NCBI GenBank assembly: GCA_021603905.1
Contig: BQIU01000048.1
Location: 1-32,984 of the forward strand
Direction: 5' to 3'
DNA: 32,984 nucleotides
From: Nitrospirales bacterium
GTDB lineage: Bacteria > Nitrospirota > Nitrospiria > Nitrospirales > UBA8639
A program made the position numbers and the translations under genes. Position 1 is the first letter of the stretch. Every line of letters begins with the position of its first letter. The notes beneath the pieces are model-generated. The model was not told the DNA's origin, did not search any database, and saw nothing but the letters and a program-made list of their open reading frames with translations. Below are positions 1 to 32,984 of this stretch, in pieces.

Positions 1-976
1 TCGCCCGAACTGCGCACCGTGTCGGCATACTGCTGCTGTTCCGGCGTCAGCGTCGTCTCTAACAGTAACCCCGTCATCCCGATCACCCCGTTCATCGGCG
101 TCCGGATTTCGTGGCTCATCGTTGCTAAAAATTCGGACTTCAATCTTGAGGCTTCCAAAACCTGATCTCGAGCAATCGCTAATTCTTGGTTTTTTCGCTC
201 TAATTCTTCCGCGATCTTTGTTTGCGCCGTATACTTGCGATCGATCAGAGAGGTCAACAACGTCAGACCCAAGATCGTAAATGTCCCAAATATGATCGCG
301 CCTCCACCAATCATTGAGATATCCATCACGTACTGAATCTTCCCGACCATATGTGGTTCACCCGTAAACTTCGCACCAGCCATTGCCGTATAGTGCATGC
401 CAGGAATGGCAGCCCCCATAAGAACCACGCTGCTTATTTTCGCCATTCCCCAAGCCTTCTGTTGTTCATCTCTGAACCAGAATGCCAATCGTAGCGCAAT
501 CAACGCGACACTGATGGCCACAATCACTGAAAGGATGACATAGGTCGGCTCGTGATAAAGTATTGCTTTCAGTCGCATGGCAAACATGCCAATGTAGTGC
601 ATCGCAACGATCCCGCTTCCCATCAACAAACCGCCCATACACCATTCTTGCGTTCCCATCACACCTCGACTGACAACATACAATGCCACACCGGATGCGA
701 AGGTTGCGGCAAGGTGTGAAAAAATCACCATTGGAATATCATAGAAAACTGGAAAGGGCAGATGGTATGCGAGCATTCCAACAAAATGCATAGACCAAAT
801 CCCTGTCCCCATGGCCAACGCTCCACCAAGAAGCCACCACAAGCGAGAACGTCCGGTCGTTACAGATACTCTTCCAGCTAAGTCCAATGCCGTATACGAG
901 GCAACAATCGCGAGAAGAACGGAAAACACCACCAAGCCGACGTCATATGTGCCAGTTATGAATTCTTGATTCAGCA
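1..976 (-). CDS. MHYT-domain membrane histidine kinase, 3' end outside window
   Basis: Partial gene: the reading frame is open from an ATG at 976 to the left window edge (about 325 residues). The N-terminal half is a polytopic membrane domain with three MHYT-type motifs: SMHFVGM near residue 62, AMHYIGM near 125 and GMHYTAM near 193. Regularly spaced Met-His pairs in membrane helices define the MHYT family, for which a copper-mediated sensing role for O2, CO or NO has been proposed. A short coiled linker follows, then a HisKA H-box ([11 protein letters not shown], phospho-acceptor His near residue 289). The ATPase domain must lie beyond the edge. It starts 24 bp after the stop of the upstream hybrid kinase, in the same direction, so the two are probably one transcript. 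Its H-box region is nearly identical to that kinase's, which suggests paralogy. Ligand and target are unknown. Confidence 0.9.
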
Positions 977-999
977 TGCTGAATGAACCTCTTTGCTTC

Positions 1000-3282
1000 T
1001 TAATGCGTCATGCATATGGGCTTTTGTGACAATAACCATTTACTCAGGATAAGTTGTAACTGATCAGATTTAATCGGCTTACTTAAATAATCATCCATTC
1101 CTGCCTCGAGACATTTTCCCCGATCACCCTGCATGGCATTCGCGGTCATCGCGATAATCGGTATGCGAAGCGTGCCGCGTCGTTCGTTGCTCGTCGCTCG
1201 TCGCTCGTTGTTCGTCTCACGTTTTTCGTCTTCCGCTTCACGGCGACGAATCTCAGTAGTCGCCTGATAGCCATCCATGTCCGGCATTTGACAATCCATC
1301 AACACCAGGGAATACGGAACTCGACTCACGGCCTCCACCGCTTCATTCCCATTCGCAACGATATCGGCTCGATAGCCGAGACGTTCAAGCATCAGTACGG
1401 CGAGCTGCTGATTCACTCGATGATCATCCGCAACTAAAATCCTCGCTTGCGACCGCACCTTGACCTCATGAAGACGATGTTGCGTGATAAACAATGACGA
1501 TTGACGTTTCTGATCGTCTGGCGACGTGTGGTTCATGACCGCAAGCAGACAATCGTGAAGTTGAGCTTTTCGAACCGGCTTCGTCAGGTACCCGCTAAAT
1601 CCAGCCTTTTGTGCCAACGCGGCATCGCCGCGACGTCCTAAAGAAGTCAGAAGAATGAGACGGATGGCAGCCAGGCGAGGATCCGCCTTCATCACTCTGG
1701 CTAAGGTCAAACCGTCCATGCTGGGCATCTCCATATCAAGAATAGCCAGATCCACACGTTGTCCTTGAGCCGCTCGTTCCTGTAGCAACGACAGCGCTTC
1801 GGCAGGCGTTGAAGCCATCACCGGTTCCATTTCCCAATCCTCAGCATACTGTCCAAGCAGTTGAAGATTGGTGGCATGATCATCGACACAACAGAGACGA
1901 AGCCCGCGCAAATTGCTTGAATCCGGTAATTCCTGCTGAGGCATCGAAGGTTGCTTGGCAAGACGAACCGTAAACCAAAAGATACTTCCTTCATCATCTA
2001 CGCTGTTGACCCCAATCTCTCCATGCATCAATTCGATGAGTTGTCGAGAAATAGCCAGACCGAGACCCGTCCCACCAAATTGACGAGTCGTTGAACTGTC
2101 GGCTTGACTAAACGGCTGGAAGAGTCGGGCTTGAACCTCGACCGGAATACCCATCCCGGTATCCGAGACCTCAACACGAAGTCGCACGTCATTGTCGGTC
2201 TCTTCCAGTAAATGAATGCGAACAACCACTTCGCCTTGTCGGGTGAATTTTATGGCATTGCTAGCGAGATTCAGGATTACCTGTCGCAATCGACCAGGAT
2301 CTCCGCACAAAGCGGTGGGAACATTACCAGACACCAACCCCACGAGTTCGAGATGCTTTTCTCCTGCTTTCTCAGCGAGAAGGTCTAAGGCTTCTTCCAA
2401 TGCCACACGGAGATCGAAATCAATGATTTCAAATTCAAGTTTTCCGGCTTCGATTTTCGAGAAATCAAGAATATCATTGATAATAGTCAAGAGAGCTTCT
2501 CCAGAACTTCTCACCGTCTCAGCAAACTGGCGCTGTTGAGGAGCTAACTCCGTTTCCAAGAGTAGACCGGTCATACCAATCACCCCATTCATCGGCGTCC
2601 GAATTTCATGACTCATGGTCGCGAGAAACTCACTCTTCATTCGTACAGCTACCTCGGCCGCCTCCTTGGCTTCCCGAAGAGAAGTCATGACCTGCTTTCG
2701 TTCCGTGATATCTCGAATAAATCCATAGAATTGATAGGTCTCCTCTTTGTAAGTTGGAATAATCGCAATCTCGACCGGAAAGCGATGCCCATCACGATGA
2801 AGCGCCCAGGATTCAACGCGCTGATTCACCAGACGATCTTCAGTCCTCTGTAAAAATCGACTGACCCCTTGATTATGTGCCTCCCGATGTTCTTCAGGAA
2901 CAATCATCTCCGACAACAGATGACCGAGGACCTCTTGCTCTGCCCATCCGAATGTCTTGGTCGCCTGAGCATTCCATCCGATAATTCGTCCATCCCGGTC
3001 CATGCCGACAATGGCATCAAGCGCCGCATCAATAATCGTTCGCGTTTGTGCCTGTTCGCCTTTTATTCGTCGTTCACTGACGTTTCGAGTCTCTTGAAGT
3101 AGTTCCTGCATTTCCTGATGGGAAATCGACAACGATCGCTCAAGTAGAGCCTGGGCCTGATCAAAGTCTGCATACGTTCGACTGATCTTGGTAAGCAACG
3201 CCTGCCATTCAGTCGGTTGGATAGGGTTCGACTGATCGTTCAGACCCAGCCGCGTTAGCTGTCGCTGAAGAAGTGCGTGCAT
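1000..3282 (-). CDS. PAS hybrid sensor histidine kinase with two receiver domains
   Basis: A 760-residue cytoplasmic hybrid kinase with no clear membrane segment. Order: N-terminal helical region (1-80), PAS domain (about 80-195, ending in the typical DITERK junction), HisKA with H-box [11 protein letters not shown] (phospho-acceptor His225), a HATPase domain (N-box [11 protein letters not shown]-boxes DTGMGIP and GTGLGLAI), receiver 1 (about 465-590, [10 protein letters not shown]) and receiver 2 (about 617-750, [10 protein letters not shown]). Receiver 2 is odd: residues 679-704, between helix 3 and the strand IPIIAMTA, are encoded by heptanucleotide repeats and read as Arg/Glu/Asn/Thr-rich sequence containing NERRATS-type units. 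The frame stays open through this insert. The start is the first ATG after the FIST gene, 7 bp beyond its stop; no strong ribosome binding site is visible. Probable operon FIST - this kinase - MHYT kinase. Confidence 0.93.
1171..1247. repeat. Heptanucleotide array inside a coding sequence
   Basis: Eleven consecutive 7-nt units, nine starting with CGT (CGTGCCG, CGTCGTT, CGTTGCT, CGTCGCT twice, CGTTGTT, CGTCTCA, CGTTTTT, CGTCTTC) followed by CGCTTCA and CGGCGAC. It is the same unit family as the intergenic arrays of this window, but it lies in frame within receiver domain 2 of the hybrid kinase. Three units equal 21 nt, so the encoded peptide has a 7-residue period. Confidence 0.9.
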
Positions 3283-3289
3283 AAAAAGT

Positions 3290-4429
3290 TTATGTTTCTG
3301 TAATTGTTGTCAGCGTCATGGTTTCATTGTGGAGATCGCACCGGCCATTCATGTACGGCGAAAGTTCTCCATAAGAATAAAACCCGATCTGCGTTGTTCC
3401 GTCTGGCAAAGCATCTAAGGTGGCCTCAACTTCTTCCTCTGTCCTCTCGCCAAGAACGAGACGGCGTCCAACACAACTAATCGCAATGGCGAGCGTAGGC
3501 TGTGTTCCATATGGTTCTTTTATCGTCAGCGTGGCCGCTTGCGAAGCCCCTTCGACAAGCCGAGCAAAATTCGCCCGCATAAACTGGGCTATCGCATTGT
3601 GAGGGATATCTCCGGCGAAGATGAGTGACTGTTGCGATTCATCTATGTGTAAAATTGTTCGAACGAGCATATTCTCATCAGAGTCATGCCTTCGAAAGGC
3701 TAAAGGAAAGAACAAACATGATGCCGGCAGTTCGGCGGCACGATCTCCAAGATATTTTTTATACAATTCCAACGCTGGTTTTCCATCAAGTTCATACAGA
3801 ACGTTACGCTCTGAACGGGTCACGCGTCGTTCCAATCCCAACATTTCCCATCCCCCTTTTGATCCGTGTCCAATCCGTATCGCATTGCCATACAGCCCGA
3901 TAGCCGTCACATACCCACTTTGGGGTTTCCCATCCTGAATGACCCACGTACATTGAAAACGCTTGCCATCACCGGCCAAGCCTCCCGTCACGACCACGTG
4001 CTCGGACAACATGGCGTTCAATCCTTGAGCCAATTCACTCCCATTCACCATCAGTCCGTCTGACAACACAAAGACGCCGCGCAGATCTGGAGCCTGTAGA
4101 GCCTGACTCAATGTTGTACCTGCCGCATATGAGGCCATTGAATCCTGAATTTCAACTGATGCCAATCGAACCGTCGTATGAGAAAATTGAACAATGGTCA
4201 CAGTTAACGTGTCATCATAGATTTCTGTGCCCATGATCTCTCCAACCGTTGAACATCCAAGCACTGGGGCTCCGGGATAGGCCTGACACACACGATGAAT
4301 CATGTCCGGCGCATCGGGTAAACTGGACGCTCCGAATATCAGAATAAGCGTTTTGTCTGGCTCATGATTGGGAGTGACAATGACGTCATTCTGTTGACCA
4401 TGGCGTAACGTAAAGGTATGAATGTTCAT
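3290..4429 (-). CDS. FIST-domain sensory protein
   Basis: About 379 residues, matching a FIST N plus FIST C architecture, a predicted small-ligand (possibly amino acid) sensor module often found beside or fused to signalling proteins. Recognisable parts are the early strand LILIFGASSLPD, the segment GAPVLGCSTVGEI typical of FIST N, VVTGGLAGDG, the FIST C segment RVLGERTEEEVE-like region near the end, and the closing GFYSYGELSP motif. I chose the ATG at 4429 over an upstream in-frame codon at 4501 because GGGAG lies 8 nt before it and the upstream extension looks unrelated to the family. It ends 7 bp before the hybrid kinase start, so it probably supplies a sensory input to that kinase. No membrane segment or signal peptide is seen. 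Confidence 0.88.
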   Translation of the reverse strand: MNIHTFTLRHGQQNDVIVTPNHEPDKTLILIFGASSLPDAPDMIHRVCQAYPGAPVLGCSTVGEIMGTEIYDDTLTVTIVQFSHTTVRLASVEIQDSMASYAAGTTLSQALQAPDLRGVFVLSDGLMVNGSELAQGLNAMLSEHVVVTGGLAGDGKRFQCTWVIQDGKPQSGYVTAIGLYGNAIRIGHGSKGGWEMLGLERRVTRSERNVLYELDGKPALELYKKYLGDRAAELPASCLFFPLAFRRHDSDENMLVRTILHIDESQQSLIFAGDIPHNAIAQFMRANFARLVEGASQAATLTIKEPYGTQPTLAIAISCVGRRLVLGERTEEEVEATLDALPDGTTQIGFYSYGELSPYMNGRCDLHNETMTLTTITET

Positions 4430-4525
4430 ACATTTGACTCCCGTGTGTGAACTCCTATTAGTGTTATTCGTACAAAGCGAACACGACAAGAAAAGGCGCA
4501 AGAAAGATTCCTGACAAAGCCATCC

Positions 4526-5932
4526 TTACATGCGCAATATTCGTTCTAACACTTTTCTTCGAACGGCATGATAGGCTGACTTCCCTTCGGTGAGAGCCAG
4601 GTATTGTCGATAATGCCGACGTGCAAGATTGACCTGGCCTTGATGTTCCAGGTTATAGGCAAGATTCAGCTGAACTTCTGGAAGCTTCGGATCTAACAGC
4701 TCGGCCTGACGAAGGGCATCCATGGCCTTTCCATATTGCCCCCGCTGTTGTTCAATCACGGCACGCTGCACCCAGAGATAAGGAACGGTCTCGTCTCGTA
4801 CCAATCCCTCCATAAATGCATCCTCTGCCTTCTCCAACTCACCAAGGCCAAAGTGCGCCGTTCCCATCCAAAACCAAGGTTCCCAGTTCGAGGGAGGCAT
4901 AGCAAAAAGTGGTTGCAATACGGCAATCGCCCCTGAATACGATTGCTGCTCAATGAGCAACCGCGCTTTTAACATCCGTTGTTCCGGTGAAAGTCGCGTT
5001 ACCGTTTCCTCATCTGAACGAATCGCCATTTCTGACAGTATCGGCTCTTGAGAGATCGCTGAATCACGTACGCGCTGAATGGAATCAGCCTTCACCAATG
5101 ACACCGATGAACTCTCATCAACCGACGAGACAGGAAATGTACTCTCGTCAGCTCTTGCTTGCGCGCGAGGTTGGGTCGTTGCCTCGGAAGTCGTGTGAGA
5201 TTCGGGGATGGCCTTCGTGTTTTCGGATAAAGTCGGATGTGATTGCGAGGAGACATCTGAATCCATCGAACGAGATTTCGCCTTGGCCTTCGATTCACTC
5301 TTTGCAGCATTCAAGGTCTGACTTGAACGAGTCGTGGAGTCATCGAAAACTTCTTCCTCATCACTGTCTGAAGCAGTGACAGGATCATGCTCGATTGATA
5401 ATCTGGCCACATCCTGCAATCGGCTCTCATGGTTCGGTTCAGATTCAGCCATCGCTTGAGGCGAAAAACTCACGGTGACCTCACCTTCTGAGTCGTCCTG
5501 AGCCTCTGTGATTTCGATATGTTCCTGATCATCAGGTGACGGTGAAAGAGGCGGCAATTCTCCAGGCAGGAGTTCGACCAGATCCTCGTCTGATACTGGC
5601 ATCTCTTGCTCAGAAGACACGGAATCCAGCGATTCATCAATACTGTGGTCAAATGAGGGATCAGTCCGCGCCGAGACAGACGAGGTCATCTTTGGGATAT
5701 CCGACACAGGATATTCCCCCCACCAATAGGCTCCCATGGCCACGACTGCGGCCAACAAAAAACCGCCAACGGATACACTCATAAATGTTTTATCGACCGT
5801 TGGGTTCTTCTCATCTTCTTGCGTCTCAGGCGTGTCGACGTTTGAGAGCTCAGGATCGTGGGCCGCGGTGGGCCGCACGCCACGAGCACGCGCAGATTGA
5901 AGACGATTCAATGCATCAGTCACAATACTCAT
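4526..5932 (-). CDS. MshN-like membrane-anchored TPR protein of the pilus locus
   Basis: 468 residues. A short cytoplasmic N-terminus (MSIVTDALNRLQSAR, the conserved opening of MshN/GspB-like proteins) precedes one membrane helix at about 51-71. A long low-complexity Ser/Glu/Asp-rich linker follows (about 75-310), then at least three TPR-like helical repeats (about 320-468, with repeated W/Y...G.A..AL..A spacing). This layout matches MSHA biogenesis protein MshN, a periplasmic TPR partner of the assembly platform, but similarity outside the N-terminus and the TPRs is weak. GGTGAG lies 2 nt before the ATG. It follows mshM after a repeat-filled gap of about 150 bp. The linker probably spans the periplasm. 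Confidence 0.75.
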   Translation of the reverse strand: MSIVTDALNRLQSARARGVRPTAAHDPELSNVDTPETQEDEKNPTVDKTFMSVSVGGFLLAAVVAMGAYWWGEYPVSDIPKMTSSVSARTDPSFDHSIDESLDSVSSEQEMPVSDEDLVELLPGELPPLSPSPDDQEHIEITEAQDDSEGEVTVSFSPQAMAESEPNHESRLQDVARLSIEHDPVTASDSDEEEVFDDSTTRSSQTLNAAKSESKAKAKSRSMDSDVSSQSHPTLSENTKAIPESHTTSEATTQPRAQARADESTFPVSSVDESSSVSLVKADSIQRVRDSAISQEPILSEMAIRSDEETVTRLSPEQRMLKARLLIEQQSYSGAIAVLQPLFAMPPSNWEPWFWMGTAHFGLGELEKAEDAFMEGLVRDETVPYLWVQRAVIEQQRGQYGKAMDALRQAELLDPKLPEVQLNLAYNLEHQGQVNLARRHYRQYLALTEGKSAYHAVRRKVLERILRM

Positions 5933-5940
5933 AACTCACC

Positions 5941-6065
5941 GCCGTGAAGCGTGAGAAAAAATTCGTATCTCGTCGCTCGTATCTCGTCGCTCGCCTTCTT
6001 CAATGTTGCCTTTTGCCCTTTGCCTTCTGCCTTCATCTTCTGTTACCCGTCTACCACTTTACGTT
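5941..6065. repeat. Intergenic heptamer arrays (two unit types) between mshM and the MshN-like gene
   Basis: Starts with GTGAAGCGTGAG and CGTATCT/CGTCGCT units (about 5943-5996). These are followed at 6009-6036 by four tandem units of a different heptamer: CCTTTTG, CCCTTTG, CCTTCTG, CCTTCAT. A short ACGTTTCACG arm at about 6060-6070 lies next to the mshM stop codon. Confidence 0.8.
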
Positions 6066-6079
6066 TCACGTCTAATGTT

Positions 6080-6901
6080 TTATCCAATTTCCCGTGCAGC
6101 TTGCCGAACCATCCAAGGGCTGATGACCTGTTCACCCTTGGCGTACGCCGCAAGGAGCGCGCGGTCACAGAGTTGATTGATTCGTCTGGGAACGCCTCCA
6201 CTGATCATATGAACCAACATCAGAATACCCGCATTGACATGTACTCTGTCGTCTCGGGTGGCAACTCTGAGACGATGCCGGACATATTTCATCGTGTCTC
6301 TCAACGTAAACGGTTTCAGGTGATACCGAACGCTGATTCGCTGAGCCAACGGACGCAAGGCTCGCTTCGCAAGCTTGAGTTCGAGTTCCGGTTGTCCCAC
6401 GAGCAGCAAGCACATCAGCTTGTCTTTCTCCGTGTCCAGGTTGGACAGCAAGCGTAACCCTTCCATCACCTTGCCACTTAGGCGATGTGCTTCATCAACT
6501 AACACCGCGACTTGCTCTCCACCTTCCGCTAATCGAAGGAGCAACTTTGGGAGTTCTCGTTGCAGGGACCCTAAGGAAGCATCTTTCGGAACCTTGCCGG
6601 TCAAGTCTTCGTAGATTGAAGCCAGGAGTCCCCCGTACGATTGATCGGGATTCAATAAATACGCAAACCGCGTATGCTCCGGGGGGTGACGAAGCAAATG
6701 GCGGCATAACAGCGTCTTGCCTAATCCCACTTCACCCGTCAACATGGTAAGACTCCCACTCGCGATCCCATACCGGAGATGGGACAGTGCCTCCAGATGT
6801 TGACTCCCTGGGAAAAAAAAGTCGGTATCCGGCGTGATACGGAATGGCGGCTCCACGAACCCGAGTTCCTCATAACACATCGCAAGATTTCCAGAAATCA
6901 T
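6080..6901 (-). CDS. mshM: MshM/ExeA-type AAA ATPase
   Basis: 273 residues, the usual length of the ExeA/GspA/MshM family, which in type II secretion uses ATP to help place the secretin through peptidoglycan. The N-terminus carries the family segment ELGFVEPPFRITPDTDFFF. Walker A is GEVGLGKT (residues 56-63) and Walker B is VAVLVDEAH (131-139); the C-terminal part has the GVPRRINQLCDRALL sensor region. The start at 6901 is supported by an ATGA overlap with the mshL stop and by GGAGGG 6 nt upstream; an alternative ATG at 6880 fits the family N-terminus slightly better. It has no peptidoglycan-binding C-terminal domain, as in MshM rather than full-length ExeA. It is translationally coupled to the secretin, which supports a role in secretin assembly. 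Confidence 0.92.
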   Translation of the reverse strand: MISGNLAMCYEELGFVEPPFRITPDTDFFFPGSQHLEALSHLRYGIASGSLTMLTGEVGLGKTLLCRHLLRHPPEHTRFAYLLNPDQSYGGLLASIYEDLTGKVPKDASLGSLQRELPKLLLRLAEGGEQVAVLVDEAHRLSGKVMEGLRLLSNLDTEKDKLMCLLLVGQPELELKLAKRALRPLAQRISVRYHLKPFTLRDTMKYVRHRLRVATRDDRVHVNAGILMLVHMISGGVPRRINQLCDRALLAAYAKGEQVISPWMVRQAAREIG

Positions 6902-8442
6902 AGCCCACCCTCCACAATACGAGGTTGGAGAAAAATGACCAGCTCACTTTTTCTCGTGACGTTATACGTTCCTTTAAACAATCGGCCTAGCCATGGAATA
7001 TCCCCTAGAAGTGGAACCTTCCGTTCCGTTTCTGACACTTCGTCTTGAATGAGTCCGCCAATGATCACCATCTCACCGTCTCGAAGACGCACAAGACCAG
7101 ACGATTGCTTGACATCAAGAACCGGAGCCGTCGCGGTCTGTTGTGGGGATTGTCGAATTTCCCGAAGTCGTGAAATAATTGGCGTCACATCCAACATAAT
7201 CCACCCATCTTCTGAAATTTGCGGGGTCACCGATAATACGAGTCCCACGGTGACCGATTGCGCCTGCTCAGTCACAATGTTCCCCGTTCCACCCGTACCC
7301 TGAACAACGGTTTGCGTGAAAAAGGCTTCGTCGGTTGCGACCTTGATCAAGGCAGGTTGATTATTGAGTGTCAGCAAACGCGGTTGAGAAATGACCTTTA
7401 ACTCTCCCTGCTCTTGCAAAGCTTCAATGACGGTATCAAAACTGTTTTTCGTATACGTTGCATCGACGGTCGCGGCTTTGGCGACAAATCCACCAAATGG
7501 TGCGGTAATAATATTTGAGAGAACAAGGTTCCCGGCAACACCACCAAACTCGATTTTGTCCCAATTGATTCCTAGACTATAATTATCGTCAAGATTCACT
7601 TCATATATGCGAGCTTGAATTTCCACTTGCCGATGAAGCGACCCCCGAACCTTCGCGAGATATTGCGCAATCTCTCTAACCCGTTGATGCCGGTCGGTCA
7701 CTTGGATCGTGCCCGAAAGCCGATTAAAGACCAGCCGACCTTCGGTCGACATCAACACTTTGACTTGTGTCTCCAATTCCTCCCAGAATTTAATCTCATC
7801 CTGTTGATTAACCGTAATCTCCCCAGTACCTTGGCCGGCTCCCCCTCCGCTTGACGTGATTTGCGCTTTATTTTCTCCGGTCCCACCTCGTACCAGTCGA
7901 ATGTAGTCCAGGTTGAAGATTCGCGTTTCGAACTTCCGAATACGAATCAACTGGCCTTCTTGTTCCCAGAAGTATCCATGGGAATCAAGGAGAGCTGACA
8001 TGGCCTCTTTCAGTGGCAGGGCATGAAAGTTCACCGTAATATTTCCGGTAATATCTGGGCCCGCAACGATATTGAGCTCATTCGAATGTGCAAAGAGCGT
8101 CAAGGCATCTCCAAGAGGAATATCCTGGGCACGAAAGCTGAACAGAGGTCCAAGATCTTTCTCTGGTTGCGTGTCTGCGTTCATGTGACTTAACGGCATA
8201 CGGTCAGCGAGAGAGATCGCATGAGGGCTAAGCCGTCTCTCCAGTTTCTCAGGAATCGATTCTTCAGCCTCTTGTGGAATAGGCGTGTGACTCTCTTGCG
8301 GCTTCGTATCCTCAACCGCCACTGAGCGGGTCACCGGACTGCAACTTCCCAAACTCAACAACACAGGAAACAGAGCGGTACACACCATCCCGGGCCACAA
8401 CGGACTCCGACTCTGGCCCCGAACAACTATGAATGTCTGCAT
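6898..8442 (-). CDS. mshL: MshL-type outer-membrane secretin (lipoprotein)
   Basis: About 514 residues. A hydrophobic N-terminal segment ends in a lipobox (LGSC), so it is a predicted lipoprotein. An STN-like N0 region follows (FSFRAQDIPLGDALTLFA, then GNITVNFHALPLKEAMSALL), then a secretin N domain with VTDRHQRVREIAQYL, and a conserved secretin C-terminal beta-barrel (QVEIQARIYEV, RLLTLNNQPALIKVA, VPLLGDIPWLGRLFKG). This is the MshL/PilQ/GspD gate through which the pilus or secreted substrate leaves. The reading frame can be extended to a TTG at 8484; I chose the ATG at 8442 because it gives a proper lipoprotein signal peptide. The stop overlaps the mshM start (ATGA). The Gly-rich stretch near 240 (SSGGGAGQGTGEI) is a flexible insertion. 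Confidence 0.94.
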   Translation of the reverse strand: MQTFIVVRGQSRSPLWPGMVCTALFPVLLSLGSCSPVTRSVAVEDTKPQESHTPIPQEAEESIPEKLERRLSPHAISLADRMPLSHMNADTQPEKDLGPLFSFRAQDIPLGDALTLFAHSNELNIVAGPDITGNITVNFHALPLKEAMSALLDSHGYFWEQEGQLIRIRKFETRIFNLDYIRLVRGGTGENKAQITSSGGGAGQGTGEITVNQQDEIKFWEELETQVKVLMSTEGRLVFNRLSGTIQVTDRHQRVREIAQYLAKVRGSLHRQVEIQARIYEVNLDDNYSLGINWDKIEFGGVAGNLVLSNIITAPFGGFVAKAATVDATYTKNSFDTVIEALQEQGELKVISQPRLLTLNNQPALIKVATDEAFFTQTVVQGTGGTGNIVTEQAQSVTVGLVLSVTPQISEDGWIMLDVTPIISRLREIRQSPQQTATAPVLDVKQSSGLVRLRDGEMVIIGGLIQDEVSETERKVPLLGDIPWLGRLFKGTYNVTRKSELVIFLQPRIVEGGL

Positions 8443-8495
8443 AACATCATTGCCTTGCTTCAGATAAAGAGTAAACAGCTTCAAGAATTAATGAA

Positions 8496-9095
8496 TTAGG
8501 TATCTCTCCTGACTGACCGTGTTTGTCCTAAAGGTCGACGACCAGTCCCATCTCTTTGCCGATCCGTCAAAGATGTTGCAGGATCATAGCTGTCAAACAC
8601 GAGATGATGAGGACCCGATGGCCCGTCGAGCCAGACTCCATCCGAAGTAATCTGTGTCACACACAAATCCTCGACACACTCGCCCTCTGCTACGAGTTTT
8701 CGATTAATCATTGCCAACTTCGGTTCGGGCTTCAGCGTCACAGCCGTCAAATGAAGTGAGGGCAGAGCGACACGACGCTCGGCCAACGACCCAGAATCGG
8801 TGCCTTGTTGCTCAGTGACATTATCCGCGCTCTGAATATGCCCGTCTTGATTCGTCATTGGGGCAAACGGATCACGACTCAGCGATTCGGGCCAATCTAG
8901 CTGAGCGACATCGATAGCTACGGTTTTCATCGATGACGAGTCGACGGTCGGATTCACGGGATCCTTCTCAGCGCGACCTTGCGGAGCACTCACCGGTGTC
9001 GCGGGACCAATGGCGTCCGTATTGAGATAGACAATGAGCATGGCGACCCCACAGAGTCCTATCACCACCCATGGGTTGTTCAGAATCTGTCTCAT
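8496..9095 (-). CDS. MshK/PilP-like inner-membrane periplasmic protein
   Basis: 199 residues. There is one N-terminal membrane helix (about 8-25, VVIGLCGVAMLIVYL), a disordered linker, the motif RDPFAP near residue 75 that is characteristic of PilP/GspC-type proteins before their homology region, and a small beta-domain (LHLTAVTLKPEPKLAMINRK to VWLDGPSGPHHLVF). PilP and GspC link the inner-membrane platform to the secretin. It is coupled to the PilO-like gene by an ATGA overlap (9092-9095) and lies just upstream of mshL, the expected order I-J-K-L. The Arg-rich C-terminal tail (about 25 residues) has no family counterpart that I recognise. Confidence 0.8.
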   Translation of the reverse strand: MRQILNNPWVVIGLCGVAMLIVYLNTDAIGPATPVSAPQGRAEKDPVNPTVDSSSMKTVAIDVAQLDWPESLSRDPFAPMTNQDGHIQSADNVTEQQGTDSGSLAERRVALPSLHLTAVTLKPEPKLAMINRKLVAEGECVEDLCVTQITSDGVWLDGPSGPHHLVFDSYDPATSLTDRQRDGTGRRPLGQTRSVRRDT

Positions 9096-9679
9096 GTCGT
9101 CGCCTTCACCCAGACGTGAATCATAACGGTCATATGAGCCGCTCCTGTCCCACCTCGCACTTGGACCTCTTGCAGATCCACCCGCACCGGATCTTCCGTC
9201 AACGAACGAAGAAAATGTACATACCGTGCATACGCGCCAGTCAGAACCGAGGATTTCTCTGGAAACACTTCTAACGCCACGGGAATCACTTCCACATCCT
9301 TGAGTTCCGCCACGAGCTCATGAGCACCATGCACACGATACTTCGACCGCAATCCCATCGAAGCCGCCTTCGCCCCCATTTGTTGCAACCACATTGTCAG
9401 ATGATCAACATCACGCAGCAGCATCTGTTCAGCTGTTTTCACGCGTTTCTGCACTTCACGGGGCTTACTCTGAGACCATTGCGTGCGTAAGGCGGCAATG
9501 TCATGTGAAAGGTTGTAACTTGAACGACTGCTCGAATGAGCTTCTTCAATCAACGTCATTTGGGTCATAAGCACCAAGCCCACAAACCCAAGACTTAGAC
9601 AGACGAACAGTACGGAGAGCGACCCCTGATACTCACGTACCCACGTCGACAGGTGATCAAATGACAGCATCTTGCTCAT
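9092..9679 (-). CDS. MshJ/PilO-like platform protein
   Basis: About 195 residues with one N-terminal membrane helix (SLSVLFVCLSLGFVGLVLMTQM), a coiled-coil-prone stretch (IAALRTQWSQSKPREVQKRVKTAEQMLL) and a ferredoxin-like periplasmic domain. This is the layout of PilO, MshJ and GspM. The start at 9679 overlaps the TGA of the upstream PilM/PilN gene (ATGA), and the stop overlaps the start of the PilP-like gene (ATGA), so the block is strictly coupled. A longer start at 9718 would lie inside the upstream gene and is less likely. The protein would dimerise with the PilN part of its upstream neighbour and carry force or signal from MshE to the pseudopilus. Confidence 0.8.
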   Translation of the reverse strand: MSKMLSFDHLSTWVREYQGSLSVLFVCLSLGFVGLVLMTQMTLIEEAHSSSRSSYNLSHDIAALRTQWSQSKPREVQKRVKTAEQMLLRDVDHLTMWLQQMGAKAASMGLRSKYRVHGAHELVAELKDVEVIPVALEVFPEKSSVLTGAYARYVHFLRSLTEDPVRVDLQEVQVRGGTGAAHMTVMIHVWVKATT

Positions 9680-11124
9680 CCTTGAATTCGTCCAAGCATC
9701 GAAAACTTGCGCGGCCATGAACTAAATTCTTGTTGCGCCAGTCCAGACACTTCTTGAATCCATGCCCCTCGCCAATCTTCAATGAACTCAACATGAAAGG
9801 GCCCATCTTTCAACCGTTCTTCGAAAGTGGTTAATGTTTGAGACCCGCCGACCAAATCGCCTGGAGCCATTCCTGTCAGTTCGACCTTCCATGCATTGGC
9901 TCCACGAGTAATCTTCGCCTCCTTTAACGTTAGCTCCGACGGAAGTGCATTTCCCAAATACCCCAACAACCAACCAGGAAGGGGGTAAGGCCGATCTTCG
10001 ATAATGTGCTGCGTCTTTGCCTTCTGAGCCATCAGTTCCTGCACACGCTGAGTCCAGATTTCTTTTTCCCTGATCAAATCAGTTGACTCTGAAGCCAGCG
10101 CGAGCGCCTGGCCTTGCTCTCGCACCAATCGTCCCTGAAAGAAACTCGTGAGACCGACACCCAACAGCAAAAACCCCAAAACAGCGGCAGCCGTCAACTT
10201 CATACACATCTGTCGTATGGGAGCGAGACGCATCTCATACGAAGTAAAATTACTCAAGCTTTGAACCGGTAGCGATAGGCTGACCCAAATCCAATACGAT
10301 GGATCCGGATTCATTGGACTTTGCATAATGGTCATGCCAGTAAACGGCTGCACGCTCGAAGCTGACACATTCGATGACATGCCGACCATCCACACTTGCG
10401 AAACATTAATCCCGAATTGCTGTGCACAAAAAAGGATGGATCTGGTGATCTCACGTCCAATACGTTCTGAAGGATCCACCCCATCACGCGTCGGACTTAA
10501 AAATCGTTCAAACAAGGGAGTGCCATCGCCTTTGGCGACCAGCAACACGATCTTATCCGACATGAGGGTCACAAGCAGCACTACATCGCCATTCTCAAGA
10601 GGCAACGAACGAACCTGTTCGACAAATATTGAAGAGAGCGGCGTCAGCTGCATGGGTGTCAGATCCAAGTTTCGGCAGATCGCAATGACCTCATCAACAA
10701 AATCCTTGGGCCAAATATCGACCAAAACACCGATCTTTCCCCTGGCTTCTTGCGTCGTCCGAAACCTCCAAGACGTCGTGCCTTTCCACGGCTTTAACTC
10801 TTCCACCACACCCTTCAAATAGAGACGAAGATCGGCCGGCTTCATGGAAGGAACCTGAAGGTATTGATGAACAAACCGGTCATCTTCAATGAGAAAACTA
10901 ACTTTCTGGCCTTGATACTGCGTTTCTCTGATCGCCTCTTGTAACGCCGCGTGTAACTGCTCAGTCGTATCAATAACTTCTGGAAATTCATAATTGGCCA
11001 CCACCTGATCCTTCACTACCGATAGTGCCCGTAAACGACCGTGTATCAGACTAATGCCAAGAATAGTCTTTTTCAGAGGTTTAATGAGGTTTCGCATATG
11101 AATGGGAAACGTAAACATTTGCAT
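9676..11124 (-). CDS. mshI: MshI-like PilM-PilN fusion
   Basis: 482 residues. The N-terminal part (about 1-290) resembles the actin-like PilM/GspL cytoplasmic domain: KTILGISLIHGRLRALSVV opens it and KVSFLIEDDRFVHQYLQVP follows. One membrane helix (LTAAAVLGFLLLGVGLTSFF, near residue 335) precedes a coiled coil and a PilN-like periplasmic domain with the typical LPSELTLKEAKI. PilM and PilN are separate in most type IV pili; a GspL/MshI-like protein combines both. The frame stays open upstream to 11304, but that extension reads repeat-derived codons (TRYERRTTRY). I therefore start at the ATG at 11124, with GCAGG 4 nt upstream; 11118 and 11097 are alternatives. It is the first gene of the I-J-K-L-M coupled block. 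Confidence 0.87.
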   Translation of the reverse strand: MQMFTFPIHMRNLIKPLKKTILGISLIHGRLRALSVVKDQVVANYEFPEVIDTTEQLHAALQEAIRETQYQGQKVSFLIEDDRFVHQYLQVPSMKPADLRLYLKGVVEELKPWKGTTSWRFRTTQEARGKIGVLVDIWPKDFVDEVIAICRNLDLTPMQLTPLSSIFVEQVRSLPLENGDVVLLVTLMSDKIVLLVAKGDGTPLFERFLSPTRDGVDPSERIGREITRSILFCAQQFGINVSQVWMVGMSSNVSASSVQPFTGMTIMQSPMNPDPSYWIWVSLSLPVQSLSNFTSYEMRLAPIRQMCMKLTAAAVLGFLLLGVGLTSFFQGRLVREQGQALALASESTDLIREKEIWTQRVQELMAQKAKTQHIIEDRPYPLPGWLLGYLGNALPSELTLKEAKITRGANAWKVELTGMAPGDLVGGSQTLTTFEERLKDGPFHVEFIEDWRGAWIQEVSGLAQQEFSSWPRKFSMLGRIQG

Positions 11125-11252
11125 GTAACCTGCCGGTTTCTCAACGATTGCACAAAGTTCGATATAGACACTTATGGAGAATTTCGGCGTTTTAGGTACG
11201 ATTCTTGATAGTAGAGGGGGAATTTTGTTTTGAGGTGATGGAGCAGAAGGAC

Positions 11253-11411
11253 AAAGAACGTATCTCGTTGTTCGTCGCTCGTATCTCGTTAAAGAGAAAC
11301 TCAAACACGCCTCTCACGCTTCACGAACGACGCTTCACGTTTTTTTCTCACGCTTCACGCTCGACGCTTCACGTTCCTTCTTCCACGCTTCACGAGCGAC
11401 GTTTTTCCCTC
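11253..11411. repeat. Palindromic heptamer block upstream of the MshI-like gene
   Basis: Left arm of CGTNNNN units (about 11259-11290: CGTATCT, CGTTGTT, CGTCGCT, CGTATCT), then an A-rich centre (AAAGAGAAACTC), then a long right arm of ACGCTTC, ACGAACG and ACGCTCG units interrupted by T-rich segments at about 11341, 11381 and 11404. The right end abuts the stop codon of the pseudopilin remnant at 11412. Confidence 0.88.
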
Positions 11412-11650
11412 TCATCGATGAACCAAATGGATCTTCATCCGTTTATCGGCAGAAACATACTTGACCTTCCCGCGGACTTGTCGTTCCACAGCTGTCGTCC
11501 CGAGGCCTGGATCAAGCATTGCATCGACCTTCTCAAAATTTCTGTTCTCAATATCGATAAAACGCAAAAACACGACCTTGGCATTCGTTGGGATATCACT
11601 TTTACCATCATTATCAAAGTTCCAACCTCTAAAGATACGGTCGCTTCTTG
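11412..11650 (-). pseudogene. 3' remnant of a fourth tandem small pseudopilin
   Basis: The encoded 70 or so residues align with the last third of the neighbouring pseudopilins: GWNFDNDGKSDIPTNAKVVF, then FEKVDAMLDPGLGTTAVERQ, then VRGKVKYVSADKRMKIHLVHR. The N-terminal membrane helix, the prepilin cleavage site and the middle part are absent. The upstream end is joined directly to the stop codon of the next pseudopilin (TGA at 11651-11653), and the seam contains repeat-like bases (AAGCGACCGTATC). A GTG at 11654 could open the frame but would yield a protein without a secretion signal. I read it as a deletion product of unequal recombination between tandem copies. Confidence 0.85.
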
Positions 11651-12349
11651 TCACTTGTGTAGTAGGTAGACTCTCATCCGATTGGTGGCCGCATCATATT
11701 TTACTTGACCACGAACCTGGCGCTCTGCCTCCGTCGATCCAATGCCAGGATCAAGAATACTGTCGACTCTTTCATAGTCTTGCAGGGCTACGCTCCTAAA
11801 ACGCAGAAACACCACATGCGCATTGGTCGGAATGTCACTATTTCCGTCGTTATCGAAATCATATCCTCGATTTGTTGCAGTCGTAGTCGTGCCAAAAGCT
11901 GGAACATCGCGTACAGGCATGAACACACGGGTCCCCAAGCCGGGGGGAACATCTGACGAGAAATTGGGCAAGTACGGCCCCCTGAATTTCACCCACCTAT
12001 TAGTCCCCGTATTCAACGGATCAGATTTATCCAAAGTCAGTCGAGCCGGCAACGACAAGGGATTCGCACTATCACCCGTTGTTTCGACAGAGGGCACACC
12101 ATCGACATCCAGCGGAAGGATTGACCTAATGTCGGCACAGTAATCCACGATGGCGGTCTTATGCGTCCTGACTGCCGCCACAAGAGCCCGGACCTTCGAC
12201 TCCGCCATCACGTCAAAGACTTTGGGCAGCAACAGGGCCACCAAGATCGCGATGACCGCTAACACGCCGATCATTTCGATCAACGTAAAGCCGGCATCAG
12301 CTTGCCACTTGCCTATCATCTGGACTCTATCTTTCATCTTCAAGTACAT
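11651..12349 (-). CDS. Small pseudopilin, tandem copy A
   Basis: 232 residues. Type IV prepilin signature ADAG|FTLIEMIGVLAVIAILV with the peptidase site after Gly and the conserved Glu at position 5, followed by the long hydrophobic N-terminal helix. The globular domain has PLDVDGVPS, DPLNTGTNRWVKFRGPYL, and near the end DFDNDGNSD, which fits the DxDxDGxxD calcium-loop pattern seen in dockerin and EF-hand sites and is functionally reminiscent of the Ca2+ site of major pseudopilin GspG. It ends ERQVRGQVKYDAATNRMRVYL. Start: ATG at 12349, or internal ATGs giving a shorter leader (MIGKWQADAG). The 5' side touches a heptamer array. It is 70-80% similar by eye to the next two copies. Confidence 0.93.
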   Translation of the reverse strand: MYLKMKDRVQMIGKWQADAGFTLIEMIGVLAVIAILVALLLPKVFDVMAESKVRALVAAVRTHKTAIVDYCADIRSILPLDVDGVPSVETTGDSANPLSLPARLTLDKSDPLNTGTNRWVKFRGPYLPNFSSDVPPGLGTRVFMPVRDVPAFGTTTTATNRGYDFDNDGNSDIPTNAHVVFLRFRSVALQDYERVDSILDPGIGSTEAERQVRGQVKYDAATNRMRVYLLHK

Positions 12350-12442
12350 CGTATCTCGTGAAACGTGAAGCGTTGCTCGTCGTTCGCATAAGAAAGATCA
12401 GAACACTATTCTTGAACGAGATACGCTTCACGTTCTTTCTTG
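12350..12442. repeat. Palindromic heptamer block between pseudopilins A and B
   Basis: Left arm CGTATCT, CGTGAAA, CGTGAAG, CGTTGCT, CGTCGTT (about 12350-12385), then an AAGAAAG centre, then a right arm ACGAGAT, ACGCTTC, ACGTTC ending in TTTCTTG next to the stop codon of pseudopilin B. The segment 12371-12407 matches 13156-13192 with a single mismatch over 37 nt. Confidence 0.88.
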
Positions 12443-13129
12443 TCACTGGTGCGTAAGGTAGATCCTCATCCGGTTGGTGGCCGTGTCATATTTCACTTGT
12501 CCCCGAAGTTGGCGTTCTACATCAGTCGATCCAATTCCTGCATCCAGAATGTTATCGACTCGTTCAAAATCTTTTTGGCCAACGCTTCTGAAACGCAGGA
12601 AAACCACATACGCGTCCGTCGGAATATCACTGTTTCCGTCGTCATTAAAGTCATAACCGCGATTCGTTGCAGTCGTGGCCGTGCCATAGGCGACGGGATC
12701 GCGGGCCGGCATGAACACATCCGCCCCAATCCCTGGAGGCACTTCTGTCGAAAAGTTGGCCAAGTACGGGCCTCTGAATTTCACCCAACTATTGGTTCCC
12801 GTGTTTAAGGGATCAGCCTTTTCCAATGTCAAGCGGGCTCCAAGTGACTCCACGTCGGCACTATCACCACTATTCTGGGTTGTCGGAGTACCTCCCGCAT
12901 CCAGCGGAAGAATCGAGCCAACATCGGCATAATAATCCACGATGGCGGTCTTATACGTCTTGACGGCCGACACCAGAGTTCTGGTTTTTGAATCGGCAAT
13001 AATCTCAAACACTTTGGGGAGCAACAACGCCACCAAAATGGCGATGACGGCCAAGACCCCGATCATTTCGATCAACGTGAAGCCGACATCAGTATGCCGA
13101 TGGGCCATCTGTTTGATTGTATCTTTCAC
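12443..13129 (-). CDS. Small pseudopilin, tandem copy B
   Basis: 228 residues from a GTG at 13129, or 221 from the ATG at 13108 (MAHRHTDVGFTLIE). Prepilin site DVG|FTLIEMIGVLAVIAILV with Glu5. The same globular family as copies A and C: PLDAGGTPT, DPLNTGTNSWVKFRGPYL, the acidic loop DFNDDGNSD and the ending ERQLRGQVKYDTATNRMRIYL. The leader differs from A and C (no MIGKWQ), so the 5' end has diverged or been replaced. Presumably processed by a prepilin peptidase encoded elsewhere and assembled by MshE/MshG. Repeat arrays lie on both sides. Confidence 0.93.
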   Translation of the reverse strand: MKDTIKQMAHRHTDVGFTLIEMIGVLAVIAILVALLLPKVFEIIADSKTRTLVSAVKTYKTAIVDYYADVGSILPLDAGGTPTTQNSGDSADVESLGARLTLEKADPLNTGTNSWVKFRGPYLANFSTEVPPGIGADVFMPARDPVAYGTATTATNRGYDFNDDGNSDIPTDAYVVFLRFRSVGQKDFERVDNILDAGIGSTDVERQLRGQVKYDTATNRMRIYLTHQ

Positions 13130-13138
13130 CTTTAGCTA

Positions 13139-13192
13139 ATCCGTTGTTCGTCGCTCGTTGCTCGTCGTTCGCATAAGAAAGATCAGAGCACT
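13139..13192. repeat. Half heptamer block between pseudopilins B and C
   Basis: Only the CGTNNNN arm is present (CGTTGTT, CGTCGCT, CGTTGCT, CGTCGTT) followed by CGCATAAGAAAGATCAGA. The ACG arm seen in the sister block at 12350-12442 is missing, and the block runs almost directly into the stop codon of pseudopilin C. Confidence 0.85.
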
Positions 13193-13195
13193 GGG

Positions 13196-13894
13196 TCATT
13201 GGTGTGTGAGGTAGATCATCATCTCATTCGTACCTGTGTCATACTTGACTCGACCACGAAGCTGCCGTTCTGTTGCAGTCGCCCCCATCCCCGGGTCAAG
13301 AATGACATCAACGTTTTCAAAGTCTTGATTGCTAATGCCCGTGAAATAGACGTACACCACGCTCGCGGTGGTTGGGATGTCACTATTGCCATCGTTGTTA
13401 AAATCCCAGCCTCTATTAGAAGCTGTTGTGGCTGTCCCATAGGCGACAGGCCCTCTCGCCGGCATATACATTTTGGTGCCCAACCCCGGCGGGCTATCTG
13501 ACGAAATTTTTGACAAGTACGGACCCTTAAATTTCGACCAACTATTAGCTCCAGTGTTTAAGGGATCAGATTGATCCAACGTTAGCCGGGCCGGAAGCGA
13601 CCGGACGACGAAACTATCTCCGCTTAACTCGGTTGCAGGACTGCCTGCAACATTCAACGGGCGAATCGATCCAATATCGGCATAATAATCGATGATCGCG
13701 GTTTCGTAGGTTCTCATCGCACCGACGAGCGAATTTGCTTTGGACTCCGCCATGATCTCAAACACTTTGGGCAGCAAGAGCGCAACCAAAATGGCAATCA
13801 CCGCCAACACTCCGATCATTTCGATCAACGTGAAGCCGGCATCAGCTTGCCACTTGCCTATCATCTGGACCTTATCTTTCATCTTTACGTACAT
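13196..13894 (-). CDS. Small pseudopilin, tandem copy C
   Basis: 232 residues from the ATG at 13894 (MYVKMKDKVQMIGKWQ). The open frame continues upstream to 14032, but that part is repeat-derived (HEIRATLV-type sequence), so I excluded it. An internal ATG before IGKWQADAG has AAGG 5 nt upstream and would give a compact 10-residue leader. Prepilin site ADAG|FTLIEMIGVLAVIAILV; globular part with SDPLNTGANSWSKFKGPYL, acidic loop DFNNDGNSD and ending ERQLRGRVKYDTGTNEMMIYL. The leader and upstream bases are almost identical to copy A, showing recent duplication between A and C. Confidence 0.93.
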   Translation of the reverse strand: MYVKMKDKVQMIGKWQADAGFTLIEMIGVLAVIAILVALLLPKVFEIMAESKANSLVGAMRTYETAIIDYYADIGSIRPLNVAGSPATELSGDSFVVRSLPARLTLDQSDPLNTGANSWSKFKGPYLSKISSDSPPGLGTKMYMPARGPVAYGTATTASNRGWDFNNDGNSDIPTTASVVYVYFTGISNQDFENVDVILDPGMGATATERQLRGRVKYDTGTNEMMIYLTHQ

Positions 13895-13904
13895 CGTATC
13901 TTGT

Positions 13905-14090
13905 GGAGGAAACAAACGTATCTCGTGAAACGTGAAGCGTATCTCGCAGAGGGAAACTAACGTCGCTCGTATCTCGTGAAGCGTATTTCGTATCTCGTAA
14001 AAGGACGCTCGGGGCCTTTTCCCGCGCTTCACGCTTCACGCACGACGCTTCACGATCTTTCTCCCACGGTTCACCAATAACGCTTCACGC
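13905..14090. repeat. Heptamer block, left partner of an inverted pair
   Basis: Begins GGAGGAAACAAACGTATCTC, continues with CGTGAAA, CGTGAAG, CGTATCT, then GAGGGAAACTAACGTCGCTC and further CGT units, a GC-rich centre near 14005-14022, then ACGCTTC and ACGCACG units. The part 13914-14054 is the near-exact reverse complement of 15813-15960. The right end touches the stop codon of the large pseudopilin gene: the TGA is followed directly by GCGTGAAGCG on the minus strand. Confidence 0.92.
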
Positions 14091-15773
14091 TCAAAGGGTA
14101 GGTGCCAGCGTGAGCCCATCAACATCTTCGGATGAGGAGTCTAGATTCGCGTCCGTGCCCTCAAGGAACAGTGTGGCCGTAGCATCTGTGGTGCCGCTTC
14201 CGGTAGTCGTCACGTCTAAAATAAAAATGTCATTCTCCTTAGTGGCGATGGGCGATCCGTTACCTACAGCGCTATCATCCCGATCCAACGTGACAAGGAT
14301 TTGGCCAGACTGCAAGGTCGTTCCCCCAATCGTCATATCGCTCTCTACAAGATCGATTCCGGCAACGCCTGCTGATCCACCGCTCGTGCCACCCATGCTG
14401 ATATTACTCCCGTCGATCAAAGTCGTAGTGGTTCCGGAGGTACTGAATAGACCCACATCATCAGCCGTAAAATGATAGATCTTGTTTTTATACGCGCTCC
14501 AGGAACGGCTATACAAGAACGTCCCGGCCTGCAAGGTCTGCCCTCCGACGACGGTATCTTGTTCGACGAGGGAAAGACCTTTTATTTCAACGAATATTCC
14601 CGCCGGATTGTTCAGAAGAAAGATGAAGGTCCCTGAGCTATAATTACCAGGCGTGTCCGGTCGAAAGACAAAGACATCATCCTCTGTCACGGTTATCGTG
14701 TTCGTGCTGGTCAACACGGTAAAGTACGCGAGTGAGAGCAGCACATCACCCGCCAATAGATCAATACTGGGCGATGTCGCGCCACCCACGGTCATGTTTC
14801 GACTCACATAATGGATCGCGGTGACATCCGTGAAGAAGGTAAAGTTATTGAGATCGCTGATCGACGAAAAGGTTCCACTCGTTGTGCCTGGCTCAAACGC
14901 TAAGCTTGGCTGTTTGAGTTGAACGAGCTGCGCACTACTCCACGAATTCAAGCACGAAGCGCCGCTTCCACTCACATTGCTCGTCGTGGAGAACCACAAC
15001 GACCAACACGATGGGCCTTTGGATGGGTCTTTTCTCCACCGAGATCCCGCTGGAAGCCCACAGTTGAACTGGTAGCCAGTGTCGCTCCCTTGCGAAAACT
15101 GCACTTCTGACACGCTGTAAGTTCCGGCTTCGTCGAGGCCCACCATCGTGCCGGGAAGGTGATAGCGGGTATGTGTCGTAAGATTCCCACAACCGGGATT
15201 AGTGGCGACCCCATCGATTCGGTAGCTACCCCCGGCCACATCCGCGCTCAAGGCGAGCAGACGAAACCAATTCGCGACGCTTCCTCGGTGAATCTTTAAG
15301 TTTGGGGTACTCGTCTCATCGGTATTCCACCAGGTGTCGAACTCGGCAGCATTGGTAATGGTTGGCGCGGCATCCGCTTTGAGATGAGAGATGAGTAGAA
15401 AACGGACGTCGTCAAGATCTGTCGGTGCCAGGCCGGCGGCATTGGTAAATCCACTCGTGTTGGGATGAACCACGTAATACCGGGGGAAGCCTGCATCGTT
15501 TTGGGTAATTTGCACCGTGTTCTTCGCAAGATATTGCGGGCTCAGCGAGACCAAGTCTGCAGGCCATGTCCGGTTTTCACGAAGTGATAATTCAATGGCC
15601 TGAGCGATAGAGGCCAGATTCTCCACTTCTGCATCTTGCGCCCCCGCGTCAATCCGGTGAATCACAGTGGGCAACAACAAGGAAGACAGAATCACGATGA
15701 TCGCCATGACCCCGATGACTTCCAGAAGGGAGAAACCTCTTTTGTTATTGACTGTTGCTATGGCATCTGGCAT
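14091..15773 (-). CDS. Large pseudopilin with beta-rich C-terminal extension
   Basis: 560 residues, more than twice a normal pseudopilin. Prepilin site NKRG|FSLLEVIGVMAIIVILSSL with Glu5. Residues about 45-260 form the 'long pilin' module shared with the genes at 17006 and 19463 (SLRENRTWPADL, GFPRYYVVHPNTSGFTNAAG, FDTWWNTDETSTPNLKIHRG, TRYHLPGTMVGLDE). The C-terminal 280 residues hold imperfect repeats of a Ser/Thr/Gly-rich beta unit that includes DVFVFRPDTPGNYSSGTF, LSLVEQDTVVGGQTLQAGTF and later DIFILDVTTTG with EDVDGLTL. There are several Cys in the middle part. Likely a minor or tip pseudopilin exposing an adhesive domain; this role is inferred. The gene is enclosed by a near-perfect inverted repeat pair. 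Confidence 0.88.
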   Translation of the reverse strand: MPDAIATVNNKRGFSLLEVIGVMAIIVILSSLLLPTVIHRIDAGAQDAEVENLASIAQAIELSLRENRTWPADLVSLSPQYLAKNTVQITQNDAGFPRYYVVHPNTSGFTNAAGLAPTDLDDVRFLLISHLKADAAPTITNAAEFDTWWNTDETSTPNLKIHRGSVANWFRLLALSADVAGGSYRIDGVATNPGCGNLTTHTRYHLPGTMVGLDEAGTYSVSEVQFSQGSDTGYQFNCGLPAGSRWRKDPSKGPSCWSLWFSTTSNVSGSGASCLNSWSSAQLVQLKQPSLAFEPGTTSGTFSSISDLNNFTFFTDVTAIHYVSRNMTVGGATSPSIDLLAGDVLLSLAYFTVLTSTNTITVTEDDVFVFRPDTPGNYSSGTFIFLLNNPAGIFVEIKGLSLVEQDTVVGGQTLQAGTFLYSRSWSAYKNKIYHFTADDVGLFSTSGTTTTLIDGSNISMGGTSGGSAGVAGIDLVESDMTIGGTTLQSGQILVTLDRDDSAVGNGSPIATKENDIFILDVTTTGSGTTDATATLFLEGTDANLDSSSEDVDGLTLAPTL

Positions 15774-15810
15774 GTGATGAGGTTCCTGATACTCAGTTTC
15801 CTACCTTTGA

Positions 15811-15990
15811 TCCGTGAAGCGTCGTGCGTGAAGCGTGAAGCGCGGGAAAAGGCTCCGAGCGTCCTTTTACGAGATACGAGATACGAAATACGCTTCACGA
15901 GATACGAGCGACGTTAGTTTCCCTCTGCGAGATACGCTTCACGAAATACGAGATACGTTTCCCCCCAGACGAGCGACGCTTCACGTTCTA
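15811..15990. repeat. Heptamer block, right partner of an inverted pair
   Basis: CGTGAAG-type units at the left, a GGGAAAAGG centre, then runs of ACGAGAT, ACGAAAT, ACGCTTC and a second segment ending ACGAGCGACGCTTCACG. 15813-15960 aligns with the reverse complement of 13914-14054 with about five mismatches and a single 7-nt (one unit) length difference. Confidence 0.92.
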
Positions 15991-16087
15991 AAAGATAGAG
16001 TTCTGTTGGTATTTCGGTGTTTTAGAAGTTGTTCTTGATGAAATAGAGTGATCGGGGGAGGAAATCATAAGCTTAGGTATTTCTTCG

Positions 16088-16113
16088 AGGAAATAATCGT
16101 ATCTCGTAAAAAG
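16088..16113. repeat. Minimal heptamer remnant
   Basis: A lone CGTATCT-CGTAAAAAG segment, the same start and centre as in the large blocks, with no second arm. The surrounding 15991-16200 shows no gene. Confidence 0.5.
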
Positions 16114-16210
16114 AATCCCCGCGTCAGCACCAGACCCAATTCAGACAACGGAAAAACTGGCATAAGACAGCCAACGAAAGAAGTGGGGGTGCACGGGATC
16201 CTCATTGGCA

Positions 16211-16226
16211 ACTGTTCATGAACAGT
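16211..16226. promoter_or_regulatory. Perfect 16-bp palindrome before higB, candidate operator
   Basis: ACTGTTCATGAACAGT is a perfect inverted repeat. It lies 14 nt before the higB ATG and just before a TATAAA box at 16233-16238. HigA antitoxins repress their own promoter through such palindromes, so this is a candidate HigA operator. No well-spaced -35 box is visible, and the TATAAA is unusually close to the start codon, so the exact promoter is uncertain. Confidence 0.6.
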
Positions 16227-16240
16227 GCACACTATAAAGA

Positions 16241-16517
16241 ATGCTTATCAGTATTAAGCATCTGGGCTTAAAACGGTGGTTTTATAATGAAGACTCATCG
16301 GGCTTAACTCCGCATCTGGTCCCGATCATCGACGATATCCTGGCGCGGTTGAACGTGGCCGAAGATGTGACAGCCATGAACCTTCCAAGATGGAATCTGC
16401 ATCCTAAAAGGGGAGTTAAAAGGGTTTTGGAGTGTGAAAGTTACTGGAAACTGGATAATTATTTTTCGCTTTGAAGGCGGGAATGTTTTGGATGTGAATT
16501 TGGTAGATTATCACTAA
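16241..16517 (+). pseudogene. higB: HigB-family toxin gene, frameshifted
   Basis: The first frame reads HLGLKRWFYNEDSSGLTPHL, then DVTAMNLPRWNLHP, typical of HigB (RelE fold, ribosome-dependent mRNA endonuclease). At about 16402 the reading changes frame: the expected next residues (KGELKGFWSVKVTGNW, then FRFEGGNVLDVNLVDYH) continue in another frame to a TAA at 16515-16517. Two bases appear to be missing from the Leu codon that normally follows LHP. Without a frameshift the product is a 77-residue truncated protein ending in unrelated sequence that lacks the C-terminal strand and the conserved DYH end. Directly upstream of higA, the usual higBA order. It is on the opposite strand to all surrounding pilin genes, so it is an insertion into the locus. 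Confidence 0.85.
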
Positions 16518-16525
16518 AAAGGAGA

Positions 16526-16894
16526 ATGTTATGGGACTGCATAATCCACCCCCCGGGCCGCTCGATTAGGAGAGACTGCCTTGAATATCTCGGATTGACG
16601 GTCACAGATGGGGCCAAAATATTGGGGATTACTCGTCACATGTTGTCGAGGATCCTAAATGGTCAGGCCGGGGTTTCACCGGAAATGGCTGTGAGGCTGG
16701 AAAAAGCTTTTGGCGGAACAGCCCAAAGCTGGTTAGCGCTTCAGCAGCAGTATGACCTTGCACCGGTAGAACGTGGAAAAATCAAAGTTCGCCCGGCTCG
16801 TTTGGCCTTGGCTGAAGCGAGGGATAAGGGAAGGCTCTTCGTCGTTAGTAGAAGAAACAAACGTATCTCTTCGTTCGTTGCTCGTATCTCGTAA
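16526..16894 (+). pseudogene. higA: HigA-family antitoxin, damaged at both ends
   Basis: The core is a clear HigA/XRE helix-turn-helix protein: RRDCLEYLGLTVTDGAKILG, ITRHMLSRILNGQAGVSPEM, AVRLEKAFGGTAQSWLALQ. The expected start is the ATG at 16530 (GGAGA upstream; MGLHNPP), but that frame stops at a TAG after 12 codons. Two bases seem to be lost from the C-run in the HNPPHPG segment. An ATG at 16526 in the other frame (MLWDCIIHPPGR) could rescue translation of the whole DNA-binding domain. At the 3' end the frame continues into a heptamer array, so the last 15 or so residues (RRNKRISSFVARIS) are repeat-derived and not native. It may still be a repressor without its toxin. Confidence 0.75.
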
Positions 16895-17005
16895 AAGAAA
16901 AACAAAGAGGCTCTTTCCACGCCCCTCGCTTCACCCTTCACGCACGACGCTTCACGTCTTTTCCTTCGCTACACGCTTCACGAGTAACGAGCGACGTTTG
17001 TTTCC
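16855..17005. repeat. Palindromic heptamer block between higA and the largest pseudopilin
   Basis: Opens with GAAACAAACGTATCTC, has CGTTCGT, TGCTCGT and CGTATCT units, a centre AAAAGAAAAACAAAGAGG, then ACGCTTC-type units, ending ACGAGCGACGTTTGTTTCCT. The end GAGGAAACAAACG (read on the minus strand) overlaps the TGA stop of the pseudopilin at 17006-17008, and the other end overlaps the higA coding end. Confidence 0.9.
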
Positions 17006-19222
17006 TCAGGGAGCAATCGTTAGGGTGCCCCGGACATCGTCAATCCCGCCGTCCAGCTTGGAACCACCAATTTCTTTCCTTCCTAGCAGAAGGAGTTCGA
17101 TGCTTCGAGTCCCGGCAGGAACAGGGGCATGATAAATGAAAAGGGGATCCCACGTATTGGTGGTGTTTGCCCACACGCTATCGTAGGACACACCAATCGG
17201 CGATCCGCCCGCCACAGCGTTATAGAATGTGATGCGCAATTTGGCTTTGTCATCGCAACAGCCCCCTGGCGTCTCCCCGTGGCCAAAGCCGGAAAAACTG
17301 GCCGTGGCCTTGCCTGCATCAATTTCTGCTATCGACGCACTCAGATCCAAACGCTGATACACTCCCAATTCATGAAAAAGTATTCCCGTTACGGCACCAG
17401 TAGATTTGGCATCAGCAAAGTAGGTTCCACTGTGAGGCACTGACATCGCGCTCGTTGAGGTCGTGGCGCCCCAATCGTTGTAGCCGCCATTTCCCGTCAG
17501 ATCGCCCGTCTTGATCCAGCCCGTCAGGTCTCCCGTTTCAAACCCGGGATTCACAATCGACTGGGCGACAAAAATATACTTGGGGACCAATGTGATGCCG
17601 TCGATATCATCAGGACTCGAAGTGAGCCCAAGATCACTCCCATCAAAGAGCAGCGTAGCAGTGGCTGCCGTATTGACCCCTGTTGTTGTGACGTCCAGTA
17701 TTATAATGTCTTGCTTGGTGACTGGAATTCCATTGTCCCCAAATGCATTGTCATTTTCATTCGTTGTCACCAGTATTTGGCCTGATTGAAGTCTTGCGTC
17801 TCCTATGCCGACGTCGCTGCCAATGAGATGAACACCGGACAGATAGTTACTGCTCTCGATCTGAATATCTGCCCCCTCGACAAGCACGGAATAACTTCCA
17901 CTTGTCGTCGTTCCAGCCGATGTCAGTGTCAGATGTAAAATGTCTCGTTCATTCTGCATGTTGAGCAAGAATGTTCCTTGTGAAAGGTTCGCACCTCCGA
18001 CTGTCGTCATTTCCTCAACTAAGCTGACGCCTTTAACGTCGCCACTGGGCAGGCTCAAGTCAGATCCGTCGATCAGAACAATAAATGTCCCAGCCGTATA
18101 GTCCCCAGGGTTGTCTGGGCGGAAGATCGTGACATCGGCGTCGTCTACGGTCAGCGAGTTGGTACTGGTCAGAGTCGCCGCGTCGGTCAAAGAGAAAAGA
18201 ATATCACCGATGTAAACATCAATCGGTGTGGTGGTGCCAATCGTGAGGCTTCGTGTGACATAATGCACCGCATCTAATGAGGCACTTCCGGTAAAGTTAT
18301 TCAGATCGAACTGAGCGCTAAACGTTCCAGAAGTGGTTCCGGTTGGGCCTGACTCGTATGTGAGATTCGGCTCATCGAAAGACCCTGCCTGCGAGTTATT
18401 TAAGACACCATCACCGTCAGTTGTGAGCCATAACACGGCTGATGGCAGACATGGTTCCGCGGGCACGATGCGCCAACGAAATCCCACGCTGCAAAGCGGA
18501 TCAAACTGGTACACCACATGGCCTGTGAGGGCAAACTGCACCTCAGGCGTTCCATAGGTATTGTCCTCATCCAGTCCCACCACCGTGCCCGCGACATGAT
18601 ATCGGCTGTAATCCGCCAGTAGTCCCCCGCCAGAATTCGTCGTTGTCCCATCGATCTGGTAACTCCCCCCGTCATCTATCGCCCTAAACGTCACCTGATG
18701 AAACTGACTCGCGAGATTTCCGCGATAGATGTGTAATCCAGGCGTCGCGCTTTCGTCCGTGGTCCACCAGGTTTCAAACTCTGCCGCGTTGGTGATAGTC
18801 GGCGTGGCATCTGCTTCAAGGTTTGAAACCAACAAAAAACGAACATCGGTGAGAGCACTCTCGGCCAATCCATTGCCGTTGGCAAACGTACCTGTGTTGG
18901 GGTGCGCAAAATAATAGCGAGGGAAGAGACGAGTATTTTGAGTCAGCTTCGTTGAAGCAAAGGGCGCATAGCCAGGATTGTGGGCCGCCAAGGTGGGAGG
19001 CCACGTCCTATTTTTCCGAAGATAGGTTTCGGTGCCTTGCCCTATGGCTTGGAGGTTCTGCCTCTCTATCTCGACATTTTGGATATCATGAGAAGTTATA
19101 CCGTTTGGCAGCAAAATGGTGATTGTCACGGTGAGCGCTACCAACAAACCCATGACGGCAAGAATGGCAAATCCGGCTTCATCTGACACAGTGCGTGTCT
19201 TATGGATTTTCTTCTGCATCAT
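17006..19222 (-). CDS. Very large pseudopilin with atypical cleavage site and C-terminal domains
   Basis: 738 residues from the ATG at 19222 (or 19219); the frame extends to 19291 through repeat-derived codons that I exclude. The N-terminus has a prepilin-like peptidase site DEAG|FAILAVMGLLVALTV with Ala at mature position 5 instead of Glu. The 'long pilin' module follows (LRKNRTWPPTL, FPRYYFAHPNTGTFANGNG, FETWWTTDESATPGLHIYRG, SRYHVAGTVVGLDE), then several imperfect beta repeats (VTIFRPDNPGDYTAGTF, VKGVSLVEEMTTVGG, ILDVTTTGVNTAATATLLF, DDIDGITLVP). A final domain of about 160 residues starts VNPGFETGDLTGW, a motif common at the beginning of secreted jelly-roll domains. Loss of Glu5 is a feature of tip-complex pseudopilin GspK. 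I infer a tip or adhesin subunit. Confidence 0.88.
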   Translation of the reverse strand: MMQKKIHKTRTVSDEAGFAILAVMGLLVALTVTITILLPNGITSHDIQNVEIERQNLQAIGQGTETYLRKNRTWPPTLAAHNPGYAPFASTKLTQNTRLFPRYYFAHPNTGTFANGNGLAESALTDVRFLLVSNLEADATPTITNAAEFETWWTTDESATPGLHIYRGNLASQFHQVTFRAIDDGGSYQIDGTTTNSGGGLLADYSRYHVAGTVVGLDEDNTYGTPEVQFALTGHVVYQFDPLCSVGFRWRIVPAEPCLPSAVLWLTTDGDGVLNNSQAGSFDEPNLTYESGPTGTTSGTFSAQFDLNNFTGSASLDAVHYVTRSLTIGTTTPIDVYIGDILFSLTDAATLTSTNSLTVDDADVTIFRPDNPGDYTAGTFIVLIDGSDLSLPSGDVKGVSLVEEMTTVGGANLSQGTFLLNMQNERDILHLTLTSAGTTTSGSYSVLVEGADIQIESSNYLSGVHLIGSDVGIGDARLQSGQILVTTNENDNAFGDNGIPVTKQDIIILDVTTTGVNTAATATLLFDGSDLGLTSSPDDIDGITLVPKYIFVAQSIVNPGFETGDLTGWIKTGDLTGNGGYNDWGATTSTSAMSVPHSGTYFADAKSTGAVTGILFHELGVYQRLDLSASIAEIDAGKATASFSGFGHGETPGGCCDDKAKLRITFYNAVAGGSPIGVSYDSVWANTTNTWDPLFIYHAPVPAGTRSIELLLLGRKEIGGSKLDGGIDDVRGTLTIAP

Positions 19223-19227
19223 TAGAT

Positions 19228-19462
19228 AAAACGTTGCTCGTCGCTCGTAAAAGAAAGAACGGAACGCTTTTCCTAAACGAGATGCGAGCAACGAGCGACA
19301 AGATACGTTTGTCTCCTCAAGGAAATACGATCAACGTCTTTTTCCCCCACGAGCGACGATTCACGCTTGCGCGCCGGAGCGCTCCCGGCCGTCGTAGCCA
19401 AGAGACTACTATGGCGGAGTCGGCACAGCGCGCAGGCACGAGCGACGAGATACGTCTGTTCT
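19228..19462. repeat. Complex heptamer block with a nested GC-rich module
   Basis: CGTTGCT/CGTCGCT units, centre AAAAGAAAGAACG, then ACGAGAT/ACGAGCG units, CGTTTGTCTCCTCA near 19309-19322, then another arm ending in ACGAGCGACGAGATACG. A GC-rich module at 19369-19433, bounded on each side by GCGCGC, is inserted in the right arm. The block ends within a few bases of the stop codon of the pseudopilin at 19463. Confidence 0.88.
19369..19433. repeat. GC-rich palindromic insert flanked by a 6-bp duplication
   Basis: GCGCGC (19369-19374), 53 bp of GC-rich sequence containing CGGAGCGCTCCCGG and GTCGTAGCC...ACTACTATGG, then GCGCGC again (19428-19433). The same context without the insert, CTTGCGCGCAGGCACGAGC, occurs at 31807-31825. 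Confidence 0.7.
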
Positions 19463-20440
19463 TTACATCGTGCATGCAGTGCCAAGCACCTGCCACTGGT
19501 TACCACTGGTACAATTGGGATCAAAGAGATAGCCGGCATCCGAGGTCAGGGTCCACTGGACCTCAGGCGTGTTATAGTTATTAGCCTCGTCCAGCCCCGC
19601 AGGGGTACCCACAAGATGATACCGGGTGTACATTGCCAGAGTTCCACCACCAGAATTGGTCGTGTTCCCATCGACCTGGTAGCTGCCCCCCGTACCCATC
19701 GCACTCATAGCAACTAAGTGAAAGAGGTGTCCCAGGGTCCCTCTATAGATTTTGAGGTCCGGGGTACTGGTTTCGTCGGTATTCCACCAAGCATCAAACT
19801 GCGCAACGGTGTTGATGGTCGGATTCGCATCCGCCGTCAGGTTGGAGATCAGGAGAAATCGCACATCATCCAGGTTACTGGCGGCCAGGCCGGCGCCATT
19901 CGTGAATCCACTGGTATTGGGATGGATTGCGTAATACCGCGGGAAACCTCGTTCATTCTGGGAAATTTGAGCAGAGCTAAAGGGAACGTACGCTGGTGTC
20001 AGGGCAGCAAGGTTGGCCGGCCACACCCGGTTTTCCCGTAGAGACACTTCGACCCCTTGCGCGATGGCTTGGAGATTGCGCATTTCGGCTTCCCTCATGT
20101 CCCTATTGAATCCTTGAATAAATTTGGGGGCAATGAGGCCTCCGAGAATAGCAAGGATAGCTAGGACTCCTAGCATTTCGATCAGAGTAAAACCAGCGCT
20201 CGTGAAGTGTGAAGTGTGAAGCGTGGAGCGTGGTAGAACGAACGTGAAAGGTGAAGCGTGAAGCGTCTTGCGTGAAGCGTATCTCGTGGGGAAAATTATG
20301 TTTCTGGTCTTCTGTTTTTGATCTTGCGCTTCACACTTCACGCAAGACGCTTCACATTTTTTTTCTTTCGCTTCACGTTTCACGAACGACGCTTCACGCT
20401 GAAAGTTTTTTAATGAGATTTCTGAGCATTCGGGTTTCAT
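19463..20440 (-). CDS. Pseudopilin of the long family, leader overwritten by repeats
   Basis: The pilin part (about 240 residues) starts at SAG|FTLIEMLGVLAILAILG and has Glu5, SLRENRVWPANL, GFPRYYAIHPNTSGFTNGAG, FDAWWNTDETSTPDLKIYRG, TRYHLVGTPAGLDE and ends after NPNCTSGNQWQVLGTACTM-like sequence, so it lacks the beta-repeat extension of its two relatives. The open frame upstream has no ATG close to the cleavage site: the roughly 70 residues before it come from heptamer arrays (CEASCVKCEAQ, FTFVLPRSTLHTSHFTS), and the first ATG (20440) lies inside the four-helix-bundle gene in another frame. GTG codons in the array are the only nearer options. The true start is therefore unknown and the gene may be poorly expressed or dead, although the body is intact. 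Confidence 0.7.
   Translation of the reverse strand: MKPECSEISLKNFQREASFVKREAKEKKCEASCVKCEAQDQKQKTRNIIFPTRYASRKTLHASPFTFVLPRSTLHTSHFTSAGFTLIEMLGVLAILAILGGLIAPKFIQGFNRDMREAEMRNLQAIAQGVEVSLRENRVWPANLAALTPAYVPFSSAQISQNERGFPRYYAIHPNTSGFTNGAGLAASNLDDVRFLLISNLTADANPTINTVAQFDAWWNTDETSTPDLKIYRGTLGHLFHLVAMSAMGTGGSYQVDGNTTNSGGGTLAMYTRYHLVGTPAGLDEANNYNTPEVQWTLTSDAGYLFDPNCTSGNQWQVLGTACTM
20200..20393. repeat. Heptamer block fused to the pseudopilin 5' end
   Basis: On the plus strand: GTGAAGT/GTGTGAA/GCGTGGA units from about 20200, then CGTGAAA, CGTGAAG, CGTCTTG, CGTATCT, a centre near 20295-20325 (GAAAATTATG to TGTTTTTGATC), then CACTTCACGCAAGACGCTTC and a final ACGAACGACGCTTCACG that contains the stop codon of the four-helix-bundle gene. 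Some units are GTGTGAA rather than CGTGAAG. Confidence 0.88.
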
Positions 20441-20759
20441 GGTCTAACTTTTCTAAGATAGCCTGAGCTTTGACAGATGAGAGGTACTGTAATTCAGAGC
20501 TCACTTCTAGTTGCGTTTCTAATTCGGCACAAGAACCTAAGGCGATATAGAGAAACTGTCTATATTCCTTGTTGTGTCTTCGATTAAAGCCCTCGGCCAC
20601 ATTGGAAGGTATCGACACGGCAGCACGACGCATTTGCGAGGCCAATCCGTAGAGTTCTGCTTGAGGAAACGATTTCGTCATATTGTACGTGTCTATGACA
20701 ATCTCTTTCCCGAGCTTCCACACCTCCAGGTCTCTAAAGTTCTTAATCGTGGGTTCCAT
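20394..20759 (-). CDS. Four-helix-bundle protein (23S rRNA intervening-sequence family)
   Basis: 121 residues from the ATG at 20759. It has all the hallmarks of the bIVS/S23 family: FRDLEVWKLGKEIVIDTY, FPQAELYGLASQMRRAAVSI, PSNVAEGFNRR, YRQFLYIALGSCAELETQLE. These small proteins form pentameric four-helix bundles. They are known from intervening sequences of 23S rRNA genes, from free-standing genes of unknown role, and as the Avd accessory protein of diversity-generating retroelements. No reverse transcriptase or template repeat is present here. The open frame could begin at 20798, but that part is repeat-derived (RRKTRHEICSYD). The gene separates mshG from the next pseudopilin and lies between two heptamer arrays; its stop codon TGA is itself part of a repeat unit. 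Confidence 0.93.
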   Translation of the reverse strand: MEPTIKNFRDLEVWKLGKEIVIDTYNMTKSFPQAELYGLASQMRRAAVSIPSNVAEGFNRRHNKEYRQFLYIALGSCAELETQLEVSSELQYLSSVKAQAILEKLDHETRMLRNLIKKLSA

Positions 20760-20764
20760 ATCGT

Positions 20765-20852
20765 AAGAACATATCTCGTGTCTCGTCTTGCGCCTCACGC
20801 CTCACGAGATACGCTTCACCCTTCACGCACGACGACGCTTCACGTTTGTTTC
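20765..20852. repeat. Heptamer block between the four-helix-bundle gene and mshG
   Basis: Units ATATCTCGTGTCTCGTCTTGCG followed on the other arm by CACGCCTCACGAGATACG, CTTCACCCTTCACGCACGACG and ACGCTTCACG, ending CGTTTGTTTCTTAACG. The minus-strand end GAAACAAACG follows the mshG stop codon TAA without a gap. Confidence 0.87.
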
Positions 20853-22058
20853 TTAACGCATCCCTCCCATCAAACTCATCATTGGGAGAAAGATGGAGAC
20901 TGCAACCAGACCGACCGTCCCAATGAGTCCGACGGTAATCATGGGTTCCATAATGCCAAAGATTTTTTTCACGCGCCTGGGGATTTCTTCATTGTAATAA
21001 TGCGCCACATGCATGAGGGTTTGATCGAGCCGGCCGGCCGCTTCTCCAACAGAAACCATTTGAATGAGAATGGGTGGGAACACTGAATGTTGCCGAAGCG
21101 CATTACTAATCGTGGCACCTTCCGACACATCTTGCTCAACCTTTTTTAACGCACGGGTGATCACAAGGTTCCCGACGAGCCGCTGACACAAACTCAAGCC
21201 TTGCAACACCGGGATACCCGCTTTGTAGAGAACACCAAAGTTGTGCGTGAACCGTGAAAGCGCCAACATGCTTTTCAAAGGCCCGAAGATCGGGACTTTG
21301 AGCGTCCAGGTATCCCATAAAAAGGCAAATCCCGGGATACGGGATTTGATTATCCACACAAGCACCGGCACACCAACTAGCAGCATCCCCAATATCCACC
21401 ACGCGCCTTCCATGAACTTACTAAAGGCCAATACCGCAACCGTGACTAAGGGAAGGGGAACATCCAAGCTCTCAAGAATTGGCGTAAATCGCGGGATCAC
21501 AAACGTAAACATGATGATAAACAGCCCCAGCACCGCCGTGAGAATCGTGGCCGGATAGATCACGGCCTGCCGGACTTCGCCTTTCATTCGTTCCACCCAT
21601 TCGAGATATCGCTGAAGCTCTTGAAACGTTTCAGGCAACGTTCCGCTTTCTTCTCCGGCTTGCACGAGATTCACGACGAGTGGCGGAAAGACCTTAGGAT
21701 ATTGGTTCATGGCCGCATGCAGCGGAATCCCCGTCTCAACGGTACGCCACACTCGCCCGAGGATTTGTCCAAATTCCGGATGCGAGGCCTCCTGGGCCAA
21801 ACTCATCAGTGACGAAAGAATTGGCACACCTGCCTGTGTCAGGCTGGACATATGCGTCACAAATTCCAGAATAACCTGTGGTTTAACCTTCGCATTGCCT
21901 TTTGAGCCGGTCACGACCGCACTGGTCTCTTTAGCCTCCAACAACAACTTTCCGGACTCTTTGAATCGAATGCGTAGCTCATCGACGCTACCCGCGCTTG
22001 TCACCCCCTTCTGGGTTTTGCCTTCCTGATCGATCGCTCGAAATTTATAATTACCCAT
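20853..22058 (-). CDS. mshG: MshG/PilC/GspF inner-membrane platform protein
   Basis: 401 residues, the normal length. The N-terminus YKFRAIDQEGKTQKGVTSA is typical of PilC/GspF. Two cytoplasmic helical-bundle repeats carry the family motifs FVTHMSSLTQAGVPILSSL with FPPLVVNLVQAGEESGTLPE, and FTHNFGVLYKAGIPVLQGL with FPPILIQMVSVGEAAGRLDQ. Three membrane helices are seen: about 170-190, 220-240 and the C-terminal MITVGLIGTVGLVAVSIFLPM. It couples the ATPase to pseudopilin insertion. The start overlaps the mshE stop by 8 bp, so the two are translated together. The stop codon is followed immediately by a repeat end. Confidence 0.95.
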   Translation of the reverse strand: MGNYKFRAIDQEGKTQKGVTSAGSVDELRIRFKESGKLLLEAKETSAVVTGSKGNAKVKPQVILEFVTHMSSLTQAGVPILSSLMSLAQEASHPEFGQILGRVWRTVETGIPLHAAMNQYPKVFPPLVVNLVQAGEESGTLPETFQELQRYLEWVERMKGEVRQAVIYPATILTAVLGLFIIMFTFVIPRFTPILESLDVPLPLVTVAVLAFSKFMEGAWWILGMLLVGVPVLVWIIKSRIPGFAFLWDTWTLKVPIFGPLKSMLALSRFTHNFGVLYKAGIPVLQGLSLCQRLVGNLVITRALKKVEQDVSEGATISNALRQHSVFPPILIQMVSVGEAAGRLDQTLMHVAHYYNEEIPRRVKKIFGIMEPMITVGLIGTVGLVAVSIFLPMMSLMGGMR

Positions 22059-23748
22059 CGACCACCCGCAACACTTCCTCGACCGTGGTTAATCCTTCGA
22101 AGGCTTTGGCCAATCCGTCTTCTTTCATTGTCTGCATGCCATCCCGCTTGGCAATGGCTCGAATTGCAGGAAGATCGGGTCCTTGAACAATGGGCAAATG
22201 AATTTGTTCATTCATGAGCAGCACTTCGAAAATGCCTTGACGTCCACGAAACCCGGTCATGCCGCACGCCCGACACCCTTTTCCCATCCATAGCCGAGGT
22301 TCTTGTCCTACCGGAGGTGGAATCTTTAACGCTTTCAACACAACTTCGACGTCAGTTCTCTCCTCCTTACAGCCATGACAAATCAGACGGACAAGCCGCT
22401 GAGCCACCACACCAGACAGCGCTGAAGCCAGGAGATAGGGTTCAATACCCATATCGATTAATCGGGGAATGGCACCCACCGCATCGTTCGTGTGGAGTGT
22501 CGAAAACACCAGATGTCCGGTCATGGCGGCTCGCATCGCCAGATCTGCCGTTTCCAGGTCTCGAATTTCTCCAACCATGATGACGTCGGGATCTTGCCGC
22601 AACAACGCACGAAGACCTGTGGCGAATGTCATGCCAATGCCAGGATTCACTTGCGTTTGACGCACCATCGGCATTTGATATTCCACCGGATCTTCTAATG
22701 TAAAGACGCCTTTTTCTTGTGCATTGACTCCTCGCAAACTGGTATAGAGTGTGGTCGTCTTGCCACTTCCGGTTGGGCCCGTCACAAGGAGAATGCCATA
22801 GGGACGCTGCACAACGGTTTCTACTCGTTTCTGATTATGCTCGGTGAATCCAAGCGAGCCAAACTCCAAATGGACTGCTGACTTGTCCAAGATTCGCATG
22901 ACTAAACTTTCACCAAAATTGGTCGGTAAGGTGGAGACACGAAGATCGACGCGCTTCGTTCCCGACGTGAAGGGAATTCGCCCATCTTGCGGCAATCGTT
23001 TCTCCGTGACATTGAGCGTCGCCATCAACTTCAATCGGGCAATGATCGACGCTTGGAGCGCTTTCGGAATAAGGATTTCCCTGCCCAAGAGTCCGTCCAC
23101 GCGAATTCGAATACGCAAGTACTGTTCATCGGGTTCGACATGAATGTCTGTGGCCCGGATTTGAATGGCAAACGTGATGATCTGATTGCATAACCGAATC
23201 ATCGGCGCTTCGGTGCCGGACTGGTCTCCCAATACTCCGATGCCTTGTTTCGCAAGTTGATCAACCAAGTTGGTGATCGTCTCACTTTGGGCGTAATACC
23301 GTTCGATCGCGTCGGCAATGGTTTGCGGCGGAGCCGTCACCACCTCGACATTCAATCCAGTCACCCGTTCAATCGTGTCGACCGCCATGACATTGTAGGT
23401 ATCAACGAGTGCCACTTTGAGGAGATTCCCCTTCCGACTCAGGGGAAGAAGCTGGAATTGTGCGGACAGTTCGTGGGGCACAAGCTCGAGCACATCAGGA
23501 GGAATAAAATAGTCCGTGAGGTCGAGAACTGAGGCTTGCGACTCTGTGGCAAGATACGTCGTTAAGACTTCATCAGTGATGAACCCGAGGCTGACGAGTG
23601 TTTCACCGAGAAATTTGCCCAGACGTTTGGACTCTTTCAAGGACAGATTTAATTGATCTTCAAGGAGAAGACCATCCGCCACAAGACGGTCGCCAAGACG
23701 CTTGGGTTTAGGCGTGGCTTCTGCTTCTTCAACGAAAGAAGAACTCAT
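22051..23748 (-). CDS. mshE: MshE/PilB-type assembly ATPase with MshEN domain
   Basis: 565 residues. The N-terminal MshEN region has two adjacent motifs: KRLGDRLVADGLLLEDQL (16-33) and FLGETLVSLGFITDEVL (47-62). This RLGxxL..G / LGxxL..G pattern is the known c-di-GMP-binding element of Vibrio MshE. The T2SE core has Walker A GPTGSGKTTTLY, an Asp box around FTLEDPVEYQ, Walker B VIMVGEIRDLETADLAMRAA and a His box TGHLVFSTLHTNDA. A tetracysteine zinc site (CHGC...CRACG) lies near residues 460-500. It powers pseudopilus extension from the cytoplasmic face. The start overlaps the stop of the upstream 88-residue gene (ATGA). No PilT-type retraction ATPase is seen in the window. Confidence 0.96.
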   Translation of the reverse strand: MSSSFVEEAEATPKPKRLGDRLVADGLLLEDQLNLSLKESKRLGKFLGETLVSLGFITDEVLTTYLATESQASVLDLTDYFIPPDVLELVPHELSAQFQLLPLSRKGNLLKVALVDTYNVMAVDTIERVTGLNVEVVTAPPQTIADAIERYYAQSETITNLVDQLAKQGIGVLGDQSGTEAPMIRLCNQIITFAIQIRATDIHVEPDEQYLRIRIRVDGLLGREILIPKALQASIIARLKLMATLNVTEKRLPQDGRIPFTSGTKRVDLRVSTLPTNFGESLVMRILDKSAVHLEFGSLGFTEHNQKRVETVVQRPYGILLVTGPTGSGKTTTLYTSLRGVNAQEKGVFTLEDPVEYQMPMVRQTQVNPGIGMTFATGLRALLRQDPDVIMVGEIRDLETADLAMRAAMTGHLVFSTLHTNDAVGAIPRLIDMGIEPYLLASALSGVVAQRLVRLICHGCKEERTDVEVVLKALKIPPPVGQEPRLWMGKGCRACGMTGFRGRQGIFEVLLMNEQIHLPIVQGPDLPAIRAIAKRDGMQTMKEDGLAKAFEGLTTVEEVLRVVDG

Positions 23749-24011
23749 ACGTCATTGACCTTGCGAAAATATTGAGTTCGAGGAAAGGAGGAGACGGAGG
23801 TGACGATCGGGAATGGTGAGGGTGATGTGGAACTCAGCGTTCTTTTGTCAGTGCTGTCTAACACCTCCTCTCTCCACTTAGGCACGTCCAATACGCCATC
23901 CACCTGGATGACGATCAATTGGCCGGGAAGTACACAGTGACGGTCCCCTAGGACATAAAGATTTCCAGGATTGGCACCATTGCTCGACACATTTCCCACG
24001 CCCGAGGACAT
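23745..24011 (-). CDS. Small unknown protein coupled to mshE
   Basis: 88 residues from the ATG at 24011 (AGGA just upstream; a TTG at 24032 would add seven residues). I do not recognise it. It has no signal peptide or membrane segment. The first 45 residues include GANPGNLYVLGDRHCVLPGQ and LIVIQVDGVLDVPKW; the rest is Ser/Thr/Pro-rich (SSTSPSPFPIVTSVSSFPRT). The stop codon overlaps the mshE start (ATGA), so expression is coupled to the assembly ATPase, which argues that it is a genuine accessory component. The start is uncertain. Confidence 0.6.
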   Translation of the reverse strand: MSSGVGNVSSNGANPGNLYVLGDRHCVLPGQLIVIQVDGVLDVPKWREEVLDSTDKRTLSSTSPSPFPIVTSVSSFPRTQYFRKVNDV

Positions 24012-24180
24012 GATCCTGTTCTGTTTTGACAATAGACGGTGTCCTTACAAATGTCATCATCATTCATCATTCGACGTACCTAAAAACCAAGCCTTTGGCT
24101 AAACTCACGACACCTGACCTCCAAACTCACACCCCATTCAATCGTGATTCGATGGAAGGTCTTCGTGATTCTCATTGGTC

Positions 24181-24849
24181 TCATCCATGATTCAGATAAA
24201 TCATCATTTGATCAGTTGCGGCGTCATATTTTGCCCGCCCTCGAACGACACGCTCTGCTGTCGTAGTGCCAATGCCTGGATCGAGAATGGCATCGACTTT
24301 GTCAAAATCCGCATCGCTGATCCCCGTAAAGTAGACATACACCACATTAGAATTACTCGGGATATCGCTACCGCCGTCATTATTCAGATCCCAACCAATA
24401 TTGCTGGCGTCTGCCGCAGCAGCGTAGGCCACAGGCGTACTAGACGTCGGCATAAAGACCTGCGTTCCCAAACCAGGCGGAACATTGGTGATAAACTTTG
24501 CCAAATATGGACCTCGAAACCTTACCCAACTATTCGCACCGGTATTCAAGGCATCGTTCACATCCAGCGTCAGGCGTGCCCCAAGCGATGTAGCCTCAGT
24601 GCTATTCCCCGTGGCTTCTGCTGTTGGCGTTCCACCAGCATCTAGCGGTAGCAGCGTACTCAGATCGGAGTAATAATCAACAACTGCTGTTTCATACGTT
24701 CTGACTGCAGCCACCAACGCATTCGCTCTTGATTCAGCCATGATTTCGAACACTTTTGGCAACAACAGTGCCACCAAAATCGCAATGACAGCTAAGACAC
24801 CGATCATTTCGATCAAGGTAAATCCTTGTTCCTTGTTCATATTCTTCAT
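24181..24849 (-). CDS. Small pseudopilin D, possible major subunit
   Basis: 222 residues with a compact 9-residue leader (MKNMNKEQG|FTLIEMIGVLAVIAILV), Glu5 and the small-pseudopilin globular fold shared with copies A-C: PLDAGGTPT, NTGANSWVRFRGPYL, VPPGLGTQVFMP, the acidic loop DLNNDGGSD and the ending TTTAERVVRGRAKYDAATDQMMIYL. It is the only member with both a clean short leader and an excellent ribosome binding site (GGAGAGGG shortly upstream) and no adjacent upstream repeat, so it is a good candidate for the main structural subunit. It lies one gene upstream of mshE. Similarity to A-C shows that those arose by duplication within this locus. Confidence 0.93.
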   Translation of the reverse strand: MKNMNKEQGFTLIEMIGVLAVIAILVALLLPKVFEIMAESRANALVAAVRTYETAVVDYYSDLSTLLPLDAGGTPTAEATGNSTEATSLGARLTLDVNDALNTGANSWVRFRGPYLAKFITNVPPGLGTQVFMPTSSTPVAYAAAADASNIGWDLNNDGGSDIPSNSNVVYVYFTGISDADFDKVDAILDPGIGTTTAERVVRGRAKYDAATDQMMIYLNHG

Positions 24850-25006
24850 AATTCCCTCTCCTCTTGCGACTTCATTGATGACCCTATGATTGGTTTGTTG
24901 ACATATAAAGGCATTTTATTCTCGTTTCCTGTTTTCATTGTCATTCTTCGGCAGTCTTTTCTCTAGCCTTGAGGGCTTTCTGACTATAAAAGTGGGGAAA
25001 TATCAC

Positions 25007-25105
25007 TCGTAAAAGAAAAAAACGTGAAACGTGAAGCGTATCTCGAGAAAAGAGTCTGTTGGCCTTTCTTTGACGATTCTCGTTTCACGCTTTACGAAAT
25101 ACGCA
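25007..25105. repeat. Palindromic heptamer block between pseudopilins D and E
   Basis: TCGTAAAAGAAAAAAACGTG, then CGTGAAA, CGTGAAG, CGTATCT, a centre GAGAAAAGAGTC to CCTTTCTTTGACG, and a short right arm ACGCTTT, ACGAAAT, ACGCACC ending 2 bp from the TAG stop of pseudopilin E. The remaining 24850-25006 shows no gene. Confidence 0.82.
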
Positions 25106-25106
25106 C

Positions 25107-25793
25107 CTATTGGTGAGCCAAATAGAGTCGAAGACTCATTTCAACCGGATCGTATTTCGCCCGCCCTCTGACCTGCCTCTCTTCCATTGTTCTTCCAATG
25201 TCTGATTCCACAACCTTATCAATACGGAGAAATTGCTCCGGAGTAATTCCTGTGACACGAAGCACGACGATATGAGCCTGGGTCGGAACATCGCTTCTTG
25301 CATTATCGCCTTTTAAATCCCAGGCATCATTACTCCTGGTGACCACGGCGCCTAACGGCAGTGCTTTATGGGTCTGCAGATACATGGCTCCACCAAGTTC
25401 TGGGGGATGTTGCGTATCGAATTTCTCCAAGTACGGTCCCTGAAACTTCGTCCACAAATTAGAACCCCCAGCACGCGGGTCACCCGCAACAAGTGTGAGC
25501 TGAGCAGGAAGCGAGTTGGGGTTTGCGCTATTTCCCGTCTGTTCGAGATGAGGCAACCCCTGAGAATCCAAGGGCAACAGAGTCCCCACATCAGCATAAT
25601 ATCGACTGATCGCTTGCTGATAAATTTTGACAGATGAAACGAGCGATTCGGCTTTGGAGTCTGCGATCAAACCATAGACGTGAGGGAGCGTCATGGCCGC
25701 TAATACGGCGCCAATGGAGACCACTCCAATTGTTTCTAGTAGGCTTAAGCCACCCTGAGCATGAAGAAGAGCAAATTTTCGTAAATTCAACAT
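25107..25793 (-). CDS. Small pseudopilin E, divergent
   Basis: 228 residues from the ATG at 25793 (MLNLRKFALLHAQGGLSLLE); upstream in-frame ATGs at 25847 and 25889 are possible, the former preceded by AGG. The cleavage site is AQG|GLSLLETIGVVSIGAVL: Gly replaces Phe at mature position 1, while Glu is retained a few residues on. The body belongs to the same family (YYADVGTLLPLDSQGLPH, NLWTKFQGPYLEKF, HPPELGGAMYL, ERQVRGRAKYDPVEMSLRLYL), but the acidic loop is degenerate (DLKGDNARSD), so calcium binding is doubtful. It follows the TPR lipoprotein gene. It may be a minor pseudopilin. Confidence 0.85.
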   Translation of the reverse strand: MLNLRKFALLHAQGGLSLLETIGVVSIGAVLAAMTLPHVYGLIADSKAESLVSSVKIYQQAISRYYADVGTLLPLDSQGLPHLEQTGNSANPNSLPAQLTLVAGDPRAGGSNLWTKFQGPYLEKFDTQHPPELGGAMYLQTHKALPLGAVVTRSNDAWDLKGDNARSDVPTQAHIVVLRVTGITPEQFLRIDKVVESDIGRTMEERQVRGRAKYDPVEMSLRLYLAHQ

Positions 25794-25940
25794 CACCTGA
25801 CTTTCAGATTTTTCCTTTGTTGTGATGTCTTTCGGTTGCCTGTTCATGAATCTATACCTGTTGATCTCGCAAGGCAGGTAAGCGTTCATCTGTCAACCTG
25901 CCAAACTGAAACAGAAAGATTTCCGAGTTTTCCTACAAAG

Positions 25941-26606
25941 TTATGAACGGGAGTCGAGTCCTTGTAGCGCAATCTTGGCAAAAGGGTCGCCCTGTTGCGA
26001 GGCACGCCGAAAGAGGTCCTTGGCTTTCTCAGTATCCTGATGTTCTGTCTGGGCGTCGGCATAAATAGAGCCAAGATGAACGAGTGCGGCGGTAGAATTT
26101 GGCTCTACTTGAAGGGCTTGTTCATACGCGTTGATTGCCTCCGATACTTGACCTTGCATTCTGAGCGCACTGCCAAGCCCCACATAGGCTTCGGCCGCAT
26201 CTTGATTCTGACGAAGGGCTTGTCGATAAGCGGCGGCGGCGGCTTCATAGTTTCCACGAACAAAAAATGACCGCCCTAGTTCTTGATGCCATTTTTCACC
26301 ATGGATGATGGGGTGGCCTGGTTCCGGAGAAAGACGGACTGGCAGAGGTGAGGGCATGGACACAGGTAGGTTCTGTGTTTCCATGCGAATTTCGCGTACT
26401 GATTCTTTTACGTTGAACAATGAGGAATCGTGCAAACCACGAAGAATGGCGGCTTTGGTAAACTGACCTTGTTGTGCCAGCGTTGCCGGATTTTTAACCG
26501 ATTGAAGACTGCCGCCGTTTTCATAATCGGTTGCACACCCCTGACATATAGACAGTCCGACTACGATGATGGCACATCGGCTAAGCCAATTCGTTGTTCT
26601 CTTCAC
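25941..26606 (-). CDS. TPR lipoprotein at the head of the pilus locus
   Basis: 221 residues from a GTG at 26606, supported by AGAGGAG 6 nt upstream. The N-terminus is a lipoprotein signal peptide (KRTTNWLSRCAIIVVGLSICQGC, lipid on the last Cys). The C-terminal half has three TPR repeats: ELGRSFFVRGNYEAAAAAYR, AYVGLGSALRMQGQVSEAIN and ALVHLGSIYADAQTEHQDTE. Layout and position resemble PilF/PilW pilotins, which carry secretins to the outer membrane, but they have more TPRs, so a pilotin role is an inference. It is the first gene of the long minus-strand series and is preceded by about 780 bp without genes, where the promoter must lie. Confidence 0.85.
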   Translation of the reverse strand: MKRTTNWLSRCAIIVVGLSICQGCATDYENGGSLQSVKNPATLAQQGQFTKAAILRGLHDSSLFNVKESVREIRMETQNLPVSMPSPLPVRLSPEPGHPIIHGEKWHQELGRSFFVRGNYEAAAAAYRQALRQNQDAAEAYVGLGSALRMQGQVSEAINAYEQALQVEPNSTAALVHLGSIYADAQTEHQDTEKAKDLFRRASQQGDPFAKIALQGLDSRS

Positions 26607-27312
26607 GACAGACTCCTCTGTTCATACATGGATCCCGATGGGAGACGTCACTCACCAATACTCCCATGATATTTAATCGTCACAACTTGGGATTCTTGCT
26701 ACTTGTATCGGGACATTGACGTACGTCCTTGATCTTGAAATGCCGCACTCATCACCTATAGCCGCGTCAGTTATACCGGAACGATACAGCGCCAATTTGT
26801 ACGATGTTGATATCCAATACGTGAGAGAAAACGTCAATTATTGTCAGTACATCCAAGCGGGTATAACCTTCCAATGTTTGAGGCGTATAGCCGAATCAAT
26901 TAACTTTCAATGTGTGATGTGAGTAATTTCGCTGGGTTACTTGGATATCTCTGATTGGTGGTATTAAAAGGATAAGGTCACCATGATCGATTGCCCACCC
27001 GTGACGCTTAGTCTTGCGAACGATCGTATCCACTGGGGCTATCTATGACCACCATATTGCATGACCATAGGAATTCTCAGTGAAGGTTGGACAGATATGA
27101 CGAGTGGGGCGTTGAACGTTCATGGCCTCAGTACACCACTGGAAATTCTTTAAATTCGCAATAAACAACGACGACTGAGTGAAATATCCCTCAATGAATA
27201 ACGTCAGAGAAACCATGAAGAAAATGTATTGAAATGAGTAGGAACGAAATCAAAAGCGTCACGAATAACAGGATATTCAGAGCATTCTGATAGAGGAAAC
27301 GGAGTAGGAACA
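26607..27312. other. Noncoding stretch between the pilus locus and the glutaredoxin gene
   Basis: I see no convincing gene on either strand: short open frames lack family features and ribosome binding sites. The left part must hold the minus-strand promoter of the pilus locus, but I find no clear -35/-10 pair. The right part leads into a plus-strand terminator, so an untranslated plus-strand RNA is possible. Confidence 0.6.
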
Positions 27313-27350
27313 CGAAGCCCGCCAGGAGAGGCGGGCTTCGTATTTTTTTC
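27313..27350 (+). terminator. Strong intrinsic terminator without an upstream gene
   Basis: A perfect 11-bp GC-rich stem (CGAAGCCCGCC pairing with GGCGGGCTTCG), a 6-nt loop AGGAGA, then TATTTTTTTC. The T-run is on the plus strand only. No plus-strand gene exists upstream within this window, and genes on both sides are on the minus strand. Confidence 0.9.
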
Positions 27351-27388
27351 TAGCAGGGGGTGACGTGTCGCTGAGAAAGAAGAACGTG

Positions 27389-27715
27389 TTATTCGGTTTT
27401 GAACGCCTCCTTCAGCAACGGTTCAATTTCACCTTTTTGTTCCATTGGCCCCAACACATCAGTATCACCATAAAACGTTCCATTGATGAACACCTTGGGT
27501 AAAGTTGGCCAATTCGTCATCTGATTCAAAAATTCTCGTTTTTCCGGGTTTGTGAGGACATTAATCAGCTCATAGGGATGCCCGAACTTATTAAAAAACT
27601 CCATCGTCTCTACGGTAAATCCACATTGAGGGGCAGATTTCGTCCCCTTCCCGTAAATCAAGATCTTATGCTCTTTAATTTCGCGTTGAACTTCTTCTTC
27701 GATTGGATTGGACAT
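27389..27715 (-). CDS. grxD: Monothiol glutaredoxin, Grx4 family
   Basis: 108 residues, full length for the family. It has the active-site loop KGTKSAPQCGFT (Cys31), where the usual CGFS is CGFT, and the TLPKVFINGTFYGDTDVL region carrying the cis-Pro and glutathione-binding residues. Grx4 proteins hold a bridging [2Fe-2S] cluster with glutathione and form hetero-complexes with BolA proteins. AAGGAG lies about 10 nt before the ATG, and the gene follows the BolA gene after 14 bp, so the two partners are co-transcribed. Its function is iron-sulfur cluster trafficking in the cytoplasm. Confidence 0.95.
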   Translation of the reverse strand: MSNPIEEEVQREIKEHKILIYGKGTKSAPQCGFTVETMEFFNKFGHPYELINVLTNPEKREFLNQMTNWPTLPKVFINGTFYGDTDVLGPMEQKGEIEPLLKEAFKTE

Positions 27716-27729
27716 GGGATTTGTTCTCC

Positions 27730-27969
27730 TTATGCTTCATCGTGAGTTTTTGCCTGTAGCTCCACTGCATGAATACGGCCATCTTTCATTGGAACATCTA
27801 ACGCCTGGTAAATCATTCGGTGCCGATCTAATAAATTTTTCCCTTTGAACATATCTGAGACCACATCGACGTTGAAGTGATCCATGGTTCCCGTTCGATC
27901 AACAATCGAAACTTTTGCATCAGCCATCGATTGCTGAATAAACATTGTAAGATCTTCTTTGCTAATCAT
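27730..27969 (-). CDS. BolA/IbaG family protein
   Basis: 79 residues from the ATG at 27969, chosen because GGGGAG lies 5 nt upstream; the frame is open further to 28056 without family similarity. The fold signature is clear: VSIVDRTGTMDHFNVDVVSD, FKGKNLLDRHRMIYQAL and the closing IHAVELQAKT, with the conserved His in both RHR and IHA. BolA proteins partner with monothiol glutaredoxins to ligate or transfer [2Fe-2S] clusters. Its direct neighbour is the Grx4 gene, a classic conserved pair. Confidence 0.93.
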   Translation of the reverse strand: MISKEDLTMFIQQSMADAKVSIVDRTGTMDHFNVDVVSDMFKGKNLLDRHRMIYQALDVPMKDGRIHAVELQAKTHDEA

Positions 27970-28066
27970 GTATTCTCCCCAGTTCGCGAGTAATTGACTT
28001 CTTTCACCTAATATAGCCAACCGACTATTCGTTGCGCAATTCCAGATATCGCGCATCCACTACCCC

Positions 28067-28798
28067 TTAGCCTTCATCCACATACCGATATAAAGCAGAT
28101 CTGATGAAGATCCCCAGCCGCTCCAGAACATTCATAGGAATCTCATGGCCTCCACGAAATTCATGCCATTCCACAGTAAGCCCTTCTGCTTTCAGCATAT
28201 CACGGAGCTGTTGCGCCACGACCGGAGAAAGGATTGGATCATCAGTCCCATGGCTTTGAAACACCGGCATTCCCTTTCGCTTGCCAGCCAGAGATGCCCA
28301 TTCATCGCTCGCGATCAAAGAGCCAGAGAGTAAGACCAGGCCGGCATATGACTCATTGGCCCGTAACGCGGCATCACAGGCCAACATCGCTCCTTGCGAA
28401 AATCCGCCAATTATCAGTTCATCGGGTGTAACGTGAAATTCTTCCTTGACGGTCTGCAACACCTCAACAATTTTTTCGCGAGCCTCTGACAAACCATTCG
28501 GGACTTCTTTCGTTAATTGAGCCCAGTTCCCGCTTGCACGCTCTTGCGCAAGACGCTCCATGTCTAACATCCACCACGCTCGGGAATCCCCGAACCCGAA
28601 GTTCAAGGACAATGGTGCAGCGGGAAAGACAAATCGGGTTTCGTCAGGAACATCAAGGACCCGCCACAGAGGGACCAAATCATCTCCAGGAGCCCCAAAA
28701 CCGTGAAGCAGCATGACTACAGGTCCTGAGCCACCGCCTTGACGGTCAGACCCGCCGGTTATACCTATTTCAAGTCCGGCCCATTTTTCAGTTCGCAT
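28067..28798 (-). CDS. Alpha/beta-hydrolase, carboxylesterase/phospholipase family
   Basis: 243 residues. Oxyanion-side motif LLHGFGAPGDDLV, nucleophile elbow GFSQG (Ser134), acid in GTDDPIL (about Asp187) and His218 in RGGHEIP make a complete triad of the carboxylesterase/lysophospholipase (YpfH/EstB-like) family. No signal peptide, so it is cytosolic. No strong ribosome binding site precedes the ATG. The BolA gene starts about 97 bp downstream in the same direction. The substrate is unknown; short-chain esters are typical. Confidence 0.92.
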   Translation of the reverse strand: MRTEKWAGLEIGITGGSDRQGGGSGPVVMLLHGFGAPGDDLVPLWRVLDVPDETRFVFPAAPLSLNFGFGDSRAWWMLDMERLAQERASGNWAQLTKEVPNGLSEAREKIVEVLQTVKEEFHVTPDELIIGGFSQGAMLACDAALRANESYAGLVLLSGSLIASDEWASLAGKRKGMPVFQSHGTDDPILSPVVAQQLRDMLKAEGLTVEWHEFRGGHEIPMNVLERLGIFIRSALYRYVDEG

Positions 28799-28879
28799 AG
28801 ATTTTTCTGTTGTTAGGGGTTACACTCCACGACCCACATTCTTTTTTTCATTATCGCGACTCTATTTCAGGATCATCTC

Positions 28880-29030
28880 TCATGGAGGAAACAAACGTTG
28901 CTCGTCGCTCGTATCTCGTCGTTCGTATTTCGTAAAAGAAAAGATTCTTTTTTTGCGAGCGACGCTTCACGCCTGCACGCTACAGCACGCAGGCCCGAGC
29001 AACGAGAGACGTTGTTTCCTCTACGAAGAA
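28880..29030. repeat. Complete palindromic heptamer element with matching ends
   Basis: The best example of the element: left end GGAGGAAACAAACG, units CGTTGCT, CGTCGCT, CGTATCT, CGTCGTT, CGTATTT, centre CGTAAAAGAAAAGATTC to TTTTTTTGCG, right arm ACGCTTC, an inserted CCTGCACGC-TACA-GCACGCAGG hairpin, units ACGAGAG, and right end ACGTTGTTTCCTC. It sits between two genes on the minus strand (the carboxylesterase upstream, the zinc-ribbon gene downstream of it in the plus coordinate). Confidence 0.92.
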
Positions 29031-29046
29031 CGCCGGTAAACGATTT

Positions 29047-29226
29047 TCAATGTCCCATTTTCGGAGATCCGGCATTGGCCCCTTGCGTGATCATGGGAAT
29101 TCGGAGGACTTGCTTGCAGTGTGTGCAGATGACCTTCATCGTATTCGGATCGGAATACACGATGTCTTGTTCTGGTATCCAAAACAATAAACTACATTTA
29201 GGACATTTTCTGACGAGCATCGGCAT
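29047..29226 (-). CDS. Small zinc-ribbon protein
   Basis: 59 residues from the ATG at 29226, with GGAG 8 nt upstream. Two CxxC knuckles (CPKC and CTHC, 24 residues apart) flank the hydrophobic LLFWIPEQDIVYSD, as in a zinc ribbon of the MJ0042/DUF-type small proteins. No further domain. The function is unknown; such proteins may bind nucleic acid or act as zinc-structured adaptors. It is divergent from the GNAT gene, with about 75 bp between the two starts, so the promoters must overlap or abut. Confidence 0.75.
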   Translation of the reverse strand: MPMLVRKCPKCSLLFWIPEQDIVYSDPNTMKVICTHCKQVLRIPMITQGANAGSPKMGH

Positions 29227-29300
29227 ACAACAATCTCCATCAATCACTAGTTTTTAGGTAGCTATTTAGTGTAATACAGAGCAGCCTCTAATCGCCAGCT

Positions 29301-29705
29301 ATGATTACATTTTCCGACTCGAAAGATATCACCCCCCAGAAGCTGCTCCCCCTCTTTGAGCAAGCCCAGTGGTCTAGCGGACGAACGCTGGAAGATACGT
29401 CCTCCATGCTGGCTCATAGCGATGTAATTATATCAGCCTGGGAAAGCTCGCGCCTGATCGGATTTGGGCGGGTCCTGACTGATTATGTGTTTCGTGCCTC
29501 AATTTGGGACGTGATTATCGACCAACACCATCAAGGCAAAGATATTGGCACCACACTCATGCGCCAGATTCTTGATCATCCTTCACTCCGCAACGTTGAG
29601 TTATTTTGGCTCTGCACTAGGCATAAACAGGCTTTTTACAAGACTTTAGGCTTTTCTGATCAAGAACAAACCGGCATGGTCTGGAATCGCAGTGAACATC
29701 GTTAA
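29301..29705 (+). CDS. GNAT-family N-acetyltransferase
   Basis: 134 residues. The GNAT core is visible: the strand SRLIGFGRVLTDYVFRASI, then motif A IWDVIIDQHHQGKDIGTTLM with the Q-x-x-G-x-G/A-like acetyl-CoA pyrophosphate loop (HQGKDIG), and the C-terminal HKQAFYKTLGFSDQ typical of motif B. The overall size and the DDT-like opening match small amino-sugar/protein acetyltransferases of the YjgM/ElaA type; the substrate cannot be told. The ATG at 29301 has no strong Shine-Dalgarno sequence. Confidence 0.88.
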   Translation: MITFSDSKDITPQKLLPLFEQAQWSSGRTLEDTSSMLAHSDVIISAWESSRLIGFGRVLTDYVFRASIWDVIIDQHHQGKDIGTTLMRQILDHPSLRNVELFWLCTRHKQAFYKTLGFSDQEQTGMVWNRSEHR

Positions 29706-29757
29706 CTGAACATTGTCTCCAATCCTATGAATGCACACCAGTTCAAGTCTGACAACA

Positions 29758-29905
29758 CAGAATCGTACCTCGTCGCTCGTCGCTCGTCATTCGCCAAGGA
29801 AAAAAACGTATCTCGTCGCTCGTCGTTCGTAACTCGTATAAAGAGTCTTTCTCGTCTTTTTCGAGCAACGAGCGACGAGCAACGAACGACGCGTTATTCC
29901 CCACG
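29758..29905. repeat. Double heptamer block upstream of anmK
   Basis: Two successive left arms (CGTACCT, CGTCGCT, CGTCGCT, CGTCATT; then AAAAAACGTATCTC, CGTCGCT, CGTCGTT, CGTAACT), a centre AAAGAGTCTTTCTCGTC, and a right arm ACGAGCG, ACGAGCA, ACGAACG, ACGCGTT. The right side ends about 45 bp before the anmK start, so the anmK promoter lies in or before the repeat. Confidence 0.9.
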
Positions 29906-29950
29906 TTCTTCATGGCATCGTTTTTTCACCCAAACCCATGGTGTTCAACG

Positions 29951-31114
29951 ATGATCGTTGCCGGTTTAATGTCTGGAACCTCAGCAGATGGCGTTGATGT
30001 TGCCCTGGCGAATATTCGAGGAAGCCAACATCGTCTCAATATGCACTTGAAATATTTTGAGACCATTTCGTATTCCCCTTCCCTTCGCAAGCGAGTGCTG
30101 GCAGCCGCAGAAAGCGGGCATGTGGCCGAAATCTGCCACTTAAACGTACTGATCGGCGAAGTATTTGCGACAGCCACGCTTCGAGCCATTGAGCGAGCTA
30201 AGCTCAAACCTCAACAAGTCAAACTGATCGGCTCTCATGGTCAAACGCTTCATCACCTTCCCAAGCCTCAGCGGGAACCAGGCATTGGCCCCGTTCGATC
30301 AACCCTGCAAATCGGTGATCCATCCGTCATTGCCGAGCGAACCGGCATCACGACCATTGCCGACTTTCGCTCGCGAGACCTGGCAGCCGGGGGAGAAGGT
30401 GCCCCGCTTGCCCCCTATGCTCATCACCTCTTCTTTCAGCATCGATCCCGGTCCCGGCTCATCGTGAACCTTGGCGGAATCGCCAATGTGACGGTCCTGG
30501 CTGCAGGAGCTCCTCTAGAATCCATGCAGGCCTTTGATACAGGTCCATGCAACATGTTGCTTGACGCCGTGACCGCTCGCTTGTCGAACGGCAAACAGAC
30601 AATAGACCGCGGAGGACGACTCGCACAACGCGGTCACGTCGACCCGACGATTCTCCGATTTTTACTGTCGCATCCCTTTTTGCGCACTCCTCCGCCCAAA
30701 TCCACCGGAAGGGAGGAATTTGGTCAGTCCTATGTCAAGAAATTGTTAGAACGGACTCGCAAACGTCGTCTTTCACTGTCCGACGTTCTAGCAACCTGTT
30801 GCCGCTTCCTCGCACATTCCATCCACAATGCACAAACGTGGATCGCAGACGACATTCATGAAGTCGTGCTCGGTGGCGGCGGAATCTTCAACGCCGCACT
30901 TATGAGCGCATTACAAGAAACATTTGCGCCAGTCCCGGTTCGCACCATGGATGAGTGCGGATCGTACAGCAAAGCCTTTGAATCCATCGCTTTCGCCGTT
31001 CTTGCTTACCAAAGTTTTCATGGCGTCTGCGCAAATGTTCCAGCCGTCACTGGAGCTCGACATCCAGTTGTGTTGGGAACCATCACCCCGGGACATCTGA
31101 GAATCAAGACGTGA
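29951..31114 (+). CDS. anmK: Anhydro-N-acetylmuramic acid kinase
   Basis: 387 residues, the usual length. AnmK phosphorylates and opens 1,6-anhydroMurNAc to MurNAc-6-phosphate during recycling of peptidoglycan fragments. It has the phosphate-1 motif GLMSGTSADGVD, HGQTLHH, the GDPSVIAERTGITTIADFR segment, NLGGIANVT, FDTGPCNMLLD (usually GPGN, here Cys replaces Gly), VVLGGGGIFN, and the C-terminal DECGSYSKAFESIAFAVLA. I start at the ATG at 29951 by family alignment; an in-frame ATG at 29912 lies next to the repeat and is less likely. The stop overlaps the start of the next gene (GTGA), so the two are coupled. Confidence 0.95.
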   Translation: MIVAGLMSGTSADGVDVALANIRGSQHRLNMHLKYFETISYSPSLRKRVLAAAESGHVAEICHLNVLIGEVFATATLRAIERAKLKPQQVKLIGSHGQTLHHLPKPQREPGIGPVRSTLQIGDPSVIAERTGITTIADFRSRDLAAGGEGAPLAPYAHHLFFQHRSRSRLIVNLGGIANVTVLAAGAPLESMQAFDTGPCNMLLDAVTARLSNGKQTIDRGGRLAQRGHVDPTILRFLLSHPFLRTPPPKSTGREEFGQSYVKKLLERTRKRRLSLSDVLATCCRFLAHSIHNAQTWIADDIHEVVLGGGGIFNAALMSALQETFAPVPVRTMDECGSYSKAFESIAFAVLAYQSFHGVCANVPAVTGARHPVVLGTITPGHLRIKT

Positions 31115-31710
31115 CACTCACAATAGAAACATCTCTGTCCAGCATAATGGCAGAAGGCACCTCTCTTCTTGCACAGTTACCTGACGCGTCGTTTCCGGTC
31201 ATCCTGATGACCGTCCTTGTCCTCATCGCTCTGGCTCTTTGGTTGATTTGGGGACGTCAGCCTGCACATTCCCACACAAGCGAAACTCCATCAGATCAAC
31301 AGTTTGACCAAGTGGAGGCCTCACCCCGGTCGCTCTTTCTCAACTCCGAAGCCTCAATATTTAATATGGTCCGCTTGGCCGTGCAAGACAGCTATTTGGT
31401 TCTCGCAAAACTTCCACTCTCCTCAGTACTCACCATTGAGAAGGATAACCGTGAGAAGCGCAAAAGGATCATGAAGGCCATCCAACACATCAAGATCGAT
31501 CTGGCGTTGATTCATCCAGGGACACTTCAGCTCGAAAAGGTCATTCGAATCACATCTCCTGAATCCTCCGTGATTCTGCCTTCGGAAAAGGAACATCTCG
31601 TAACCGCCATCTTGCTAGCAGCAGGTATTTCCACTGTTACGCTCGATGCCAATACATCATACACGGTCCCACAAGTATTGACGCTTTTGGGTTTAGGAGA
31701 AGAGGACTGA
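31111..31710 (+). CDS. DUF2726-like membrane-anchored protein
   Basis: 199 residues from a GTG overlapping the anmK stop (GTGA). One membrane helix at about 30-48 (VILMTVLVLIALALWLIWG) precedes a linker and a domain running from LFLNSEASIFNMVRLAV through LAKLPLSSVL and HIKIDLALIHPGTLQLEKVI, which resembles the DUF2726 nuclease-like fold (start LLxxAExxFxxxL, middle VDFVLxD). Here the usual catalytic-looking Asp is in KIDLAL. The C-terminus (about 150-199) is a further small domain. The function is unknown; the orientation predicts a cytosolic domain. Its TGA stop is immediately followed by a heptamer array. Confidence 0.75.
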   Translation: MTLTIETSLSSIMAEGTSLLAQLPDASFPVILMTVLVLIALALWLIWGRQPAHSHTSETPSDQQFDQVEASPRSLFLNSEASIFNMVRLAVQDSYLVLAKLPLSSVLTIEKDNREKRKRIMKAIQHIKIDLALIHPGTLQLEKVIRITSPESSVILPSEKEHLVTAILLAAGISTVTLDANTSYTVPQVLTLLGLGEED

Positions 31711-31712
31711 GG

Positions 31713-31830
31713 AAAACGTATCTCGTCGCTCGTATGTCGTATCTCGTGTAAGAAAATCATTCTGATCTTTCTTTTCCAAACGACGAACGATGAGATATGA
31801 TTCACGCTTGCGCGCAGGCACGAGCAACGA
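31713..31830. repeat. Heptamer block between the DUF2726-like gene and a convergent gene
   Basis: GAGGAAAACG end overlapping the TGA stop at 31710, units CGTATCT, CGTCGCT, CGTATGT, CGTATCT, centre AAGAAAATCATTC to TTTCTTTTCC, right arm ACGACGA, ACGATGA, GATATGATTCACG and the site CTTGCGCGCAGGCACGAGC. It lies between the convergent stops of two genes, where a bidirectional terminator would be useful. Confidence 0.9.
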
Positions 31831-31832
31831 TC

Positions 31833-32468
31833 CTACGGACGGATTATGGGAAGCATCGTGCGAAATGTTTCTTCGCCAATCTCAGCAACGAGCCCGGATT
31901 GAATACGCGGGTCTTTCATAGGAATGAAGCGGGCAACTTTCATATATGACCGATTGGCTAATACTGCAGCAGCTTGAGACTTTCGGTCACGCGTGAGGTC
32001 CATCGTATATCCCGCACCATGGTTCCATTCCCACAGTGAAGAACTCAAACAGAGACAGAGGTGGTGATCGCAAATATCCGCATAGTGATTGATGAGATTT
32101 TCCTTGTAGCGTCGAATGTTGGGGCCTTCCAAAATGAAAGCAAAAACGACATGGTGCCCCCACCAAAAGAGCGTGCGAAAAGCAAATTTTTCTTCTCGCG
32201 TATAGTGTCGAGGGAAGTCGAGATATTGATAGGGAAAATCTTCCAGATGTTCACCTTTCACAAACTGGACGGCTTCGGAGTTAAAACGCTGAGGGACGAT
32301 CAGGTCCGTTCCAACGAGAGCTGATTGGATACGCGTATGAAGGGCTTCCAAGGACTGACGAACGGTGATCGTAATGCGTGCTTTTGTGCGAAAGAATGTT
32401 GTATCCGCAAAGCACTCGACTTCTTCTGGGGAAAATGAAAACGATTGGGTCATAGGAGTGTCATTCAT
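31833..32468 (-). CDS. Unrecognised cytoplasmic protein
   Basis: 211 residues from the ATG at 32468; the frame extends to 32558 through repeat-derived codons (ARNERRF, SRHERRD), which I exclude. I do not recognise the family. No signal peptide or membrane segment. It is rich in aromatic and His residues: RTLFWWGHHVVFAFILEGPN, HYADICDHHLCLCLSSSLWEW and NHGAGYTMDL suggest a buried core. The early EEVECFADTTFFRTKARITI and TVRQSLEALHTRI look like an alpha/beta start. Convergent with the DUF2726-like gene and divergent from xthA, with repeats at both ends. Confidence 0.75.
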   Translation of the reverse strand: MNDTPMTQSFSFSPEEVECFADTTFFRTKARITITVRQSLEALHTRIQSALVGTDLIVPQRFNSEAVQFVKGEHLEDFPYQYLDFPRHYTREEKFAFRTLFWWGHHVVFAFILEGPNIRRYKENLINHYADICDHHLCLCLSSSLWEWNHGAGYTMDLTRDRKSQAAAVLANRSYMKVARFIPMKDPRIQSGLVAEIGEETFRTMLPIIRP

Positions 32469-32469
32469 A

Positions 32470-32586
32470 ACAACTGTATCTCGTCGCTCGTGCCTGCTCG
32501 CAAGCGTGAATCGTCGTTCATTTCTCGCAAAAGAAAAATCAGAAAAATTTCCTTGCAAGCGACGAGCAACGAACGACGAGATACGA
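32470..32586. repeat. Heptamer block between the unrecognised gene and xthA
   Basis: CGTCGCT units, then the site GTGCCTGCTCGCAAGCGTG (inverse of the 31807 site), TTCGTTTC-like segment, centre GCAAAAGAAAAATC to TTTTTC, right arm GCGACGAGCAACGAACGACG and ACGAGAT. It ends about 10 bp before the xthA start and begins at the start codon of the neighbouring gene, so both divergent promoters lie in or next to the repeat. Confidence 0.88.
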
Positions 32587-32596
32587 ATGAGTACTT

Positions 32597-32984
32597 ATGA
32601 AAATTGCCACGTTTAATGTGAATTCGATCCGTCGACGCCTGCCCATTGTCATCGACTGGCTTATCAAAAAAAAGCCTGACGTGTTGTGCCTGCAAGAAAC
32701 GAAGGTTCAGGATGCTGACTTTCCTCTAGAAGCCTTCGCTGAGACAGGCTACCACATCGCGTTTCGAGGTATGAAGTCGTATAACGGCGTGGCCATCTTG
32801 AGTCGAACATTGCCCGAGCATGTTTCTTCCGGCTTTGGTGATGACGAAGAGCATCCGGATGATCCCATGCGTCTCATGCGGGTCGTCGTTCATGGGATTC
32901 CCATCCTCAACACCTATGTCCCTCAAGGCTTCTCGATCGATTCACCCAAATATCAATACAAGCTCGGTTGGTATAGAAGGCTCA
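32597..32984 (+). CDS. xthA: Exodeoxyribonuclease III, 3' end outside window
   Basis: 129 residues are visible. The N-terminus MKIATFNVNSIRRRLP has Asn7, and LCLQETKVQD has the metal-ligand Glu34, both of the endonuclease/exonuclease/phosphatase fold; YNGVAILSR and the sequence toward NTYVPQGFSIDSPKYQYKL are typical of XthA-type AP endonucleases, which incise at abasic sites and degrade 3' ends during base-excision repair. The catalytic Asp and His near the C-terminus lie beyond the edge. The ATG at 32597 is right behind a heptamer block, and no clear Shine-Dalgarno sequence is seen. Confidence 0.95.
   Translation, partial: MKIATFNVNSIRRRLPIVIDWLIKKKPDVLCLQETKVQDADFPLEAFAETGYHIAFRGMKSYNGVAILSRTLPEHVSSGFGDDEEHPDDPMRLMRVVVHGIPILNTYVPQGFSIDSPKYQYKLGWYRRL

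Follow-up and report, generated by a model that had tools for sequence, protein, structure and literature searches.

What are the blocks of repeated seven-base units that lie between the genes of this locus, and how did they come to be there? The window, that is, the whole 32,984-nt stretch of DNA analysed here, is contig C48 of a 4.74 Mb assembly in 203 contigs (G000), and its GspE-like protein has Nitrospirales bacterium OFTM51 as the closest named contig, at 90% on the amino acid level. It has to be asked whether these blocks form one family, and whether they behave as terminators, as mobile elements, as protein-binding arrays, or as the product of a process that makes DNA in steps of seven.

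Plan of the elements in the window

Scanning of the window reveals a common plan, in which an arm of CGTNNNN heptamers is followed by a centre and then by an inverted arm of ACGNNNN heptamers. Strict in-phase chains of at least four units occur 22 times (13 CGT, 9 ACG) and are absent from 100 first-order resamples, so that the phased arms around a centre proposed in the first-pass annotation are confirmed. The A-rich and then T-rich centre described there is present in the best cases. A unit-model scan finds 15 elements above 25 bits (Table 1), the top score in 264 kb of third-order resamples being 23.0 bits; it recovers 12 of the 13 places named earlier, but leaves the one near 20765 below threshold, and adds three elements (1171-1242, 5943-6070 and 13076-13169). 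The arms also keep their order: counting neighbouring chains of at least three units no more than 60 nt apart, CGT precedes ACG in 36 cases in G000 and its relatives G003 and G004 together, and the reverse order is found in none. These cases are divided into 19 in 41 G000 sources, nine in the syntenic G003 stretch and eight in non-overlapping G004 loci, the G004 set that includes two overlaps having given seven such pairs. The heptamer family and its common plan are real, and the earlier view of one family with a dyad and a phased CGT core, which is more than a plain STRR, stands.

The same is not true of the conserved ends that had been ascribed to the family. Exact GAGGAAACAAACG has three occurrences in the window, and 23 matches with up to three mismatches compare with 11.1 expected. 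The 116 ends of 61 G000 elements are weakly alike, showing a mild enrichment of A beside the first CGT (0.53 at position -3 and 0.48 at -2) and a run of four A beside CGT at 13 ends. This set of 61 was drawn from the listed pattern matches, so that G000 has more elements than these, and a pure CGTGAAG array (L007) was left out of it. The ends seen at 28880 are thus a property of an element subset, not of the family. In that type element the outer ends are GAGGAAACAAACG / CGTTGTTTCCTC, and the ACG arm holds an inner GCCTGCACGC..GCACGCAGGC hairpin.

Table 1. Heptamer elements and arrays of the window, with the state of the same site in relatives
Positions	Strand	Feature	Score and remarks	Same site in relatives
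1171..1242	.	Array within hybrid histidine kinase gene 1000-3282	About amino acids 680-704 by arithmetic; Pfam domains	72 nt in both G000 and G004, units altered in G004
5943..6070	.	Element between genes 4526-5932 and 6080-6901	Unit-model scan; right part of TTGCCTT-type heptamers by eye	117/128 identical in G004
11259..11401	.	Element, ACG arm broken by T-rich linkers	111.5 bits	
12350..12432	.	Element amid pilin-like genes	66.1 bits	
13076..13169	.	CGT arm alone, amid pilin-like genes	40.9 bits	
13906..14077	.	Element, two CGT sub-arms, exact GAGGAAACAAACG end	Scan range 13829-14089; inverted copy of 15813 element	
15813..15985	.	Element with long ACG arm	152.1 bits; inverted copy of 13906-14058	
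16840..17008	.	Element with GAAGAAACAAACG and CGTTTGTTTCCTC on opposite sides	94.2 bits	
19232..19454	.	Element with GC-rich nested hairpin of about 73 nt	Unit-model scan	G004 copy 118 nt shorter
20201..20398	.	Element at 3' end of ORF 20394-20798 (minus strand)	119.8 bits	
20797..20855	.	Sub-threshold ACG arm	Three-unit ACG chain 20797-20817; named earlier as near 20765	
25023..25103	.	Element amid pilin-like genes	56.6 bits	Different units in G003 and G004
28880..29030	.	Type element	81.7 bits; 6-unit CGT arm 28896-28937, A/T-rich centre	By alignment, a different heptamer element in G003; none in G001 and G002
29764..29897	.	Element between plus-strand ORFs 29301-29705 and 29912-31114	103.6 bits	Filled with different units in G003 and G004; by eye, decayed in G002
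31711..31820	.	Element starting 6 nt past stop codon	Scan range 31717-31890; ends in partial nested hairpin	Missing in G004 except right-end remnant
32475..32585	.	Element between divergent genes	67.6 bits	18 nt between two start codons in G004

GC-rich hairpins of 65 or about 73 nt make up a second family. They have the form CGT-GCCTGCGCGC...GCGCGCAAG-CGTG and, in the copies read, sit between two CGT cores within arrays, at 19362-19440, 31810-31820 and 32492-32501 in the window and at L026, L029, L141, L151, L164, C8:41127-41191 and C29:34588-34652 elsewhere in the material (the last two in G000); the copy at L164 is missing in G004. Heptamer arrays are also found within predicted genes, namely at 1171-1242 in the hybrid histidine kinase and at L003, L004, L163 and L131 (1207-1278), and these last four genes look, from their sequences, like paralogues of the window kinase. 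The tandem pilin-like genes at 11651-15773 and 24181-25889 are for the most part followed by a heptamer element, and an N-terminal methylation motif is present in both pilin-like proteins tested.

Words, copies and inheritance

The four variable bases of the unit, its word, take 21 forms in 105 window units, the top ten accounting for 90%, and the common words recur at other G000 loci and in G003. Their order in the arrays is non-random. ATCT rarely follows ATCT (6 against 17.2 expected), and blocks of three units are shared across G000 loci more often than in within-array shuffles (35 against 17.4, reached in 0 of 300), even when two obvious copies are left out. On that same basis blocks of four units are not significantly shared (3 against 1.0, 21 of 300), and a stronger figure for them (7 against 1.7, 2 of 300) was dropped because it was partly due to the two copies. 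Three- and four-unit blocks fall short of significance in G003 alone (38 and 86 of 300) and in the comparison of G003 with G000 (33 and 98 of 300), and in both cases unit pairs are the only blocks that exceed the shuffles. The two arms of an element match each other no better than arms swapped between elements, 91.6% of the swaps being as good or better in G000 and 65.9% in G003. This argues against copying of one arm from the other through a hairpin template, which was rejected as a candidate.

Direct copying is seen in two pairs of elements. The stretches 13906-14058 and 15813-15960 are inverted copies with 92% identity over 148 aligned positions, the latter carrying one additional whole CGTATCT unit, and by eye their flanks do not match. 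At L149, two neighbouring elements within a local duplication agree at 94% of 143 positions and carry unequal numbers of CGTCGCT units. Whole elements can therefore be copied, and units come and go singly or a few together.

Comparison with close relatives shows that many copies are inherited vertically and decay like their flanks. The pieces of G004 are about 80-96% identical to the window, and same-copy identities between G000 and G004 at other loci are 80/88, 82/86, 82/88 and 75/82. Among 13 well-aligned pairs from these two genomes, 27 of 327 core positions (0.083), 50 of 436 variable N4 positions (0.115) and 0.098 of the flanks differ, so that core and N4 show no clear difference in conservation (p 0.18); this test leaves out the elements at 12350 and 13076 of the window, as well as any pair whose flanks are short or less than 0.8 identical. 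A contrast over all 24 pairs (35/471 against 102/628, p 8e-6) was discarded, since the alignment of rearranged arrays favours cores. Unit changes between G000 and G004 are seen at 1171, 25023 and 29764. The window sites 31717 and 32475 have no element in G004 and look like deletions, since a remnant is left there or relatives are filled. Across the syntenic region, elements number 18 in 38 kb of G003 and five in 34 kb of G002, while 34 kb of G001 has none. For ten of the 15 window elements there is a G003 element whose flanks match on both sides, and for five on one side only; among the ten, the flanks of 12350 and 13076 are paralogous pilin genes. No new array was seen in the making in these genome comparisons.

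Distribution across genomes

In the whole of G000 the 5-unit pattern gives 48 matches, 17 of them on the window contig, against none for its backwards control, and the 4-unit pattern gives 124 against 2. The 5-unit pattern is matched in 11 of 36 genomes of the same family (f1), G000 included, and in no genome of the f1 genus g4. Among 295 genomes drawn from the phylum, at least one match is present in 69 of the 78 that belong to family f3 and in none of the 15 from other orders of the class. Outside the class, matches occur in some genomes and are often equalled by the backwards control (49 against 59 in G089), a clear excess being found in a few of them (G196, 65 against 5; G275, 62 against 14; G241, 16 against 0). 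A genome of family f2 (G045) has other words after CGT (TATT, TAAT, TAAA, TATA) in the same two-arm order, with CGT before ACG eight times and the reverse never; for G053 the corresponding figures are three and zero. The unit-model scan finds no element in 77 loci of other groups (1.33 Mb, two of them labelled Nitrospirae).

A viral origin was also considered. A scan of viral sequences gives at least 120 stretches, and in 80 of the listed loci 41 stretches exceed 40 bits, many of these stretches being plain tandem heptamers of one word. Two IMG/VR contigs, 3300045008_000213 (L268) and 3300045611_000284 (L308), have several CGT-heptamer arrays with words like ATCT, GAAT and CGCT. Heptad-phased intergenic arrays with other words are seen in other phyla at L037, L072, L076, L078, L091, L094 and L107, some of them palindromic by eye.

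The trpE|trpG junction and the step of seven

Among 20 loci fetched for their arrays, two, one in G045 (L222, family f2) and one in G053 (L235, family f3), turned out to be the same gap between trpE and trpG, each filled with its own words, and this prompted a test of the junction. TrpG was sought in 59 relatives and 51 copies of the gap from 50 genomes were read; in the other nine genomes the TrpG match was weak or partial, or the locus was not retrieved. The gaps measure 0-47 nt in 27 copies, 67-150 nt in 23 and 476 nt in one, which is excluded from the lag statistics. When the 23 long gaps are pooled, self-match is 0.406 at lag 7, 0.365 at lag 14 and 0.314 at lag 21, against 0.231-0.266 at other lags from 2 to 24, and the highest pooled value at lag 7 in 200 shuffles is 0.276. 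Lags 7 and 14 remain at 0.395 and 0.356 without the two prompting gaps (others at most 0.272). In the 17 gaps with fewer than two in-phase CGT/ACG pairs they stand at 0.368 and 0.336, the highest of the other lags being lag 21 at 0.29, and the rest at most 0.28. Individually, lag 7 ranks first in 13 of the 23 gaps, first or second in 17, and fifth or lower in six, near the bottom in G009 and G029. A period test is passed by 12 of the 23 gaps at k = 7 and by none at any other k from 4 to 13.

By eye, at least four alphabets occupy this junction, with ATGGCNN/GCCATNN words in G040, G051, G055 and probably G054, GTAAGGA/GTGAAGA in G006, and GGGAGAG/GGCTGGG/GTGAGGG in G031 and G023. Short and filled gaps co-occur within the genera g1, g12, g4, g9 and g16, which requires several gains (or losses). 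One assembly, G050, has two trpE|trpG copies (L401 and L402) with gaps of 12 and 114 nt, and could be two strains binned together. The trpG|trpD gap, which was not chosen for its arrays, exceeds 50 nt in three of the 26 gaps scored, trpD not having been found in the four remaining loci of 30; lag 7 ranks first in two of these, in G015 (151 nt, CGAANNN words by eye) and, more weakly, in G053 (53 nt).

The step is found beyond the trp genes. In the syntenic regions of G000 to G003, 17 of 76 gaps pass the period test at k = 7 and none at other k (4-13). In random 20-kb pieces of 12 Nitrospirales genomes, with genes set by greedy choice, six of 146 gaps pass at k = 7, two at k = 6 and one at k = 12. 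In eight pieces taken within the phylum but outside the order, none of 56 gaps passes at k = 7, and a single gap passes at each of k = 4, 6, 8 and 13. The 77 loci of other groups give eight of 528 at k = 7, along with two at k = 4, five at 6, three at 8, eight at 9, two at 10, one at 11, 17 at 12 and none at 5 or 13, the multiples of three being read as missed coding sequence. For the random pieces, the pooled signal at lag 7 is at best weak in the f1 genera g4, g9 and g10 (z 1.8) and of moderate size in family f3 (z 3.8); other orders (z -0.5) and other classes (z -1.1) show none. The seven-step rule is strong where arrays are common, and elsewhere only suggestive.

Competing explanations

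The position of the elements relative to genes bears on the proposal that selection keeps them behind genes for a function at RNA 3' ends, as terminators or as barriers against 3'->5' exonucleases. By simple gene calls plus four hand-added genes, the 61 G000 elements divide into 30 between tandem genes, 16 convergent, six divergent, four inside genes and five unclear. An upstream stop codon lies within 30 nt in 39 of the 46 tandem or convergent cases; those between tandem genes lie a median of 10 nt behind the stop and 53 nt before the following start, the stop being nearer in 23 of 30 (p 0.005). This placing fits the terminator suggested in the first-pass annotation, as do the folding of 46 two-arm elements (mean z -2.7, median -2.3; -69.3 kcal/mol and z -7.8 for 28878-29028) and the many sites common to G000 and G003. 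However, the divergent and intragenic copies, the non-significant stop bias of G003 (nearer in 7 of 12 tandem cases), the lack of element-specific pairing in the arm swaps and the lack of clear core conservation speak against it. Selection of G-U wobble pairs in RNA was rejected, as no asymmetry was found (p 0.73 and 0.53). Rfam gives no match above gathering score in the window, and a simple terminator scan yields no more than its shuffles (18 against 18.5 at 11000-30000; 18 against 17.6 at L134 of G001) and is therefore neutral. Of the 23 long trp gaps, only eight have a fold more stable than that of shuffles (z < -2), and these include gaps of the CGT, ATGGC and GTRARGA types. Filled gaps also separate trpE from trpG. 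In 22 of 51 copies these two genes have 0-21 nt between them, and a strong terminator at that place would thus be harmful; judged from sequence, obligate termination within this pair seems unlikely, and selected 3'-end function in general is regarded as improbable. The constant 3-nt core and the regular spacing could instead be explained by a protein that binds DNA or RNA at 7-nt intervals, be it a nucleoid protein or a global regulator, and in Geobacter metallireducens classes of repeats, one of five made of tandem heptanucleotides, have been proposed as IHF/HU sites (PMC2700814). Yet each alphabet at the one orthologous site would need its own reader, and the core is not significantly more conserved than N4 in the 13 pairs, which leaves this a very unlikely explanation.

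It had also been suggested that the elements are non-autonomous mobile DNA; in a REP- or MITE-like form of this reading, they would be moved by a transposase in trans and land at stop codons. The inverted copies at 13906 and 15813, whose likeness stops near the element ends, speak for it, as do the short and filled trpE|trpG gaps within single genera, with both forms in G050. The g4 inserts of G023, G031 and G027 are bounded at either end by TAAT, which resembles a target duplication made at the stop codon of trpE, but these inserts belong to other alphabets, and no duplication is seen at inserts of the CGT type. The ends are not conserved and do not form the terminal inverted repeats of MITEs, and the window sites that are empty in G004 look like deletions. 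Y1 transposase and reverse transcriptase were rejected as required partners, since neither Y1_Tnp nor RVT_1 is matched in the near-complete array carriers G015, G055 and G057 (completeness 98-100%); G000 has nine Y1_Tnp matches, so a Y1 transposase may play a role there. Mobility by a transposase in trans is accordingly judged unlikely for the family, although whole elements may transpose.

A host process as the favoured explanation

The explanation favoured here, with confidence that is no better than even, is that heptad-phased palindromes come from units being copied and exchanged by the replication and recombination of the host, at a site where they are tolerated, and not from a dedicated enzyme or a selected terminator. 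It is favoured because of the missing Y1_Tnp and RVT_1 in the three carriers and the closeness of trpE and trpG. The model proposes that a small palindromic insert would arise, or land, at a gene junction, the place of least harm. The array would then grow, shrink and trade units through slippage, template switching and conversion, the repeated core keeping arrays in register during the exchange. Such trading may spread one word set through a genome, and word sets would come to differ between lineages; without renewal the arrays would decay by point mutation, as seems to be so in G001 and G002. Transcribed into RNA, they would fold into an extended, imperfect hairpin with a possible effect on mRNA ends, as a by-product and not as the reason for their existence. 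Against this explanation, the flank-free inverted copy fits transposition equally, and we know of no process that yields a step of exactly seven. The lack of an array in the making, the poor match between arms, the four-unit blocks that are not significantly shared, the small share of trp gaps with a good fold, the six gaps that rank lag 7 low and the faint lag-7 signal in random pieces count against it as well. A wider claim is put forward only tentatively, as one that may well fail: that a process shared across many bacteria lays palindromic DNA at gene junctions in seven-base steps with any unit sequence, its products including the CGT words, the ATGGC, GTRARGA, GGGAGAG and CGAA words, and the heptamers of Xanthomonas, Geobacter and cyanobacteria.

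Relation to known repeats

Tandem heptamers have so far been noted in single taxa, with no cause given. At trpE|trpG, lineages with unrelated words have mostly the same 7-nt step at one orthologous junction, which turns the question of why heptamers exist into a testable one about a single mechanism, with a natural set of filled and short sites. Such a pattern is a hint of some as yet undescribed mode of repeat formation. It also calls for caution with gene prediction in these genomes, since arrays translated as if they were coding account for some of the short ORFs and gene ends. In the literature, searched chiefly outside subscription journals, no report was found of heptamer palindromes in Nitrospira or of different word sets at one junction.

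The STRR of cyanobacteria are intergenic tandem heptamers, direct repeats of one heptamer. The window arrays likewise have 7-nt units standing head to tail, without being built from one nearly perfect repeated unit. REP, BIME and REPIN sequences, associated with the RAYT transposase, are extragenic palindromes often found behind genes, as are the Nitrospirales elements; REPs are 20-40 bp long with a tagged end and, unlike those elements, have to our knowledge no 7-nt phase.

The TAACTGA repeats of Beggiatoaceae are also intergenic tandem heptamers, but they are direct repeats of one heptamer near start codons, with one inverted set against 169 direct ones (MacGregor 2015, PMC4679880). The repeats of Geobacter metallireducens resemble ours in being multicopy, with tandem heptanucleotides drawn as strand-switching loops, and differ in their consensus (MTYCTGA, GGACCGG) and in their proposed role as IHF/HU sites or regulatory RNA; the available passages on them hold no comparison of orthologous junctions (PMC2700814). 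Inverted heptamer arrays had been thought undescribed, a claim that falls with the inverted GGGAATC pairs of Xanthomonas, of which 70 and 75 cases are given (PMC4692102). These and the GGGGA(T/C)T arrays of Nostoc were reported at a time when detailed literature on heptameric repeats was said to be unavailable (Rehm 2015, PMC4692102). They share with the Nitrospirales elements the 7-nt tandem units, the frequent arrangement in two close inverted arrays and the tie to gene ends (PMC4692102), the CGT and ACG arms being two such inverted, convergent arrays. In Xanthomonas and Nostoc one G-rich heptamer has been studied as a G-quadruplex former (PMC4692102), whereas in Nitrospirales CGT alone is constant, the other four bases vary within a word set, several alphabets occupy one orthologous junction, and the common words with their CGT core have no GGG run and do not make a G-rich unit capable of a quadruplex. 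The closest known system is that of the inverted GGGAATC arrays of Xanthomonas.
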